DNA of 64,000 bases from Hymenobacter citatus. Its GTDB lineage: Bacteria > Bacteroidota > Bacteroidia > Cytophagales > Hymenobacteraceae. The stretch is from the NCBI RefSeq assembly GCF_014333615.1, contig NZ_JACSCY010000005.1:248001-312000 (forward strand), read 5' to 3'. Position numbers and translations under genes: made by a program. How positions within the stretch are numbered: the first letter of the stretch is position 1; each line of letters opens with the position of its first letter. Below the pieces are notes generated by a model, which saw only the letters and a program-made list of their open reading frames with translations, was not told the DNA's origin and searched no databases. Below are positions 1 to 64,000 of this stretch, in pieces.

Positions 1-1992
1 AAGCGCAACACGGTGGCCTTGTCCTTGAACCACAAGCTGACCGACCGCCTGCGCATCTCGGCCAAGGCCAACTACACCAACCGCTACAGCGACAACCTGC
101 CCAGCACCGGCTACAACAATCAGACGATTATGTACTGGAACATGTTTCAGGTGCCCAACGCCAACCTGAACTGGTGGAAGGACTACTGGCTGCCGGGCGC
201 CGAGAACATCACCCAGCGCAGCCCCTTCAGCAGCCTCATCGACAATCCCTACCTGATTGCCTACGAGATGCTGAACAAATCGAACCGCAACACGCTCACC
301 GGCAACGTGCAGGTGAACTACAAGTTTGGGCAGCACTGGAACCTGATGCTGCGCTCGGCCCTGGACTACTCCTACGAGGCCCGCTCGCAGCAGCGCCCCA
401 AGGACACGGAGCGCTACAAGGAGGGCATGTACCGCACCCAGAACATCTTCTCGCAGGAAGTCAACCACGATTTCCTGCTGCAATACGCCCGCACGGTGGG
501 CAAATTTGAGCTGAGCGCCTCGGGTGGGGGCAGCCGTCTGCGCAACCGCTACGTGAAGGACGAGCTGCGCGCCGAGCGCCTGCTCTATCCCGGCATTTTC
601 TCCTTCGCCAACAGCCGCGACCTACCCATCACCCTACCCTACCGCGCCGAGTTTGCGGTGAACAGCTTCTACGGCCTGGCGACGGTGGCCTACAACAAGT
701 TTCTGTACCTCGACCTGACCGCCCGCAAGGACTGGAGCAGCACCCTGGCCAGCGTGAACGGCGTGACGGAAATTCCGATTTACCCGTCGGTGAGCCTCAG
801 CGGCATTGTATCGGAGGTGGTGAAGCTGCCGGAGGTGATATCCTTTGCGAAGGTGCGCGGCTCGTGGGCTGAGGTGGGTAGCGGCACTACGGTGCCCTAC
901 CGCACGGCATACACCTACGCCGTAGCCACGGGCTTTCCGTCGGGCCTGAGCAACCCCGGCTCTATTGCCAACCCCGGCCTGAAGCCGCGCCGCACCCGCA
1001 GCACCGAGCTGGGTCTGGACCTGCGTTTCCTGCGAAACCGCATCGGGCTGGACGTGGCCGTGTACCGCAACAATACCTACGACCAGATTCTGGAAGTGCC
1101 CGTGGATAGGGCTTCGGGCTACAACTACTCAGTGCTGAACGCCGGTCTGGTACGCAATCAGGGCCTTGAGATTCAGGCCAATGCTGAGATACTGGCGCGG
1201 CCCTCGGGCTTTGGCTGGAAGATGTTTGGCACCTACACCGCCAACCGCAACAAGGTGGTAGAGCTGGCCGACAGCGTGTTTACCTACCAGCTTCAGCGCG
1301 GCCCCGGCGGGCGCGGCACGGTGGAGGCCCGGCCTGGCGGCAACATGGGCGCCATCTACGGGCGCGGCTACCTGCGCGCCCCCGACGGCCAGATCATCTA
1401 CCGCAACGGCCTACCCCAGCTCACCAACGACGTGATGCTGCTGGGCTCGGCCCTACCCAAGTGGAAGGCCAGCATCGGCAACGAGTTCCGCTACAAGCAG
1501 GTGCGCCTGAATGTGCTGGTAGACGGGCAGTTTGGCGCCAAAGCCTACTCCATGACCAATGCCGTGCTGGCCGAGCAAGGCAAAACCAAGCTCACCCTAC
1601 CCGGCCGCTACAACGGCATCATCGGCAACGGCGTGATTGACAACGGCGACGGCACCTTCCGCCCCAACGACGTGGTGGCCGAGAACGTGCCCGCCTACTA
1701 CTCCCAGCACTACGGCCGCGACAACATCGAGGCCAACCTGTTCCGCACCGATTTCCTGAAGCTGCGCGAGCTCCGCATCGATTACTCCCTACCCGCCAGC
1801 CTGTTGCAGCGCTTCAAGCTCACGCAGGCCACCATCGGCCTCTACGGCCGCGACCTGTACATCCTGACCAAGTGGCCCGCCTACGACCCCGAGTTCGGCA
1901 CCCTGAACGACGACACCGTGAGCCTGGGCTACGAGCTAGGCCAGTTCCCCAGCACCCGCACCATTGGGGTGAATCTGACGGTGGGGATTTGA
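1..1992 (+). CDS. SusC/RagA-family TonB-dependent outer membrane transporter, C-terminal part
   Basis: This is the 3' part of a susC gene; the frame is open to base 1, so the start and the carboxypeptidase-like and plug domains lie outside the window. About 663 residues of beta-barrel are visible, rich in aromatic and Asn/Gly turns, with repeated barrel motifs of the RNxxGLDVAVYRN type and the usual SusC end in which LKLRELRIDYSLP is followed by GRDLYILTKW and a final RTIGVNLTVGI strand. In the family the barrel imports substrate across the outer membrane using TonB energy, capped by SusD. The susD gene follows after a 131-base junction carrying a paired inverted repeat. The downstream genes are phosphoesterases, so the substrate is more likely a phosphate ester than a glycan (inference). 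Confidence 0.95.
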   Translation, partial: KRNTVALSLNHKLTDRLRISAKANYTNRYSDNLPSTGYNNQTIMYWNMFQVPNANLNWWKDYWLPGAENITQRSPFSSLIDNPYLIAYEMLNKSNRNTLTGNVQVNYKFGQHWNLMLRSALDYSYEARSQQRPKDTERYKEGMYRTQNIFSQEVNHDFLLQYARTVGKFELSASGGGSRLRNRYVKDELRAERLLYPGIFSFANSRDLPITLPYRAEFAVNSFYGLATVAYNKFLYLDLTARKDWSSTLASVNGVTEIPIYPSVSLSGIVSEVVKLPEVISFAKVRGSWAEVGSGTTVPYRTAYTYAVATGFPSGLSNPGSIANPGLKPRRTRSTELGLDLRFLRNRIGLDVAVYRNNTYDQILEVPVDRASGYNYSVLNAGLVRNQGLEIQANAEILARPSGFGWKMFGTYTANRNKVVELADSVFTYQLQRGPGGRGTVEARPGGNMGAIYGRGYLRAPDGQIIYRNGLPQLTNDVMLLGSALPKWKASIGNEFRYKQVRLNVLVDGQFGAKAYSMTNAVLAEQGKTKLTLPGRYNGIIGNGVIDNGDGTFRPNDVVAENVPAYYSQHYGRDNIEANLFRTDFLKLRELRIDYSLPASLLQRFKLTQATIGLYGRDLYILTKWPAYDPEFGTLNDDTVSLGYELGQFPSTRTIGVNLTVGI

Positions 1993-2001
1993 CCCTCAGG
2001 C

Positions 2002-2083
2002 GTCCCAGGGTTAAAACCCTGGGCTAATCAGCGGAAAATCACCGCCCTACCCTCTACATAGCCCAGGGTTTCAACCCTGGGAC
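2002..2083. repeat. Paired inverted repeat, family A, copy 1 (susC-susD junction)
   Basis: Two 25-base arms (2002-2026 and 2059-2083) are inverted copies with one mismatch, separated by 32 bases. Each arm is itself a near-palindrome built on CCCAGGG...CCCTGGG, so RNA could form either two small hairpins or one long one. A second copy lies at 38262-38361 and shares the start of the spacer (CTAATCAGCGGAA), so this is a dispersed element and not a chance terminator. Confidence 0.9.
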
Positions 2084-2123
2084 ACCGCGGACGCCAGCAC
2101 GAAGACCGAAAAAGCACAACCTC

Positions 2124-3593
2124 ATGAAAACCATCAAACTACTCACTTGGCTGCTGCTCGCTTCCACCAGCGCGGCTACCCTACCCGCCTGCACCGACGG
2201 CTTTGAGGAGCTGAATGTGAACCCAAACCAGAACCCCAACGTGATACCGGAAACGCTGCTGGCCCCGGCCCTCACAGACCTGGTGAAGCGCAACATGGAC
2301 CGCGCCAAGCGCATCACCAACGAGCTGATGCAGGTGCAGGTGACGCGCAACGAGGGCGACGCCATTCATCGCTACGTGGTGCGCCCCTCGGAGGCCGACT
2401 ACATGTGGAACGGCTGGTACACCCAGCTCACCGATTTCCGCGACCTGTACCGTAGCGCCGAGGCCGTGAACAGCCCTACCTTCAAAGCCATTGCCCGCAT
2501 CCTGGAGGTCTGGACAGTGTCGCTTCTGACGGATACGTTTGGCGACGTGCCCTACTCCCAGGCTATTAGGGGGCGCGAGGGGCTGTTGCAACCCTCCTTC
2601 GACAAGCAGGAAGACATCTACAAAGACCTGTTTATCAAGCTAGAAGAAGCTAATGAGCTGCTAAAAGCCGGCACCAACCTCTCGGCCGACCAAAGCCAGC
2701 TCGACCCGCTCTACCAGGGCAGCGCCCTGAAATGGCGCAAGTTTGGCAACTCACTCTATCTGCGCCTGCTCATGCGTGTTTCCAACCGCACTGATGCCCT
2801 TGCCAACGGCATGAGCCCCCAGGACAAGCTGCGCGATATGGTGAACACTAACGCCGCCGCCTACCCCCTCATCAGCAACAACGAGGAGTCGGCCATCATG
2901 CGCTGGACCGGCACGGCGCCCTACCAGTCGCCGTTCGCCACCTTCCGCACGGCCGATTTTTCGTCGTTCAGCTCCCTTAGCCAGTTCTTTGTGAACAACC
3001 TGAACGAGTGGAACGACCCGCGCCGGGCCAAGTGGATGACGCTCTACCAGGGGGTGTACGAGGGTATTCCGAGCGGCTATGACCCCATCACGCAGAGTCA
3101 GCCTGTCGGCTCTACCTACCCCGCGGCCCTCATGACCGAGCCCTTGCTGGGCAACATCCTCAACTACGGCGAGGTGCAGCTGCTGCTGGCCGAAGCCGCC
3201 GCGCGCAGCTGGGTGTCGGGCAACGCCCAGACCTACTACGAGGCCGGCACCACGGCCGGCATCACGCTTTGGGGCTACACGGTGCCCACCGGCTACTTCG
3301 ATAACTCCGACGTGCAGTGGAACCCCGCCAGCACCCTGGACCGCAAGCTGGAGCAGATTCACTTGCAGAAGTACTACGCCCTGTTTTTCACCGACTTTCA
3401 GCAGTGGTTTGAGTACCGCCGCACGGGCCACCCAGTGCTGCCCATCGGCGCAGGCGTGCGCAACGACGGCAAGATGCCCGCCCGCCTCAACTACCCCGTG
3501 TACGTGCAAAGCCTGAATCAGCAAAGCTACCAAGCCGCCGTAGCCGACCAGGGCCCGGATGATGTGAACACCAAGGTGTGGTGGCAGAACTAG
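2124..3593 (+). CDS. SusD/RagB-like outer membrane lipoprotein (SusD-like_2 type)
   Basis: A 489-residue lipoprotein. The signal sequence ends in a lipobox-like STSAATLPAC with Cys23, followed by DGFEELNVNPNQNP, the opening typical of the SusD-like_2 group. Tetratricopeptide-like helices are visible in the middle (NNEESAIMRWTG region), and LNYGEVQLLLAEAAARS and the C-terminal QKYYALFFTDFQQWFEYRRTG are family hallmarks. In the family SusD forms the surface lid on the SusC barrel and binds substrate. It pairs with the upstream SusC fragment. The start at 2124 is the ATG in front of a clear signal peptide. The ligand cannot be read from the sequence. Confidence 0.95.
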   Translation: MKTIKLLTWLLLASTSAATLPACTDGFEELNVNPNQNPNVIPETLLAPALTDLVKRNMDRAKRITNELMQVQVTRNEGDAIHRYVVRPSEADYMWNGWYTQLTDFRDLYRSAEAVNSPTFKAIARILEVWTVSLLTDTFGDVPYSQAIRGREGLLQPSFDKQEDIYKDLFIKLEEANELLKAGTNLSADQSQLDPLYQGSALKWRKFGNSLYLRLLMRVSNRTDALANGMSPQDKLRDMVNTNAAAYPLISNNEESAIMRWTGTAPYQSPFATFRTADFSSFSSLSQFFVNNLNEWNDPRRAKWMTLYQGVYEGIPSGYDPITQSQPVGSTYPAALMTEPLLGNILNYGEVQLLLAEAAARSWVSGNAQTYYEAGTTAGITLWGYTVPTGYFDNSDVQWNPASTLDRKLEQIHLQKYYALFFTDFQQWFEYRRTGHPVLPIGAGVRNDGKMPARLNYPVYVQSLNQQSYQAAVADQGPDDVNTKVWWQN

Positions 3594-3601
3594 GTTTTTC
3601 T

Positions 3602-3709
3602 AGCCATTAGCTGATGGCTATTAGCTGTTAGCTCGCCGCTAGAAGAAACACGAAAGCTCTCTACCAGAACGAAAAAAGCTACCAGCTATCAGCCATCAGC
3701 TAACAGCTC
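3602..3709. repeat. Paired inverted repeat, family B (AGCTnnTAGCT type), copy 1
   Basis: Arms at about 3602-3633 and 3678-3709 are inverted copies with a few mismatches. Each arm is made of tandem AGCT-containing units (TTAGCTGATGGCTATTAGCT). The element fills the susD-DUF5689 junction and ends five bases before the next start codon. A related copy lies at 57214-57293. Confidence 0.8.
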
Positions 3710-3714
3710 AAAAC

Positions 3715-4995
3715 ATGAAACGCATCCTACCTTTCACCCTCCTACTCAGCGCGCTTGCCCTGAGTAGCTGCCTCGAAGACAACCCCGACTACGCCGCCGG
3801 CATACCCAGCCCGACTATCTCCATTGCCGACGTGCGCAACCTCTACAAAGGCACCGACGTGCTGCTCGACAACGGCAACCTCTCCGGCGCCCGCCAGATT
3901 GCGGGCCTCGTGATTTCCGACGCCAGCGGCCGTAACGTGCCCGGTGGCCCCCAGGCCGTGGTGGTGCAAAACCGCCGCAAAGGCCTGGTGCGCGGGCTGG
4001 TGCTACCCATGCCGGACGGCGCTTCCCTCAACTACGCCGTGGGCGACTCGGTGGTGGTGGATATCAGCGGGGCTACCCTCACCAGCCAGAACGGCGGCCT
4101 GCGCATTACGGGTCTGTCGCCAGCCAACATCACCAAAGTGAGCAGCGGCAATAAGCCGGTGGTGCAGGCGGCTACCATTGAGGCCCTGCGCGCTTCGCCT
4201 GGCACCTACGAGGCCACGCTGGTGCGCGTCACGGGTGGCAACATCACGCCCGCGCCTACCGGGGGCGTCACCTACAGCGGCGACAAAAACCTGGTGGACG
4301 GCTCCGGCAACCAGCTGGTGCTGCACACCGAGGCCACGGCGACGTTTGCCAGTCGCCGGGTGCCGGCTAGCGCCACTTTCCAGGGTATTCCGGTGGCGGT
4401 TACCGGTGCCGATGGGCAGCCCCTACCCCAGCTGTGGCTGCGCACTATTGCTGATGCCATCGACCCCAGCGGCCCCGTGTACGCGGGCTTCCCCGAGAGC
4501 TTCGAGGGGGTGCCGCAGAGCACCAAGGGCAGCTACAACATGAATACCGCCGCCGTGCCCGACAACACCGTGACCTTCGGCACCGGTCCCTGGAAACTCT
4601 ACCAGACCATCCTGGGCAACACCGCCGGCCGCGACCGGTACACCGGCACCCAGGGCCTGCGCATGCAGCAAAACCTGACCGTGTCGGGCCTGGTAGAAAT
4701 GAAGTTCGACCTGCCCAACGGCGCCAGCAAAGTGACCCTGCTCTACGGCGCCTATTACACCGATGCCTCCAGCTCCTGGATGCTGGAATACTCACAGGAC
4801 CAGGGCGCTACCTGGCAGCAAACCGGCCCTACCATCACCGATGCCGGCAACTGGCAGCACTCCATCACCTTCCTGATGAACATTGAAGGCCCCGTGCGCT
4901 TCCGCATCAGTAAGCTTGGCCTGGGCACCAGCGCCCCGCCCGCCATCCTGAACGGGCGTTTGGGGCTGGATGATATTGCCATTTACGAGAACTGA
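3715..4995 (+). CDS. DUF5689-domain lipoprotein
   Basis: A 426-residue lipoprotein. The signal peptide is followed by LSALALSSC, with Cys19 as the likely lipidated residue. Residues about 30-230 match the DUF5689 pattern as I recall it: an ISIADVRNLYKG opening, then LVISDASGRNVPGGPQAVVVQN and a GDSVVVDISGATL core, an OB-like beta domain common just after susD in Bacteroidota. The C-terminal part (about 250-426) is a beta-rich sandwich ending in GRLGLDDIAIYEN, typical of choice-of-anchor or galactose-binding-like modules. It is probably a surface accessory protein of the SusCD complex, in the position that SusE/F or surface glycan-binding proteins take in PULs. The molecular role is unknown. 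Confidence 0.8.
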   Translation: MKRILPFTLLLSALALSSCLEDNPDYAAGIPSPTISIADVRNLYKGTDVLLDNGNLSGARQIAGLVISDASGRNVPGGPQAVVVQNRRKGLVRGLVLPMPDGASLNYAVGDSVVVDISGATLTSQNGGLRITGLSPANITKVSSGNKPVVQAATIEALRASPGTYEATLVRVTGGNITPAPTGGVTYSGDKNLVDGSGNQLVLHTEATATFASRRVPASATFQGIPVAVTGADGQPLPQLWLRTIADAIDPSGPVYAGFPESFEGVPQSTKGSYNMNTAAVPDNTVTFGTGPWKLYQTILGNTAGRDRYTGTQGLRMQQNLTVSGLVEMKFDLPNGASKVTLLYGAYYTDASSSWMLEYSQDQGATWQQTGPTITDAGNWQHSITFLMNIEGPVRFRISKLGLGTSAPPAILNGRLGLDDIAIYEN

Positions 4996-5014
4996 GTTGG
5001 AGGCGAGGGCACGA

Positions 5015-5124
5015 TGTAGAGACGCGTATTCGCGTCTCGGCGTTGAACGACACCCGCCAGAACTATTCAGGAAGCCGAGATAAACAACATCAGCAACGAC
5101 GAGACGCGAGTACGCGTCTCTACA
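5015..5124. repeat. Paired inverted repeat, family C (GTAGAGACGC type), copy 1
   Basis: Left arm 5015-5045 and right arm 5094-5124 are inverted copies over about 31 bases with two mismatches. Each arm contains the palindrome AGACGCG...CGCGTCT. The element sits between the DUF5689 gene and the phosphoesterase gene and ends nine bases before the next start. Other members lie at 32484-32593 and 50217-50298. Confidence 0.9.
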
Positions 5125-5133
5125 TTCAGATAC

Positions 5134-6633
5134 ATGTTTCGCAGAAAATTCCTTCAAAGCCTGGGCCTGCTGAGTGCGGGCGTGAGTCTGCCGTTGGCCC
5201 CGGCCGCCGTAGCTGAACTAGCGGAGCCGAAAGCCGCCCCGCACAAGCTCGATCTGGCCCCGCTTACCATCAAAGGGCGCGTGCACACCAGCGGCAAAGG
5301 CCTGGCCGGCGTGCCCGTCACGGATGGCTACAATATTGTATTGACCGACCAGAGCGGCCGCTACACGCTGACCAGCAACAGCACCACCGAGTTTGTGTAC
5401 CTCACCCTACCCCGCGGCTACCAGATTCCGCAGGAGAAGGGCGTGGCGCGGTTCTACCAGCCCATCAAGCCCGGCCAGAAGTCGATGACGGCCGATTTCG
5501 CCCTGCAAAAGCTGCCCGGCGACGATACCAAGCACACCTTTATGGTGTGGGCCGATCCGCAGATGATCGACAAAAAGGACACGCACGAGCTAATCACAGT
5601 GTCGGCCCCCGATCTGAAGGCGCTGGCGGCCGAGTACAACAGCCCCAACACCTTCGCCATTGGCTGCGGCGATTTGGTGTGGGACCATTTTGAGCTGTTT
5701 GAGGACTACAAGCAGGCCGTGGACATCACCGGCATTCCGTTTTTCCAGGTGATTGGCAACCACGACATGAACATCAAAGCCCGCTCCGACGACGGCTCGG
5801 CCGAGACGTTCAAGAGCCTGTTTGGCCCTACCTACTACTCCTTCAACCGCGGCGAGGTGCACTACGTGGTGCTCGACAATGTGTTCTTCATCGGCCCGCC
5901 CAAAAAGTATATCGGCTACCTGACCGAAACGCAGTTGCAGTGGCTGGAGCAGGATTTGAGCCACGTGAAGCCCGGCAGCACGGTGGTGGTGGCCCTGCAC
6001 ATTCCCGTCGACAGCGGCGACAAGCGCCGCAACCAGCTCAAGGACGAGTCGCTGGGTGGGGTGGTGGCTAACCGCCACGAGCTGTACCGGCTATTGAAGC
6101 CCTATACAGCCCACATCATGTCGGGCCACACGCACGTGTGCGAGAAAATCTTCCACGAAAACACCATCGAGCACACCCACGGCGCGGTGTGCGGCGCCTG
6201 GTGGACCGGTCCCATCTGCACCGACGGCACGCCCAGCGGCTACGGCGTGTATGAGGTAGACGGCCCGAATATTAAGTGGTACTACAAGTCGTTTGGAAAG
6301 GACCGCAACCACCAGTTCCGCAGCTACCCCAAGGGCGCCAACCCCGACCGCCCCGACGACTTTGTGGTGAACGTGTGGAACTGGGACCCCGAGTGGCAGG
6401 TGGTGTGGTTTGAAAACGGCCAGCGCCAGGGGCCTATGCACCAGCAAACCAGCCTCGACCCCATGGCCGTGCAGCTGCAAGCCGGCGACAAGCGCCCCGC
6501 CAAGCACAAGTGGGTAGACCCTACCCTGACGGACCACCTGTTCTACGCCCGCCCCTCCAAAGACGCCAAGGAAATCAGGGTGGAAGTGACGGACCGCTTC
6601 GGGCAGCAATACACCGAAACGGTGGCCGTGTAG
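5134..6633 (+). CDS. Calcineurin-like metallophosphoesterase, Tat-exported, MetallophosN/MetallophosC type
   Basis: A 499-residue exported phosphoesterase. The N-terminus MFRRKFLQSLGLLSAG is a twin-arginine signal (RRKFLQ). Residues about 45-125 form the beta-sandwich MetallophosN domain (IKGRVHTSGKGLAGVPVTDG). The catalytic domain follows with ADPQ, GCGDLVWDHFE, VIGNHDMN, VALHIPVDSG and MSGHTHVCEK, which together make the dinuclear metal site. The first motif is DPQ where many calcineurin-like enzymes have DxH; I recall this as common in this subfamily. The C-terminal ~170 residues are the MetallophosC domain. The family hydrolyses phosphate mono- or diesters outside the cytoplasm; the substrate is not predictable. 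Its neighbours are two more phosphoesterases, which supports a phosphate-scavenging locus. Confidence 0.9.
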   Translation: MFRRKFLQSLGLLSAGVSLPLAPAAVAELAEPKAAPHKLDLAPLTIKGRVHTSGKGLAGVPVTDGYNIVLTDQSGRYTLTSNSTTEFVYLTLPRGYQIPQEKGVARFYQPIKPGQKSMTADFALQKLPGDDTKHTFMVWADPQMIDKKDTHELITVSAPDLKALAAEYNSPNTFAIGCGDLVWDHFELFEDYKQAVDITGIPFFQVIGNHDMNIKARSDDGSAETFKSLFGPTYYSFNRGEVHYVVLDNVFFIGPPKKYIGYLTETQLQWLEQDLSHVKPGSTVVVALHIPVDSGDKRRNQLKDESLGGVVANRHELYRLLKPYTAHIMSGHTHVCEKIFHENTIEHTHGAVCGAWWTGPICTDGTPSGYGVYEVDGPNIKWYYKSFGKDRNHQFRSYPKGANPDRPDDFVVNVWNWDPEWQVVWFENGQRQGPMHQQTSLDPMAVQLQAGDKRPAKHKWVDPTLTDHLFYARPSKDAKEIRVEVTDRFGQQYTETVAV

Positions 6634-6690
6634 CCCCGCCGCCCGCGCCGTTGCGTATCTTGTTACCTTGCCAGCCTACCCCCCTCGTCT

Positions 6691-9144
6691 ATGCATCGCA
6701 CCCACTCCTTCGCCTTGGGCCTCTGCCTGCTGGGCAGCACCTGGCTCGCGCCGGCCGCGCAGGCGCAGCTCCCTACCAACAACCCGCAGGCCGAGCGGAT
6801 ACTGCTGCCCAATGGCTGGTCGTTGAGTCCGGCGGGGCGGTCGTTGCCGCTCGGTGATTTGCCGCTGAACATGCAGCTCTCCCGCAACGGCCGACTGCTG
6901 GCCGTCAGCAACAACGGGCAGGGCACGCAGAGCATTCAGCTAATTGACCCTAAAACGGAAAAGCTGCTGGATGAAAAGGTGATTGGCAAGTCGTGGTACG
7001 GGCTGGCCTTTAGCGCCGATGGGCAGCAGCTCTACGCCTCGGGCGGCAACGACAACGTGGTGCTGCGCTACCCTACCGCCGACAACCGCCTGGGCGACCC
7101 CGACACGCTGCGCCTGGGCCGCGCCTGGCCCAATAAAATCGGTCCTACCGGCCTGGCCCTCGACGACGCCCGCCACCGCCTCTACGTGGTGACGAAGGAA
7201 GACAACAGTCTCTACGTGCTGGACACCCGCACCGGGGCCACCGTGCAGAAGGTAGCGCTGGGCCACGAAGCCTACGCCTGCCTGCTCGCCCCCGACCGCC
7301 GCACCCTCTACATCTCCCTCTGGGGCGGCGACAAAGTGGCCCTATTCGACACCCAAACCGGCCGTCTCACCGGCGAAATCGCCACCGAAAGTCACCCCAA
7401 CGAGTTGCTGTTGACCCGCAACGGCCGCTACCTGTTCGTGGCCAACGCCAACGACAACTCGGTGTCGGTAGTGGACACGCGCACGCGCCGGGTGCTGGAG
7501 GTGATTTCAACGGCCCTCTACCCTACCCACCTCACGGGCTCGACCACCAACGGGCTGGCCTTGTCGCCCAACGAGAAAACGCTCTACATCGCCAACGCCG
7601 ACAACAACTGCCTGGCCGTGTTTGATGTGCGCACGCCGGGCAAGAGCGCGGCCCGCGGCTTCATCCCCACGGGCTGGTACCCCACCAACGTGAAGACCCT
7701 GGGGCGTACCATCCTGGTAGCCAATGGCAAAGGGTTTTCTTCGCTGGCCAATCCGCAGGGGCCGCAGCCGGTGAAGAACACCGATAACAGCGGCTCGCAC
7801 ACCGGCGTAACGGGGCAGCCGGTGCAGTACATCGGCAGTTTGTTCAAAGGTACGCTGTCGTGTATTCCGCAGCCCAGCGAGGCCCAGTTGGGCGCCTACT
7901 CCAAGCAGGTGTATGCCAATACGCCCTTCACGGCCGAGTCCGAACGCCAGGCCGCGGCCCGCCCCGCCGGCCACCCGGTACCCGGCAAGGTAGGCGAAAA
8001 GTCGCCCATCAAGTACGTGTTCTACGTCATCAAGGAAAACCGCACCTACGACCAGGTGCTGGGCGATATGCCGGAGGGCAACGGCGACTCTACCCTGTGC
8101 GTGTTTCCGGAGCGGGTGACGCCCAACCACCACGCCCTGGCCCGCGAGTTTGTGCTGCTCGATAACTTCTACGTGAATGCCGAGGTGAGTGCCGACGGCC
8201 ACAACTGGAGCATGGCCGCTTACGCCACCGACTACACCGAGAAAACCTGGCCCACCAGCTACGGCGGCCGCGGCGGCACCTACGACTACGAGGGCACCCG
8301 CCCGATTGCTTACCCCCGCGACGGCTACATCTGGGACTACTGCCAGCGCGCCGGCCTGCGCTACCGCACCTACGGCGAATTTGCCGACAAGGGCAAAACC
8401 CCGCTCAAGTCGTTGCAGGGGCACGTGTGCGTGCCGTCGCCGGGCTTTAACATGGATATCCAGGACGTGGAGCGGGTGCGTATCTGGCGGCAGGATTTCG
8501 ACTCGCTGCTGGCCGTGGGGGCCGTGCCGCAATTCAGCACCATCCGCCTCAGCAACGACCACACCAGCGGGCAGCGGCGCGGCAAGTACACGCCCATTGC
8601 CGCCATGGCCGACAACGACCTGGCCCTGGGTCAGCTGGTAGAGCACCTGTCGAAAAGCCCGATCTGGAAAGAATCGGTGGTGTTTGTGCTGGAAGACGAC
8701 GCCCAGAACGGCCCCGACCACGTGGACGCGCACCGCTCCCCGGCCTTCGTGATTAGCCCCTACACCCGCCGCGGCACCGTCAACCACACGCTCTACTCCA
8801 CCTCGGGCGCGTTGCGCACCATGGAGCTACTGCTGGGCTTACCCCCTATGAGTCAGTACGATGCGGCCGCCCTACCCCTGGCCGACTGCTTCACCACCAC
8901 GCCCAACGCCGTGCCCTACCAAGCCCGCCCCGCCCGTGTAGACCTGAATGCCCGCAACGTGGCCTGGAACAAAAGCGCCGAGAAGTCGGAGCGCTTCAAC
9001 CTGGCCCGCGAAGACGCCGTGCCCGACCTAGAGCTGAACGAGGTGATCTGGAAGTTTGTGCGCGGCGAAAATGCCACGGCCCCCGCTCCCCGGCGCGGTG
9101 CCTTCCTGAAGCTGGCGCCCAAGCGCGACGATGACGACGATTGA
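6691..9144 (+). CDS. YncE-type beta-propeller fused to phosphoesterase (alkaline phosphatase superfamily)
   Basis: An 817-residue secreted fusion. A signal peptide (cleaved near AQAQ, residue ~26) is followed by a YncE/lactonase-like seven-bladed propeller (about 50-370) with repeated LYVVTKEDNSLYVLDTRTG-like blades. Residues ~430-790 are a phosphoesterase of the PF04185/acid phosphatase type: VFYVIKENRTYDQVLGD carries the likely Thr nucleophile and first metal Asp, VSADGHNWSMAAY follows, and VFVLEDDAQNGPDHVDAHRS holds the Asp/His metal ligands. This architecture is known in Bacteroidota as a bifunctional YncE/alkaline phosphatase family protein. It probably cleaves phosphoesters in the periplasm or outside the cell. 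The ATG at 6691 is chosen because the signal peptide begins there. It lies 57 bases after the metallophosphoesterase. Confidence 0.9.
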   Translation: MHRTHSFALGLCLLGSTWLAPAAQAQLPTNNPQAERILLPNGWSLSPAGRSLPLGDLPLNMQLSRNGRLLAVSNNGQGTQSIQLIDPKTEKLLDEKVIGKSWYGLAFSADGQQLYASGGNDNVVLRYPTADNRLGDPDTLRLGRAWPNKIGPTGLALDDARHRLYVVTKEDNSLYVLDTRTGATVQKVALGHEAYACLLAPDRRTLYISLWGGDKVALFDTQTGRLTGEIATESHPNELLLTRNGRYLFVANANDNSVSVVDTRTRRVLEVISTALYPTHLTGSTTNGLALSPNEKTLYIANADNNCLAVFDVRTPGKSAARGFIPTGWYPTNVKTLGRTILVANGKGFSSLANPQGPQPVKNTDNSGSHTGVTGQPVQYIGSLFKGTLSCIPQPSEAQLGAYSKQVYANTPFTAESERQAAARPAGHPVPGKVGEKSPIKYVFYVIKENRTYDQVLGDMPEGNGDSTLCVFPERVTPNHHALAREFVLLDNFYVNAEVSADGHNWSMAAYATDYTEKTWPTSYGGRGGTYDYEGTRPIAYPRDGYIWDYCQRAGLRYRTYGEFADKGKTPLKSLQGHVCVPSPGFNMDIQDVERVRIWRQDFDSLLAVGAVPQFSTIRLSNDHTSGQRRGKYTPIAAMADNDLALGQLVEHLSKSPIWKESVVFVLEDDAQNGPDHVDAHRSPAFVISPYTRRGTVNHTLYSTSGALRTMELLLGLPPMSQYDAAALPLADCFTTTPNAVPYQARPARVDLNARNVAWNKSAEKSERFNLAREDAVPDLELNEVIWKFVRGENATAPAPRRGAFLKLAPKRDDDDD

Positions 9145-9189
9145 TGCCCCCCAGCCCTACCCCTACCCGCGCCGTAAAACCTTCTTTCG

Positions 9190-10080
9190 ATGAAACCCTT
9201 CCTGCTGCTCCTTCCCCTACTCGCCATGCTCACGCCCGCCCCTACCCAGCACCCACCCCTCGACGTGCAAGGCCACCGCGGCTGCCGCGGCCTGCTGCCC
9301 GAAAACACCGTGCTGGCCATGCTGCACGCCCTGGACCTGGGCGTAACAACGCTGGAAATGGACGCGGCCATCAGCCAGGACAAGCAGGTGCTGCTCTCCC
9401 ACGACCCCTACCTAAACGCCGATTTTGTGTGGACGCCCGACGGTCAACCCCTCACCCCGGCCGCGGGTAAAGCCCTGCGCCTCTACGGATTGCCCTACGC
9501 CGAAATCCGGCGCTACGACGTGGGCAGCCACGGCAACCCCAAATTTCCGCGGCAAGAGAAGCTGAAGACCTATAAGCCCCTACTGGCCGAGGTCATCGAC
9601 TCGGCGGAGGCGCACGCGCGGCGGCAGGGGCGGCCCCTACCCCACTACAACATCGAAACCAAGACCACCCCGGCCGGCGACAACACCCTGCACCCCGAGC
9701 CGGCGGAGTTTGTGCGCCTGCTGCTGACCGTCATCACCGAAAAAGGCGTGCAGGACCGCGTCATTATCCAGTCGTTCGACCCCCGCACGCTGGAGGTGGT
9801 GCACCGCACGCACCCTACCCTGCGCACGGCCCTGCTAGTGGAAAATACTGATGGCCTGGCGGCCAACCTAAAACGCCTGAGCTTCCGGCCGAATATCTAC
9901 AGCCCCGCCTACAAGCTGGTAACGCCCGAACTGGTGCAAACCTGCCATAAGCAGGGCATACAGGTTATTCCGTGGACTGTTAATTCCGCTGCGGCCATTA
10001 AGGAGTTGGTAGCGCAGCAGGTAGACGGCATTATTACGGATTACCCGGATTTATTTTCTGATAACGTAGTGAACAAGTAG
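9190..10080 (+). CDS. Secreted glycerophosphodiester phosphodiesterase
   Basis: A 296-residue GDPD-family TIM-barrel enzyme with a signal peptide (MKPFLLLLPLLAMLTPAPTQ). Catalytic and metal motifs are complete: GHRGCRGLLPENT (general acid/base His and Arg) near residues 30-42, LEMDAAISQDKQVLLSHDP with the Glu-Asp pair and second His, YNIETKT near 154, and a C-terminal IPWTVNSAAAIKEL with QVDGIITDYPDLF. The reaction is hydrolysis of glycerophosphodiesters to glycerol-3-phosphate and an alcohol. It starts 45 bases after the YncE fusion, presumably in the same transcript. It is the last gene before the AT-rich block, so the operon probably ends here. The third phosphoesterase in a row is the strongest argument for organic phosphorus use. 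Confidence 0.93.
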   Translation: MKPFLLLLPLLAMLTPAPTQHPPLDVQGHRGCRGLLPENTVLAMLHALDLGVTTLEMDAAISQDKQVLLSHDPYLNADFVWTPDGQPLTPAAGKALRLYGLPYAEIRRYDVGSHGNPKFPRQEKLKTYKPLLAEVIDSAEAHARRQGRPLPHYNIETKTTPAGDNTLHPEPAEFVRLLLTVITEKGVQDRVIIQSFDPRTLEVVHRTHPTLRTALLVENTDGLAANLKRLSFRPNIYSPAYKLVTPELVQTCHKQGIQVIPWTVNSAAAIKELVAQQVDGIITDYPDLFSDNVVNK

Positions 10081-10203
10081 TTACTAAAATATTTGCATAA
10101 TACTATTTTATACAGGCCTATATATAATAATATAAATATATAAGATATCACAATCTGAAAACAAGTAATATTGTATGTTTTTTATTTATAAACAATGGGC
10201 TAG
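10081..10203. other. AT-rich convergent intergenic region
   Basis: A very AT-rich stretch between the 3' ends of the GDPD gene and the minus-strand GH26-like gene. It contains runs such as TATATAATAATATAAATATA but no strong GC hairpin. The base composition changes abruptly at about 10080, where the GC-rich phosphoesterase locus stops. Confidence 0.5.
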
Positions 10204-11907
10204 TTACCGTCTCGTCGCCAGCTCTTTATCAAATTTAATAAAGGTATCACGACTGATACTCCAATCAGGCGCTGGCATATTACCCCATACTTTAGGATTA
10301 TCAGCTAAGTTAAAATAGCAAACACCTACTATTTCCCGATGCTGATTGATCGTATTGGCTGCATCTTCGAGCCAGTGACTTTGAAAATCTTCCGGACCTT
10401 TTACACCAAATTCAGTTATAAATATAGGCTTATGCACAAGGCGCATACGGTAACTTTTACGATTGTAAATATCACTAAATGACTCCTGCTTTTTGGGGTC
10501 CGTTATGTTTTTGTCTGGCAAGCCGTAAATGGCGACACTCACATAATCGACAACATCATCTCCCGGCCACCATTCAATAGAACCCCTGTCGCCGGCAGGT
10601 CCCCACACCCTCTTAACGTTCCTCAACTTTGGAGAATTGTACTTCATAAAGTACCGAAATGCCTTGATATAGAGCACAGGATCTTGACTTTGCCAGGGAT
10701 AACGCTCTATTGGAATTTCCATTTCATGCGCAAACCTGAGATACACAGTCTGATTTGTGGTAGCTAATACACTATATACTTCCTTAAATAAGAAATCATA
10801 TTTTCCATTTATTGTATTTAACAACACATTATTTTTCTTTCTAAATTTTTTATCCAGCAGTGGCTCAACTGTCACAATTATATCGTGTTTGCGCGCTGTA
10901 ACGGCTGCAAAATCTTTACGAAAAGCTCCGCTTTCAATACCCTCTAAGTCAACAAATAGGTGTTCCGCTTTTACAGGTGCAGTTTCTGTAAGTTGATGGG
11001 TAGGGTCGTAAACTCCTACCGTTGGCTTGGCCTCTATACCAGCAACAGGGGCTGAAGAAAATCTGGAAGTTGCCGTTGAATAAATAATCGACTGCTCGCG
11101 TCGAATCTCAGCAATTGCCATTGGCAGAGCACGTTTAGCCAATGTATTTGTGTTGGTGTCTCCAGCCCCGAGTATCAGAACCGGCTTATCCATAAAACGT
11201 ACTCTATGGATTTTTCGCTTGAGCAAAACAGTCATATCCCGGACGGGGGGATAACCCGTAGCCTGCAATTCCGATTTACTATTTACTGTTAAAGTAATTA
11301 AATCCACAACGTCGTCGCCCGGCCAAAATTCTTCCAATCCTGGGTATCCAGCCGGCCCCCAAACAATGGCAGCTTTAGGCAGTATTTTTTTACTGATTTT
11401 CGCAAATCGGCGAAAAGTATTCACGTAAAGAATAGGTGAGTTATACTGCCAAGGATAAAGTATTACGGGTACTTCCATTTCCGGATTAAAGCGTAGATAG
11501 ATTGGGTTTCTCGCTTTTTTCAAAATATCACATATAATTCCTATAGTTACGTCAAACTTACCATTATTTATTTGTTGTAAAACGTCCTTATTTTCAATAC
11601 TAAATGTATTTACTGTAATTATAATTGATTTATTGCTAGAGATATCTACCAATAATTTTTGCACCTTCTTCTGTGTTATATTTTCTGTTACATCAATCAC
11701 TATATGCTGAAATTTTTGCTTTTCTACATAGTTATCTATGATATCCCTATCGTACGAACCCACTACATAATCAACATTATTTTTTTTATGAAAGTAACCT
11801 ATTAAATTTATTTTAGCATCATTATACTTATAATATATTATTACTCCCACAATACTCAAAGTAGCAGTGACCACAAACAAAAACCTAATAAAAATTTTAT
11901 TACTCAT
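10204..11907 (-). CDS. Membrane-anchored tandem GH26-like protein (inactive-looking domain 1, intact domain 2)
   Basis: Starting at the ATG at 11907 gives 567 residues (an upstream in-frame ATG at 12015 would add 36 residues, less likely because this start is followed directly by a transmembrane segment, residues ~6-26). Two similar domains follow. Domain 2 (about 295-560) has RFAHEMEIPI (Glu395), RVWGPAG, WWPGDDVVDYVSVAIYG and PIFITEFGVKG (Glu499), matching the acid/base and nucleophile Glu of GH26-type TIM barrels. Domain 1 (about 33-285) keeps RFNPEMEVP (Glu143, His replaced by Pro) and VWGPAG and FWPGDDVVD, but the second Glu is lost (KPVLILGAG, Gly247 at the aligned place). Codon and base use are AT-rich, unlike the neighbours, which suggests acquisition by transfer. 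Substrate unknown; GH26 members act mostly on beta-mannans or mixed beta-glucans. Confidence 0.75.
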   Translation of the reverse strand: MSNKIFIRFLFVVTATLSIVGVIIYYKYNDAKINLIGYFHKKNNVDYVVGSYDRDIIDNYVEKQKFQHIVIDVTENITQKKVQKLLVDISSNKSIIITVNTFSIENKDVLQQINNGKFDVTIGIICDILKKARNPIYLRFNPEMEVPVILYPWQYNSPILYVNTFRRFAKISKKILPKAAIVWGPAGYPGLEEFWPGDDVVDLITLTVNSKSELQATGYPPVRDMTVLLKRKIHRVRFMDKPVLILGAGDTNTNTLAKRALPMAIAEIRREQSIIYSTATSRFSSAPVAGIEAKPTVGVYDPTHQLTETAPVKAEHLFVDLEGIESGAFRKDFAAVTARKHDIIVTVEPLLDKKFRKKNNVLLNTINGKYDFLFKEVYSVLATTNQTVYLRFAHEMEIPIERYPWQSQDPVLYIKAFRYFMKYNSPKLRNVKRVWGPAGDRGSIEWWPGDDVVDYVSVAIYGLPDKNITDPKKQESFSDIYNRKSYRMRLVHKPIFITEFGVKGPEDFQSHWLEDAANTINQHREIVGVCYFNLADNPKVWGNMPAPDWSISRDTFIKFDKELATRR

Positions 11908-12379
11908 GTAAAAAATTTCAAAAAATGATCTATTAGCAAAAATTACAATTAATCCATAACTATAAAAAGAGAAGTGTAAATAATAGATAAAAAAATAATA
12001 TAAAATTCGGTTCAATAATTAAGAAGTATTAGAATAATACATTATAAAAAACACTGTTATATCAAAATATGATAATGCCACTTGTTGCCCAATAATTTTA
12101 TATCATCTTACTTTTATTCAAATATTACGATTGTGTTAAAATCAGATGCTTTGTATTATCCTTTTATAAACCTTACTAAATCACAAACAAAGCTTAAAAC
12201 AGCTATTTTATATTTGCATTACCAAAAGATATAGTTGAATTATTTTTTTGATTTAACGGCCTTTTGTAGCCGTTCCTTTTCGTCCTCTCCACGCTTTCCT
12301 ACCTCTTTAGCCGACTTATCCCGAATAAGTCGCTGGGGTTATTGCGCACCTACTTTCCTCCAACCAATACACCTATCCT
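11908..12379. other. AT-rich intergenic region between divergent genes, susC leader
   Basis: About 470 bases between the GH26-like gene and the second susC gene. The part to about 12235 is AT-rich with no gene recognised. From about 12240 the composition returns to GC-rich. A small hairpin (AACGGC at 12255-12260, GCCGTT at 12269-12274) lies in the presumed susC leader. It must hold promoters for both directions. Confidence 0.5.
12209..12216 (+). promoter_or_regulatory. Candidate -7 promoter element for the second susC gene
   Basis: TATATTTG matches the Bacteroidota -7 consensus TAnnTTTG exactly. It lies about 160 bases before the susC start, leaving a long leader that contains the 12255-12274 hairpin. 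No clear -33 TTG partner is visible, and the AT-rich context makes a chance match possible. Confidence 0.4.
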
Positions 12380-15300
12380 ATGAACCTACTTTCTACCGTT
12401 TCTTGCTGGAAACGTGGGCTGCTGCTGCCCGTTGCGATGTGTGGCAGCCTGGTAGCCACGGCTCAGCAGGCCCGCACCGTGAGCGGCCGCATTGCCGATG
12501 CCACTGGCGAGGCCCTACCCGGCGTGACGGTGCTGGCCAAAGGCACCCAGGTTGGCACCGTCACGGATGCCGCTGGCGCCTACTCGCTGCAAATGCCCGC
12601 CGAGGCCAACACGCTGGTAGTGTCATACTTAGGGTTTCAGACCCAGGAGGTGCCGCTGAACGGCCGCACCGACCTCAACATCAAGCTAGCGCCCGATACC
12701 AAGGCGCTGGACGAGGTGGTAGTGGTGGGCTACGGCACCCAGAAAAAGGTGAACCTGACCGGCGCCGTAGACCAGGTGACGTCGGAGGTGCTGCAAAACC
12801 GCTCTGTGCCCAACCTCACGCAGGGGTTGCAGGGCGTGCTACCTAACCTGAACCTGGTGCCCGGCGATGGCAAACCGACGACGTCGCCGGCCTATAACAT
12901 TCGGGGTACTACCTCCATTGGGCAGGGTGGCAACGCGCTGGTGCTGATTGATGGCGTGGAGGGCGACCCGAGCCGCCTGAACCCCAACGATGTCGCCACG
13001 GTATCGGTGCTGAAGGATGCCTCGGCGGCCGCTATTTACGGGGCGCGGGGTGCGTTTGGCGTGGTGCTGATTACGACCAAAAACCCCGCGAAGGACCGCA
13101 CCAGCATCACGTATTCGTTCAACCAAGCCATCAAGAGTCCCACGGCGGTGCCGGATTTCGTGACCGACGGCTACCAGTTTGCCAAGATGTTCAACGAGGG
13201 CTGGTCGGCGTGGAACGACTACTCCCAGACCCCGCAGAACATCAACAAAACCGTGAAGTTCTCGCCCGAATACCTGGCCGAGCTGAAGCGCCGCTCCGAG
13301 GACCCCAGCCTACCTAAGGTAGACGTGAATGCCGCCGGCGAGTACGTGTATTATGGCAATACCGACTGGTACAAGGAGTTGTATAAGAAGCGCACCAGCT
13401 CGTCGGAGCACAACCTGTCGGTATCGGGGAGCAGCGGCAAGGCCAGCTTCTACGCCACGGGGCGCTACTTCGGGCAGGATGGGCTATTTCGCTATAATTC
13501 AGACGATTACCGGATGTATAACTTCCGGGTGAAGGGGGCGCTGGATTTGTTTCCGTGGCTGCGCGTGGAGAACAACGCCGACTACTCCAATATGACCTAC
13601 CACAACCCCCTGAACGTGGGCGAGGGCGGCGGCATCTGGCGCAACATTGCCGACGAGGGCCACACGGTGGCGCCCATGTTCAACCCCGACGGCACGCTCA
13701 CCTACTCGGCGGCCTACACGGTGGGCGACTTCTGGTACGGCAAAAACGGCATCGACTTCGACGAGCGGGTGTTTCGGAATACCACGGCGTTCAGCACGAA
13801 CTTCTTCGACAACAAATTCCGCATCAACGGCAACTTCACCATCCGCAACACCGACAACGACCGCACCCAAACGCGCGTGCCGGTGCCGTATAGCCGCAAG
13901 CCCGGCGTGATTGAGTACGTGGGCACCAACACCAACGATTTGCAGCGCGCCTTTGGGCAGACGCGCTACCTGGCCACCAACCTCTACGCCGAGTACGAAA
14001 CCAACTTCACGCCGGCGCACTACTTCAAGGCGCTGCTGGGCTACAACTACGAGCAGTCGACGTACCGCGGCCTGCAAACCCAGCGCAACGGCCTCATCTA
14101 CCCCGATGCCCAGGACATCAACCTGGCACTGGGCCAGGCCATTACCACGGGCGGCGGCTGGGACCGGTGGAACATCTCGGGTGGCTTCTACCGCCTGAAC
14201 TACTCCTTCAAGGAGCGCTACCTGCTGGAGGCCAGCGGCCGCTACGACGGCTCCTCAAAATTCCCCGAAAACGAGCGGTTTGCCTTTTTTCCATCGTTCT
14301 CGGCGGGGTGGCGCATCTCCAACGAGCCGTTCTGGAAGGTGTCGCCCAACCTGATTTCGGAGCTAAAAATTCGGGGGTCGTATGGGTCGCTGGGTAATGG
14401 CAACATCAATTCCTACGCGTTTCAGGAGCAGTTTAGCATTGCGCAGTCGGGGCGGGTGCTGAATGGGGTGCGGCCGCAGTATACCGGTCAGCCCAACGTG
14501 CTGCCCAATGGCCTGACCTGGGAAACCTCCACTACCTCGGACCTGGGCCTGGACCTGAGTATGCTAAAAAACCGCCTGACGCTGAACGCCGACGGCTACA
14601 TTCGCAACACCACCGACATGTTTACGGTAGGCCCTACTCTACCGGCCGTGTTTGGCACCGACGTGCCCAAGGGCAACTACGCCGACCTGCGCACCAAGGG
14701 CTGGGAAGTGGCCCTGAACTGGCGCGACCAGGCCAACGTGGGCAACAGCCCCCTGGCCTACGGTCTGCGCCTCACGCTGGCCGACTACAAGGCGCACATC
14801 ACCAAATACAACAACGAAAACAAGCGCCTGAACGACTACTACGAGGGCCAGCGCCTGGGCGAAATCTGGGGCTACACCACCGACGGGCTGTTTGTGTCGC
14901 AGGACCAGATCAGCTCCTCGCCCTCGCAGGCGCTGTTCCGGGCCTCTACCAGCGGCCAGCTGCTACCCGGCGATATCAAGTTTGCCGACCTGAACGGCGA
15001 CGGCGTCATCAACAACGGCGACAACACCGTGGCTAACCCCGGCGACCGGCGCGTAATCGGCAACTCCCTACCCCGCTACACCTACGGCGTGATGGCCGAC
15101 GCCAGCTGGCACAACTTCTTCTTCTCGGCCTTCTTCCAGGGGGTAGGGCACCAGGACTGGTACCCCGGCTCGGAAGCGGGCATCTTCTGGGGCCAGTACA
15201 ACCGCCCCTATAATAAGTTGCCAAAGTCGCAGCTGGGTAATATCTGGTCGGAGGACAACCCCGACGCCTACTTCCCGCGCTACCGCGGCTACGTGGCCCA

Positions 15301-15613
15301 GAACGGCGCTGGCGAGCTAAGCCAAACGCAGACGCGCTACCTCATCAACGCGGCGTATATCCGCCTGAAAAACATTCAGTTGGGCTACAATCTACCGGTA
15401 TCGTTGATCAACCGCGCCAAGCTCTCGGCGGCGCGGGTGTACGTGTCGGGCGAGAACCTGTGGGCGTGGTCGCCACTCTATAAGATTACGCGTGACCTGG
15501 ACGTGGAAAGCATCGGCCGCTCCGACCAAGTGCTGACTTCCAGCAACAGCGGCAACGGCAACAACTACCCCATTCTCAAGAGCGTCATCTTGGGCTTGTC
15601 GGTGACCTTTTAA
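12380..15613 (+). CDS. SusC/RagA-family TonB-dependent outer membrane transporter
   Basis: A complete 1077-residue SusC. A signal peptide ends near residue 28 (VATAQQ). A carboxypeptidase-regulatory-like beta-sandwich follows (VSGRIADATGEALPGVTV, to ~110), then the SusC signature DEVVVVGYGTQKK and the plug domain with NIRGTTSIGQGGNALVLIDG and SVLKDASAAAIYGARGAFGV. The rest is a 22-stranded-type barrel ending VILGLSVTF with a terminal Phe, the usual outer-membrane assembly signal. It imports an unknown substrate. The partner susD lies 176 bases downstream beyond a long perfect inverted repeat, and an EEP-family enzyme follows, so the cargo may be a phosphorylated or nucleic-acid-like compound (inference only). 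Confidence 0.96.
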   Translation: MNLLSTVSCWKRGLLLPVAMCGSLVATAQQARTVSGRIADATGEALPGVTVLAKGTQVGTVTDAAGAYSLQMPAEANTLVVSYLGFQTQEVPLNGRTDLNIKLAPDTKALDEVVVVGYGTQKKVNLTGAVDQVTSEVLQNRSVPNLTQGLQGVLPNLNLVPGDGKPTTSPAYNIRGTTSIGQGGNALVLIDGVEGDPSRLNPNDVATVSVLKDASAAAIYGARGAFGVVLITTKNPAKDRTSITYSFNQAIKSPTAVPDFVTDGYQFAKMFNEGWSAWNDYSQTPQNINKTVKFSPEYLAELKRRSEDPSLPKVDVNAAGEYVYYGNTDWYKELYKKRTSSSEHNLSVSGSSGKASFYATGRYFGQDGLFRYNSDDYRMYNFRVKGALDLFPWLRVENNADYSNMTYHNPLNVGEGGGIWRNIADEGHTVAPMFNPDGTLTYSAAYTVGDFWYGKNGIDFDERVFRNTTAFSTNFFDNKFRINGNFTIRNTDNDRTQTRVPVPYSRKPGVIEYVGTNTNDLQRAFGQTRYLATNLYAEYETNFTPAHYFKALLGYNYEQSTYRGLQTQRNGLIYPDAQDINLALGQAITTGGGWDRWNISGGFYRLNYSFKERYLLEASGRYDGSSKFPENERFAFFPSFSAGWRISNEPFWKVSPNLISELKIRGSYGSLGNGNINSYAFQEQFSIAQSGRVLNGVRPQYTGQPNVLPNGLTWETSTTSDLGLDLSMLKNRLTLNADGYIRNTTDMFTVGPTLPAVFGTDVPKGNYADLRTKGWEVALNWRDQANVGNSPLAYGLRLTLADYKAHITKYNNENKRLNDYYEGQRLGEIWGYTTDGLFVSQDQISSSPSQALFRASTSGQLLPGDIKFADLNGDGVINNGDNTVANPGDRRVIGNSLPRYTYGVMADASWHNFFFSAFFQGVGHQDWYPGSEAGIFWGQYNRPYNKLPKSQLGNIWSEDNPDAYFPRYRGYVAQNGAGELSQTQTRYLINAAYIRLKNIQLGYNLPVSLINRAKLSAARVYVSGENLWAWSPLYKITRDLDVESIGRSDQVLTSSNSGNGNNYPILKSVILGLSVTF

Positions 15614-15622
15614 CGGTAGGGT

Positions 15623-15753
15623 CGCCTGCCGGTCCGACGCCGGAGGCGTCCGACCGGTATCGTAGAACGAGCTTCATGCTGACGCCCACTGACGCGGGTG
15701 CAGACATCAGCGACGATACCGGTCGGACGCCTCCGGCGTCGGACCGGCAGGCG
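15623..15753. repeat. Paired inverted repeat, family D, perfect 41-base arms (susC-susD junction)
   Basis: The arms 15623-15663 and 15713-15753 are exact inverted copies over 41 bases with a 49-base spacer. Each arm contains the inner palindrome GACGCCGGAGGCGTC flanked by GGTCC/GGACC-like ends. It lies wholly between the susC stop and the susD start. A compact relative, a single hairpin with the same CGCCTGCCGG ends, is at 41579-41619. Confidence 0.95.
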
Positions 15754-15789
15754 CCCGGCAGACAAATACCTTCCCCACACATTTTCCTC

Positions 15790-17568
15790 ATGAAACCATA
15801 CCTTACCACCTTCCTCCTCTCGGCCCTAGCCCTGGCTGGCTGCGATTCGCTGGACCAGGAGCCCGAGGCCACCGTGACGGGCTCGGCCGTGTTCAGCAGC
15901 GAGCGGGGCCTGGAGCTGTACGCCAACTCCTTCTACGACGTGCTGCCGACCGCCAACGACATTGTGCGCGGCGATGCCATGGCTGACTACGCGGCCCGCA
16001 CCCAGGTGCCCGATTTCCTGCTGCCCGGCGCCTTCAGTGCCCGCCAAAGCTCGGGCTGGGACTGGCGCCCGTTGCGCAACATCAACTACTTCCTGGCCAA
16101 CAACAACAACCCCGCCGTGGCGCCGGCCGTGCGCAACCACTACCGGGGGCTGGCGCGCTTTTTCCGGGCGTGGTTTTACTTCGATAAGGTGAAGCGCTTC
16201 GGGGATGTGCCGTGGATTGGCAAGCCGCAGTCGGTGGACGACCCTACCCTCTACAACGCCCGCGACCCGCGCACCGTGGTGATGGACTCGGTACTGGCCG
16301 ATTTGAACTTTGCCATCCAGAACATCACGACCACCGCCGACAACAGCCGCAGCCTCGTGACCAAGCAAACGGCCGCCGCGTTTAAGTCGCGGGTGTGCTT
16401 GTTTGAGGGCACGTTTCGGAAGTACCAGACCGGCTACGGCCTCACCGGCAGCGCCAACCAGTGGCTGACCGAGGCCGCCACCGCCGCCGAGCAGGTGATG
16501 ACCACCGGCGGCTTCAGCCTGAACGCGGCCGGCGGCACCGACCGCGCCTACCGCCAGGTGTTTACCAGCCAGGCACCGGTAGCCTCGGAGGTGATTCTGG
16601 CTTCCGTGTCGGACCCGGCGCTGAGCGTGTACAACGACGCCAACTGGTGGTGGACCAGCGCTACCTACGGCTCGCGCGTGAGCCTGATTCGCACCTTCGT
16701 GAACACCTACCTGAACCTCGACGGCACGCCCTTCACCAGCAAGGCCGGCTACGAAACCCTACCCTTTGCCCAGGAGGTGAAAGGCCGCGACAAGCGCCTG
16801 CAACAGACCATCCGGATGGGCGACTACCGCCGCACCAACGGCAACGCCACCGAGGCCGCCCCGCCGGTTTTCTCGTATACCTATACTGGCTATCAGCCTA
16901 TTAAGCTAACGCTGGACGACACCTACTACGACGGCGGCACCCGCAACATCAACTCCCTACCCATCATTCGCTACGCCGAGGTGCTGCTGAACTACGCCGA
17001 GGCCCGCGCCGAGCTGGGCACGTTTAGTAATGCTGATTGGGTGAAAACCATCGGCGCCCTGCGCCAGCGCGCCGGCATCACGGGCGGCCTCACCACCAAG
17101 CCTACCGTGGCCGACGCCTACCTGCAAGCCAACTACTTCCCCGGCATCTCGGACCCGGCGCTGCTGGAAATCCGCCGCGAGCGGGGCATCGAGCTGGTGC
17201 TGGAAGGCTTCCGCTTCGCCGACATCATCCGCTGGCGCCGCGGCTCGCTGATGGAAATGACCTGGAACGGCTTCTACGTGCCCGCCCTCAACCAACCCCT
17301 CGACCTAAACGAGGACGGCAAAGCCGACGTGGCGTTCTACCAGAACACGGCCCCTACCCCGCCCGCCGCGGGCGTTACCTACGTGAACGTGTCGCCTACC
17401 CTGAACGGCCGCGCCAACCCGCAGCAACTCAAAAATGGTACCTCCGGCGAGCTGACCTGGCTGGCCAACGTGCCCCGCAAATGGGACGATAAATTTTACC
17501 TCTACCCCATCCCCGAAGCCGACCGCCTCATCAACCCCAAGCTCGGCCAGAATCCGGGTTGGGAATAG
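15790..17568 (+). CDS. SusD/RagB-family outer membrane lipoprotein
   Basis: A 592-residue SusD lipoprotein. An in-frame ATG exists at 15676, but it falls inside the inverted repeat; the ATG at 15790 opens a perfect lipoprotein signal (LLSALALAGC, Cys17), so it is chosen. The RagB/SusD pattern is clear: NFxYxFL-like NINYFLANNN, GLARFFRAWFYFDKVKRFGDVPWI, the NSLPIIRYAEVLLNYAEARAELG motif, the IRRERGIELVLEGFRFADIIRWRRG motif and the C-terminal YLYPIPEADRLINPKLGQNPGW. It caps the SusC encoded just upstream. The cargo is unknown. Confidence 0.96.
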   Translation: MKPYLTTFLLSALALAGCDSLDQEPEATVTGSAVFSSERGLELYANSFYDVLPTANDIVRGDAMADYAARTQVPDFLLPGAFSARQSSGWDWRPLRNINYFLANNNNPAVAPAVRNHYRGLARFFRAWFYFDKVKRFGDVPWIGKPQSVDDPTLYNARDPRTVVMDSVLADLNFAIQNITTTADNSRSLVTKQTAAAFKSRVCLFEGTFRKYQTGYGLTGSANQWLTEAATAAEQVMTTGGFSLNAAGGTDRAYRQVFTSQAPVASEVILASVSDPALSVYNDANWWWTSATYGSRVSLIRTFVNTYLNLDGTPFTSKAGYETLPFAQEVKGRDKRLQQTIRMGDYRRTNGNATEAAPPVFSYTYTGYQPIKLTLDDTYYDGGTRNINSLPIIRYAEVLLNYAEARAELGTFSNADWVKTIGALRQRAGITGGLTTKPTVADAYLQANYFPGISDPALLEIRRERGIELVLEGFRFADIIRWRRGSLMEMTWNGFYVPALNQPLDLNEDGKADVAFYQNTAPTPPAAGVTYVNVSPTLNGRANPQQLKNGTSGELTWLANVPRKWDDKFYLYPIPEADRLINPKLGQNPGWE

Positions 17569-17587
17569 ACAAACATAGATAACCGGC

Positions 17588-17687
17588 TGTCATCCTGAGC
17601 TTGCGAAGGACCTTATCACGGTAGCACGAGTCGTTGTGACGCCTGCTGTTCTACCGTGATAAGGTCCTTCGCAAGCTCAGGATGACA
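17588..17687. repeat. Paired inverted repeat, family E (GTCATCCTGAGC type), perfect 37-base arms
   Basis: The arms 17588-17624 and 17651-17687 are exact inverted copies with a 26-base spacer, between susD and the EEP gene. Sequences resembling GTCATCCTGAGC...GCGAAGGACC are, to my knowledge, widespread intergenic repeats in several phyla. A relative with the core GTCATGCTGAGC is at 36006-36117. Confidence 0.95.
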
Positions 17688-17728
17688 TACGATTTGCCTG
17701 CAAACCATTACAACCGCTTTCTTCCCCA

Positions 17729-18583
17729 ATGCTCAAGCAAACCCTACTCGCCGCCCTACTCTTCCTCGGCGCTGCCACTACCCTATCGGCCCAAACCCTG
17801 AAGCTGGCGACCTACAACATCCGCTACGACAATAAGAACGACACGGCCAACGCCTGGAGCAAGCGCGTGCCCTACCTCACCAAGCTCGTTCGCTTTCAAG
17901 ATTTCGACGTGTTTGGCACCCAGGAAGTGCTCTACAACCAGTTGCAGGATATGGCCGGTCAGCTGCCCGGCTACGCGCACGTAGGTGTGGGCCGTGACGA
18001 CGGCAAGCAGGCCGGCGAGTTCTCGACTATCTTCTATAAGAAAGACAAGTTTGAGCTGCTGCAACAGGGCACGTTCTGGCTGTCGCCTACCAGCGCCACG
18101 CCCAGCAAGGGCTGGGATGCCGCCCTATCCCGCATCTGCTCCTGGGCGCACCTGCGCGACAAAAGCACCGGCTTCACGTTCTACTTCTTCAACACCCACT
18201 TCGACCACGTGGGCAAGGAAGCCCGGAAGGAAAGCGCCAAGCTGATCTTGGCCAAGGTGAAGGAAATGGCCGGCACCACGCCCGCCGTCCTTACCGGCGA
18301 CTTCAACATCGACCAGCGCAACGAGAGCTACACCATTCTGAGCACCTCGGGCACGCTGAAGGACGCCTACCAAACAGCGCAGGTCGTATACGCGCCCAAC
18401 GGCACGTTCAACGGCTTCGACCCCGCCCGCAAAACCGATGCCCGCATCGACCACATCTTCCTCAGCCCCGCCTTCACCGCCACCCGCTACGGCATCCTGA
18501 CGGACACGTACGGCGGTGGCAAAACGCCCTCCGACCACTACCCCGTAGCCGTGGAGGTGCAGTATAGCGCGAAGAAAAAGTAG
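17729..18583 (+). CDS. Secreted endonuclease/exonuclease/phosphatase (EEP) family protein
   Basis: A 284-residue protein with a signal peptide (cleaved near TLSAQ, residue ~22). The EEP fold motifs are all present: LATYNIRYDN, FGTQEVLYNQLQDM (metal Glu), FFNTHFDHVGKEAR (His), VLTGDFNIDQRNE (Asp-Asn), DARIDHIFLS and the terminal PSDHYPVAVEV (Asp-His pair). The family holds nucleases, inositol-phosphate phosphatases and sphingomyelinases; secreted forms beside SusCD are common in Bacteroidota and their substrates are mostly unknown. It is the last apparent gene of the susC-susD-EEP operon, 160 bases after susD. Confidence 0.92.
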   Translation: MLKQTLLAALLFLGAATTLSAQTLKLATYNIRYDNKNDTANAWSKRVPYLTKLVRFQDFDVFGTQEVLYNQLQDMAGQLPGYAHVGVGRDDGKQAGEFSTIFYKKDKFELLQQGTFWLSPTSATPSKGWDAALSRICSWAHLRDKSTGFTFYFFNTHFDHVGKEARKESAKLILAKVKEMAGTTPAVLTGDFNIDQRNESYTILSTSGTLKDAYQTAQVVYAPNGTFNGFDPARKTDARIDHIFLSPAFTATRYGILTDTYGGGKTPSDHYPVAVEVQYSAKKK

Positions 18584-18629
18584 AAATATTGGCGATGTCG
18601 CGGGGCTGTGCCCCGTGCCGACTATGCGC

Positions 18630-18699
18630 AGGCCTCTGGCCTGCCGTCGTTCGCGCCGATAAGCCATATGAAGTCGTTCGAGCGGGCATGCCAGAGGCT
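18630..18699. repeat. Degenerate paired inverted repeat (GCCTCTGGC type)
   Basis: GCCTCTGGCCTGCCGTCGTT at about 18632-18651 is answered by an imperfect inverted copy, AACGA-like to GCCAGAGGC, at about 18676-18699. It is much less regular than the other paired repeats here. A small GGGGCTGTGCCCC hairpin lies just upstream (18602-18614) and could terminate the EEP operon. Confidence 0.4.
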
Positions 18700-18720
18700 A
18701 GGGGTGCAACTTCTCCCCAG

Positions 18721-18891
18721 GATAGCATCGTGCACCTGAGCCGCGTCGTATCGGGCACGTTGTTGGACCTCACGGGCTGTCCCGTACGCACCCTCGCCGC
18801 CACCGGCCACCTCAAAATTACTGGCCTGACTAGTGGTGTATACCTGCTGCGCATCACCGATGGCGCCATCAGCAAGCTGGTAGTACGGTAG
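18721..18891 (+). pseudogene. Orphan T9SS type A sorting-domain fragment
   Basis: An open frame runs from 18589, but its first part is repeat-derived and not protein-like. From 18721 the 56 encoded residues look like the C-terminal half of a T9SS (Por secretion) sorting domain: LLDLTGCPVRTL, then HLKITGLTSGVYLLRITDG and a closing ISKLVVR. Such domains are normally fused to large cargo proteins. Here no cargo remains and a repeat has replaced the upstream sequence, so it is most likely the tail of a deleted gene. A functional tiny protein is unlikely. Confidence 0.6.
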
Positions 18892-19152
18892 GCACGAGCG
18901 GCACGCATACTACGGCACACAAGGATATAAATACTTCTTTACCAACAGCATATAACGTTGGGGCTCTGTTCTTACGCTTCTGTGAGTGTGAAGTGAGTGG
19001 TGGTTGCGTTAAATAAATTTTGCGCCAATAACACTTTAATTCTAAATTGGACCATCAGTCATTTTTTGACTATTTGTGCAACAAAGAATAATTCACATCG
19101 GTAAAAGGGGTATCATTCACCCATTTCTAATCCCTTTTCAAACCCATTTCTC
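18892..19152. other. Intergenic region upstream of the DUF892 gene
   Basis: No gene is recognised. The second half is AT-rich and regulatory in look: a TAAATTTTG near 19014, the operator-like motif at 19050-19060, and GTCATTTTTTGAC, a small inverted repeat overlapping it (19058-19070). Confidence 0.4.
19050..19060. promoter_or_regulatory. Putative TetR operator, copy 1 (upstream of DUF892 gene)
   Basis: GACCATCAGTC differs from the palindrome GACTnnnAGTC by one base. As in the other copies it directly follows a -7-like string (CTAAATTG) and is followed by ATTTT. It lies 93 bases before the DUF892 start. Confidence 0.5.
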
Positions 19153-19632
19153 ATGAACCAGCAAGCATTAAAAGACCTCATTAAAACTGCATTATCGGCC
19201 CTGCAAAGTGGCGGTGAAGTGGGCGCGAAAGCCACTGCTGATGCCCTGAAAGCTGCTACCAACCCTGATTTGCGCGCCGCCCTCAACCAGGATATCGAGG
19301 TGGCCAAGGACTGGACCAAGCGCATTGAAGCCGCTATTGCCGAAGTTGGGGGTGTGCCTTCGCAAGACAACAAGATTGTGGAGGCACACTACGAAGTGAG
19401 CAAGGAAACCCAGAAAGAAGCCGAAACCGAAACTGTGCGCGACCTGGGCATTATTAGTAGCGCCCAGTTGTCGCTGCTCTATTGGGTTGCCTCGTTTGGC
19501 ACCCTGCGGGAGTACGCCGAAGCAGCTGGCTACACCCAAACGGCCCAAGCCATGCAACAGAGTCTGCACGAAGCCAAGCAGGCAGATGAGCAGTACACCG
19601 CTATTGCCAAGAGCATTCTGGCGACGAAATAG
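19153..19632 (+). CDS. Ferritin-like DUF892 (YciE/YciF-type) protein
   Basis: A 159-residue soluble helical protein with no signal peptide. The helices LRAALNQDIEVAKDWTKRIE and SAQLSLLYWVASFGTLREYA followed by GYTQTAQAMQQSLHEAKQAD fit the last helices of DUF892, a ferritin-like family linked to stress and to possible iron or peroxide handling. The usual EHYE-type ligand stretch before GTLxxYA reads SLLYWVASFGTL here, so metal binding is doubtful. The -7/operator motif upstream matches those in front of the nearby tetR gene and RND operon, which suggests shared control. Family assignment is by pattern memory and is moderately secure. Confidence 0.65.
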   Translation: MNQQALKDLIKTALSALQSGGEVGAKATADALKAATNPDLRAALNQDIEVAKDWTKRIEAAIAEVGGVPSQDNKIVEAHYEVSKETQKEAETETVRDLGIISSAQLSLLYWVASFGTLREYAEAAGYTQTAQAMQQSLHEAKQADEQYTAIAKSILATK

Positions 19633-19903
19633 CTCTTCCCGCCACCAAGGTGCGGGTTTGGGCCCTCCCTGGCTACGTGCCTCGGTTTCAGGCTGCCTAC
19701 CCTATCCTCTACACCCGCTGCTTGTATTTGACGCGGCGTGGCTCACGACTGGTCTTGACACGTTCTGAGTCACGTCGCGCCAATCTTTTCTTCGCCTTTG
19801 CTCTGCTTAAGCAGGTTTCGGTATTTGCGGCGCGCACGAACAGCACCGCGTAGAGTTGGGGCCGAATTTTGGCAAACTAGCAGTGGACTCACCGAAAGAT
19901 TCG

Positions 19904-19911
19904 TATTTTTG
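19904..19911 (+). promoter_or_regulatory. -7 promoter element of the tetR gene
   Basis: TATTTTTG matches TAnnTTTG exactly, 33 bases before the tetR start. The operator-like palindrome begins at the very next base, so a bound repressor would cover the transcription start. This is the cleanest of the four promoter/operator units. Confidence 0.6.
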
Positions 19912-19922
19912 GACTGTCAGTC
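19912..19922. promoter_or_regulatory. Putative TetR operator, copy 2 (upstream of tetR)
   Basis: GACTGTCAGTC is a perfect 4-3-4 palindrome directly after the -7 element. It supports autoregulation of the TetR gene that starts at 19944. Confidence 0.6.
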
Positions 19923-19943
19923 ACAAACAGACTTATTTGGTCG

Positions 19944-20573
19944 ATGGGAGTTAAAGAGCGCAAACAACGGGAAAAGGAATATCGGGAGCAGTCGATTTTG
20001 GCCGCCGCCAAAACCGTTTTCCTGACCAAGGGACTGGTGGCTGCTACCATTGATGACATTGCGGCCGCCGCCGAACTGGGCAAGGGCACTCTATACCGGC
20101 ATTACCGCAGCAAGGAAGATATTATGCTGGCCCTGAGCGAGCAGGCTTTCCGGGAGCTGCACCAGCGCTATGTGGCGGCAGTGGCCAAAGGTGGCTCTGG
20201 CCTGGACAAATTGCTGCGCACTCGGCGGGCCTTTTTCCAATTTACCATGGAGAACCCGGCCTACTTCGGTTTTATTGCCTTCTTCGAGTCGCCGTTCTCC
20301 ACAAATGCTCCCGAGCAGCTTGCCGACATTGCTACCACCACGCACCAGCTGATGATGGAGCTACGCGACGAGGGCATAGCCGACGGCTCGATGCGCAAGG
20401 ATATCGATGCCAACTTGCTGGCTTACAGCATATGGGGTACTTCCTACGGGATGATGCAGTTCATCGTCAACAAGGGTAGCTACCTGATGGAGCCCCAGCA
20501 CACCGACCCTGCTGCGCAGTTTGAAGCATACATAATGCTGCTGGAAAGCGGCTTGCGGGCCCCAGCCGGCTAG
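19944..20573 (+). CDS. TetR/AcrR-family transcriptional regulator
   Basis: A 209-residue one-component repressor-type regulator. The N-terminal helix-turn-helix is textbook: ILAAAKTVFLTKGLVAATID followed by DIAAAAELGKGTLYRHYRSK (residues ~18-57). The C-terminal helical domain (about 80-205, with MENPAYFGFIAFFES) would bind an unknown ligand. The start at 19944 (ATGGGAG) gives a short basic lead (KERKQREKEYREQ) before the HTH. It lies in front of an RND efflux operon and both carry the GACTnnnAGTC-type motif, so it probably represses the pump and itself, as AcrR and MexL-like proteins do. Confidence 0.95.
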   Translation: MGVKERKQREKEYREQSILAAAKTVFLTKGLVAATIDDIAAAAELGKGTLYRHYRSKEDIMLALSEQAFRELHQRYVAAVAKGGSGLDKLLRTRRAFFQFTMENPAYFGFIAFFESPFSTNAPEQLADIATTTHQLMMELRDEGIADGSMRKDIDANLLAYSIWGTSYGMMQFIVNKGSYLMEPQHTDPAAQFEAYIMLLESGLRAPAG

Positions 20574-20602
20574 CGGGCCACAAGGCAGCACCTTTTTTTT
20601 AA

Positions 20603-20634
20603 CATTTTTGGACTAATAGTCATTTTATGAACAA
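20603..20634 (+). promoter_or_regulatory. Putative promoter/operator of the RND operon, upstream copy
   Basis: CATTTTTG (20603-20610, one mismatch to TAnnTTTG) is followed at once by GACTAATAGTC (20611-20621), a perfect 4-3-4 palindrome. Bases 20616-20634 are repeated exactly at 20695-20713, where the copy contains the real start codon of the adaptor gene. Here the repeat yields only a three-codon frame (Met-Asn-Lys-stop from 20627). Confidence 0.5.
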
Positions 20635-20681
20635 ATAGTTGGAGCAGTGGTAAAGCAACATGTCTTGGCTCATTTTTTTAC

Positions 20682-20713
20682 TCTAATTGAACCGATAGTC
20701 ATTTTATGAACAA
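20682..20713 (+). promoter_or_regulatory. Putative promoter/operator of the RND operon, start-proximal copy
   Basis: TCTAATTG (20682-20689) is followed by AACCGATAGTC (20690-20700), a degenerate operator keeping the AGTC half-site. The adaptor start codon (20706) lies inside the 19-base direct repeat 20695-20713. If this promoter is used the leader would be only about ten bases. Confidence 0.35.
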
Positions 20714-21800
20714 CGAAGCAAACTTACTCTCTGCTTACGCGCCACGCAGGCAGCCAGCCCTGCGCTGGCTGCCTTGGGTGTTGCTACCCGGCGTAGTGGC
20801 CTGCTCCAAGCCCGCTGAACAGGCCCGCACGGCCCAGCCTTCCTCCGTGCCTTCTGTGGCCGTGCAGGTGCAGGCAGTAGGCACTACATCTGGCAGCGCC
20901 GAACAAACCTATAGTGGCACCATTGAGGCCGAAAACACAGCCAGCCTGGGCTTTGGTGCGGCCGGCACGGTGCGCCAGGTACTGGTGCGCGAAGGCGAAC
21001 AGGTGCGGGCGGGCCAGCTACTGGCCACGCTGGAACGGGAGGAGTACGCCAGCCTGGTAGCCGGCGCCGAGGCCTCGCTGCGGGAAGCCCGCGACCACGC
21101 CCGCCGCTCGCAGCAGCTTTTCCAGGCAGAAAGCCTGACCGAGCGCGAGCTGGTGCAGGCCACCACGGCCTTGCAGCGCGCCCAAGCCAACGCCCAGGTG
21201 GCCCGCAAGCATCTGAAAGACACCTACCTGCGGGCACCTTTTGCGGGGCTGGTGGCAAGCCGGATGGTAGAGCCGGGCGTGACGGCCATGCCGGGTAGTC
21301 CGGCGTTCAGCCTCATCAAAACTCAGCAAGTGTTTGCGCGGGCCGTGGTGCCGGAAGCGGAGATTGGGCGCATGGCCAAGGGCACAACGGTGCGGGTGCA
21401 GGTGCCAGCGCTGAACCGCGACGTGACGGGCCAGGTGCAGGTCATCAGTCCCGTAGCCGACCCCACATCGCGCAGCTTCTATTTGAAAGTGCTGCTGCCC
21501 AACCCTGGGCTACGCTTGCTGCCGGGCATGCTGGCCAGCCTGCGCATTCCGCTGCCGCCAGGCTCCAGCAAGCCGCTGGTGGCAGTGGCGCCGCAGGTAG
21601 TGGTGCAGGAGACCGACGGTGCTAGCGTGGTGTATGTGCCTGATGCGGCCGGCCAAACGGCCCGGCGCCGCCGGGTGGTGCTGGGGCCGGTGCAGGGCCA
21701 GCAAGTGGTGGTAGCGCAGGGCCTGGCGGCTACCGACCGGGTCATTGTGGCCGGGCAGCAGCGCCTGCACGATGGGCAGGCCATTCACATTCTTCCGTAA
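20706..21800 (+). CDS. RND efflux periplasmic adaptor (membrane fusion protein)
   Basis: A 364-residue HlyD/AcrA-type adaptor, lipid-anchored through LLPGVVAC (Cys32). The order is a barrel-sandwich half-motif (GFGAAGTVRQVLVREGEQVR), a coiled-coil hairpin (about 105-160, REARDHARRSQQLFQAESLT), the second lipoyl half (YLRAPFAGLVASRMVEPGVT), then beta-barrel and membrane-proximal domains with VVLGPVQGQQVVVAQGL. It links the inner-membrane pump to the TolC-type channel. It is the first gene of an operon with the pump 13 bases downstream. The start codon sits inside a 19-base direct repeat (see 20682-20713). Substrates cannot be read from the sequence. Confidence 0.95.
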   Translation: MNNEANLLSAYAPRRQPALRWLPWVLLPGVVACSKPAEQARTAQPSSVPSVAVQVQAVGTTSGSAEQTYSGTIEAENTASLGFGAAGTVRQVLVREGEQVRAGQLLATLEREEYASLVAGAEASLREARDHARRSQQLFQAESLTERELVQATTALQRAQANAQVARKHLKDTYLRAPFAGLVASRMVEPGVTAMPGSPAFSLIKTQQVFARAVVPEAEIGRMAKGTTVRVQVPALNRDVTGQVQVISPVADPTSRSFYLKVLLPNPGLRLLPGMLASLRIPLPPGSSKPLVAVAPQVVVQETDGASVVYVPDAAGQTARRRRVVLGPVQGQQVVVAQGLAATDRVIVAGQQRLHDGQAIHILP

Positions 21801-21813
21801 CCCGCTTCGTTTT

Positions 21814-24800
21814 ATGAAAGAACAAGCTTCCAAACGCCGCCTCAACCTGATTGAGGCAGCCATGAAATACAAGCAGGTTACCTTTGGTATCACCCTGCTA
21901 CTGGCGCTGGCGGGCATCTGGGCCCTGTACAGCATGCCGCGCATGGAAGACCCGCGCATCACTATTCGGCAGGGCCTGGTGCTGGCGGTATACCCAGGGG
22001 CCGACGAGATGACGGTGGAAAACCAGCTGACCAAGAAGCTGGAACAGCAGCTCTTCAGCTACAAAGAGGTGCGGAAGGAGAAGACCTACTCCACCACCAA
22101 GGCCGGGGCCGTGGTAATCAACGTGACCTTGCAGGACTGGGTGACGGATACTGATAAGTTCTGGACCAAGCTTCAGGACGGGCTCAACGCCAACAAGCAA
22201 CTGATTCCGCCGGGCGTGCAGGGGCCGTACGTAAACGGCGAGTTTGGCGATGTGGCGGCTCTGATGCTGGCCGTCACGGCTCCAGACCGCAGCTACGCCG
22301 ACCTGAAGGAATACCTCGACCAGCTGGAAGACGCCCTCAAAACCCTACCCCAGGTGGCCAAAATCCGGCGCTACGGCGAGCAGCGCGAGCAGGTGTCCGT
22401 GACGACATCGGCCGACCGGCTGCGGCAGTACGGCCTCGACTTTGGCCAGATGGCGGCCGTGCTGCAAAGCCAGAACAACGTGCGCTACTCGGGCGAGCTA
22501 AAGCTGCCCGCGGCCCGCGTGCCGGTGTTCACCGAAGGGCTCTACCGCTCGCAGCAGGCGCTGGCCAACCAGCTGATTTACACGGACCCGGCCTCGGGCA
22601 ACCAGGTGCGGCTGCGCGACGTGGCCCAGTTGGAGCGTCGCAACGAGGAGCTGACTTCGCGCATCAGCATCGACGGCCAGCCAGCCGTGATGCTGACCGT
22701 GGAGATGCAGCCGGGCAACAATATCGTCTGGTTTGGCGACCAGCTTCAGGCCCGAATCAAGGAAGTGGAAGCCCGCTTCCCGAAGGGCGTGCGGGTGCAG
22801 GAAATTGTGAGCCAGCCCGCGGTGGTCGACCACAAGCTGCATGACTTTTTCGTGGAGCTGAGCATTGCCGTGGCCTCGGTTATTGCGGTGGTGATGCTGC
22901 TGCTGCCGCTGCGCATTGCCCTGATTTCGGCCATTGCCTGCCCGCTCTCCATCCTCATCACGTTTGCCGTGATGCACCTGCTGGGCATGGAAATTCACCA
23001 GGTGTCGCTGGCGGCGCTGGTGATTGTGCTGGGCATGGTGGTAGACGACGCCATTGTGGTGGTAGACAACTACGTGGAGAAGCTCGACGAGGGCCTGGAC
23101 CGCTGGCAGGCGGCCTGGCGCGCGGCCACCGATTTATTTGTGCCGGTGCTGGCGGCCACGGCCACCATCATCTTTGCCTTTCTACCCTCGGCCCTGGTGT
23201 ACACGGGCCTCACCAAGGAGTTTTCGATGCACATTCCGGCGACCGTGGCGGTGGCGCTGACGTCGTCGTTTCTGGTCTCGATGCTGCTCACGCCCTACCT
23301 CTGCTACTTCGCTATTCGGGAGGGGCTGCACGCGAAAAAGGCCGGTGCACCCGCCGGCAAGCCCTCGGTTATCGACCGGGTGCAGGCGTGGTTTAACCGG
23401 GCCGTGGACTGGAGTTTCGCGCGGCCCAAGCTGGTGCTCACGCTGGGCTTTTCGTTTATTCTGCTGGCCGGCGTTTTCGGCTCGCAGCTCAAGTTTGAGT
23501 ACCTACCCTACGCCGAGCGCGACCAGTTCAACCTGGAGCTGTGGCTGCCCGAGGGCACGCCCGTGGCCCAGACCGAGCGGGCCGTTGCCCGCCTGACGGC
23601 CGCCATCCGGGGCGATAAGCGCATCCGGCAGGTGGTCAGCTTTATCGGCACCGGCTCGCCGCGCTTTTACTCGAGCTACGCTCCCGAGGCCCCGGCCGAA
23701 AACTACGCCCAGGTGTTCATTAGCACCACCAGCGCCGAGGCCACCGTGGCCCTGGCCAAGGAGTACGCGCACTCCTTGCAGCCAGTGGTGCCCGAGGGCT
23801 CGGTACGGGTGCGCCGCCTGAGCTGGAAGGAAACCAAGGCCCCGATTGAGGTGCGCGTGGTGGGCGACAACGTGGCGGCCATCCGCCGGGTAGGCCAGCA
23901 GGTGGCGCAGCTTCTGGCTAGCACCGCCAACACCCACTTCGTGCGCGACGACTGGCGCAATCCCTACCTGGGCGTGGCTGTGCGCGTGAAAGAAGATCAG
24001 GCTAGCCGCCTGGGTGTGAGCAAGGAAGCTGTGGGCCAGACCCTGGGCGGCAGCCTCAAAGGGTGGCCCGTCTCCACGCTCTGGGAGGGCGACAAGCCCC
24101 TGGACATTGTGCTGCGCCTCGACGAAAAAGACCGCCAGCAGCTCAGCGACGTGAACCAAGTGTACGTGACGACGGCCTACCAGACCAAGGTGCCCCTGCG
24201 CCAGGTGGCCGACGTGGTGCCCGCCTGGCACCTGAGCAATATTGTGCGCCGCAACGGGCTGCGCACCCTCACCGTGAGCAGCGACACGGATTTTGGCCGG
24301 GTGGCCGGGCAGATTCTGGACGAGGTCCGGCCCCAGCTCGACGCGCTACCGCTACCAGCCGGCGTGCACCTGGAGTACGGCGGCGACGACGAATCGGGCC
24401 GCGACGCGGCCCCCAACGCCAACCTGGCCCTGGGCCTGAGCTTTCTGCTGATTTTCCTCACGCTGCTGATTCAGTTCCGCCACCTGGGTCGGGCGCTCAT
24501 CGTGTTATCTACGTTCTTTCTGAGCTTGCCCGGCGCCATGTTTGGCCTCTGGATAACGGATAACCCACTGGGCATGACCGCCTTTCTGGGCATCAATAGT
24601 TTGCTGGGCATCGTGGTGCGCAACGGCATCATCCTGGTCGATTACGCCGACGAGCTGGTGCGCGAGCACGGCTACAGCATCCGGGAGGCCGCCATTCACT
24701 CGGCGCAACGGCGCATGCGCCCCATCTTCCTCACCTCGTCGGCCGCCGCCGTGGGCGTGATTCCCATGATTCTGAGCAAATCCCCCCTGTGGGCGCCCCT

Positions 24801-24954
24801 GAGCAGCGTCATTGCCTTCGGCATTATGGTAGCCATGGGCATGACCCTGTTTGTGGTGCCCGTGCTCTACTACCAGTCGCTGAAACCCCGCCGGAACGCC
24901 GCCCCCACTACTCCCCACGACGGCAACCAGCCCGCGCTGGCGCTGGCCCACTAA
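21814..24954 (+). CDS. RND efflux transporter permease (AcrB/MexB superfamily)
   Basis: A 1046-residue inner-membrane pump. The ATG at 21814 (MKEQASKRRLNLIEAAMKYK) is chosen over an in-frame ATG at 21745 that overlaps the adaptor gene. Transmembrane helix 1 (FGITLLLALAGIWALY) is followed by the first porter loop with LAVYPGADEMTVENQLTKKL. TM4 carries GMVVDDAIVVVDN, the paired Asp residues that relay protons in RND pumps. A second large loop (about 520-835) and the last helices (GINSLLGIVVRNGIILVDYA, ILSKSPLWAPLSSVIAFG) complete the duplicated RND fold. It exports substrate by proton antiport with its adaptor and channel. The nearby TetR gene is the probable controller. Confidence 0.96.
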   Translation: MKEQASKRRLNLIEAAMKYKQVTFGITLLLALAGIWALYSMPRMEDPRITIRQGLVLAVYPGADEMTVENQLTKKLEQQLFSYKEVRKEKTYSTTKAGAVVINVTLQDWVTDTDKFWTKLQDGLNANKQLIPPGVQGPYVNGEFGDVAALMLAVTAPDRSYADLKEYLDQLEDALKTLPQVAKIRRYGEQREQVSVTTSADRLRQYGLDFGQMAAVLQSQNNVRYSGELKLPAARVPVFTEGLYRSQQALANQLIYTDPASGNQVRLRDVAQLERRNEELTSRISIDGQPAVMLTVEMQPGNNIVWFGDQLQARIKEVEARFPKGVRVQEIVSQPAVVDHKLHDFFVELSIAVASVIAVVMLLLPLRIALISAIACPLSILITFAVMHLLGMEIHQVSLAALVIVLGMVVDDAIVVVDNYVEKLDEGLDRWQAAWRAATDLFVPVLAATATIIFAFLPSALVYTGLTKEFSMHIPATVAVALTSSFLVSMLLTPYLCYFAIREGLHAKKAGAPAGKPSVIDRVQAWFNRAVDWSFARPKLVLTLGFSFILLAGVFGSQLKFEYLPYAERDQFNLELWLPEGTPVAQTERAVARLTAAIRGDKRIRQVVSFIGTGSPRFYSSYAPEAPAENYAQVFISTTSAEATVALAKEYAHSLQPVVPEGSVRVRRLSWKETKAPIEVRVVGDNVAAIRRVGQQVAQLLASTANTHFVRDDWRNPYLGVAVRVKEDQASRLGVSKEAVGQTLGGSLKGWPVSTLWEGDKPLDIVLRLDEKDRQQLSDVNQVYVTTAYQTKVPLRQVADVVPAWHLSNIVRRNGLRTLTVSSDTDFGRVAGQILDEVRPQLDALPLPAGVHLEYGGDDESGRDAAPNANLALGLSFLLIFLTLLIQFRHLGRALIVLSTFFLSLPGAMFGLWITDNPLGMTAFLGINSLLGIVVRNGIILVDYADELVREHGYSIREAAIHSAQRRMRPIFLTSSAAAVGVIPMILSKSPLWAPLSSVIAFGIMVAMGMTLFVVPVLYYQSLKPRRNAAPTTPHDGNQPALALAH

Positions 24955-24967
24955 CCTCGCTTTTCCT

Positions 24968-26275
24968 ATGAACATCCTATCCCTGTTAGCGGCAGCCCTG
25001 GTGCTGCTCACGCCGGGCCTGGCTGCCCAGTCGTTGCCCGCTGCCCCCGCACCTGCCGGTGCGGGCGCTTCCCTCCTTACCCTGGCCGAATGCCGGGCGC
25101 TGGCCCTGCGCCAAAACCAGCGCCTGACCGTGGCCGCCCGCCGGCAACAAGCCGCCGAAGCGGCCCAGGCGGCCGCTAAAACCGGCCGGCTGCCCAAGCT
25201 CGATGCCAGCAGCACCGGCTACTACGTACGCGGGTTGCGCGGCACGCCCCTCGAAGCGCAGGGCGTGGCAACCGGCGTGGGCATGAGCCAACCTATTTAT
25301 TCCGGTGGGCGCATCCGCTCCCAGATTGCCCTGGCCGGCTTGCAGGCCGAGGTCAGCGGCGAAGATGTGCGGGCCGCCCGCCAGCAGCTGGTAGCCGAAA
25401 CCGACCAAACGTACTGGCAGGCCATAGCCCTGCGCGAGCAGGTAGGACTGGCCGAACGCAACCGGCTCCAGCTGCAAGCCCTGGTGCGCGACCTGGACCA
25501 CAAGTACCAGGCCGGCTTGGTCTACAAGGCCGACCTGCTGCGGGCCCAGGTGCAGCTGCGCGACGCCGACGTGCAGCTACTACGCGCCCGCGACGAGCAG
25601 CAGCTAAGCCAGCAGGTGCTGCGGCAGCTCATCGGCTGGCCGGCCGGCGACTCCCTGCGCCTGGCCGACACTCTGGAAGGCGAGTTTTTGCCGGTGGCGG
25701 CGGCCGACTACCAGGCGCGGGCCCAGGTCCAACGCCCCGACCTGCGCCAACTTGCCCTGAATACCCGCGCCGACTCGCTGCTGATTGCTCTGGCGCGCAG
25801 CGCCCGGCGGCCGCAGGTGAATGCCAGCGCCAACGCCCTGCTGCTTGTGCAGCGGCCCAACGTCTTCTTACCCGACCGTACTCTTACGCCAGCCTACGCC
25901 TTGGTGAGTGTGAACCTGCCACTTGTACACTGGAAAGAGCACCGCTTGCTCGAAGCCCAGCGCCGCTATCAGGCCCAGGCCAACGCGGCCCAGCTGACGG
26001 AGGCCCGCCAGCAGGTGCAGCTCGAAATCAGCCGCGACTTGCTGCGCCTCAACCAGGCGGTCCGCCGCATCGAGCTGCAACGCCTCACGGTGGCCCAAGC
26101 CGCGGAAAACCTGCGCCTTAACGACAACCGCTTCCGGGCTGGCCTGCTCTCCCTTGTAGACCTGCTGCAAGCTCAAACAGTAAGCCAGCAAGCTGCCGCC
26201 GCCCTGGTCGAGGCCCAGGCCGAATACCGCATGGCTGAAGCGGCGCTGGCCCGCGCCACCGGCGAGCAGGACTGA
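24968..26275 (+). CDS. TolC-family outer membrane efflux channel
   Basis: A 435-residue outer membrane factor, 13 bases after the pump gene. The signal peptide ends near LAAQS (residue ~22). Two OEP repeats are visible, each with long amphipathic coils: LAECRALALRQNQRLTVAAR to ~215, and RADSLLIALARSARRPQVNA to the end, including FRAGLLSLVDLLQAQ, the typical second-repeat equatorial motif. It forms the trimeric outer-membrane duct of the tripartite pump. A stable hairpin directly after the stop closes the operon. Confidence 0.95.
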   Translation: MNILSLLAAALVLLTPGLAAQSLPAAPAPAGAGASLLTLAECRALALRQNQRLTVAARRQQAAEAAQAAAKTGRLPKLDASSTGYYVRGLRGTPLEAQGVATGVGMSQPIYSGGRIRSQIALAGLQAEVSGEDVRAARQQLVAETDQTYWQAIALREQVGLAERNRLQLQALVRDLDHKYQAGLVYKADLLRAQVQLRDADVQLLRARDEQQLSQQVLRQLIGWPAGDSLRLADTLEGEFLPVAAADYQARAQVQRPDLRQLALNTRADSLLIALARSARRPQVNASANALLLVQRPNVFLPDRTLTPAYALVSVNLPLVHWKEHRLLEAQRRYQAQANAAQLTEARQQVQLEISRDLLRLNQAVRRIELQRLTVAQAAENLRLNDNRFRAGLLSLVDLLQAQTVSQQAAAALVEAQAEYRMAEAALARATGEQD

Positions 26276-26284
26276 TTTTTTCTG

Positions 26285-26326
26285 GCCAGCAGCGCCCGGT
26301 AGTGCAGCCTACCCAGCGCTGCTGGC
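26285..26326 (+). terminator. Hairpin terminator of the RND operon
   Basis: GCCAGCAGCGC (26285-26295) and GCGCTGCTGGC (26316-26326) form a perfect 11-base-pair stem with a 20-base loop, ten bases after the stop of the TolC-type gene. A T-rich stretch (CTTTTCTTTG) follows a little later. Confidence 0.6.
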
Positions 26327-26375
26327 TTACGCAACGCTTTTCTTTGAATCTGTAGTTATCCACTTGCTTTTTGCC

Positions 26376-26636
26376 ATGCGTACCCAGCCCATTCAAGACG
26401 TATTGTTCGAGCTGCTATGCCGGGATTTTTGGGCCAGTGCCCCCGGTCCACCTCTGCAAATTACCTTTGCCGAGTTAGGTATGAACTCCGTGGACCTGCA
26501 CCTGCTGCAATTTGAGTTGCAGATGATCTACGGCATTGCCATCACCAACGCCGACGGGGTGGAGCTAACCGACTCGGTAGCTCACCTGCTGGCTTTGATC
26601 CAAGACCGATTGGCCGGAGTGCCGGTGCATGGCTGA
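26376..26636 (+). CDS. Orphan acyl-carrier-protein-like protein
   Basis: An 86-residue acidic helical protein starting at the ATG at 26376 (an upstream TTG at 26364 is possible). The centre, ELGMNSVDLHLLQFELQMIY, resembles the phosphopantetheine-attachment region of carrier proteins (usually GxDSLxxVELxxxLEExFG). Ser38 would be the modified residue, with Asn in place of the usual Asp before it. The third-helix region DSVAHLLALIQDRL also fits. No fatty-acid, polyketide or peptide synthase gene is nearby; the neighbours are an efflux operon and a convergent sensor kinase. It may serve an enzyme elsewhere or be a relic. Confidence 0.65.
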   Translation: MRTQPIQDVLFELLCRDFWASAPGPPLQITFAELGMNSVDLHLLQFELQMIYGIAITNADGVELTDSVAHLLALIQDRLAGVPVHG

Positions 26637-26761
26637 CCTTGCAATACACTCGTGTGTCTTGTCTTATACTAGGTTGACCGGCTTTTCATCCAGTCCTAAT
26701 TCGCCGCAATCGGAAGCTTCTCTTGCGCTTGCTACGGGTCAGTTCACAGGTCCTCCGTCCT

Positions 26762-29146
26762 TCATTCGCCTTCAGCTTCGCCCCCACCCAGCCAGAGCCG
26801 GAAGGTAGCCCCCTGGCCTTCCTGGCTTTCCACCTCGATGCGCCCGCCGGCAGCCTGCACAATGCGGTGCACTAAGTACAGGCCCACGCCGGAGCCGGCC
26901 GTGTGCCCGTGCAGGCGGCGAAACAGGTGAAACAGCTCGGCGCCGTACTTCTCGGCATCGAAGCCCAACCCATTGTCTTGCACCACCAGTACTGCCTGGT
27001 CGTCACTCCGGCGCATTTCGATATGGATGCGGGCCGGGCGGTCTGGGTGGGCATACTTCAGGGCATTGCTCACCAAGTTTAGTAGCACCGTGCGCAGGTT
27101 GGCGCGGGGGAAGGCCAAGGTAGGGCAAGCGGTAAAGTTCGTGGTAACGTGGGCCCGGGCGGCGTGGGCCTGCGGCTCCAGGGTGCGCAGCACTTCCGCC
27201 GTCAGCTCGGCCAGCGGCACGGGTTCGGCTGGTCCGGCACTGGCCTGCTGCGCCTGGCCCAAGGCAGCCAGATCGTCGATGGTGAGGCTAAGCTGTTGCA
27301 GCGCCTGCCGGATCAGGGGCAGCAGCACCAGCTCCTCCGCCGAATCGATGATTTGGACGCTGCGCAGCAGTTCGTCGAGCAGGCCGCCCAGGTTGTGCAC
27401 GGGCTGCTTCAGGTCGTGCGAGGCCGCGTACACAAAGTTGTCCAGGTCCAGGTTGGTGCGCACCAGCTGCTGGTTGGCCGTCCGCAGCTCCTGGTTTAGG
27501 GCCTGCGCTTCGTCGCGGGCCAGGCGCAGCTCGGCGGTGAGCTGCTGCCGTGCGTGCTCAACGGTTTGCTGCTCGTGCACATCGAGCACCACGCCCACCA
27601 TACCGGCAAAGTGGCCCTGGGCATCGAAGCGCGGGGTGGCCGCGTCGATGGCCCAGCGGTAGTGCCCGTTGGGGCGCCGCAGCCGGTATATCACCCGAAA
27701 GTCGCTCTGGCGGGCGTTGGCATCCCGAAATGCGGTTTCGGTGGCGGCGGCGTCCTCGGGGTGCACAGCATTGAGCCAGCCAAAGCCCAGGGCCTCGCGC
27801 TCGGTCTGGCCGGTGTAGTCATACCAGGGCCGGTTGAGGTAGGTACACGAGCCGGTAGGATCGGTGACCCATAAAATGGCCGGCACGTGGTCGGCCATGT
27901 TGCGGAAGTACTGCTCGCTTTCGAGCAAGGTTTGTTGCAGGTGTTTGAGCTCGTGGATGTCGCTGGCGGCGCCTACCCACTGCACCACCTGCCCCTCGGC
28001 ATCGCGCACGGGCACGGCCCGGTCTAAGTGCCAGCGGTAGGTGCCGGTGGCCGCCTCGCGCAGGCGCAGCTCGGCCTGGAAGGGCTGGCCCCGGTGTACC
28101 GCCGTTTGCCAAGCGTCCAGCGTGGGCTGCCTATCGTCGGGGTGCACTGCCTGCAACCAGCCGCCCCCACCGTCGGCGCTCGGGTGGCCAAACTGCTCCC
28201 AGTGCGGACTTAAGTAAGTGGTGTGGCCTTGGGCATCGGCTTCCCACACCACCAAGGGCGTGGTTTCGGTTAGGTGCCGGAAGCGGGCCTCGCTTTGCTG
28301 GGCCTGCTGGCGGGCCCGCACCTGCTCACTAACGTCGGTTGCAAAAAACACCAGCCCGTCTACCTCGCCTTGTGTATTGCGGCGGGCTTGGCAGGTGAAG
28401 GAGCCGTAAATGACTTCCGGCGCCGCGTCGTCGTAGCGCGCCAGGTTCAGCGGCATTTCCTGGGCCGAATAAGGCTCTCCCGTGCGGTAGACCTGCGCCA
28501 GAATGGCGGGCATGGGCGAGTCGGCCACTTCCGGCAGTGCTTCGAGCAAGGGGCGGCCCAGTAGCACCCGGCCAGGAAACACGCGCTGGTAGGCCGGATT
28601 CACGAGTTCGTACACCCACGTGGGGCCATCCAGTACGGCAATGGGCACGGGCGCTTCCTCGTAGAGCTGGTGCAGCAATTGGCGCTGGCGCTCGGCCGCC
28701 TGCCGGCTCAGCACCTGCTCTGTCACATCATAAGCGAAGACCAACACCCCGGTGAGCTGACCGGCTTCGCGGTAGGCGTTGTAGGTGAAGTTGAAGAATA
28801 GCGGCCGGGGCGGCTGGCCATTGTGCAGGTTGACGACCAGAGGCACCTCTAGGCTGGTACACGGCTGGCCGGTGCGGTACACCCGATCAAGCAGCGCCAC
28901 AAAACCGTTGGCCGCGGCTTCGGGCAGCACCTGGGCCGCGGGCTGGCCGTGCAGGTCGCGGCCCGGAAACAGCGCTTGACAGGCTGGATTATAGTACGTA
29001 ACGTGGTGCGCTGGCCCGCGGAGCAGGCAGATGGCGGCCGGGGTCTGCTCAAACATAGTCTGTAAGGCAGCGGCCGGAATTGCCGGGAATGAATCAGGAG
29101 GCAAAAAATCGGACACGGCGATACAACGACAGGTTAGGCACATCAA
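26762..29146 (-). CDS. Multi-PAS sensor histidine kinase
   Basis: A soluble kinase of up to 794 residues; no transmembrane segment is seen, so it senses in the cytoplasm. Four PAS domains lie at roughly 28-145, 150-275, 285-400 and 410-525 (for example FEQTPAAICLLRGPAHHVTY and WVGAASDIHELKHLQQ), then a coiled stretch (HARQQLTAELRLARDEAQAL), a HisKA-type dimerisation domain with FVYAASHDLKQPVHNLGGLL (His577), and HATPase_c with NLVSNALKYAHPDRPARIHI, DNGLGFD and GSGVGLYLVHRIVQAAGG. It phosphorylates a response regulator that is not encoded in the window. The start is uncertain: ATG at 29146 or a GTG at 29116. PAS ligands cannot be predicted. Confidence 0.92.
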   Translation of the reverse strand: MMCLTCRCIAVSDFLPPDSFPAIPAAALQTMFEQTPAAICLLRGPAHHVTYYNPACQALFPGRDLHGQPAAQVLPEAAANGFVALLDRVYRTGQPCTSLEVPLVVNLHNGQPPRPLFFNFTYNAYREAGQLTGVLVFAYDVTEQVLSRQAAERQRQLLHQLYEEAPVPIAVLDGPTWVYELVNPAYQRVFPGRVLLGRPLLEALPEVADSPMPAILAQVYRTGEPYSAQEMPLNLARYDDAAPEVIYGSFTCQARRNTQGEVDGLVFFATDVSEQVRARQQAQQSEARFRHLTETTPLVVWEADAQGHTTYLSPHWEQFGHPSADGGGGWLQAVHPDDRQPTLDAWQTAVHRGQPFQAELRLREAATGTYRWHLDRAVPVRDAEGQVVQWVGAASDIHELKHLQQTLLESEQYFRNMADHVPAILWVTDPTGSCTYLNRPWYDYTGQTEREALGFGWLNAVHPEDAAATETAFRDANARQSDFRVIYRLRRPNGHYRWAIDAATPRFDAQGHFAGMVGVVLDVHEQQTVEHARQQLTAELRLARDEAQALNQELRTANQQLVRTNLDLDNFVYAASHDLKQPVHNLGGLLDELLRSVQIIDSAEELVLLPLIRQALQQLSLTIDDLAALGQAQQASAGPAEPVPLAELTAEVLRTLEPQAHAARAHVTTNFTACPTLAFPRANLRTVLLNLVSNALKYAHPDRPARIHIEMRRSDDQAVLVVQDNGLGFDAEKYGAELFHLFRRLHGHTAGSGVGLYLVHRIVQAAGGRIEVESQEGQGATFRLWLGGGEAEGE

Positions 29147-29614
29147 GATACGAAGTGATATCGCAACGAGAGAGATGCTCAGGCGCGGGCGCTGCTGTAG
29201 GATTTTGCCGATTTACTCGCTCAGTCACGCGCTATTGTTGCTCGCTACCTGTCCGCTGAACACATTGCCCGCCGTGGTCTTGATGGTGTAGGCTGCCTCC
29301 TGGCCGTAATTGCGCTCCAACTGCGCGAAGTCCTGAAAGCCCAGGTAGGTATTCCCCCTTATTGCTCTGGAACGTGGTTATTAAGCCTCTTAAGGTAGCC
29401 TCCTGTGGAGGTGGAGCGTGGGCGCGGAGGGCTTCGTCGGGTCTTCAATCTCGAGCAGAACGCTAGCACTGGAAAATCTCCGTGTAGTTGCAGCTCAGAA
29501 ACTTACTCACACGGGGAAGGGTGGTATTCACCTTTCTCAAACAGGCACTTCTTGTTTAATCTCCGCTACCACACGGCCGCATAGCAGCCACACTGCGTCA
29601 ATTTTGCTTACCCT
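29147..29614. other. Gene-free region with degraded mobile-element remains
   Basis: About 470 bases between the sensor kinase and the BNR_4-GH16 gene. The only recognisable content is the coupling-protein fragment at 29225-29375. The remainder (29376-29614) has no protein pattern or strong hairpin that I can see. It probably contains the kinase promoter on the minus strand just above 29147. Confidence 0.5.
29225..29375 (-). pseudogene. Fragment of a conjugative coupling protein (TraG/VirD4-like)
   Basis: On the minus strand, 29225-29354 encodes NTYLGFQDFAQLERNYGQEA then AYTIKTTAGNVFSGQVASNN and a stop. This resembles the conserved region of Bacteroidota T4SS coupling ATPases where SNK, a LGxQDxxQL motif, a YG pair and GNxxSGQV occur in order. 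The SNK triplet is found just upstream (29358-29366) but one base out of frame, so the gene is frameshifted as well as truncated. Walker motifs are absent. It is best read as a decayed piece of a former integrative conjugative element. Confidence 0.5.
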
Positions 29615-31765
29615 CTACCGCTGATAAACGCGCACATAATCTACCTCGTAGCGGCTGGGTAGGGCAGTGCCTTCCAGCGGGCCGCCGTTGTCGCCGCCCA
29701 GGGCTAGGTTGAGTAGGATGTAGTGCGGCTGCATCATGGGGTTGCGGCCGGTGCCGTCTTGGTTCACGGTGGCCGTGAGGGGCGTTTCGTTGAGCAGCAA
29801 GTCGTCTACGTAGAGGCGGATGGCGGTGGCATCCCAGTCCATGCGCCAGATGTGAAATTTCTGGGCCCAGTCGGGGTCGGCGAAGGAGCTGACCGACTTG
29901 GTTTCGCTGTGCCACTTGGCGGTGTAGCGCTTGTCGGTACCGGAGGCGACGTTGGCCATAATCTTCCCTTTGTAATACTCCATGATGTCGATTTCGCCGT
30001 TGGCGGGCCACTCGCCGGCCACGCCTAGCGTCCAGAACGCGGGCCACAGACCGGAGCGGGCATCAATACGGCCCCGCATCTCGAAGCGGCCGTACTGCCA
30101 CTGATGCCGGCCCTGGGTGTTTAGACTAGCCGAGGTGTAGTCGATGGTCGTGCGGCTGGTTTTCCAGTCGGTGCTACCAGGCTCGTAGGTAGGGTTGGGC
30201 CGATTCTCCTGGCGCGCTTCAATAACGAGCATCCCGTTTTCCACGCGGGCGTTGTCGGACTGATACCATTGCAGCTCGTGGTTGCGCACAAAGCCGTTTT
30301 CAAACTGCCAGTTCTGCGGATTAGGGCGGCCGGGTTGGTCGAACTCATCGGCCCACACCAGCCGCCAGCCGTCTTGCGTAGCTGCCGGGGTAGGCGCCGC
30401 GGTACCTAACGACCACGACGTGGTAGCTGGCTGCGCAGAAGTTTCTCCCGGCGCCCACTCCTGTATATAGACTGGCTGCGGGGGTAGGTTTTCCAGGGTT
30501 TCGCCGTCGCCCTGGCCGGTGCGCTGCACGAAGAGATGCAGCACGTGGCGGCGCTGCCACAGCTCGGTGTCGTAGCTGGGCTCCCAGTTGCCCACGCTGG
30601 TGGTGGTCAGGTCTGTCACGGCCCACTGATTTTGCGTGAGGTCGGGGCAGGCGGCCACGGAGGCGCGATCTTGGCGCTCCACGTCGCGGAACACAAGGTA
30701 GGCAGCCGTGCGGCCCTTGCGGGTTTCGACCAGCAGCTGCGGCCGCGAAATCGGAATCTTCTTGGTCCCTACCCCGCTCAGGCTGAAGGGCATAGTGCGC
30801 TGGCTGATCTGCTGGGTTTTCCAGGTGTTACCATTTATATAAATTAACTGATACTGCGGCACTTGCGTATCCTGTGGCCGCCAGTAGGTAGCTATATAGG
30901 GCGTGCCGGCCGCGTCGGTGGTGATGGTGGTTTGGTTGATCAGCTCGCTGTTTTGCGGGATGCGGGCCGCATACTCGGCCGTGGCCTGGGTGATGGGTAG
31001 GCGGTAGGCTTCGCCGGTGCTTTTTTGCCAGGTTTTGCCGCCGTCGAGTGAGCGGGCGTAGGCCATATCGTGGTTGCTGGCCACATTGGGGCTTTCCCGC
31101 CACACCCACGACAGATGGATGGTGCCTTTCGGGTCGATGCAGGCCTGCCAGTAGGCATTCCGCTGGCCTTCCCCATCAATCAACACATCATGCAGGCGGC
31201 GCCACTGCTGGGTTTTAGCGGCGTAGTAGTTCAGGGCCAGATTGCCGTTGCCGGAGCTGCCGTCGCGGTACAGAAACAGCAAGTCGCCGGAGGGGAAGTG
31301 GTGAAACTCGGGGTAGGTCACGTTCTTTTCCCGGTCGCCGGTCATGGGCAGCAACTCGCTCATCTCTAACGAGCCGGGGGCTTTGCTACGACAGTAGTGC
31401 AGGGGGTTACCGTGGTGGTCGAAGGAGCAATGCAGGTAGCCGCGCCCATCCACCATGATGCTGATAATATTATGGGCGTCCTGCACCTTGCCCTGGTACT
31501 GGGTGCGCTGCACCTGCCATGGACCGCGGGGTAGGCGGCGCTTGGCCAGCACCACGTAGCCCAGGGAGTCGTAGTAGGCGGTGTACTGTTCCTTGCCGTG
31601 CGTCACCACGGAGTTCTTGCGGAACACGGCCCCGTTCACGTTGTTTTTGGCCCAGCCCAGCCCTATGGGTGTTTGGGCGGGGGCTGGCGTAGCAAATAAA
31701 GCAGTGCCGCCCAGCAGCAAGCAAACAAAAACCCGAAGAATTAGCACTAGAGAGAATAATTTCAA
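29615..31765 (-). CDS. Two-domain enzyme: BNR_4 beta-propeller fused to GH16
   Basis: A 716-residue secreted protein (signal peptide to about APAQT, residue 32). Residues ~35-450 form a BNR_4 propeller with NSVVTHGKEQYTAYYD, AHNIISIMVDGRGYLHCSFD then HHGNPLHYCRS, and SWVWRESPNVASNHDMAYAR. BNR_4-type propellers include ulvan lyases (PL24/PL25) and relatives of the rhamnosidase/lyase families GH145 and PL27, as I recall. After a Pro/Thr/Ala linker, residues ~475-716 are a GH16 domain with EIDIME (Glu591 nucleophile, Asp593, Glu596 acid/base), probably an endo-beta-galactanase or endo-beta-glucanase. Its ATG overlaps the stop of the upstream gene by four bases (ATGA), so the two are likely coupled. 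It is the last gene of the PUL. Confidence 0.85.
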   Translation of the reverse strand: MKLFSLVLILRVFVCLLLGGTALFATPAPAQTPIGLGWAKNNVNGAVFRKNSVVTHGKEQYTAYYDSLGYVVLAKRRLPRGPWQVQRTQYQGKVQDAHNIISIMVDGRGYLHCSFDHHGNPLHYCRSKAPGSLEMSELLPMTGDREKNVTYPEFHHFPSGDLLFLYRDGSSGNGNLALNYYAAKTQQWRRLHDVLIDGEGQRNAYWQACIDPKGTIHLSWVWRESPNVASNHDMAYARSLDGGKTWQKSTGEAYRLPITQATAEYAARIPQNSELINQTTITTDAAGTPYIATYWRPQDTQVPQYQLIYINGNTWKTQQISQRTMPFSLSGVGTKKIPISRPQLLVETRKGRTAAYLVFRDVERQDRASVAACPDLTQNQWAVTDLTTTSVGNWEPSYDTELWQRRHVLHLFVQRTGQGDGETLENLPPQPVYIQEWAPGETSAQPATTSWSLGTAAPTPAATQDGWRLVWADEFDQPGRPNPQNWQFENGFVRNHELQWYQSDNARVENGMLVIEARQENRPNPTYEPGSTDWKTSRTTIDYTSASLNTQGRHQWQYGRFEMRGRIDARSGLWPAFWTLGVAGEWPANGEIDIMEYYKGKIMANVASGTDKRYTAKWHSETKSVSSFADPDWAQKFHIWRMDWDATAIRLYVDDLLLNETPLTATVNQDGTGRNPMMQPHYILLNLALGGDNGGPLEGTALPSRYEVDYVRVYQR

Positions 31766-32394
31766 TGAGATGCCACACCTCGAATCCTAATGGTACCGGG
31801 TGGCGCCGGCGGCAACATTTCAATCTCCATCACAGCCGTTTGAATTTCAACCGATGTAGTGGTATTGGATGAGGTGGCATGCGTTATTTTGATGCTACTG
31901 ATGGCAGTGTTAGCAATCTGTAAGTTGGTTTCCGCCACCGGCATCCCATTCACTGAATAACTAATTGGGCCTGACAATAGCAGCTGCTGGCCAATGTCAA
32001 TCAGCTTTAAAATTCTTATTTCGACTTGCTTACTCCTTTTCAGCGTAATGTTAATAATGCCATTAGCCGTCAGGCTACGCCATTGAGCAGGAGCATCTGA
32101 GCCCTTGTAAATAATCACATCCTCAATGTCATCAGGATTTACATCCATCAACTGCCAGTTTATTATTGACGTCGAATTCAAAATAACCAGTGGCTTCGCA
32201 ATTGGGTACTTCGGCCGTTTAGCCAGTGCTACTGGCTTTTGCGTTGCTGTATCTGAGGAAGCAGTCTGCTGAATTATTGGAGCGGCTGGCTGCATAGCCG
32301 GAACACGCGGCGCAGCAGGTGTTCGTTGTGCCCATCCTGGTTGACCAGTGAGCAGACACATAAGCAGCAGAAACGTGAGTGGCAGATAGTGCAT
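31762..32394 (-). CDS. Secreted plug-like protein of unknown function
   Basis: A 210-residue exported protein; the ATG at 32394 opens a signal peptide (PLTFLLLMCLLTGQPGWAQ), and longer in-frame starts lack one. Residues ~65-120 read like the plug domain of a SusC receptor without its barrel: PLVILNSTSIINWQLMDVNP, then DDIEDVIIYKGSDAPAQWRS and ANGIINITLKRS, corresponding to the DIESIEVLKG...ANGVILITTK strands of SusC plugs. The C-terminal half is beta-rich (SSIKITHATSSNTTTSVEIQ) and unassigned. It overlaps the BNR_4-GH16 start by four bases. Function unknown; it might be a periplasmic or surface partner. Confidence 0.6.
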   Translation of the reverse strand: MHYLPLTFLLLMCLLTGQPGWAQRTPAAPRVPAMQPAAPIIQQTASSDTATQKPVALAKRPKYPIAKPLVILNSTSIINWQLMDVNPDDIEDVIIYKGSDAPAQWRSLTANGIINITLKRSKQVEIRILKLIDIGQQLLLSGPISYSVNGMPVAETNLQIANTAISSIKITHATSSNTTTSVEIQTAVMEIEMLPPAPPGTIRIRGVASH

Positions 32395-32483
32395 AACATT
32401 GTTTTTTAGACGAATACAGTAGATTATTCGTCTAAGAAAAGCATTTCTACCGAACAACATACGGCCGTTCTTGCGGCAGCGCC

Positions 32484-32593
32484 CGAAGTAGAGACACAAC
32501 ATTTTGTGTCTGGTCGTTGCTGAGGTTATTTAATCCAACGATAGGGCTATCAATCGTTCAAAGACTAGACAAAAATATTGTGTCTCTACTTCG
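32484..32593. repeat. Paired inverted repeat, family C, copy 2 (AT-rich variant)
   Basis: CGAAGTAGAGACACAA at 32484 is answered by TTGTGTCTCTACTTCG ending at 32593; the homology continues inward (TGTCTGGTCGTTG against CAAAGACTAGACA) with mismatches. It keeps the GTAGAGAC ends of family C but has an AT-rich inner part. It fills most of the junction between GH2 and the plug-like gene, ending four bases before the GH2 stop. Confidence 0.8.
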
Positions 32594-32597
32594 TACG

Positions 32598-35747
<3,150 letters not shown>

Positions 35748-35817
35748 TTAGATGAGGTAAGCGAGGCAATCAGCGGTGTGGTTGGTACCGCACAAGGCGC
35801 CTCAGAAATGCATACTA

Positions 35818-35825
35818 CAAACCTA
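35818..35825 (-). promoter_or_regulatory. Candidate -7 promoter element of the GH2 gene
   Basis: The minus strand reads TAGGTTTG, an exact match to TAnnTTTG, 74 bases before the GH2 start. No obvious -33 TTG lies at the right distance. It would let GH2 and the genes after it be transcribed apart from the rest of the PUL. Confidence 0.4.
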
Positions 35826-36005
35826 CGCCGTAGCCAGGGGCACCACCGGGGGCATTTTGGGAGAATGGCGGGGTGATATTCGTCGGACGGAGCGGCGGCT
35901 GGCTTTTAGACCCTGCTAGCAACCATAGGTAATCTATTGATTATCAAACTATTTTCTTACGCAGTAGATCTGCTTCTATTTAAGGAAACACGAATAAGGA
36001 AACAC

Positions 36006-36117
36006 GAAAAAGAACGTCATGCTGAGCTTGTCGAAGCATCTCGCGTGCTGACGACAGATAGTATCCCACATCAGCACGCGAGATGCTTCGACTCCGCTCA
36101 GCATGACGTTCTTTTTC
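36006..36117. repeat. Paired inverted repeat, family E, copy 2 (GTCATGCTGAGC type)
   Basis: Arms at 36006-36051 and 36071-36117 are inverted copies of about 46 bases differing only in a short patch (CTTGTCGA against CGGAGTCGA). The element begins seven bases after the GH51 stop in transcription order. The core resembles the family E copy at 17588-17687. Confidence 0.93.
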
Positions 36118-36123
36118 CGATTC

Positions 36124-38088
36124 CTACCTTCGAGCGCCCCTACCCCGCACCCGGATAACGACCATCGAATAGGGTTGGGACGTGTAGGCAAACGACTTGC
36201 CCGCTTTGTAGCTCGACTTCTTAGGCAGCACCGTTTGCGGATTGGCAAAGGTGTTTTTCGCGTCTTTATCACCCGATAGCACGGTCAGCGTGGCGGCAGA
36301 GGTCAGCCCTTTGAAAGAGGCCAGGTTGATTGGGAACGTCTGGACCTGGGGGCTGGCGTTGACCAGCTTCAGAATTACGTCGCCGGTTTGGGCGTCGCGC
36401 ACGCAGGAGGCGGCCAGGGTGGTATCGGCGGCCGCGCCGGTAGGCAGCGTGACTACCCCCTGATGGTAGGTATTGCCCTGGTTGTGGCCATAGAGCTGCT
36501 GCACGTAGTAATTCACCGTGGGCACAATGGTGGTGTTGGTGAAGTAAATCATATCGGGGTTCCACTGCGTGTGGCCTTCCTTGGCCAGAAGCGGCGCGTA
36601 GGACGCCAGCTGCACCACGTCGCCGTTGCGCTCCAGGCTGGTCATGTAAGCGGCTTCGGCCAGGGCGTTGTAGAGGGTGTTGCCCCACGACGCATACTCC
36701 CCCAGATACACCTTCGATTTAGCCCGGTCGTAGCTGTCGTAGCGCTGGTTGTTGGCCCAAAACCACTTTGGTTTTTCGTAGTAATGCTCGTCTACGAGCG
36801 GCACGTCGAGCTGATTGGCCAGCGCCCAGCCCAGGTCGTAGTCTTCGCCTTTGGGGCCGGGCCCTACCGTGCCCACAATTTTCAGGTTGGGGTACTTGGC
36901 GTGCACCGCGTTGTAGAGCAGGGTGAAGCGACTGCGAAAATCGGGGGTAATCTTGTCTTCGTTGCCGATGCCCACATACTCCAGGTTGAAGGGGGCGGGG
37001 TGGCCGGCGGCGGCCCGTTTGGCACCCCAGGGCGAGGTAACGGGGCCGTTGGCCCACTCTATCAGGTCGAGCACGTCCTGCACGTAGGCATCCATCTCGC
37101 TGATCGGAATGGCCTGCTGCCCAACGCTCCCAATGCGCCACGAGCCGCCCGAGTTCTGGCAGCTTACGCCGGCCGCCACCACGGGTAGGGGCTTGGCCCC
37201 AATGTCTTCGCAAAACTGAAAGTACTCGAAGTAGCCCAGCCCCGCCGTTTGGTGGTAGTTCCAGATGTTGCGCTGGGCCACGCGCTGCTCTACTGGCCCG
37301 ATGGTTTTCTTCCAGTCATACAGGTTGTCCAGGCCGTCGCCGTGGGCCAGGCAGCCGCCCGGAAAGCGCACAAACTTGGGCTTGATGTCGGCAATGGCCT
37401 GGGCCAAATCGGGCCGCAGACCGTTGGGATGGCGGTGGAACGTGTTTTCGGGAAACAACGACACCATATCAAGGTCAATCACGCCCTTGCCGGTGACCAG
37501 TACCACCAGCGTGGCCTTGTCGTCGGTAGTGCTGGGCGCGAGGGTAGCGCTGTACTGCTGCCAGTCCGCCTTCTGCGCCGAGAGTGTGGTTTCGGCCAGC
37601 ACCTGGTCTTTGGCGCCCCGCAGCTGCACCAGCAGCGGCACGGCTGCCCCCGATTTCACCCGCCCCCACATCGAGAAGTTATACTTCTCCCCTGCCCGCA
37701 CCGGTATGCCGTCGAAGCCGGTGTTTTTCAGCCCCAGCCCTTTCTGAAACGGGTTTTCCACACGCAGCGTCGCGTAGTGCGGATTGTTGGCGTGTAGCGG
37801 AGCCGCGCTTTCCACCGATACGCTGCCCATGGCGTAGCCCTCGTGCAAATACTCCCAGGCCGTGAGTGAGTTCCAGCCCTCATGGTCGCTCGGGGCGTAC
37901 TCGAAGGAGCGGTTCTGCACCAGCTCGGCGTACAGCCCGCCATCGGCCGCGTAGTTGATGTCCTCGAAGAAGATACCGAACAAATCGGGGCTGATGGGCT
38001 TGCCAGCCGGCGCGGCCTGGCCCAGCGCGAGCAAGGGGGTAAGAACGGCCAAAATGGCCGCGCAAACGCAGCGTACGGGAGTGGTCAT
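36124..38088 (-). CDS. GH51 alpha-L-arabinofuranosidase
   Basis: A 654-residue exported enzyme (signal peptide to ALGQA, residue ~25). ISPDLFGIFFEDINYAADGG opens the GH51 catalytic region, followed by an inserted carbohydrate-binding-like sandwich (about 60-190). The barrel has FPGGCLAHGDGLDNLYDWKK, YVGIGNED with the acid/base Glu377 and KVYLGEYASWG with the nucleophile Glu464. A C-terminal beta domain completes the family layout. It removes terminal alpha-L-arabinofuranose from arabinan, arabinoxylan or arabinogalactan. Paired repeats flank it on both sides. Confidence 0.95.
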   Translation of the reverse strand: MTTPVRCVCAAILAVLTPLLALGQAAPAGKPISPDLFGIFFEDINYAADGGLYAELVQNRSFEYAPSDHEGWNSLTAWEYLHEGYAMGSVSVESAAPLHANNPHYATLRVENPFQKGLGLKNTGFDGIPVRAGEKYNFSMWGRVKSGAAVPLLVQLRGAKDQVLAETTLSAQKADWQQYSATLAPSTTDDKATLVVLVTGKGVIDLDMVSLFPENTFHRHPNGLRPDLAQAIADIKPKFVRFPGGCLAHGDGLDNLYDWKKTIGPVEQRVAQRNIWNYHQTAGLGYFEYFQFCEDIGAKPLPVVAAGVSCQNSGGSWRIGSVGQQAIPISEMDAYVQDVLDLIEWANGPVTSPWGAKRAAAGHPAPFNLEYVGIGNEDKITPDFRSRFTLLYNAVHAKYPNLKIVGTVGPGPKGEDYDLGWALANQLDVPLVDEHYYEKPKWFWANNQRYDSYDRAKSKVYLGEYASWGNTLYNALAEAAYMTSLERNGDVVQLASYAPLLAKEGHTQWNPDMIYFTNTTIVPTVNYYVQQLYGHNQGNTYHQGVVTLPTGAAADTTLAASCVRDAQTGDVILKLVNASPQVQTFPINLASFKGLTSAATLTVLSGDKDAKNTFANPQTVLPKKSSYKAGKSFAYTSQPYSMVVIRVRGRGARR

Positions 38089-38261
38089 GGGCAGGGGTGG
38101 TTTTGGTTATGGTAGGGCTATGGTTCTACTACACTCGCTCGGCTGCTCTCGCCCTCGCTCGGCTCTCGCACTCGCTCGGCTGCGCCGAGTGAGCCCTACG
38201 CCTGAGGGGCTCTGCCCCGAATCCGGTAGCGCCGCTTGCACGATGCTGGCCTGTGGTTTGG
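38089..38261. repeat. Short direct repeats CTCGCTCGGCT and hairpin upstream of GH51
   Basis: The 11-mer CTCGCTCGGCT occurs at 38134-38144, 38154-38164 and 38171-38181. The last copy also forms a hairpin with GCCGAGTGAG (38184-38193). A GGGGCTCTGCCCC hairpin lies at about 38207-38219. No gene is seen; this is the leader side of GH51. Confidence 0.5.
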
Positions 38262-38361
38262 CGTCCCACTTGCCCCAGGGCTGAAGCCCTGGGCTAATCA
38301 GCGGAATAGCACTTAGAACCGCTCCGTAGCCCAGGGCTTCAGCCCTGGGACAAGTGGGACG
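38262..38361. repeat. Paired inverted repeat, family A, copy 2 (35-base arms)
   Basis: Arms 38262-38296 and 38327-38361 are inverted copies with a single mismatch. The inner part matches the copy at 2002-2083, including the spacer start CTAATCAGCGGAA, while the outer ten bases (CGTCCCACTT) are special to this copy. It ends two bases before the GH97 stop codon. Confidence 0.93.
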
Positions 38362-38363
38362 AC

Positions 38364-40316
38364 CTACGGTTCCACCACAAAGCCCCCGCGCGCCGGCAGC
38401 GTCACGCTCAGGGTAGTGCCCGATACCGGCCGGGTACTGAAGCTGCGGTTGGTGGCGCCATCGGTGATGAGCGTGCCCTGAGACAGACCCAGCTTGCTCA
38501 GGTCGAGTTGCACGGTTTTGGGCGCGTCGGTGGCGTTGATGCCGGCCAAGTACCAGCGGCCATCGGGGGTCTGGCGGGCCAGCACCACGTGCTGGCCGGG
38601 GTAGCCCTCCACGAAGCGCACGTCGGCCCAGCGCGGGGGCATCTTTTTCAGGAAGCCTTGCACGTAGTCGGGCTGCGCGGCCATGCCCTCGGGCGTTTCG
38701 GCGTAGTGCTGAATACCCGACTGAAACAGCACCGACAGCGCCAGCTCGAAGGCATTGGAGGTGCGCCGCTCCTTGCCGCGGATTTCCGAAAAGGCCATGG
38801 GCGTGAAATCCATGGGACCCACCGCGTTGCGGGTGAAGGGTAGGATGGCGCAGTGGGTCGGCTCCTGGTCGGTGTTGCGCTGGTCGAAGGTCAGAAACTC
38901 AAAGCCCTTCACGGCCTCCATGGTCATCAGGTTGGGGTAGGTGCGGTTCCAGCCCCGCGGGATGGTAGTGCCGTGGAAGTTCACAAGCAGACCGGCTTTG
39001 TGGGCGTCTTCCAGGATGTCCTGGTAGTAGTTCATAAACGACTGCCCATCGCCCCCAAAAAAGTCGATTTTCACGCCGGCCACGCCCATTTGCTTGATGC
39101 GGGCAAACTCCTTGCGGCGGCTTTCGGGCTCAAACAATACGTTGGTGGGCGTCTGGGGGGCCTGGTTCCAGTGGCCGTTGGAGTTGTACCACACCAGCAG
39201 CCCCACGTTTTTGGAGCGCGCATACTGGGCCAGCTCCCGCATCTTGTCGTAGCCGATTTGCGTGTCCCACAAGGCATCTACCAGGCAGTAGCGCCAGCCC
39301 ATTTCGGCGGCGTAGTCGATGAAGCGGCGCTGCACGTCGTAGGTGGTTTTGCTGTCGCCCAGCAGCACCCACGACCACGACGACTTGCCGGGCGCGTCGG
39401 TGAGCACCGGCGTTTGGGCGGGCGCACTCACGTCCGTGGTCAGGGTCGATTCGACGATGGGCGCCAGCGAGTTGCCCACCACCACCACGCGCCAAGGCGT
39501 GCGCCAGGGTAGGCGGCCTTCGGGCAGCAGGGCCGCATCGGGGGTGGTTTTCTCGGGTGGCTGCGGGAAAGCAACGTGGTACTCCGCGTCGGGCGACTCG
39601 TGGGCGAGGTGGGCGCCGGCGTAGGTGCGGCCCATGCCGGCTTCCGTGAGCAGCACCCAGTGCCCGTTCGTCTCAAACAAGGCCGGAAACGACCACCCCT
39701 GCCCAATGGTAGAGGGCGTGCCGGCCGCTATGCCGCGCTGGTAATTTTCCTCGTATGAGGGCTGGGTGTTGGCAAAGCCCGTCTGGGCCTTGGCGTGCGG
39801 GTGCAGCCACCCTTTGGCGCTGGTCGGCAGGTGAAAGGTGGTGTTTTCGGCGGTGATGCGCTGCACCTCCTGGCTGGTGCCTTCCACCACATACTGAAAC
39901 GCTACACCATCATTCGACACCTGAAACACCACGCTCAGCTGCGGGGCGCCCGCCCGGCCCGCGAAGTGCACCACGCGCCGGTTGGCCCGGTAGCGGCAAT
40001 TAGCGCGCTTGTCGGTGGCCAGTTGGTAGTCGTCGGTCACGGCTTCTACCTTATCGGCTTTTTTCAGCTTCAGGCCCTGGCTCAGGTCAGCGCCGGCGAG
40101 CTGTAGGCCCAGGCGCGAGGGCCGCAGCACCTCGGCGCTGCGGTAGCGCACGGCGTAGGTAGGCTGGCCCTGGCTGGTCACGTCCACGGTTACTTGCACG
40201 GCGCCGTCGGGACTGGCTACGCGGATGGGTTTGGCGGCCTGGGCGGCAGTGGCTAGGCTGAGCAAACCGAGGAAAGGTAAGAAGTGCGTGAAGGCACGGA
40301 GGTAAGTAACGGACAT
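38364..40316 (-). CDS. GH97 glycoside hydrolase, retaining type (probable alpha-galactosidase)
   Basis: A 650-residue exported enzyme; the ATG at 40316 opens a signal peptide (to AAQAAK) and is preferred over an in-frame ATG at 40403 that lies within the GH105 end. The N-terminal beta-super-sandwich (about 25-280, [14 protein letters not shown]) is followed by the TIM barrel with WSWVLLGDSKTTYDVQRRFI, GVAGVKIDFFGGDGQ (Asp418) and MTMEAVKGFEF (Glu467), and a C-terminal sandwich ending TLPARGGFVVEP. The Asp in VKIDFF is the nucleophile of the retaining branch, whose characterised member is an alpha-galactosidase; inverting SusB-type members use Glu instead. This suggests removal of alpha-galactose or a related alpha-linked sugar. 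Confidence 0.92.
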   Translation of the reverse strand: MSVTYLRAFTHFLPFLGLLSLATAAQAAKPIRVASPDGAVQVTVDVTSQGQPTYAVRYRSAEVLRPSRLGLQLAGADLSQGLKLKKADKVEAVTDDYQLATDKRANCRYRANRRVVHFAGRAGAPQLSVVFQVSNDGVAFQYVVEGTSQEVQRITAENTTFHLPTSAKGWLHPHAKAQTGFANTQPSYEENYQRGIAAGTPSTIGQGWSFPALFETNGHWVLLTEAGMGRTYAGAHLAHESPDAEYHVAFPQPPEKTTPDAALLPEGRLPWRTPWRVVVVGNSLAPIVESTLTTDVSAPAQTPVLTDAPGKSSWSWVLLGDSKTTYDVQRRFIDYAAEMGWRYCLVDALWDTQIGYDKMRELAQYARSKNVGLLVWYNSNGHWNQAPQTPTNVLFEPESRRKEFARIKQMGVAGVKIDFFGGDGQSFMNYYQDILEDAHKAGLLVNFHGTTIPRGWNRTYPNLMTMEAVKGFEFLTFDQRNTDQEPTHCAILPFTRNAVGPMDFTPMAFSEIRGKERRTSNAFELALSVLFQSGIQHYAETPEGMAAQPDYVQGFLKKMPPRWADVRFVEGYPGQHVVLARQTPDGRWYLAGINATDAPKTVQLDLSKLGLSQGTLITDGATNRSFSTRPVSGTTLSVTLPARGGFVVEP

Positions 40317-40386
40317 TTGGTGGAACGTTAGGATAGTCTTTATAACTGGCAAGATAGAGTTGCTCTGGTGGGCGCCTCCCCTCAAA

Positions 40387-41544
40387 CTACCGTTTGCCGG
40401 CATACCGAACCATCTCGCTGGCCGCCAGCAGGAAAGCTCCTACCCCAAAGTTGGACGTAGAGTTCTTGTCTACCACCTGGCCGGGAATGGCTTTCTCGCC
40501 GATGGGTTGCACGTAGCCAATGGCACCGTCGGGTTGCAGGGCGGTGGTGGTGAGGTACTGCCAGCCGCGCATAACGGTAGGTAGGTATTCCTTGCGGTCC
40601 AGCACGCCGTGGTTAATGCCCCAGAGGTAGGCAAAGGTATTGAAGGCCGTGCCGCTGGTTTCGGGGCCGGGGGCGTGCGCGGGGTCCAGAAGGCTGCGCG
40701 TCCAGTAGCCTTCGGGCTGCTGGGCCTGTTTGAGGGCGGCGGCCAGGCCGCGGTATTTAGCCACGTACTCGTCGCGGTGCGGGTCGTTTTGGGGTAGGTC
40801 TTGCAGCACGCGGGCCAGGCCGGCAAACACCCAGCCGTCGCCGCGCGCCCAGAAGTCCTTTTTGCCGTTCGCCGATTTGTGCTGGGGGTACACGTACTTG
40901 GCGTCGCGGTAGTACAGGCCGGTTTCGGGGTCGTACATGATGCTGTTGGCGTAGCTGAAGTACTCGTGCAACTTGCTCAGGTACTGCGGTTTGTTGGTGA
41001 TGGTATAGAGCTTGGTCATCACGGGCATCACCATGTAGAGGCCATCGGCCCACCACCAGTAGTCGTTCTGAGGGGTGCTCATTTCGTACTCCATCACCTC
41101 TTTAGCCCGCGCAATACGCTGGGGTTTGGGCTGTAGCTTGTAGAGGTCGGCGTAGGTTTGAAAGCAGATCTGCCAGTCGCCAAACAGCACGTGGTCGGGC
41201 GTTTCGCCATACTTATATTTCCAGGTGGCGCGGTCGTCGGAGGTGGCGCCCTTCCAGTTGTTGTGCTCGGCCCACATTTCGGAATACTGGCGGTATTTGT
41301 CGTTGTTGGTGACGGCGTAGGCCGCCATGTTACCGGTGTGGTAGGCCGCCACGTCCCAAAACGCCCGTTCCTGCGGCGGGTGCGTGGCCTGCCAGTGGTC
41401 ATTCACCTTCGTGATGAGGGTCAGTATCTCCTGGGGCTTTTTCGGCTGCGTGTAGGAGGTGGCAGCCGTTTGGGAAGTAGTGCAGGCGGTAGGCAGTCCC
41501 AGCAGCAGGGTGGCGCCGAGCAGGTAGGCAGGGAGGCGGGTCAT
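40387..41544 (-). CDS. GH105/GH88-like unsaturated uronyl hydrolase, lipoprotein
   Basis: A 385-residue (alpha/alpha)6-barrel protein; the ATG at 41544 begins a lipoprotein signal with LLGLPTAC (Cys20), so earlier in-frame starts are rejected. The family pattern is visible: DVAAYHTGNMAAYAVTNNDK, NDYWWWADGLYMVMPVMTKL with the catalytic Asp, KDFWARGDGWVFAGLARVL, and the C-terminal NFGVGAFLLAASEMVRYAGK. GH105 enzymes hydrolyse unsaturated galacturonyl or glucuronyl residues left by polysaccharide lyases. In this PUL the only lyase candidate is the BNR_4 domain at the 3' end. GH97 follows 70 bases later. Confidence 0.88.
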   Translation of the reverse strand: MTRLPAYLLGATLLLGLPTACTTSQTAATSYTQPKKPQEILTLITKVNDHWQATHPPQERAFWDVAAYHTGNMAAYAVTNNDKYRQYSEMWAEHNNWKGATSDDRATWKYKYGETPDHVLFGDWQICFQTYADLYKLQPKPQRIARAKEVMEYEMSTPQNDYWWWADGLYMVMPVMTKLYTITNKPQYLSKLHEYFSYANSIMYDPETGLYYRDAKYVYPQHKSANGKKDFWARGDGWVFAGLARVLQDLPQNDPHRDEYVAKYRGLAAALKQAQQPEGYWTRSLLDPAHAPGPETSGTAFNTFAYLWGINHGVLDRKEYLPTVMRGWQYLTTTALQPDGAIGYVQPIGEKAIPGQVVDKNSTSNFGVGAFLLAASEMVRYAGKR

Positions 41545-41578
41545 GGAGTGAAAGAGGGAATTTGTAGAAAATAGTTGC

Positions 41579-41619
41579 CGCCTGCCGGCCCGACGCCGTA
41601 GGCGTCGGGCCGGCAGGCG
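41579..41619. repeat. Single hairpin related to repeat family D
   Basis: CGCCTGCCGGCCCGACGCC and its exact reverse complement are separated by the three bases GTA, giving a 19-base-pair stem. The ends and the GACGCC core match the arms of the 15623-15753 element, so this looks like a single-arm version. It fills the GH43-GH105 junction. Confidence 0.9.
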
Positions 41620-41623
41620 ACCT

Positions 41624-42634
41624 TTACGGCTGGTAGGGCTTGCCCAGCACCAGCTTGTTGCCCGATACATCCACCGAAAACAGGTGCGGCACGCGGTGGT
41701 AGCGGCCGTTGATATCCTGGTGGCTGTGCGCGGCCATCAGCAGCTTGCCATCCAGCGTGCGAAACAGCATGCCGTGGCCGTAGTTGGGCGGGGTAATGGG
41801 GTCTTTTTCCTGCACCCAGGGGCCATCGAGGGTGCCGCTGGTGGAGTAGGCCACGCCCTGCGTGTACACGTCGTAGATCCAGCTGGTCCAGATCATGCCC
41901 AGGCGGCCGGTGCCGGTGCGAAACAGGTAGGGGCCATCGGTTACTTTGTTGGGGCGCGCCGGGCCGGAGCGCGGATTCTCGCGGCTCCAGGGCGAGTCGC
42001 TGGCCCGAAACAGCACCTTGCTCTCCCCTACCGTACCGCTCAGGTCGGGCTTCAGCAGTATCTTTTCAATGGTGCCATTCTGGTTTTGCAGCCATTCGTG
42101 GCAGTACACCATGTAGGGCTTTTTGTCCTTGTCTACCCACAGCGTGGCGTCGAGGGTAGGCTTGTTGGCGGGCAGGTAGGTGGCGTCGCCGCCGGACACG
42201 GGCACGTAGGGGCCATCGGGCCGGTTGCTGACCAGCACATGGCAGGCCCGGCGCTCAATGGGCGTGCCCTGCACCGTGTCAATCGTCACGGCCCGGTTGG
42301 TGAAGGTGGCGAAGTAGTAATATTTGCCCTGGTAGGGCTGAATCTCCGCAGCCCAGATCATCGGGTTCGGCCCCATCCAGGAGGCAGGGTCGGGCCGGGC
42401 CACCGGGTAGGGCCCCGACCACCGCTTCATATCGGGGCTTTTCCAGAGCAGGCCGCCGGTGCCGGTCATGTAGTACTGCTTGGTTTTCGCATCGGCCAGG
42501 ATGAATGGGTCACTCAGCCGGATGGAATCCAACGGCACGTTCTGCCGGATAACTGGCTTTTTGACTTGCTGCGCCTGCGCGGCGAATGGCAGTAGTAGCA
42601 AGCTGCTTATTATCAGGCGTATAGTAGCTTTCAT
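41624..42634 (-). CDS. GH43 glycoside hydrolase
   Basis: A 336-residue exported five-bladed propeller enzyme. The ATG at 42634 starts a signal peptide (to AAQAQ); longer in-frame starts run into the paired repeat. GH43 motifs are RLSDPFILAD (base Asp), PTLDATLWVDKDKKPYMVYC (Asp pKa modulator) and the following HEW (acid Glu). The end LFSVDVSGNKLVLGKPYQP closes the domain. Likely activity is exo-acting on arabinofuranose, xylose or galactose; I cannot place the subfamily. It sits between two repeats, alone in its module. Confidence 0.9.
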   Translation of the reverse strand: MKATIRLIISSLLLLPFAAQAQQVKKPVIRQNVPLDSIRLSDPFILADAKTKQYYMTGTGGLLWKSPDMKRWSGPYPVARPDPASWMGPNPMIWAAEIQPYQGKYYYFATFTNRAVTIDTVQGTPIERRACHVLVSNRPDGPYVPVSGGDATYLPANKPTLDATLWVDKDKKPYMVYCHEWLQNQNGTIEKILLKPDLSGTVGESKVLFRASDSPWSRENPRSGPARPNKVTDGPYLFRTGTGRLGMIWTSWIYDVYTQGVAYSTSGTLDGPWVQEKDPITPPNYGHGMLFRTLDGKLLMAAHSHQDINGRYHRVPHLFSVDVSGNKLVLGKPYQP

Positions 42635-42680
42635 TATCGTTTCTCTTGGTATAGGTGTTGCTACCATCGGTGGGCCGTGC

Positions 42681-42785
42681 ACCCCACCCCCGGCCCCTCC
42701 CCTCCGGGAGAGGGGTGCCACACGACACCAAAACGGCTCGTCAGAACGCACCCCTCTCCCGGAGGGGAGGGGCCGGGGGTGGGGT
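42681..42785. repeat. Paired inverted repeat, family F, perfect 38-base arms
   Basis: Arms 42681-42718 and 42748-42785 are exact inverted copies around a 29-base spacer. The arm core CGGCCCCTCCCCTCCGGGAG resembles GC-rich intergenic repeats known from many genomes. The right arm touches the stop codon of the GH43-GH43 gene. Confidence 0.95.
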
Positions 42786-44983
42786 CACCGCTGCACCGGC
42801 TGAATACCGGCATGAGTAGGCACCACGGGCTTGATGCTGCCATCAGCATTAAACTCCATCTTATCGATGCACACCTCGCGGTTGTAGCCGGCCGACTCGC
42901 CCATCTTGATGCCCTTGGGGTAGGTAAAGCGGTGGTACACTAGGTACCACTCGTCGCGGCCGGGCACCTGGATGGTGCTGTTGTGGCCGGTGCCGTAGAT
43001 GCCCTGCGCGGGGTCTTTGGTGATGACCAGGTTGTTGGCGGGCACCGTAATCTTGCCCAGCGGCGTGGTGGAGGTGCCGTAGCGCACCTGGTAGTTGGGC
43101 GAGCGGGTGTCGTCCTCGCTCCACATAAAGTAGTAGGTGCCGTTGCGGAAAAACACATGGGCGCCCTCGCGGAACGTCCGGTCAGGCGTCATCACTTGGG
43201 TGGTGCCGGGTTTCAGGCTCACCAGGTCGTCGTTCAGCTCGGCGCCGGCCATGTAGCCGTTGCCCCAGTACAGGTAGAGCTTGCCGCTCTGCGGGTCTTT
43301 GAACACGGCGGGGTCAATCTGCTGGCCGCCCTTCACGCCCTCGGGGCGCTGGTCGATGAGCGGCTTGCCGGTGTCCTTGAACGGGCCCGTAGGACTGTCC
43401 GACAACGCCACCCCAATTTTGGCGCCCGCGCAGAAGTAGTAGGCGTAGCGGTAGCCGGTGGCGGTTTTCTGCTCGATGATGCAGGGTGCCCAGGCGTTTT
43501 TCTTTTCCCAGCTCACGTCGCGGTTCAGGTCCAGAATCACGCCTTCGTCCTTCCAATTCACCAAATCGGGCGAGGAAAACGTTTTGAAGTAGGTGCCCGA
43601 CCAGCCCGTAAACCCGTCGGAGGTAGGGTAGATATAGAACTTGCCGGTTTTCTCGGAGTGCAAAATGGCTGGGTCGGCGTAGTAGCCGTTCAGGGCCGGG
43701 TTGTGCGTTTCAGTCACGGACACCGCGTAAGGGCCCTGCCCTACCGTGTAGGTCACGGGGCCCTTGGCGAAGTTCTGCGGGCCGCTGGGCTTCACCGTCA
43801 GTCCAAACGCCGTGAGCTGGGGGTCGAACTGTTGCAGGCTGGTGCCGGGTAGGGCCAGGTAGGCCACCTTGGCGGCCGCGCTGTCAACCACGGTGTTCTG
43901 CTGCCGGATGGCTTTGTTCTGGGCCGTACCAAATAGGTCGGCGGGGGTCAGCCAGCGGGTGGCCAGGCGGGTGGCTTCCGCGGCCGTGATGGGTAGCACG
44001 GTGCCGTGGCGGGGGTGAAAGTTCATCTTCACCTCGTCGTCAATCACCTTGAAATGCTCAAAATCCGACGTGCGCGTGAATTGGTAGCGGCCCTTGCCGT
44101 ACACGTCGTACATCAGGATGTAGTCGTTGCTGTTGTTGAGCTTGAAGGTACCCGCGCCCTCCACGGCCTCGGTGGTTTGCTGCACGTAGGGGTCGCGCTG
44201 CTTGTAGCCCTCCGTCAGCTTGTCCGACGCGGCTATCTTGATGCCGTTGCCCTGGCCCTCGGTCTTGAAAAAGAGGTAGTATTTGCCGTCCTTCTCCGCA
44301 ATGTCGCCGTCGATGCAGGAGCCGTTGGTGGGCGAGAAGAACAGCTGCTTGGGCTCACCTTCCAGGTCCGTGAAGTCCTTGTTGGCGTAGGCGTAATAGA
44401 TTTTATCGGGCTCCGAGCCGTATTGCAGGGAGAAGTACACCATGTACTTCCTGGCCTTGGCGTCGTAGATGGTTTGCGGCGCCCACACCCGCTTCAGGTT
44501 TTCCTGGTGGGGGTAGCGTTTCTGAAAGTTGATGGCGCTGGATTTCCAGTTGATCAGGTCCGTAGACTTCAGCAGCACCATGCCCCGGTTGCTGCTCCAG
44601 CCCTTGGCCGACACCATGTCGGTTGCCACCATATAAAAGGTTTTGCCGTCGTGGCCGCGCAGAATGTGCGGGTCGCGCACGCCCCCGGTTTCGCTAATGG
44701 CCGCCGAGCTGACGATGGGCCGGTTGCCGTTGAGGGCCGTGTAGTGGTAGCCATCCTCGCTGAGCGCGAAGCGAATGGCCTCCTGCTCCTTTTTATTGCC
44801 GGTGAAGTAGGCAAACAGGTAGGCAGTGGTTTTGGGTGGCTTGGCGGCGGCGGGCTTGGCAGGGCCTACCAGCGCCAGCACCAGCAGCACTACCCCAGCC
44901 GTGCGCCCAAACAAGCAGTGCTGACCAGTGCCGGCAGACGTAGCACCGCGGCGGCGAAATGCAGAACGAAAGAACATCATCAT
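42785..44983 (-). CDS. Tandem GH43-GH43 enzyme
   Basis: A 732-residue exported protein with two five-bladed propellers. Domain 1 (about 50-345) has YLFAYFTGNKKEQEAIRFAL, GGVRDPHILRG (base Asp), RVWAPQTIYD and VEGAGTFKL (acid Glu region). A linker of about 80 residues follows. Domain 2 (about 430-730) has NGYYADPAILHSEKTGKFYI, NAWAPCIIEQK, QQIDPAVFKDPQSGKLYLYW and REGAHVFFRNGTYYFMWSED. Both domains keep the Asp and Glu catalytic positions, so both may be active, perhaps on different arabinose or galactose linkages. The N-terminal signal is long, with a basic lead before GVVLLVLALVGPAKPAAA. Confidence 0.92.
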   Translation of the reverse strand: MMMFFRSAFRRRGATSAGTGQHCLFGRTAGVVLLVLALVGPAKPAAAKPPKTTAYLFAYFTGNKKEQEAIRFALSEDGYHYTALNGNRPIVSSAAISETGGVRDPHILRGHDGKTFYMVATDMVSAKGWSSNRGMVLLKSTDLINWKSSAINFQKRYPHQENLKRVWAPQTIYDAKARKYMVYFSLQYGSEPDKIYYAYANKDFTDLEGEPKQLFFSPTNGSCIDGDIAEKDGKYYLFFKTEGQGNGIKIAASDKLTEGYKQRDPYVQQTTEAVEGAGTFKLNNSNDYILMYDVYGKGRYQFTRTSDFEHFKVIDDEVKMNFHPRHGTVLPITAAEATRLATRWLTPADLFGTAQNKAIRQQNTVVDSAAAKVAYLALPGTSLQQFDPQLTAFGLTVKPSGPQNFAKGPVTYTVGQGPYAVSVTETHNPALNGYYADPAILHSEKTGKFYIYPTSDGFTGWSGTYFKTFSSPDLVNWKDEGVILDLNRDVSWEKKNAWAPCIIEQKTATGYRYAYYFCAGAKIGVALSDSPTGPFKDTGKPLIDQRPEGVKGGQQIDPAVFKDPQSGKLYLYWGNGYMAGAELNDDLVSLKPGTTQVMTPDRTFREGAHVFFRNGTYYFMWSEDDTRSPNYQVRYGTSTTPLGKITVPANNLVITKDPAQGIYGTGHNSTIQVPGRDEWYLVYHRFTYPKGIKMGESAGYNREVCIDKMEFNADGSIKPVVPTHAGIQPVQR

Positions 44984-45121
44984 AGGGAAAGAAGAGTGTC
45001 GAAGTGGGAGCTACGCAAAAGAGTCAAATTCCAGGAGCAAAGCCAGCGCGGGCCGCGCAAAAGCAAATTTGCCCCCCTTCTTTGACCGTTCTGCCGCTAT
45101 TGCGGGCCCGCACGGCCCGCC
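44984..45121. other. GH95-GH43 junction
   Basis: About 140 bases with no paired repeat of the families seen elsewhere and no gene. Only short GC-rich stems such as CGCGGGCCGCG are visible. Confidence 0.4.
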
Positions 45122-47662
45122 CTACCCGGCCGTAAGCTGATAGGTGCGGCCTTTTTTGGTTTCAAAGCGGAGCACGTAGCCGCGGGCATCCTGCGTAGGC
45201 GTGGCCCGCACGCCTTTGATGCGGAAGGGCCGGGCGGCCCGCACCACGCACCGCCCCCCGGCCAGGGCCGTGAGGCTGGCGGTTTGCAGCCGACCATGCT
45301 GCCAGGTCATGCCCACCTCGAAGCCGCCGCGGGCGCGCAGCCCCCGCACGTGGCCGGTGTTCCAGGCCGAGGGTAGGGCCGGCAGTAGCTCCACCTCGCC
45401 CAGGTGGCTTTGCAGCAGCATCTCGGCCATGCCCGCCGTGCCCGCAAAGTTGCCGTCAATCTGAAAGGGCGGGTGGGCATCGAACAGGTTGGGGTAGGTG
45501 CCGCCCGCGCCCCTACCCTTGGCGGGCATGTAGCGCAGCAGCTGCCGAATGAGCGCGTAGGCATGGTCGCCGTCGCGCAGGCGGGCCCACCAGTTGATTT
45601 TCCAGGCCTTGCTCCAGCCCGTGCCCTCGTCGCCACGGAGCTCCAGCGTTTTGCGGGCCGCTTGGAACAGCTCGGGCGTTTGGGCTTCCGACAGCTGCCG
45701 GCCGGGGTGCAGCCCAAACAGGTGCGACACGTGGCGGTGGTGCGGGTCGGTTTCGGGGAAGTCCCGGTACCACTCCAGCAGCTGGCCCTGCGTGCCCACG
45801 CGCGGCGGGTACAGCCGCGCCCGGCTGGCCAGCAGCTGGGCGCGCAGCTCGGCATCTACCCCCAGCACCTGCGAGGCCTCAATGACGTTGGTAAACAAGT
45901 CCCAGATGATGGCCATATCCATGGTAGTAGCCACCGACACGCTCTGCGGCTTGCCGTTCTGGTCTTTGAACTGGTTTTCGGGGGAAGTAGAGGGGGCCGT
46001 CACGAGGTATCCTTCCGGGCCTTCCACCAGCCAATCGAGGCTGAACAGGGCGGCTTCCTTCATCAGGGGGTAGGCCTCTTCGGCCAGGTAGCGCTTGTCT
46101 TGGGTGAAGGCGTAGTGCTCCCACAGGTGCTGGCTCAGCCAGTTGCCGCCTATGGCCCAGTTGGCCCACACCGGGTCGCCGTGGCCTACGTCGCCCACGG
46201 GGCTGGTGGTGGCCCAAATGTCGGAGTTGTGGTGCGCCACCCAGCCGCGGGCGTTGTAAAACTCGCGGGCCGTGTGGGTGCCGCCCTTGGCCAGATCGTG
46301 CAGCCAGCGCAGCAGCGGTTCGTGCAGCTCGCTCAGGTTGGTCACCTCAGCGGGCCAGTAGTTCATCTGGGTGTTGATGTTGATGGTGTAGTTGGAGCTC
46401 CAGGGCGGGCGCACCTCCCGGTTCCAGATGCCTTGCAGGTTGGCCGGCGGCCCGCCCGGCCGCGAGGACGACAGCAGCAGGTAGCGCCCGTACTGGAAGT
46501 ACAGCGTTTCCAGGGCCGGATCGTAAGCACCTCCCGCGTAGGCTTGCAGCCGCTCGTCGGTGGGTAGGGCCGGGGCGGGGCGCCCGGTGGTATCGGCCAC
46601 CACCAGCGCCACGCGGCCCAGGTAGCGCTGCACGTCGGCCACGTGGGCCTTCCGCAACGCGTCGAACGACTGGCCCGCCACCTGCTGCATGGCCGCAGTT
46701 GCCAGGGCTTTTTCGTCGCGGCCGTCCCGGTCGGGGCACTTGTCGAAGCCGTTGAAGCTGGTGGCGGCCACCACGTACAGCACTACCTCGTTGGCTTGTT
46801 CAATGTGCAGCCCCTGGGGCCCAGCCGACACGCGCCCGCCCGGCGCCACCGCCCGCACGCGGTATTGAAACCGCATGCCCCGGCAGCCGCTGGTATCGTC
46901 GTACACGATGTGCTCCCGGTCCTTTGGGTTGTAGTAGTTGGGGTCGACGTGGGCGGGGGATTTGCCACTCACTACCAGCTCTTTGCCCTGCTCCACGGTC
47001 CAGGTATGCCGCAGCGGACTGCTGGCCGCCACATCCAGCGTGAGGGCGTGGGACCGGCTGGCCCGCAGGCGCACCAGCAGCACGTTGCTTGGGGCCGAGG
47101 CCAGTACCTCGCGGGTGTATTCTACCCCGCCCACGGTGAAGCGCGTGGTAGTGGTGGCCGTGGGCAACTCCAGCTCCCGGCGGTAGGCGGTGGGGGCGGC
47201 CGCGCCCAGGTCCTGCTGCAACATCAGGTCGCCCAGCGGCAGGTACGATTCGGTGTACAGGCCCTGCATGTGCCGCACCAGCTCGTCGGCTTTGCCGTAA
47301 TCTTGCTCGCGCAGCAGCGCCTCGCGCACCTGCGGCAGGTAGGCGGCCGCCTGCGGGTTGACGCTGGCCGGCACGGGGCCGCCGCTGTACAAAGTGCTTT
47401 CGTTCAGCTGAATCAGCTCTTTCTCTACCCCACCAAACACCATGGCCCCTACCCGACCGTTGCCGACTGGCAGGGCTTCCACCCACTCCGTGGCGGGTTT
47501 GTTGTACCACAGCTTCAGGTCGGCAGCGTCCCACTGGCGCGCCTTAGCGGCCGGGCTGACACGGAGGCAGTGGCCCGCTTGGCCGCGTACGGCGCGGGTA
47601 GTAGCACAGGCGGGTACCGTCAGCAGCCCCCACAGAAATAGCAGACACAGGAAATACTTCAT
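45122..47662 (-). CDS. GH95 alpha-L-fucosidase or alpha-L-galactosidase
   Basis: An 846-residue exported enzyme (signal peptide to about PACATT). The N-terminal beta-sandwich begins [20 protein letters not shown] then [20 protein letters not shown], the family signature. The (alpha/alpha)6 barrel has [20 protein letters not shown] (the paired Asn near 427-429 that activate water in GH95) and [20 protein letters not shown]; the C-terminal part has [22 protein letters not shown]95 removes alpha-1,2-L-fucose or alpha-L-galactose by inversion. Either sugar occurs on plant arabinogalactan, xyloglucan and pectin. Confidence 0.95.
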
Positions 47663-47745
47663 CGAAAGAGCAGCAAGCAGAACAGGTAAAGAGCAGCTGC
47701 GCGAGGGGCCGGTTCAGGCAGCGCTTTCGCCTCCCCCCACGCAAA

Positions 47746-47757
47746 GCCCCAAGGGGC
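47746..47757. terminator. Small hairpin in the GH31-GH95 junction
   Basis: GCCCC-AA-GGGGC lies 11 bases after the GH31 stop in transcription order. It is short and lacks a clear T run, so termination is doubtful; it may only protect mRNA ends. The 105-base junction holds no long paired repeat. Confidence 0.3.
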
Positions 47758-47767
47758 GCTTGGCAAG

Positions 47768-50164
47768 TTATAGCTTCACCGTTAGCTTCTTACCCACGTA
47801 GCGCACTTCTTTGGCGGGCTCGGTGCCCTCACCTACCCCAGTGCCGTGCTGCTCATCCACCAGTACTACTCGAAACGTGCGCTCCTGTTGCATACCCGGA
47901 AACGAACCAGCGCGGTTTTCTACTGTCAGCTGGCGGGCCTTGTCGTTCCAGCGCAGGCGGGTGGTGGCGTAGGCGCCTTTCTCGTAGTTGTAGTTGTCGT
48001 TTTCGTCCTCGTAGAGCGTAAACTCGCCATCAGCACCGGGATACACGCGGATTTCCAGCGGCGCATCGGGCTTCTCGCCGGTGTACTGTTGCAGCGGCCC
48101 CAGGGGCAGCACGGCGCCGGCACGCACGTAGAGCGGCATCAGGTCGATGGGGGTGGCGCGCTGCACGGTTTGCCCGCCGCGGTGGCGCTTGCCCGTCCAG
48201 AAATCCACCCAGCTGGTGCCGGCCGGCAGGTATACTTCGGTTGATTTCGTTTGGGAGAAATCGGGCGGTATGGGCTGGTTTCTATCGGGCCGCTTCACGT
48301 ACTGCGCCTCCGTGACGGGGCGCACCAGCAAGGCCGGGCCAAACATGTACTCCGAGCTCAGGTCCGTCACCTTCGGGTCGGTGGGGAAGTCCATCAGCAG
48401 GGCCCGCATGAGGGTGCCGGCGCGGCTGGTTACGCCCCAGGCGTTGGCGTAGAGGTAGGGTTGCAGGCGGTAGCGCAGGTCGATAAACTTCTTCTGCGCA
48501 TCAAACGCCCAGCTGCCTTTCTCGCCAAACTGATAAATCTCGCGGGGCGTGTACTCACCGTGGGCGCGCATCATGGGCGTGAGGGCCGCAAACTGCTGCC
48601 AGCGCGTAAACAGCTCCTGAAACGCCGGGTCCTGCACGCCCTTGGGGTAGTCGCCGGAGGGGAAGAAGCCGCCGATGTCGCTGTTCCAGTACGGGAAACC
48701 GGCCAGGCTTAGGTTGAGGGCGGCCGGTATCTGCTTGGCCAGCACGTCCCAGCGCGAGTTCACGTCGCCCGACCACACCATGGTGGCGTTGCGCTGCTGC
48801 CCGGCAAAGGCCGAGCGCGTAAGGATAAACACGCGCTTAGCCTCACTGGCGGCGCGCTGGTGCTGGTACACGCCCGTGGTGCTCACGAGGGGGTAGGCGT
48901 TGCGCACCCGCCGGAAGCTGCCCAGGGCGGTTTCGTTGTCGTCGTCGGTGTCGAAGGGCTGGAGCTGGTCGGGCTCGGTGGCATCCAGCCACCAGCCATC
49001 CATCCCCAGGCGGAAGATGTTCTTATTCAGGTAGCTCCAGTAGATGTCGCGGGCTTCGGGGTCAAAGGCGTCGTAGACCTTCACGTGGGGCGTTTTGGGC
49101 CAGGTGATGAAGTCGAAGAGCATGTCCTTAGCGGCCAGCTCTTGGTAGATCTTGGTCTTTTTGCCGAACGAGGGCCACACCGAAATAATCTGGTGGGCAT
49201 GCAGCGCGTGCACCTCATCTACCATGCCCTGCGGGTTGGGGAAGCGCGGGTTGCCAAACTCCGTAGAGTTCCAGTAATCGTTGTTTTCGCCCCAATACTG
49301 CCAGTCCTGCACAATGCCATCGAGGGGTACGCTTAGGGCGCGGTATTTCTTCACCACGCCCACCGTCTCGTCCTGGCTGCGGTAGCGCTCCTTGCTTTGC
49401 CAGAAGCCCAGCGTCCAGCGCGGAAACAGGGGGGCCTGCCCGGTGAGGCTGCGGTATTGGGCCACCACTCCATCGGCCGTGCCGTTGCCGTTCAGCAGGT
49501 AGTAATCGGCACAGTCGCCTACCTCTGAATCGAACATCGCACCTTGCTCGCTATCAGTGAATTGCGTGGTGGAGTAATTGTCCCAGAACAGGCCGTAGCC
49601 CTTGCCCGAGTGCAGCACCGGCACGGCAATTTCCAGATTGCGCTGCTTCAGCAGTACCTTTTGCCCCCGGTAGTTGAGGTGCCCATCCTGGTGCTGGCCC
49701 AGCCCGTACACCGCCTCATTGGGCGCCAGCTGAAACAGCTGCCGCACGCGGTAGGTAGCCGTGCCCAGATCCTGCTTGGCCGTAAAGCGCGAACCGTTGG
49801 CCTTTTCGCTGATCAGCGGCTGATTTTTGGCCGTGAGGAAGTACACCTGCCCGGTTTTGGGGTCGATGCGCACCTCGGTGCTAGGGCTGCTCAGGCTGAT
49901 GAGGCCGTTTTTGCTCGCGTATTTCAGCTTGCCCGGCGCGGGCGTCTGCACCACAGCTAGGCTCTTGGGTTCAATTTCTTTACCCTTCGGAAACTTCACT
50001 ACCCGCACAATGTCGGGGCTGTAGAACTGCACCTGCACCGTGAGTGAGTCGGTAGACAGTTGCAGGCCGGTGGCGGTTTTTTGGTATTGCTGGGCGTGGG
50101 CAGCGGGCACCAGCAACAGGCCGAGCGCCGCCGAAAACAGAGGGCGTAGAGTGGATGTAGTCAA
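47768..50164 (-). CDS. GH31 glycosidase (alpha-xylosidase/alpha-galactosidase/alpha-glucosidase type)
   Basis: About 798 residues if translation starts at the TTG at 50164, which directly opens a good signal peptide (TTSTLRPLFSAALGLLLVPA to HAQ). The in-frame ATG at 50284 would translate through the family C repeat and is rejected. GH31 landmarks: VYGLGQHQDGHLNYRG, WTLGFWQSKERYRSQDE, QDWQYWGENNDYWN, MDGWWLDATEPDQ with the nucleophile Asp394, and VWSGDVNSRWD with the acid/base Asp467, followed by LSLAGFPYWNSDIGGF. The C-terminal beta domains end VRYVGKKLTVKL. Specificity within GH31 cannot be fixed from the motifs; alpha-xylosidase and alpha-galactosidase are both plausible. Confidence 0.93.
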   Translation of the reverse strand: MTTSTLRPLFSAALGLLLVPAAHAQQYQKTATGLQLSTDSLTVQVQFYSPDIVRVVKFPKGKEIEPKSLAVVQTPAPGKLKYASKNGLISLSSPSTEVRIDPKTGQVYFLTAKNQPLISEKANGSRFTAKQDLGTATYRVRQLFQLAPNEAVYGLGQHQDGHLNYRGQKVLLKQRNLEIAVPVLHSGKGYGLFWDNYSTTQFTDSEQGAMFDSEVGDCADYYLLNGNGTADGVVAQYRSLTGQAPLFPRWTLGFWQSKERYRSQDETVGVVKKYRALSVPLDGIVQDWQYWGENNDYWNSTEFGNPRFPNPQGMVDEVHALHAHQIISVWPSFGKKTKIYQELAAKDMLFDFITWPKTPHVKVYDAFDPEARDIYWSYLNKNIFRLGMDGWWLDATEPDQLQPFDTDDDNETALGSFRRVRNAYPLVSTTGVYQHQRAASEAKRVFILTRSAFAGQQRNATMVWSGDVNSRWDVLAKQIPAALNLSLAGFPYWNSDIGGFFPSGDYPKGVQDPAFQELFTRWQQFAALTPMMRAHGEYTPREIYQFGEKGSWAFDAQKKFIDLRYRLQPYLYANAWGVTSRAGTLMRALLMDFPTDPKVTDLSSEYMFGPALLVRPVTEAQYVKRPDRNQPIPPDFSQTKSTEVYLPAGTSWVDFWTGKRHRGGQTVQRATPIDLMPLYVRAGAVLPLGPLQQYTGEKPDAPLEIRVYPGADGEFTLYEDENDNYNYEKGAYATTRLRWNDKARQLTVENRAGSFPGMQQERTFRVVLVDEQHGTGVGEGTEPAKEVRYVGKKLTVKL

Positions 50165-50493
50165 AAGAAAGATAGGTTGAGTGTATGTCAGAGTAGTAGT
50201 TCGTGTAAAGCGGTGTGTAGAGACGCAACCTTGCGTCTTGTCGTCCGCGCCGCGTGGCCGATGTCGTTCAACGACGAGACGCAAGGTTGCGTCTCTACGC
50301 CGTTTAGGAGGTTCGATATGCTATTCCGAACGCGCGGCGCCCCACCTACCCCACAGATTCCCACGGCCATGGGGTAGGCTGTCTATAATGGGGTGCTATC
50401 AGTAGGCGTGGCTGCTTCCCTAATATACAGCCATGCTCAAGCACCTAATCAGTAGGAACGCCGCGCGTTATGCGGAATAGTATCAGTTGTGTA
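50165..50493. other. DUF2264-GH31 junction
   Basis: About 330 bases without a gene. It contains the family C paired repeat (50217-50298) and a smaller inverted repeat CCTACCCCA/TGGGGTAGG (50345-50353 and 50370-50378). It divides the tight GH43_24-GH35-DUF2264 block from the GH31 gene. Confidence 0.5.
50217..50298. repeat. Paired inverted repeat, family C, copy 3
   Basis: Arms 50217-50244 and 50271-50298 are inverted copies of 28 bases with one mismatch. Each arm contains the perfect palindrome AGACGCAACCTTGCGTCT, which is shifted in inner sequence from the copy at 5015-5124 (AGACGCG core) while the GTAGAGACGC ends are kept. Confidence 0.93.
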
Positions 50494-52599
50494 TCAAGGC
50501 TGTATAGTCTTTTGCTGACCAGTTGCCATGGTCAGGGTGATGGTACCGGCCGGGGCCGCGTAGTGGATGTTTTTCACGGGTAGCAGTTCCTTCGCGGTCC
50601 ATTTCTGTCCCGACTTCTTCCACAGCAGCAACGTGCCGAACACCACGGGGTGATTATCAGGCGAGGTGGTGCCCACGGCGTTGAGCACGGTGCTGTGGGC
50701 GGCGGCCGGGTGCAGCCCGGTGGCGTCCACCGCCTGCGTCTCCGACCACCCACTGAGCGGCACTATCGCCAGCTGGTAGGTGCCATTGTCGATGATGTGG
50801 GCCGTGTAGCGCCCTACCTTGCGCGTGCTGCGCCGGATGGTGCCCGCGAGCTGGGGTAGGGCGTAGTGCCCTAGGTGCAGGTCGGTGGCCGTGGGGCTCT
50901 GCCCCACGTCTACCCGCAGAATGCCGTTGGGCAGGGGCATTTCGGCCAAGTGCAGCTGCACGTCTTTGTTGGATTGCAGCACGGCGTCGCGGTAATACAC
51001 GCCATCCTCGAATTTCTTGAAGGTGTAGAGGCGCAGGGGCTCCCACTTATTTTCCTTGTTTTTGAACACGTAGTTCATGGCCACTTCGCCGTTGGGGCCA
51101 TCGGCCTGCCAGGGGAAGGCGCTGTTGTAGCTCAGGCGGTTGTAGTTCTCGTCGCCGCGGTAGGGGTCAGAGCTATCCTGGTGGCAGGGGGCGCGCAGCT
51201 CAGCCGCGCCCACGTTAGGGTAATCCGTTACCAGAATATTAGGGCCGGGCTCAAACTTGTTGAACACCGTGCCATTGGCTAGGGCTGGGGTAGCCCAGGC
51301 GCCTTCGTTCTCGGTGGCGGTCCAGAAGGGCGAGTCGGCGGGCACCAGCAGGCCCAGGAAGGCCTTGGCCATCCAGTACACGCTGCCCCGGCAGCTATAC
51401 GGCTGCACGGCCGGCTCAAAGGACCCGTAGAAGCCTAGCGTGGGCACGTTATCTTCTAAAAAATCGGGGTGTTGCAGAAATTGCAGCATGGCGCCCGAAG
51501 CAATGCGCCGCATCCACCCAAAGTTGGTATTGGCGGCCGGGCGCAGGCCCATCAGCGGAAAGGGCACCACCGCCGCAAAGCGGTAGGTGATGCTGCGGCC
51601 CCACATAATCAGGTGCCCATCGCGCCCAAACTGGTAGGGGTAGGTGTCTTTGAGTGGGGCGAAGTTCTCGTTGAGCTGCCGGGCCACCTCGGGGTAGCGC
51701 TGGCGGCCGTAGTACTCGCTCCACAGCCGGCCGTACATCTGAAACGCCCACATGCTGTAGTAGTCGTAGGTAGGCGCGTCGTTATACCAGCCCTGGCCGT
51801 CGTAGTGGGTGAGTTGCTTTTGCAGGTATTCTTCCAGCAGCTTCTTGTTGACCTGGTAGCCGCGGCTCTCGAAAAAGCTGAGGATGAAGATGTTGAAGTA
51901 GCGCCAGTTTTGGGGCACCGTGGGGCCGTCGCCGTAGCTGAGCATGGTGGCGGCCAGGGCATCTTTAGTAGCCTGGGGCATCGGGTCCCACAGTACCTCG
52001 GGGGCGGCAAACAGGGCCACACCCAGCCCCCCAAACTCCACCAGAATCTGGCTGGGTCCGCCGTTTTTGGCGCGGGGTTGAATGTAGCTGGGGCTTTTCG
52101 GGTCGACGAGCAACCCGAGCTGGTGACGGTAGTAGTCGGCTACCTTCACGCCATTGAGCGTGAGACCCGGCTCTTCTTTCAGCAGCGGCGCAGCCATAAA
52201 CAGAGTGCGGCATAGGCCCTCCAGCTTCTCGGTGGGCACTTGGCCCTCGTTGCGGGGGTAGCTCTTGCCCGGCTCCTTCGGAAACTGCATGGGGTCGTCG
52301 AGCTTGTGCACGTAGCTGAACGCGCCGCTGAGCAGGTAGCGGGCGGCATCCTGCCAGTGCCGACGCGTCATGCCGGTGAAGGGGCTGAGGCGCTTGTCGG
52401 GCTGCTTCACCTCAAACGGCAGCAGCTTGGTAGGCGCCGGCGCCACGTGCGTATCGAAGTAGGCAGGCGAGGTGGTCTGGGCCACCCCAGGGGTAGGCGC
52501 TAGCCACCCGCCTACCCCCAGCAGGCCCATAAGGGCAGTGCGACGGATGGTTGCAGGAATGAGAGGAGGAAAGAAAGCGCGTTGGGTGGGAATGGGCAC
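50494..52599 (-). CDS. DUF2264 protein (probable GH154-type beta-glucuronidase)
   Basis: A 701-residue exported protein (signal segment IRRTALMGLLGVGGWLAPTP to GVAQ). The DUF2264 pattern is clear: LSPFTGMTRRHWQDAARYLL, LFMAAPLLKEEPGLTLNGV, PQNWRYFNIFILSFFESRGY, GWYNDAPTYDYYSMWAFQMY, and RSITYRFAAVVPFPLMGLRP then CRGSVYWMAKAFLGL. The fold should be an (alpha/alpha)6 barrel plus a C-terminal beta domain. From memory, CAZy family GH154 was built on such proteins with beta-glucuronidase activity on arabinogalactan; this needs checking. The gene begins three bases after GH35 ends, so the two are surely co-transcribed. Confidence 0.8.
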   Translation of the reverse strand: MPIPTQRAFFPPLIPATIRRTALMGLLGVGGWLAPTPGVAQTTSPAYFDTHVAPAPTKLLPFEVKQPDKRLSPFTGMTRRHWQDAARYLLSGAFSYVHKLDDPMQFPKEPGKSYPRNEGQVPTEKLEGLCRTLFMAAPLLKEEPGLTLNGVKVADYYRHQLGLLVDPKSPSYIQPRAKNGGPSQILVEFGGLGVALFAAPEVLWDPMPQATKDALAATMLSYGDGPTVPQNWRYFNIFILSFFESRGYQVNKKLLEEYLQKQLTHYDGQGWYNDAPTYDYYSMWAFQMYGRLWSEYYGRQRYPEVARQLNENFAPLKDTYPYQFGRDGHLIMWGRSITYRFAAVVPFPLMGLRPAANTNFGWMRRIASGAMLQFLQHPDFLEDNVPTLGFYGSFEPAVQPYSCRGSVYWMAKAFLGLLVPADSPFWTATENEGAWATPALANGTVFNKFEPGPNILVTDYPNVGAAELRAPCHQDSSDPYRGDENYNRLSYNSAFPWQADGPNGEVAMNYVFKNKENKWEPLRLYTFKKFEDGVYYRDAVLQSNKDVQLHLAEMPLPNGILRVDVGQSPTATDLHLGHYALPQLAGTIRRSTRKVGRYTAHIIDNGTYQLAIVPLSGWSETQAVDATGLHPAAAHSTVLNAVGTTSPDNHPVVFGTLLLWKKSGQKWTAKELLPVKNIHYAAPAGTITLTMATGQQKTIQP

Positions 52600-52602
52600 G
52601 GG

Positions 52603-54516
52603 TTAGTTGGGCTTGCGGGCTTCGCCTTCCGGCTTCAGCACGTTCAGGATAGGTTTTTCGAGGCCGTCGAGCTGGTCTTGCTCAGGTTTCAGCAGCTCTA
52701 GCACTACCACCTCATTGCGCCCTTTTTTCAGCCACTCGGCGGGCGCGTAGATGGTTTGCTGGGGGCCGGCTTCCCAGTAACGCCCCAGGTGGTGGCCGTT
52801 CAGCCACACACTGCCTTTGCCCCAAGGGCTCATGTCGAGGTAGGTATCGGCGGGGGTAGTGAGCGTGAAGGAGCCGCGCCGCAGTACGGGGCCGTTGCCG
52901 GTAGCGGCATTGCCGGGTTTGGTGGCTGGCACCTTCGAAATGTCATCAAACGGCAACGGGAAATGCTGCCAGCCGGTCAACTCTTTGCCCGCAAACGTCA
53001 CCTTCTCCGTGATGCCCTTGCGGTTCTGCAACAGGTAGGCGCCGAAGTTGATGCGGCCCAGGTTTTCCACCAGAATATCCAGCGTAACGGTGCCAGCGGG
53101 TAGGGTGATGGTGGCCTCCTGGTGCTCGCCCTTGCGGCGGTCCAGCACGGCCACGCGCTGGCCGTTCACCAGCACCACGGCGTAGTCGCGCAATTCCGTC
53201 AGGCTGAGTACGCCCGTGCGGCCGCCCGGCACCTGGGTACGGTAGAGCACGAAGCCGTAGGGTTGGTGCAGGTCTTCAAACGTCTGGGGTTTGGCGCTGG
53301 TCACGGCCTTGGGCAACACGCTCAGCAGCGGGGTAGTCTGGCTCAGACTAACAACCGGAATGCGGGTAGTGGGCTTGGCCGCAGGCACGGCAGGCAGCTT
53401 AGTACCCGCGGGTAGGTGCTTCTCAATAGCCTGCCGAAACGCCATAAACTTAGGCGTAGCATTGCCGGCCTCGTCCAGGGGCGCATCGTAGTCGTAGCTG
53501 CTGATCTGGGGTTCGTAGCGGGTGCCTTCGCCCTTGTAGTTGGCCCCGTTCATGAAGCCGCGGGTAGTACCCCCGTGAAACATGTACATGTTGATGCTCA
53601 CGCCGGCGGCCAGCACCGAGTCGAGGCGACCAGCGTATTTCTCGGCGGGCACGGTGTGGTGCGGTGCGCCCCACCAATCGAACCACGCGGGGTACCACTC
53701 GGCAATGTAGTAGGGTCCTTTGCCAGCGTGGTTGTCGCGCACAATTTTCTTCACCTGGTCGGGCTTGTCGAGGCCGTTCACGGCGGGTAGCAGGCCGGGC
53801 AGGTGGCCGTTGGCCACGTCAGCGGCCGGGTCGCAGGTGTACAGCAGCCCATCGAAGCCGGCCTCTCGGAACAGCTTCTGGTTTTGGGCCAGGTACTCCT
53901 TGTCGGCGCCGTAGGAGCCGTATTCGTTTTCCACCTGCACCATCAGCACCGGGCCGCCGTGGTTTACTTGCAAGGGCGTCAGCTGCTTGGCCACGGCGTT
54001 GAGGTAGCGCTTGTAGGCGGCCACGTACTGCGGCTCCTGGCTGCGCACCTTCAGGCCGGGCACGTTTTGCAGCCAGTAGGGGTAGCCGCCAAACTCCCAC
54101 TCGGCGCACACGTAGGGGCTGGGCCGCAGCACCACCCACAGGCCTTCTTCCTGGGCCATTTTCACGAAAGCGGCCACGTCGTGGTTGCCGCTGAAGTCGT
54201 ACTTGCCGGGCTCCGGCTCGTGCGCATTCCAGAACACATAGGTGCCGATGGTGTTCAGGCCCATGGCCTTGGCCATGCGCATGCGCTGGCGCCAGGCCTC
54301 GCGCGGCACGCGGGGGTAGTGTATCTCCCCCGAAATCATCTGGAATGGCTTACCGTCGAGCAAAAAGTGCTCGTCGCCCAGCGCAAAGGTGTGTTTGGCG
54401 GCCGCGGGGGCAGCGGCGGTTTTGGTTGCAGGTTTGGTTTGCGCCTGCGTGGCGGCGAGGGTAGTAAGGCTAAGGCCGCTCAGTAGCAGCGCCCGCACAA
54501 GTGTCTGATTCAGCAC
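52603..54516 (-). CDS. GH35 beta-galactosidase
   Basis: A 637-residue exported GH35 enzyme (signal peptide to AATQAQ, residue ~26). The TIM barrel starts at FALGDEHFLLDGKPFQMISG with EIHYPRVPREAWRQRMRMAK and TYVFWNAHEPEPGKYDF. The acid/base is in VQVENEYGSYG (Glu198) and the nucleophile in YIAEWYPAWFDWWG (Glu273). C-terminal jelly rolls (about 400-620) contain DISKVPATKPGN and GKGSVWLNGHHLGRYWEAGP. It cleaves terminal beta-galactose, in GH35 often beta-1,3- or beta-1,4-linked. It lies three bases after the GH43_24-like gene and three before DUF2264. Confidence 0.96.
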   Translation of the reverse strand: MLNQTLVRALLLSGLSLTTLAATQAQTKPATKTAAAPAAAKHTFALGDEHFLLDGKPFQMISGEIHYPRVPREAWRQRMRMAKAMGLNTIGTYVFWNAHEPEPGKYDFSGNHDVAAFVKMAQEEGLWVVLRPSPYVCAEWEFGGYPYWLQNVPGLKVRSQEPQYVAAYKRYLNAVAKQLTPLQVNHGGPVLMVQVENEYGSYGADKEYLAQNQKLFREAGFDGLLYTCDPAADVANGHLPGLLPAVNGLDKPDQVKKIVRDNHAGKGPYYIAEWYPAWFDWWGAPHHTVPAEKYAGRLDSVLAAGVSINMYMFHGGTTRGFMNGANYKGEGTRYEPQISSYDYDAPLDEAGNATPKFMAFRQAIEKHLPAGTKLPAVPAAKPTTRIPVVSLSQTTPLLSVLPKAVTSAKPQTFEDLHQPYGFVLYRTQVPGGRTGVLSLTELRDYAVVLVNGQRVAVLDRRKGEHQEATITLPAGTVTLDILVENLGRINFGAYLLQNRKGITEKVTFAGKELTGWQHFPLPFDDISKVPATKPGNAATGNGPVLRRGSFTLTTPADTYLDMSPWGKGSVWLNGHHLGRYWEAGPQQTIYAPAEWLKKGRNEVVVLELLKPEQDQLDGLEKPILNVLKPEGEARKPN

Positions 54517-54519
54517 AGC

Positions 54520-55548
54520 TTACAGAGGTCTAGCAGAGGGTTTGTTGAAGAAATTGAGGCTCCAGTGGTCCAGCCAACCAATGGTAGGTTGGCCGTCTTT
54601 GAACTGCACCGGCAGCCACAGATAGCGACTGTCTTTCAGGTCTTTGGGATTCCAACGGTCGGCCATGAAGATGAAGGCGTCTTTCTTGCCCGCCACCGGC
54701 AGCACGTAGGTCGACTGCCCACCAAAAGTGAGCTTGGCGTTGGGGCCGGTCATGGGGTCGCCCAGGGGTTTCCAGGGGCCGAACGGGTGGTCGGCTACGT
54801 GCAAAGAGGCTTGGTTGGGGTCCCAGCCGGTGCAGCCTGAGGTGATGAGGTAGTACTTGCCGCCGGTTTTGAACAGGGCCGGCGCTTCCTGGTGCTTACT
54901 AAACAGCAACGAGTCCTGGGGGGTAGCGGTGAGGTAGTCAGCCGAGAGGCGGGCCAGGCGCAGGTCGTAGTTTTCGCGGGCCGAGTAGACGTGGTAGGCA
55001 GTGCCGTCGTCGTCCACAAACAGACCCATATCGCGCGACATGTTGCCGTTAGGCCGGAAGCTGTTCACGTACTTGAATGGGCCTGTGGGCTTATCGGCCA
55101 CGGCCACACCGGCGCGGGCGGCCTTGTAGCCCTGGCCCTTCAGCTCCAGGTGAAACCACATCACGTACTTGCCGGTCTTCTTGTTGTAGATGACCTTGGG
55201 CCGCTCCATCAGGCAGCCGGCCGCAATGTCGCTCTGCGCATCCTGGCTGGGGGGTAGGGCCACGCCTTCGTACTTCCAGTTATACAGGTCTTTGGAAGAG
55301 TACACGTTCACGCCTTCTTCCTGGTGCTGGGCGCGCTTCTCACCGTACCAATAATAGGTATTCCCTACCTGCAATAGGCCCCCGCCGTGGGCATTGATGA
55401 GGTTGCCGTCGGTGTCGTACCACAGCTCGCCGGGGCGGAAAGCAGTGCTTTTCGTCTTTGGGGCGTTGCTGAGGGTAGCGGGGAGTTTCGCTAGGGTCGT
55501 CCCAACACTCAGCCCGAGGCCTGCTAAAACAAGAAATACTCTTTGCAT
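54520..55548 (-). CDS. GH43 enzyme resembling subfamily 24 exo-beta-1,3-galactanase
   Basis: A 342-residue exported propeller enzyme. The ATG at 55548 starts the signal peptide (QRVFLVLAGLGLSVGTTLA); an in-frame ATG at 55599 lies within a hairpin and is rejected. LINAHGGGLLQVGNTYYWYG is the hallmark of GH43_24, where the usual base Asp of the first GH43 motif is missing; ERPKVIYNKKTGKYVMWFHL and FSKHQEAPALFKTGGKYYLI then TSGCTGWDPN give the acid-Glu region. Characterised members attack the beta-1,3-galactan backbone of arabinogalactan from the end, bypassing side chains. This gene is the best substrate clue in the PUL, and it is the first enzyme gene after susD. Confidence 0.88.
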   Translation of the reverse strand: MQRVFLVLAGLGLSVGTTLAKLPATLSNAPKTKSTAFRPGELWYDTDGNLINAHGGGLLQVGNTYYWYGEKRAQHQEEGVNVYSSKDLYNWKYEGVALPPSQDAQSDIAAGCLMERPKVIYNKKTGKYVMWFHLELKGQGYKAARAGVAVADKPTGPFKYVNSFRPNGNMSRDMGLFVDDDGTAYHVYSARENYDLRLARLSADYLTATPQDSLLFSKHQEAPALFKTGGKYYLITSGCTGWDPNQASLHVADHPFGPWKPLGDPMTGPNAKLTFGGQSTYVLPVAGKKDAFIFMADRWNPKDLKDSRYLWLPVQFKDGQPTIGWLDHWSLNFFNKPSARPL

Positions 55549-55560
55549 ACGCGTAAAAGC

Positions 55561-55592
55561 ATACGGCCGGCTGCGCCGGCAGCCGGCCGTAT
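55561..55592 (-). terminator. Strong hairpin between susD and the first enzyme gene
   Basis: ATACGGCCGGCTGC and GCAGCCGGCCGTAT form a perfect 14-base-pair stem with a four-base loop, 20 bases after the susD stop in transcription order. No T run follows. It could act as an attenuator or mRNA end-stabiliser that raises SusCD levels above those of the enzymes. Confidence 0.55.
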
Positions 55593-55612
55593 ACCTCATG
55601 ACAGGGATGTGG

Positions 55613-57199
55613 TTAGTAGCCAGGATTCTGCGTCAGCGTAGCGCTGGTGTTCCGGTCTATTTCCGACTGCGGAATGGGCATCAGCGCCTTCTGAGCCGTC
55701 AGGCCCGTCACGGAGGCGCCGTTCAGGCGGAGCGTGCGCTCTACCAGCGTGCCGGTGCGCACCAGCGTAATGCGGCGCTGCTCCTCGCCAATCAGCTCGC
55801 GGGCGCGCTCATCCAGGATGAAGTTCAGATCCATCTGGCTGGCCGTTACCTGAGGGGCTTTGGCACGGGTGCGCAGCACATTGATGCTGGTAGCGGCGCC
55901 GGCCGTGTTGCCTTGCTTCATCTGAGCCTCGGCCAGCAGCAGGTAGGTTTCGCCCAGGCGCATCATGGGTAGGTCCTTGATGGTACCGTAGCCGAAGGGG
56001 TCGGCGGGATTATACTGGTTCCACTTGGTGGTGTAGGGCGTGATGTAGTAGATGGTGTCGGTTCCCTTCAGGCCCGTTACACGCTGGCGATACAAAGCTG
56101 TCTGAGCGGGGTCGTTGTAGTAGAAGCGACGCTTGAGGTTGTATTTCGAGTTGCGCATATCCGCACTCTCGTCTTTGGGATACAGGCGGTAATCCACCCA
56201 GTTGCTGAGACGCATGCGCCCGATGCCGCGGCCACCCAGCGAGTCGGCAATGACCATCCCTTTGATGTTGTAGTAGCCGGGCACCCACATGCGGCGCTGC
56301 TGGGCATCGGTCTGCGCACCCGGCACGTTCAGCTGCTGTTCTATGCCCCAGATGATTTCCGTGTTGCCTTGGTTGCGGCGCTGGTTGCCCACAATAAACA
56401 TGTCGGAGAAGTAGTCGCCGGGCTGGTTGGTGCGCACGCCGTAGCGGGCCGTAATCAGCTTGTAGGTGCCGCTGCTGATGAGCGTTTGCAGTACCTTTTC
56501 GGCCTCGGCGGGCTTGTTCATGCGCAGGTATACCTGGCCCAGCAAGTGCTGGGCTGCCCCCCGCGTAATCCGGCCCGACACGGCTTTATTCGCATCAAAC
56601 ATATTGGGAATGGCCGTGTTCAAATCGTTCACAATAAAGTCATTGACCTCGGCAATGGGCGTGCGTGTGAAGTCGGTGCGGGGCGAGGTCACGGGCTCCT
56701 TTACCAGGGGCACGTCGCCGAAGAGCGTAGCCAGAAAGTCGTAGGCATAGGCCCGGAAGAAGCGCGCCTCCGCCGAAATCCGGTTTTTGTAGCCCTGGCG
56801 CAGCGAGGCCGGTGCGGCCTCAGCCCCGGCAATAATCTGGTTGGCGTTGTTGATGGTGCGGTAGGCCCAGCTCCAGTAGAAGCTGGCGCCCGCATCCTGC
56901 GAGTTCAGCTGGGTATAGTTGTAGTAGGGGACTTCTACGCCCTCTACCTGCCCCGGAATGGCCACGTCGGTGCCTTCCTGCATGATGCCGAGCAGGCCTT
57001 GCCGCCCGGCGGACGTGTACTGCTCGCGCACCACGGATTGCAGGCCGGCCATAGCGGCCTCAAAGCCCAGCGAGTCGACCAGTACGGTTTGGGGCGTATA
57101 GAGTGAGGGCGGGTTCTCGTCCAGGTATTCTTTTTCGCAGGAGCTGAGCAGTTGCATCGCGCTCAGCAGCCCAAGGCAAGCTAACGTAAAACGTTTCAT
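55613..57199 (-). CDS. SusD/RagB-family outer membrane lipoprotein of the PUL
   Basis: A 528-residue lipoprotein: LLSAMQLLSSC (Cys21) is the lipobox. The canonical RagB/SusD features are present: CEKEYLDENPPSLYTPQTV, SWAYRTINNANQIIAGAE, ISAEARFFRAYAYDFLATLF followed by GDVPLV, RLGETYLLLAEAQMKQGNTA, ILDERARELIGEEQRRITLV and the C-terminal ALMPIPQSEIDRNTSATLTQ then NPGY. It binds the target glycan at the surface together with SusC. No SusE/F-type or other surface glycan-binding lipoprotein follows, so this SusD and the enzymes must provide recognition. Confidence 0.97.
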   Translation of the reverse strand: MKRFTLACLGLLSAMQLLSSCEKEYLDENPPSLYTPQTVLVDSLGFEAAMAGLQSVVREQYTSAGRQGLLGIMQEGTDVAIPGQVEGVEVPYYNYTQLNSQDAGASFYWSWAYRTINNANQIIAGAEAAPASLRQGYKNRISAEARFFRAYAYDFLATLFGDVPLVKEPVTSPRTDFTRTPIAEVNDFIVNDLNTAIPNMFDANKAVSGRITRGAAQHLLGQVYLRMNKPAEAEKVLQTLISSGTYKLITARYGVRTNQPGDYFSDMFIVGNQRRNQGNTEIIWGIEQQLNVPGAQTDAQQRRMWVPGYYNIKGMVIADSLGGRGIGRMRLSNWVDYRLYPKDESADMRNSKYNLKRRFYYNDPAQTALYRQRVTGLKGTDTIYYITPYTTKWNQYNPADPFGYGTIKDLPMMRLGETYLLLAEAQMKQGNTAGAATSINVLRTRAKAPQVTASQMDLNFILDERARELIGEEQRRITLVRTGTLVERTLRLNGASVTGLTAQKALMPIPQSEIDRNTSATLTQNPGY

Positions 57200-57213
57200 A
57201 TCAAATTTTTTTT

Positions 57214-57293
57214 AAGCTGTTAGCTAATGGCTGTTAGCTGCTAGCTGTTGTTCAATAAAAAGCTATCAGCTAGCAGCTAATAGCTATCAGCTA
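57214..57293. repeat. Paired inverted repeat, family B, copy 2 (susC-susD junction)
   Basis: Arms at about 57214-57250 and 57261-57293 are imperfect inverted copies made of tandem TTAGCTnnTAGCT-like units, with a ten-base A/T-rich spacer. It fills almost the whole 100-base junction between susC and susD. The same type lies at 3602-3709. Confidence 0.8.
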
Positions 57294-57299
57294 CTGTTT

Positions 57300-60200
57300 C
57301 TACCGCAGGCCGATGTTCAGGCCGAATACCACGGTGCGCACGTTGGGGTAGTTGGTGCCGCCGTTGCCGGTGCCGTTGCCCACGGTGTAGCTCTGCTCGG
57401 GGTCCCAGCCTACCCAGTCGGTCCAGGTGTAGAGGTTGCGGCCGCTCAGATATACCGACAGATTGCCCATGTGCAGGCGCTCGGCCAGCGAGGAGGGGAA
57501 GTTGTAGTTCAGCGTCACGTCTTTGAGACGGGTGAAGCTGGCGTCGCTGGGGTAGCTATAGCCGCGGGGGTTGTTGTAGTTAAGGCCGGGGCGGTCCTGG
57601 CTCATGTTTGCCGCCGTCCAGTAGCCAATTTCCTGGGAGGTGTTGATGCGGCCACCCAGGTCCACAAAGTTCAGGTTGCCGTTGTTGCGCAGCACGCCTT
57701 GCACCGTTTGGAAGAACACGCGCAGGCTCAGCCCCTTGTATCGGAAGGTATTGGTGATGCCGCCCTGCCACTCGGGGATGGTGCTTCCCTGGTAGGTGCG
57801 GTCGTTGCTGTCAATCTTGCCGTCGCCGTTCACGTCCCGAAACTTCAGGTCGCCGGGCTTAGCGGAGGCATCTTGCCGGCTGGGGTCTTCGCCTACCTGC
57901 CACACGCCTTCTTTCTCGTAGGTGTAGATACCGTTGAGCGCCTTGCCAATGAACAGGTTGCTGCCGATATCGTCGCCGCCCGTGCCGTAGATTTGCAGCA
58001 CGCGGTTGCGCACCACGGAGAAGTTCAGATTGGTTTCCCAGCCGAAATCAGACTTATCGATATTCCTGGTGGCCAGGGCCACATCCACGCCTTGGTTGCG
58101 CACCGAGCCCACGTTAGCTAGAATAGAACCGTAACCTGTGATAATGGGTAGCTGGCGGTTCAGCAGCAAGTCGTTGGTCTTGGCATCGTAGTATTCCACC
58201 GAGCCCGTAACGCGGTTTTTCAGCACCCCAAAGTCCACGGCGTAGTTGACGCTAGAGGTGCGCTCCCACTTCAAATCAGCATTGCCGATGATATTAGGAC
58301 GCAGGCCTACCGTCGTCACTCCATTATAAGCATATTGTAGCTGCGACAGGCCCGTGATGGTACCGTATGGGCCGATGGCCTCGTTGCCGGTGGTACCGTA
58401 CGAGAAGCGCAGTTTCAGCTGGCTCACCAGAGAATTATCCTGCAAGAAGGCTTCGTTGGCGATGTTCCAGCCCAGGGCGATGGAAGGGAATACGCCGTAT
58501 TTGTCGGTATTGGCCCCAAACACCGTGGAGCCGTCGCGGCGGGCCGTTACCGTGAGCAGGTAGCGGCTGTCGTAGTTGTAGTTGATGCGGCCCATCTGCG
58601 AGAGCAATGCCCGCCGCTCGCTGTAGGAACTGATAGTAGGCGGCAAGGAGCCGCCGCCGATGCCATTGAAGCCGATGTTGTCGTTGATGAAGCCGTTGGC
58701 GTTTTCGGTGGTGGTAAAGTAGGTGTTCTGCTGGGAGCTGTACAGAGCCGTCACGTCCACGTGGTGCTTGCCAAAGTCGCGGGCATAGCTCAGAATATTC
58801 TCAATGGTGTAGTTGCGGCGCTCATCATTCAGCAGCTGCGCGTAGCCGTTGAGGTTACCAAAATCCCTACCCTCGTAGTAGGCATAGCGGTAGGGGCGGA
58901 AAGAGTAGGTGGCATTCAGGCGGTACTTCAGTCCTGGCGCGAAGGTGGGCGCCACTTCGGCGTAGCCCGTGCCCGTGAGCTGGTTCACCACGCTTTCGCG
59001 GGTGGTATTCAGAGCCAGCAGGGGGTTTTTGATCAGCAATTCCGGCAGCTGGGGGTAGATGGCGTAGGTGCTGCCGTCGGGGTTGTAGAGGTTGCCGTAG
59101 GGGCTGGTTACTTGGGCCAGCGTGAGGTCGGCGCGGCCGCCGTTGTCGTTGTTGGTGGAGAAGAACGACGAGGTACCCACCCGCAGCCACGGCGTCAGGT
59201 TGGCGTCGATGTTGGTGCGCAGGCTCACGCGCTGAAACTGAAAGCCTTTGAGCGTGCCGCGCTGCTTGAAATACTCCCCCGACACGAAATACTTCACGTC
59301 GTCGGTACCGCCCGAAATCGACAGGTTGTGGTCCTGAATCACGCCGGTCTGCTTGATTTCCTTCATCCAGTCCACCGTGCGGCCGGCTTGTAAGTTCACT
59401 ACCTCCGCCGAGTTGGGTAGGGGCTGGGTAGGCGTAAAGCCGCGCTGAACGGCAAAGTCCTGATACTTCTGCGCGTATGCTTCCGGGGAGAGTGGGTTCA
59501 GGTTTTGAATGAAAAACTCGGGCCCCGCGTAGCCGTTGTAGCGAATCTCGGGCTTGCCGGTTTTGCCGCGCCTGGTGGTAATCAGGATAACGCCGTTGGA
59601 GCCGCGCGTACCGTAGATGGCCGTGGAGCTGGCGTCTTTCAGCACCTCAATAGAGGCTATATCGTTGGTATTGATGTCGTTGAGGTTACCCGGAAATGGC
59701 AGCCCGTCCACTACAATGTAGGGCGAGGTACTGGCCGTGATGGAGCGTACCCCCCGAATCTGAATGTTGGGCTGCGCGCCCGGCACCGCCGAGCTGGTCA
59801 CAATGTTCACGCCCGCCACCGAGCCGGCCAGTGCCTGCGCCACGTTGGATACCGGAATCTTCTCCAAGCGGTCCTGCGGCACCGATACCACCGAGCCCGT
59901 CACGTCGGAGCGCTTCTGGGTGCCGTAGCCCACTACCACCACTTCCTCCAGGGCCTTGGTATCCGTTACCATTCGCACATCAAAGGTGGTGCGACTACCC
60001 AGCGGAAACTCCTGCGAGGTGAAGCCGATAGACGAAATCAGCAGCGTACCGCCTTGGTTGGCCGTGGGCACTACCAGCGAGAAGCGGCCGTCGGCGTCGG
60101 TGCCCGTGCCGATGGTGGTACCTTTCACCACCACCGTGGCGCCGGGCAGGGGCTGGCCCTGGTCGTCGGTTACGCGGCCGGTAATGGTCTGGTCGACGGG

Positions 60201-60320
60201 GGCTACCGCCTCCGTGGTGGGGCGCACTGGTGCTCCGGGGTGGCTGCGCGCAGCGGGTGCGGCGAGGGCTACTTGCAGGGGTACAAGCGTCCCGCATAAG
60301 AGTAACGGTTTTACTCTCAT
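57300..60320 (-). CDS. SusC/RagA-family TonB-dependent outer membrane transporter of the PUL
   Basis: A 1006-residue SusC. The ATG at 60320 opens the signal peptide (RVKPLLLCGTLVPLQVALAA); an in-frame ATG at 60506 would add 62 untypical residues and lies beyond the -7 element, so it is rejected. The N-terminal beta-sandwich (ITGRVTDDQGQPLPGATVVV) is followed by LEEVVVVGYGTQKRSDVTGS, the plug (IQIRGVRSITASTSPYIVVD, SIEVLKDASSTAIYGTRGSN) and a barrel ending TVVFGLNIGLR. It imports oligosaccharides from the target glycan. It is the first gene of the PUL and is divergent from the hybrid sensor. Confidence 0.97.
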   Translation of the reverse strand: MRVKPLLLCGTLVPLQVALAAPAARSHPGAPVRPTTEAVAPVDQTITGRVTDDQGQPLPGATVVVKGTTIGTGTDADGRFSLVVPTANQGGTLLISSIGFTSQEFPLGSRTTFDVRMVTDTKALEEVVVVGYGTQKRSDVTGSVVSVPQDRLEKIPVSNVAQALAGSVAGVNIVTSSAVPGAQPNIQIRGVRSITASTSPYIVVDGLPFPGNLNDINTNDIASIEVLKDASSTAIYGTRGSNGVILITTRRGKTGKPEIRYNGYAGPEFFIQNLNPLSPEAYAQKYQDFAVQRGFTPTQPLPNSAEVVNLQAGRTVDWMKEIKQTGVIQDHNLSISGGTDDVKYFVSGEYFKQRGTLKGFQFQRVSLRTNIDANLTPWLRVGTSSFFSTNNDNGGRADLTLAQVTSPYGNLYNPDGSTYAIYPQLPELLIKNPLLALNTTRESVVNQLTGTGYAEVAPTFAPGLKYRLNATYSFRPYRYAYYEGRDFGNLNGYAQLLNDERRNYTIENILSYARDFGKHHVDVTALYSSQQNTYFTTTENANGFINDNIGFNGIGGGSLPPTISSYSERRALLSQMGRINYNYDSRYLLTVTARRDGSTVFGANTDKYGVFPSIALGWNIANEAFLQDNSLVSQLKLRFSYGTTGNEAIGPYGTITGLSQLQYAYNGVTTVGLRPNIIGNADLKWERTSSVNYAVDFGVLKNRVTGSVEYYDAKTNDLLLNRQLPIITGYGSILANVGSVRNQGVDVALATRNIDKSDFGWETNLNFSVVRNRVLQIYGTGGDDIGSNLFIGKALNGIYTYEKEGVWQVGEDPSRQDASAKPGDLKFRDVNGDGKIDSNDRTYQGSTIPEWQGGITNTFRYKGLSLRVFFQTVQGVLRNNGNLNFVDLGGRINTSQEIGYWTAANMSQDRPGLNYNNPRGYSYPSDASFTRLKDVTLNYNFPSSLAERLHMGNLSVYLSGRNLYTWTDWVGWDPEQSYTVGNGTGNGGTNYPNVRTVVFGLNIGLR

Positions 60321-60711
60321 AGAAGTGAAGGGATTTTGCGTCCGGCAAAGGCCGGAGCAAGGTGGGAGATGTAAAATTTTTCCAAAAAGTCTTCTGTAAG
60401 TAGGCGTTGTTGTCGGGGCGGGGCAGGGAAGGATGTTGCTCAGTGCAGGCCAACCTATCCGTTTGCGGGCGCCTCCTTGGTGGTAGGTAAGCGCTGCTTC
60501 CGGCAACTACCTCCGTGGTGTTGGGAACTAGCCAAATGTAGAAGGAGCTTTAGAGGAGAGTAGGGGACAATTCAATCGAAAAAAGGGGTTAAATTGGTCA
60601 TCCATTCCTCGCACAATCGATTGATATACTTAATCAATTACAATAACCTGTTCTGCAGCAGGCAGTTGCATCCTTATTTAGCTCTCTTACTGCTTTTCTT
60701 TTTCTTTCTAA
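60321..60711. other. Divergent regulatory region between PUL susC and the hybrid sensor
   Basis: About 390 bases without a gene. It holds the susC -7 element (60533-60540), a perfect palindrome CAATCGATTG (60614-60623) and a nearby near-palindrome TAATCAATTA (60631-60640); TCAATCGA also occurs at about 60572-60579. These are candidate binding sites for the hybrid regulator. No -7 match for the sensor gene itself was found. Confidence 0.5.
60533..60540 (-). promoter_or_regulatory. -7 promoter element of the PUL susC gene
   Basis: The minus strand reads TACATTTG, an exact TAnnTTTG match, 213 bases before the susC start. The leader of about 200 bases is long enough for post-transcriptional control. 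A -33 TTG at normal distance is not evident. Confidence 0.5.
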
Positions 60712-63700
60712 ATGGGTAACCGCAATCGTTTGCAAACTCACCTCCGGGACATTCTCGTATTCCTTTCTGCCCCATTTCTTGTGGTACTGAAGGCGGTATG
60801 CAGCCGGTATAGATGGGGGGTTTTGTTGACGCTGGCTGGAGGCCATCAGGCGCTGGCGCAGAGCGCGCCCAGTGCGTTTCGTTTCGAGCACCTGACTGTG
60901 AATGAAGGCCTCTCACACAGCGACGGTATGGCCGTGACCCAGGACCGGGCCGGCTTCATTTGGGTGGGCACCAACCGCGGCCTCAACCGCTACGACGGCT
61001 ACACCCTGAAGCAGTACTCGCTGCCCGTGAACCCGCACAACGGCATATCCAGCAACCGGATTTCGGTGCTGCATGTGGGAACTAAGGGGCGCCTATGGGT
61101 AGGCACCGAGCGGGCCGGCCTGAGTTTATATAACGCAGATCAGGACGACTTTTTTCGGCTCGATGAGCAGCACATTCCGGCGGCCTACCAGGCCCAGGCC
61201 CGCTTGCTGGCCCAGTCCGACGTAACGGCCCTGGCGTCGGATACGCTGGGACGCCTATGGGTAGGCACCGACCGCACCGGTCTGTTTGTACTGACCTTCG
61301 ACCAGCAGGGGCGCGTGCAGACAGTACAGCAATTGTCGCCTTATACGCACCAGCAGCCTGTGCTGCTGCACATCACCAGCCTGGCACTTGATGCGGAAGG
61401 CAAGCTGTGGGTAGGCAGCAGAACCTCGGGGCTCCATTTCATCCGCACTACCCTAGCCAGCTTTCAGCCACAGACTGCCACCGGGGCCATCACATCGGTG
61501 CGGGCCCTGCACCTCGACCGCCACGGCGACTTGTGGGTAGGCACCGACCACCGGGTGTATTGGGTGAGTGCCGCCAACCGGCGCACCGTGCGGGAGCTAA
61601 GCACACACCCCCTACCCCAGGAGCTGCCGGTCATTCAATCAGTATATTCAGACTCGTTTGGGCGGCTTTGGGTGGGCACTATCTACGGGCTGCACGTGTG
61701 GGAAGCAGGTGCCCGCACCGGTCTTGCGCCCCCACTACGCGCCGAGACTCCTACCCTGTTTCTGCCGCAGGACGGGGAGCCATTCAGCATCAACTCCGAG
61801 CGGGTGCACCAAATCTTTGAAGATCAGCACCAAGTGCTGTGGCTGTGCGCCTCGGCTGGCGGCCTCAACAAGGTAGACCTGCGCCAGAAACCCTTTGGCA
61901 GCATTCGGCAGCAGCTTACGGGGCGGCTGGCCCTGTCCAACAACTACGTCAATGCCATTTATAAGGAGGAGGCACGCAATACCTTGTGGTTTGGCACCCG
62001 CAACGGGGTAGCCAGCTACGACCTGGCCCGGCACACCTACCACAACTACCTCGATCAGCAAAGCGGTGGCGCCCGCGGGGTCGATGTTTCGGCAGTTTTT
62101 CAGACCACCAACGGCACGCTCTGGTTTGGGACGCGCGGCCACGGCCTGGTCACGCTTAGCCGGACAAACGGCCAGGAAAAGCTGACCACCTACGATAAGC
62201 TACCCAGTGGACTTTCGCTCAGCAACACGGCCATTGAGCGCATCACGCAGGACAAGCGCGGCACAGTGTGGGTGGCTACGTTTTCGGACGGACTGTGCTG
62301 CTTCAGCCCTGACGGCCAGTACCTGGGCACCTACCGCACCACCAACAGCGCCCTGCCCACCAACCAGTTTTCCTTTCTGCTCTACGATGCCAAGCGCGAC
62401 GTGCTGTGGGCCAGCACCCGCGACGCGGGCCTGCTGAAGCTGCGCGCCACTCCCAGCGCGCTACGCGTGCTGCAACACTACCAGTACGCGCCAGGAAAGC
62501 CCAACAGCCTGCGCGTGAACTACACGTGGCCGCTGCTGCTGGACGAGCAAAACACTCTGTGGATTGGTACCATTGGCGGCGGCCTGCACCAGCTGCGCAC
62601 CGATGCGGCCGGCCATGAAACCATGCGCTCCTACTTCGACCAGTTGCCGGAGCAGGACGTAGAGAGCATTCTGGCCGATGAGGCAGGCCACCTCTGGATA
62701 GGCGGCACCGGCCTTTACCGCTTCACGCCCGCCACCCGCCAATACCTACGCTACGATGTGGCCGACGGCCTACAAAGCAATGCGTTTAAGATAGGCTCGG
62801 CGGCGCGCGCCCAGGATGGCACGCTCTACTTTGGGGGCATCAACGGCATCAACTACTTCCAACCCTCTGATATCCAGGCCAACCCCTACGCGCCGACAGT
62901 GCAGATTACCGGCCTGCGCGTGACCAACCGCCCCGTAGCCGTAGGCGACACTGTGAATGGCCGCGTGCTACTCCGGCAGGCGCTATCGGTGCCGCAAACC
63001 GTGACCATCCGCAACGCTGAAAACGACTTTCTGGTGGAGTTTGTGGCCCTGAACTACGCCAATCCCCAAAAGAGCCGCTACGCCTACCGCCTGGTGGGCT
63101 ACAACGAGGACTGGGTGTACCCCGCGCCGGGGCAGCGCACAGCCAGCTTTGCCAACCTACCCGCGGGCCATTATACGCTGGAGGTGAAGGCCAGCAACGG
63201 CGAGGGCGTGTGGTCGAAGCACTACGCCACCATGCAGTTTGAGGTGCTGGCGCCCTGGTGGCGCACGTGGTGGGCCTACCTGCTCTACGTGGTGGCGGCG
63301 GTGGGCGCGGTGGCCTGGTTCCGGCGCGTGGAAATGGCCCAGCAGCAGCTTAAAAACCGCCTGCTGCTAGAGCAGTTTCAGGTTGAAAAGGAGAAGGAGC
63401 TGACCGATTTAAAGCTGGGCTTCTTCACCAATATCTCCCACGAGCTGCGCACCCCGCTCACCCTCATTCTAGGGCCGATGGAAGAAATCATGCGCGCCGC
63501 TGGCCCCGTGGCCGACCTGCGGGGCAAGGTGCAGCTGATGCACCGCCAAACGCGCAAGCTGCTGGAGCTGGTGAATCAGCTACTGGACTTCCGGAAGGTG
63601 GAAACCGGCCACGTGCCCCTGCGTGCCCAGCGCGCCGATGCCGTGCGCTTCCTCACTGATATCTACTCCGTTTTTCAGTTGAAAGCCCAGGAGCGCAGCG

Positions 63701-64000
63701 TGACCTACCTGCTGGACGTGCCTACCCAGCCGGTGCCGCTGTATTTCGACCGGAGCAAGCTGGAAATCATCCTGACCAATCTGCTGGCCAACGCCTTCAA
63801 GTATACCCGCAACAAGGGTAGGGTAGAGCTGGCCGCCACCGTCATTGGCAATGCTGCCGGCGAGGCCCTCTACCACCAGGGCCAACTGGCGGGCAACTAC
63901 TTGAAAATCACCGTGACGGATACGGGCGTGGGCATCAAGGCCAGCGAGCTGGGCCGGATTTTCGACCCCTACTACCAGGCCTCGCACACCAACACGTTGC
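60712..64000 (+). CDS. Hybrid two-component-type sensor (HTCS-like), N-terminal 1096 residues; cut by window end
   Basis: The frame is open from the ATG at 60712 to the last base. A signal/anchor segment (DILVFLSAPFLVVLKAV and WGVLLTLAGGHQALAQ) precedes two seven-bladed periplasmic propellers built of Reg_prop repeats (FIWVGTNRGLNRYDG, LWVGTERAGLSLYN, LWFGTRGHGLVTL), then a Y_Y_Y domain (about 770-843, YAYRLVGYNEDWVYPAPGQR), a transmembrane helix (853-871), a HisKA domain with FFTNISHELRTPLTLILGPM (His910) and HATPase_c with LEIILTNLLANAFKYTRNKG and VTDTGVGIKASELGRIFDPY. The receiver and AraC-type DNA-binding domains expected of an HTCS would lie beyond the window. It should sense a periplasmic oligosaccharide and activate the divergent PUL. 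Confidence 0.93.
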   Translation, partial: MGNRNRLQTHLRDILVFLSAPFLVVLKAVCSRYRWGVLLTLAGGHQALAQSAPSAFRFEHLTVNEGLSHSDGMAVTQDRAGFIWVGTNRGLNRYDGYTLKQYSLPVNPHNGISSNRISVLHVGTKGRLWVGTERAGLSLYNADQDDFFRLDEQHIPAAYQAQARLLAQSDVTALASDTLGRLWVGTDRTGLFVLTFDQQGRVQTVQQLSPYTHQQPVLLHITSLALDAEGKLWVGSRTSGLHFIRTTLASFQPQTATGAITSVRALHLDRHGDLWVGTDHRVYWVSAANRRTVRELSTHPLPQELPVIQSVYSDSFGRLWVGTIYGLHVWEAGARTGLAPPLRAETPTLFLPQDGEPFSINSERVHQIFEDQHQVLWLCASAGGLNKVDLRQKPFGSIRQQLTGRLALSNNYVNAIYKEEARNTLWFGTRNGVASYDLARHTYHNYLDQQSGGARGVDVSAVFQTTNGTLWFGTRGHGLVTLSRTNGQEKLTTYDKLPSGLSLSNTAIERITQDKRGTVWVATFSDGLCCFSPDGQYLGTYRTTNSALPTNQFSFLLYDAKRDVLWASTRDAGLLKLRATPSALRVLQHYQYAPGKPNSLRVNYTWPLLLDEQNTLWIGTIGGGLHQLRTDAAGHETMRSYFDQLPEQDVESILADEAGHLWIGGTGLYRFTPATRQYLRYDVADGLQSNAFKIGSAARAQDGTLYFGGINGINYFQPSDIQANPYAPTVQITGLRVTNRPVAVGDTVNGRVLLRQALSVPQTVTIRNAENDFLVEFVALNYANPQKSRYAYRLVGYNEDWVYPAPGQRTASFANLPAGHYTLEVKASNGEGVWSKHYATMQFEVLAPWWRTWWAYLLYVVAAVGAVAWFRRVEMAQQQLKNRLLLEQFQVEKEKELTDLKLGFFTNISHELRTPLTLILGPMEEIMRAAGPVADLRGKVQLMHRQTRKLLELVNQLLDFRKVETGHVPLRAQRADAVRFLTDIYSVFQLKAQERSVTYLLDVPTQPVPLYFDRSKLEIILTNLLANAFKYTRNKGRVELAATVIGNAAGEALYHQGQLAGNYLKITVTDTGVGIKASELGRIFDPYYQASHTNTL

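Follow-up and report, generated by a model that had tools for sequence, protein, structure and literature searches.

The SusCD locus of Hymenobacter citatus described here is closed by a gene in which a GH145-type (now PL42) β-propeller is fused in frame to a GH16 domain. The gene product is probably a secreted, two-domain enzyme acting on arabinogalactan proteins (AGPs) and carrying three active sites. The lyase and hydrolase steps assigned to it, and the GH105 plus DUF2264 routes that would follow, are ones that we infer from homology and gene context, the specificity of the GH16 domain being the weakest step. Both enzyme families are already known; what is new is the repeatedly evolved PL42–GH16 fusion and the posterior histidine kept outside the human gut. 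In the accessible literature, no paper was found that connects Hymenobacter with the GH145/PL42 enzyme family.

Domain architecture of the fusion protein

The window analyzed, i.e., the whole stretch of 64,000 nt, spans positions 248,001–312,000 of the forward strand of contig NZ_JACSCY010000005.1 (H. citatus, GCF_014333615.1). The fusion gene has a TTG start that shares bases with the TGA stop of the gene preceding it, and it encodes the following elements:

29615–31765, minus strand: fused PL42(GH145)–GH16 gene, single open frame, 716 aa
31676–31765, minus strand: putative N-terminal signal peptide, approximately residues 1–30, without a lipobox Cys (from sequence)
30446–31675, minus strand: seven-bladed GH145/PL42 β-propeller, residues 31–440 (NF052497; 5MUK; VIA Z 53.8 to 5MUL)
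30374–30445, minus strand: flexible A/P/T-rich linker, residues 441–464 (pLDDT below 50)
29618–30373, minus strand: GH16 domain, residues 465–716 (PF00722; model; Foldseek 6T2N)
29978–29995, minus strand: GH16 catalytic motif EIDIME, residues 591–596, within NGEIDIME (ExDxxE in sequence)

Pfam assigned residues 60–322 to BNR_4 (PF15892, 316 bits) and residues 508–693 to Glyco_hydro_16 (PF00722, 49.9 bits against a cut-off of 22), which makes the C-terminal part a GH16 member. The AlphaFold model consists of two folded domains with the disordered segment 441–464 between them, and the signal-peptide region forms a helix (residues 3–18) followed by disorder. Since the pTM of the whole-protein model is only 0.59, the mutual placement of propeller and GH16 is undefined. 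About 20 other Hymenobacter species share this architecture (71–91% identity), which rules out an assembly artefact.

Assignment of the propeller to GH145/PL42

NCBIfam model NF052497 (BT3686 α-L-rhamnosidase) matched the propeller at 654 bits over model positions 18–423 of 424. This lies below the curated equivalog cut-off of 700 bits, which is reached by none of the Hymenobacter members (40 of 120 genomes carry the propeller); we thus treat the propeller as a member of the family and do not call it a BT3686 equivalog. Among PDB sequences, it matched 5MUK (BT3686) with an E-value of 6.5e-164 and 58% identity over 399 aligned residues, followed in order by 4IRT, 5MUM, 5MVH, and FoRham1 (~1e-33); PL24 ulvan lyases matched only at 1.6e-5 to 4e-3. 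Fold comparison gave Z scores of 53.7–59.9 to GH145 entries, 44 to FoRham1, 34.6 to PL25, and 29.7 to PL24. By sequence and fold alike, the propeller clearly belongs to GH145, a family renamed PL42 after FoRham1 proved to be a lyase (PMC8377490; PMC10951650).

An earlier note on this DNA had related the BNR_4-type propeller to cap-cleaving enzymes of GH145 and PL27. Comparison with PL24, PL25, and GH145 by sequence and fold places it nearest to GH145/PL42, so the first of these affiliations is borne out. The second is not: the PL27 fold is a β-sandwich plus an (α/α)6 barrel rather than a BNR propeller (PMC8377490), and the window protein models as propeller plus GH16. PL24 and PL25 were likewise ruled out as the nearest family, given their weak sequence matches and Z scores far below those of GH145. 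The ulvan lyases LOR_107 and PLSV_3936 of these families share with the window protein the propeller fold and the His-His-Asp logic of the lyase site but are only 15–19% identical (Z 28–35) and are endo-acting on ulvan.

Two characterized relatives are the most informative. BT3686 of Bacteroides thetaiotaomicron (BtGH145/PL42; PDB 5MUK/5MUL) has the same fold and shares both residue sets discussed below; it differs in being a single-domain protein of a human gut species with Trp218 where the window protein has Pro226. FoRham1, the L-rhamnose-α-1,4-D-glucuronate lyase that founded PL42 as a lyase family (PDB 7ESK), shares the anterior catalytic set and the RE[ST]PN loop; in contrast to the window protein, it is a fungal, single-domain enzyme (33% identity over the aligned part) and has Tyr34 in place of the posterior histidine.

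The putative anterior lyase site

The FoRham1 lyase set consists of Asp83, His85, His105, Tyr150, Arg166, Tyr202, and Arg220 (PMC8377490; PMC10951650), and alignment gave D96, H98, H118, Y151, R167, Y205, and R223 as the window equivalents. The following positions were mapped from the alignment:

31472–31474, minus strand: His98, putative anterior lyase base/acid (FoRham1 His85, BT3686 His90)
31412–31414, minus strand: His118, within HCSFDHH, second anterior histidine (FoRham1 His105, BT3686 His110)
31313–31315, minus strand: Tyr151 (FoRham1 Tyr150, BT3686 Tyr143)
31265–31267, minus strand: Arg167, putative charge neutralizer (FoRham1 Arg166)
30743–30745, minus strand: Arg341, anterior site (BT3686 Arg333)

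Together with the additional anterior positions S171, N277, Q278, and E395, these residues are near-invariant across 86 propeller sequences. Everything expected of a PL42 lyase in sequence, i.e., the anterior Asp-His-His, the Tyr, the Arg neutralizer, and the further Arg, is in place; the sole missing residue is FoRham1 Tyr26, whose place is taken by F48, a Phe common to all bacterial members examined. Activity is lost in the BT3686 mutants H90A, Y143F, and R333A (PMC8406133) and in FoRham1 mutants of H85, H105, and R166 (PMC8377490). The earlier note would have given up catalysis by the propeller had its catalytic residues been absent from the alignments; both the anterior set and the posterior histidine are present. 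Of the candidate positions it proposed, His56 proved equivalent to BT3686 His48 and the HCSFDHH stretch contains the anterior His118, but it had overlooked His98, the main lyase base.

Propeller lectins of the PLL family have the same fold (Z ~26 to the window propeller), and the domain might accordingly serve as a non-catalytic binding module that steers GH16 to capped side chains. With a full lyase residue set that is near-invariant and proven enzymes as the nearest relatives, we consider such a role highly improbable.

Residue 226 (31088–31090), next to the GlcA subsite on the lyase face, is Pro in the window protein, in most environmental members, and in FoRham1, and Trp in gut Bacteroides. 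The anterior site of BT3686 (His90, Tyr143, Arg333) acts on wine AGP and leaves plain gum arabic uncut (PMC8406133). FoRham1, by contrast, does attack gum arabic, which leads us to hypothesize that Pro226 may widen the substrate range of the anterior site.

The putative posterior hydrolase histidine

In BT3686, a hydrolase site and a lyase site coexist within one domain, and gum arabic is hydrolyzed only via the posterior site, which depends on His48 (PMC8406133). Hydrolase and lyase are therefore not mutually exclusive assignments for a propeller of this family. The window protein carries a histidine at the position expected for a GH145 hydrolase:

31598–31600, minus strand: His56, within VVTHG, putative posterior hydrolase residue (BT3686 His48; alignment)

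The Gln of BACCELL_00856, which is inactive as a hydrolase, aligns with His56. A natural Gln at this position entails no hydrolase activity on gum arabic (PMC8406133; PMC8377490), and the introduction of His into Gln or Asp relatives restores it (PMC8377490).

The posterior histidine has been described as rare outside the human gut and ascribed to recent dietary selection (PMC8406133). It was found in 19 of the 40 propeller-bearing Hymenobacter genomes and in 5 of the 19 propeller genomes from elsewhere in Bacteroidota; among the loci retrieved, those of Pedobacter, Dysgonomonas, Tannerella, and other Bacteroidales MAGs have it as well. Its presence in nearly half of the Hymenobacter propeller genomes argues that it is not a speciality of the human gut. 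As habitats were judged by genus and record titles only and the genome sample was non-random, the published generalization is weakened rather than overturned.

Across 87 sequences, position 56 is occupied by H, Q, F, Y, L, R, D, S, M, A, or N, and the propeller tree requires at least ten switches between His and other residues. This variability, set against the near-invariant anterior residues, would fit a propeller that acts as a lyase only, with His56 drifting and the posterior pocket idle, as would the sister propellers that are 85–93% identical and differ in carrying His or another residue. Yet 11 of the 22 genomes with the fusion keep the histidine, among them the window and every one of its nearest relatives, and the published restoration of activity by His also speaks against an idle pocket. 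We regard the lyase-only reading as possible but doubtful. Alignment columns that vary with His56 are confounded by descent and were not used.

The arabinogalactan locus

Every gene of the locus, which runs from SusC (60506) to the fusion (29615), lies on the minus strand:

31762–32502, minus strand: putative small conserved gene before the fusion (no Pfam match)
32598–35744, minus strand: GH2 β-galactosidase, LacZ type (profile match)
36124–38088, minus strand: α-L-arabinofuranosidase, GH51 type (profile match)
38364–40403, minus strand: GH97 (profile match)
40387–41670, minus strand: GH105/GH88-type unsaturated uronyl hydrolase (PF07470; 5NOA, E 2.9e-176, 67% identity; 4CE7, E 7.3e-55)
41624–42751, minus strand: GH43 (profile match)
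42785–44983, minus strand: two-part GH43 protein (profile match)
45122–47662, minus strand: GH95 (profile match)
47768–50284, minus strand: GH31 (profile match)
50494–52599, minus strand: DUF2264, glucuronate dehydratase family, former GH154 (PF10022; 9O4U, E 4.1e-22)
52603–54516, minus strand: GH35 β-galactosidase (profile match)
54520–55599, minus strand: GH43_24-type exo-β-1,3-galactanase (6EUG, E 6.2e-111; 7BYS, 3VSF, 5FLW)
55613–57199, minus strand: SusD (profile match)
57300–60506, minus strand: SusC TonB-dependent transporter (profile match)

Judged by this gene content, the assignment of the SusCD locus closed by the fusion to AGPs is convincing. The gene at 40387–41670 belongs to GH105 by its similarity to characterized members, and GH105 genes of the same clade adjoin the propeller in many Bacteroidales. 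In many other Hymenobacter, the fusion is directly preceded by a 31–40% identical copy of the small gene, part of which (DDIEDVIIYKG...NGIINITLKR) is similar to the plug motif of TonB receptors. Elsewhere in the window, the plus strand carries another SusC/SusD pair with an endonuclease/exonuclease/phosphatase-family gene behind it (12380–18583) and, as read from the sequence, an RND-type efflux operon of periplasmic adaptor, transporter, and outer-membrane factor that is preceded by a TetR-type regulator (19944–26275).

The GH105 gene had been taken to imply a lyase, on the argument that no other gene here could make unsaturated uronic acids. This argument fails, as DUF2264 at 50494–52599 belongs to the glucuronate dehydratase family: former GH154 proteins, including BT3677, convert terminal GlcA into the unsaturated sugar needed by GH88/GH105 (PMC12269599). 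GH105 alone is thus no proof of a lyase, since DUF2264 can supply its substrate, and we rejected it as such. The characterized dehydratases BcGDH and BT3677, to which the DUF2264 protein of the window locus is homologous, make the kind of unsaturated GlcA end required by GH105 but are unrelated to the propeller and release no rhamnose.

DUF2264, encoded in the window locus and in 29 of the 40 propeller-bearing Hymenobacter genomes, makes it conceivable that the propeller is mainly a posterior hydrolase, with GH105 fed by the dehydratase acting on exposed GlcA and the anterior site reserved for special, e.g., sulfated, substrates. The use of the posterior site alone by BT3686 on gum arabic and the formation of unsaturated uronate from saturated GlcA by DUF2264 relatives are in line with this. 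Against it, His56 and DUF2264 are not associated across the propeller genomes (Fisher p 0.73; independent pairs likewise), so the idea that genomes with the hydrolase-type histidine need DUF2264 was rejected, and Pro226 resembles the gum-arabic lyase FoRham1 rather than BT3686 with its Trp. We consider a mainly hydrolytic propeller unlikely, without dismissing it. In Hymenobacter, GH105 did appear to accompany His56 (14 of 19 genomes with the histidine versus 5 of 21 without it; Fisher p 0.004), but this association did not hold when independent pairs were compared along the tree (median p 0.5).

Specificity of the GH16 domain

The intact EIDIME motif claimed earlier is present, and PF00722 scores over its cut-off. 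Modeled alone, the domain reached a pLDDT of 93, and Foldseek retrieved 6T2N (E 1.4e-26). In sequence, it matched the same mucin O-glycanase (6T2N, E 1.4e-39) and then laminarinases; these nearest solved structures share 32–41% identity with it. In a GH16 tree of 81 rows, whose long branches call for care, the window domain falls in a branch of 72 rows (SH-aLRT 98) that excludes the laminarinases 4CRQ (Zobellia) and 3ILN (Rhodothermus) as well as further GH16 domains of Hymenobacter. Bacteroidales members of this branch are fused to GH43_24 (L035, L037, L040, L042) or to GH105–GH43_24 (L034). The GH43 part of L035, from B. faecis, matches exo-β-1,3-galactanase structures (PDB 6EUG for GH43). 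In these Bacteroides proteins, the same GH16 clade is thus joined to an arabinogalactan enzyme, with an exo-β-1,3-galactanase as the partner versus a cap remover in the window.

Our best guess is that the domain is a backbone β-1,3-galactanase, which is plausible from its clade and gene context. The alternative, that it is a laminarinase-like β-1,3-glucanase or another glycanase and the fusion tethers unrelated activities, draws on the closest solved folds being a mucin O-glycanase and laminarinases and on the many stand-alone clade members that lie in mixed loci without arabinogalactan genes close by. It sits poorly with the separate branch, with the repeated fusion of the clade to the arabinogalactan modules PL42, GH43_24, and GH105, and with a locus rich in β-galactosidases that also encodes GH43_24. 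We hold the alternative to be rather unlikely.

Distribution and origin of the fusion

Of the 40 propeller-bearing Hymenobacter genomes, 22 carry the PL42–GH16 fusion in frame; the remaining 18 lack an intact version, so the fusion is dispensable. The fused Hymenobacter GH16 domains form one branch, and the linker varies from 18 to 51 aa. L129, L138, and L027 carry broken or shortened versions: the frame is interrupted within or ahead of the GH16 part, or the protein has a linker tail but no GH16. Because the linker tail or a remnant of GH16 persists in these unfused cases, the lack of a fusion is in part a secondary loss.

In a phylum-wide sample of 395 genomes, the propeller was detected in 21, and in none of the 19 propeller genomes outside Hymenobacter was it joined to GH16; a second sample centered on another genome returned the same genomes and added nothing. 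A Dysgonomonadaceae MAG (L018) carries PL42 and GH16 joined without a linker, its GH16 grouping with those of Bacteroidales, which indicates that the fusion arose at least twice.

Other fusions were also observed. A Dysgonomonadaceae MAG (L046, 937–5211) encodes a 1425-aa GH105–PL42–GH127 protein, i.e., cap lyase, unsaturated uronyl hydrolase, and GH127 on one chain. L153 (7123–10302) encodes a GH2–PL42 fusion of 1060 aa, and the GH105–GH43_24–GH16 protein of L034 (3–2987) is 995 aa or longer, with PL42 encoded about 3 kb beyond it.

Proposed mechanism and significance

Two converging routes can be proposed for the locus. At the anterior site, β-elimination would take the terminal rhamnose off Rha-α-1,4-GlcA caps and leave 4,5-unsaturated GlcA, which GH105 would then take away. 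At the posterior site, hydrolysis of the same rhamnose would leave saturated GlcA, which the DUF2264 dehydratase would turn into the GH105 substrate. Extending this, we tentatively suggest, aware that the full combination is possible rather than probable, that one polypeptide holds three working sites on one substrate, namely the lyase and hydrolase faces and a tethered endo-galactanase; that the posterior hydrolase is an old or recurrent trait of environmental Bacteroidota rather than one recently acquired in response to the human diet; and that the anterior site with Pro226 also attacks plain gum-arabic caps, unlike the Trp218 version of gut Bacteroides.

Arabinogalactan proteins are ubiquitous in plants, and their caps obstruct exo-enzymes. 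A naturally occurring protein that joins cap removal to backbone cleavage would offer a ready tool for AGP analysis and reveal which steps evolution has coupled, and the locus shows two possible routes to one GH105 substrate. Finally, with the posterior histidine flipping repeatedly within Hymenobacter, the question of dietary selection in the gut becomes testable with natural orthologue pairs that are more than 85% identical.
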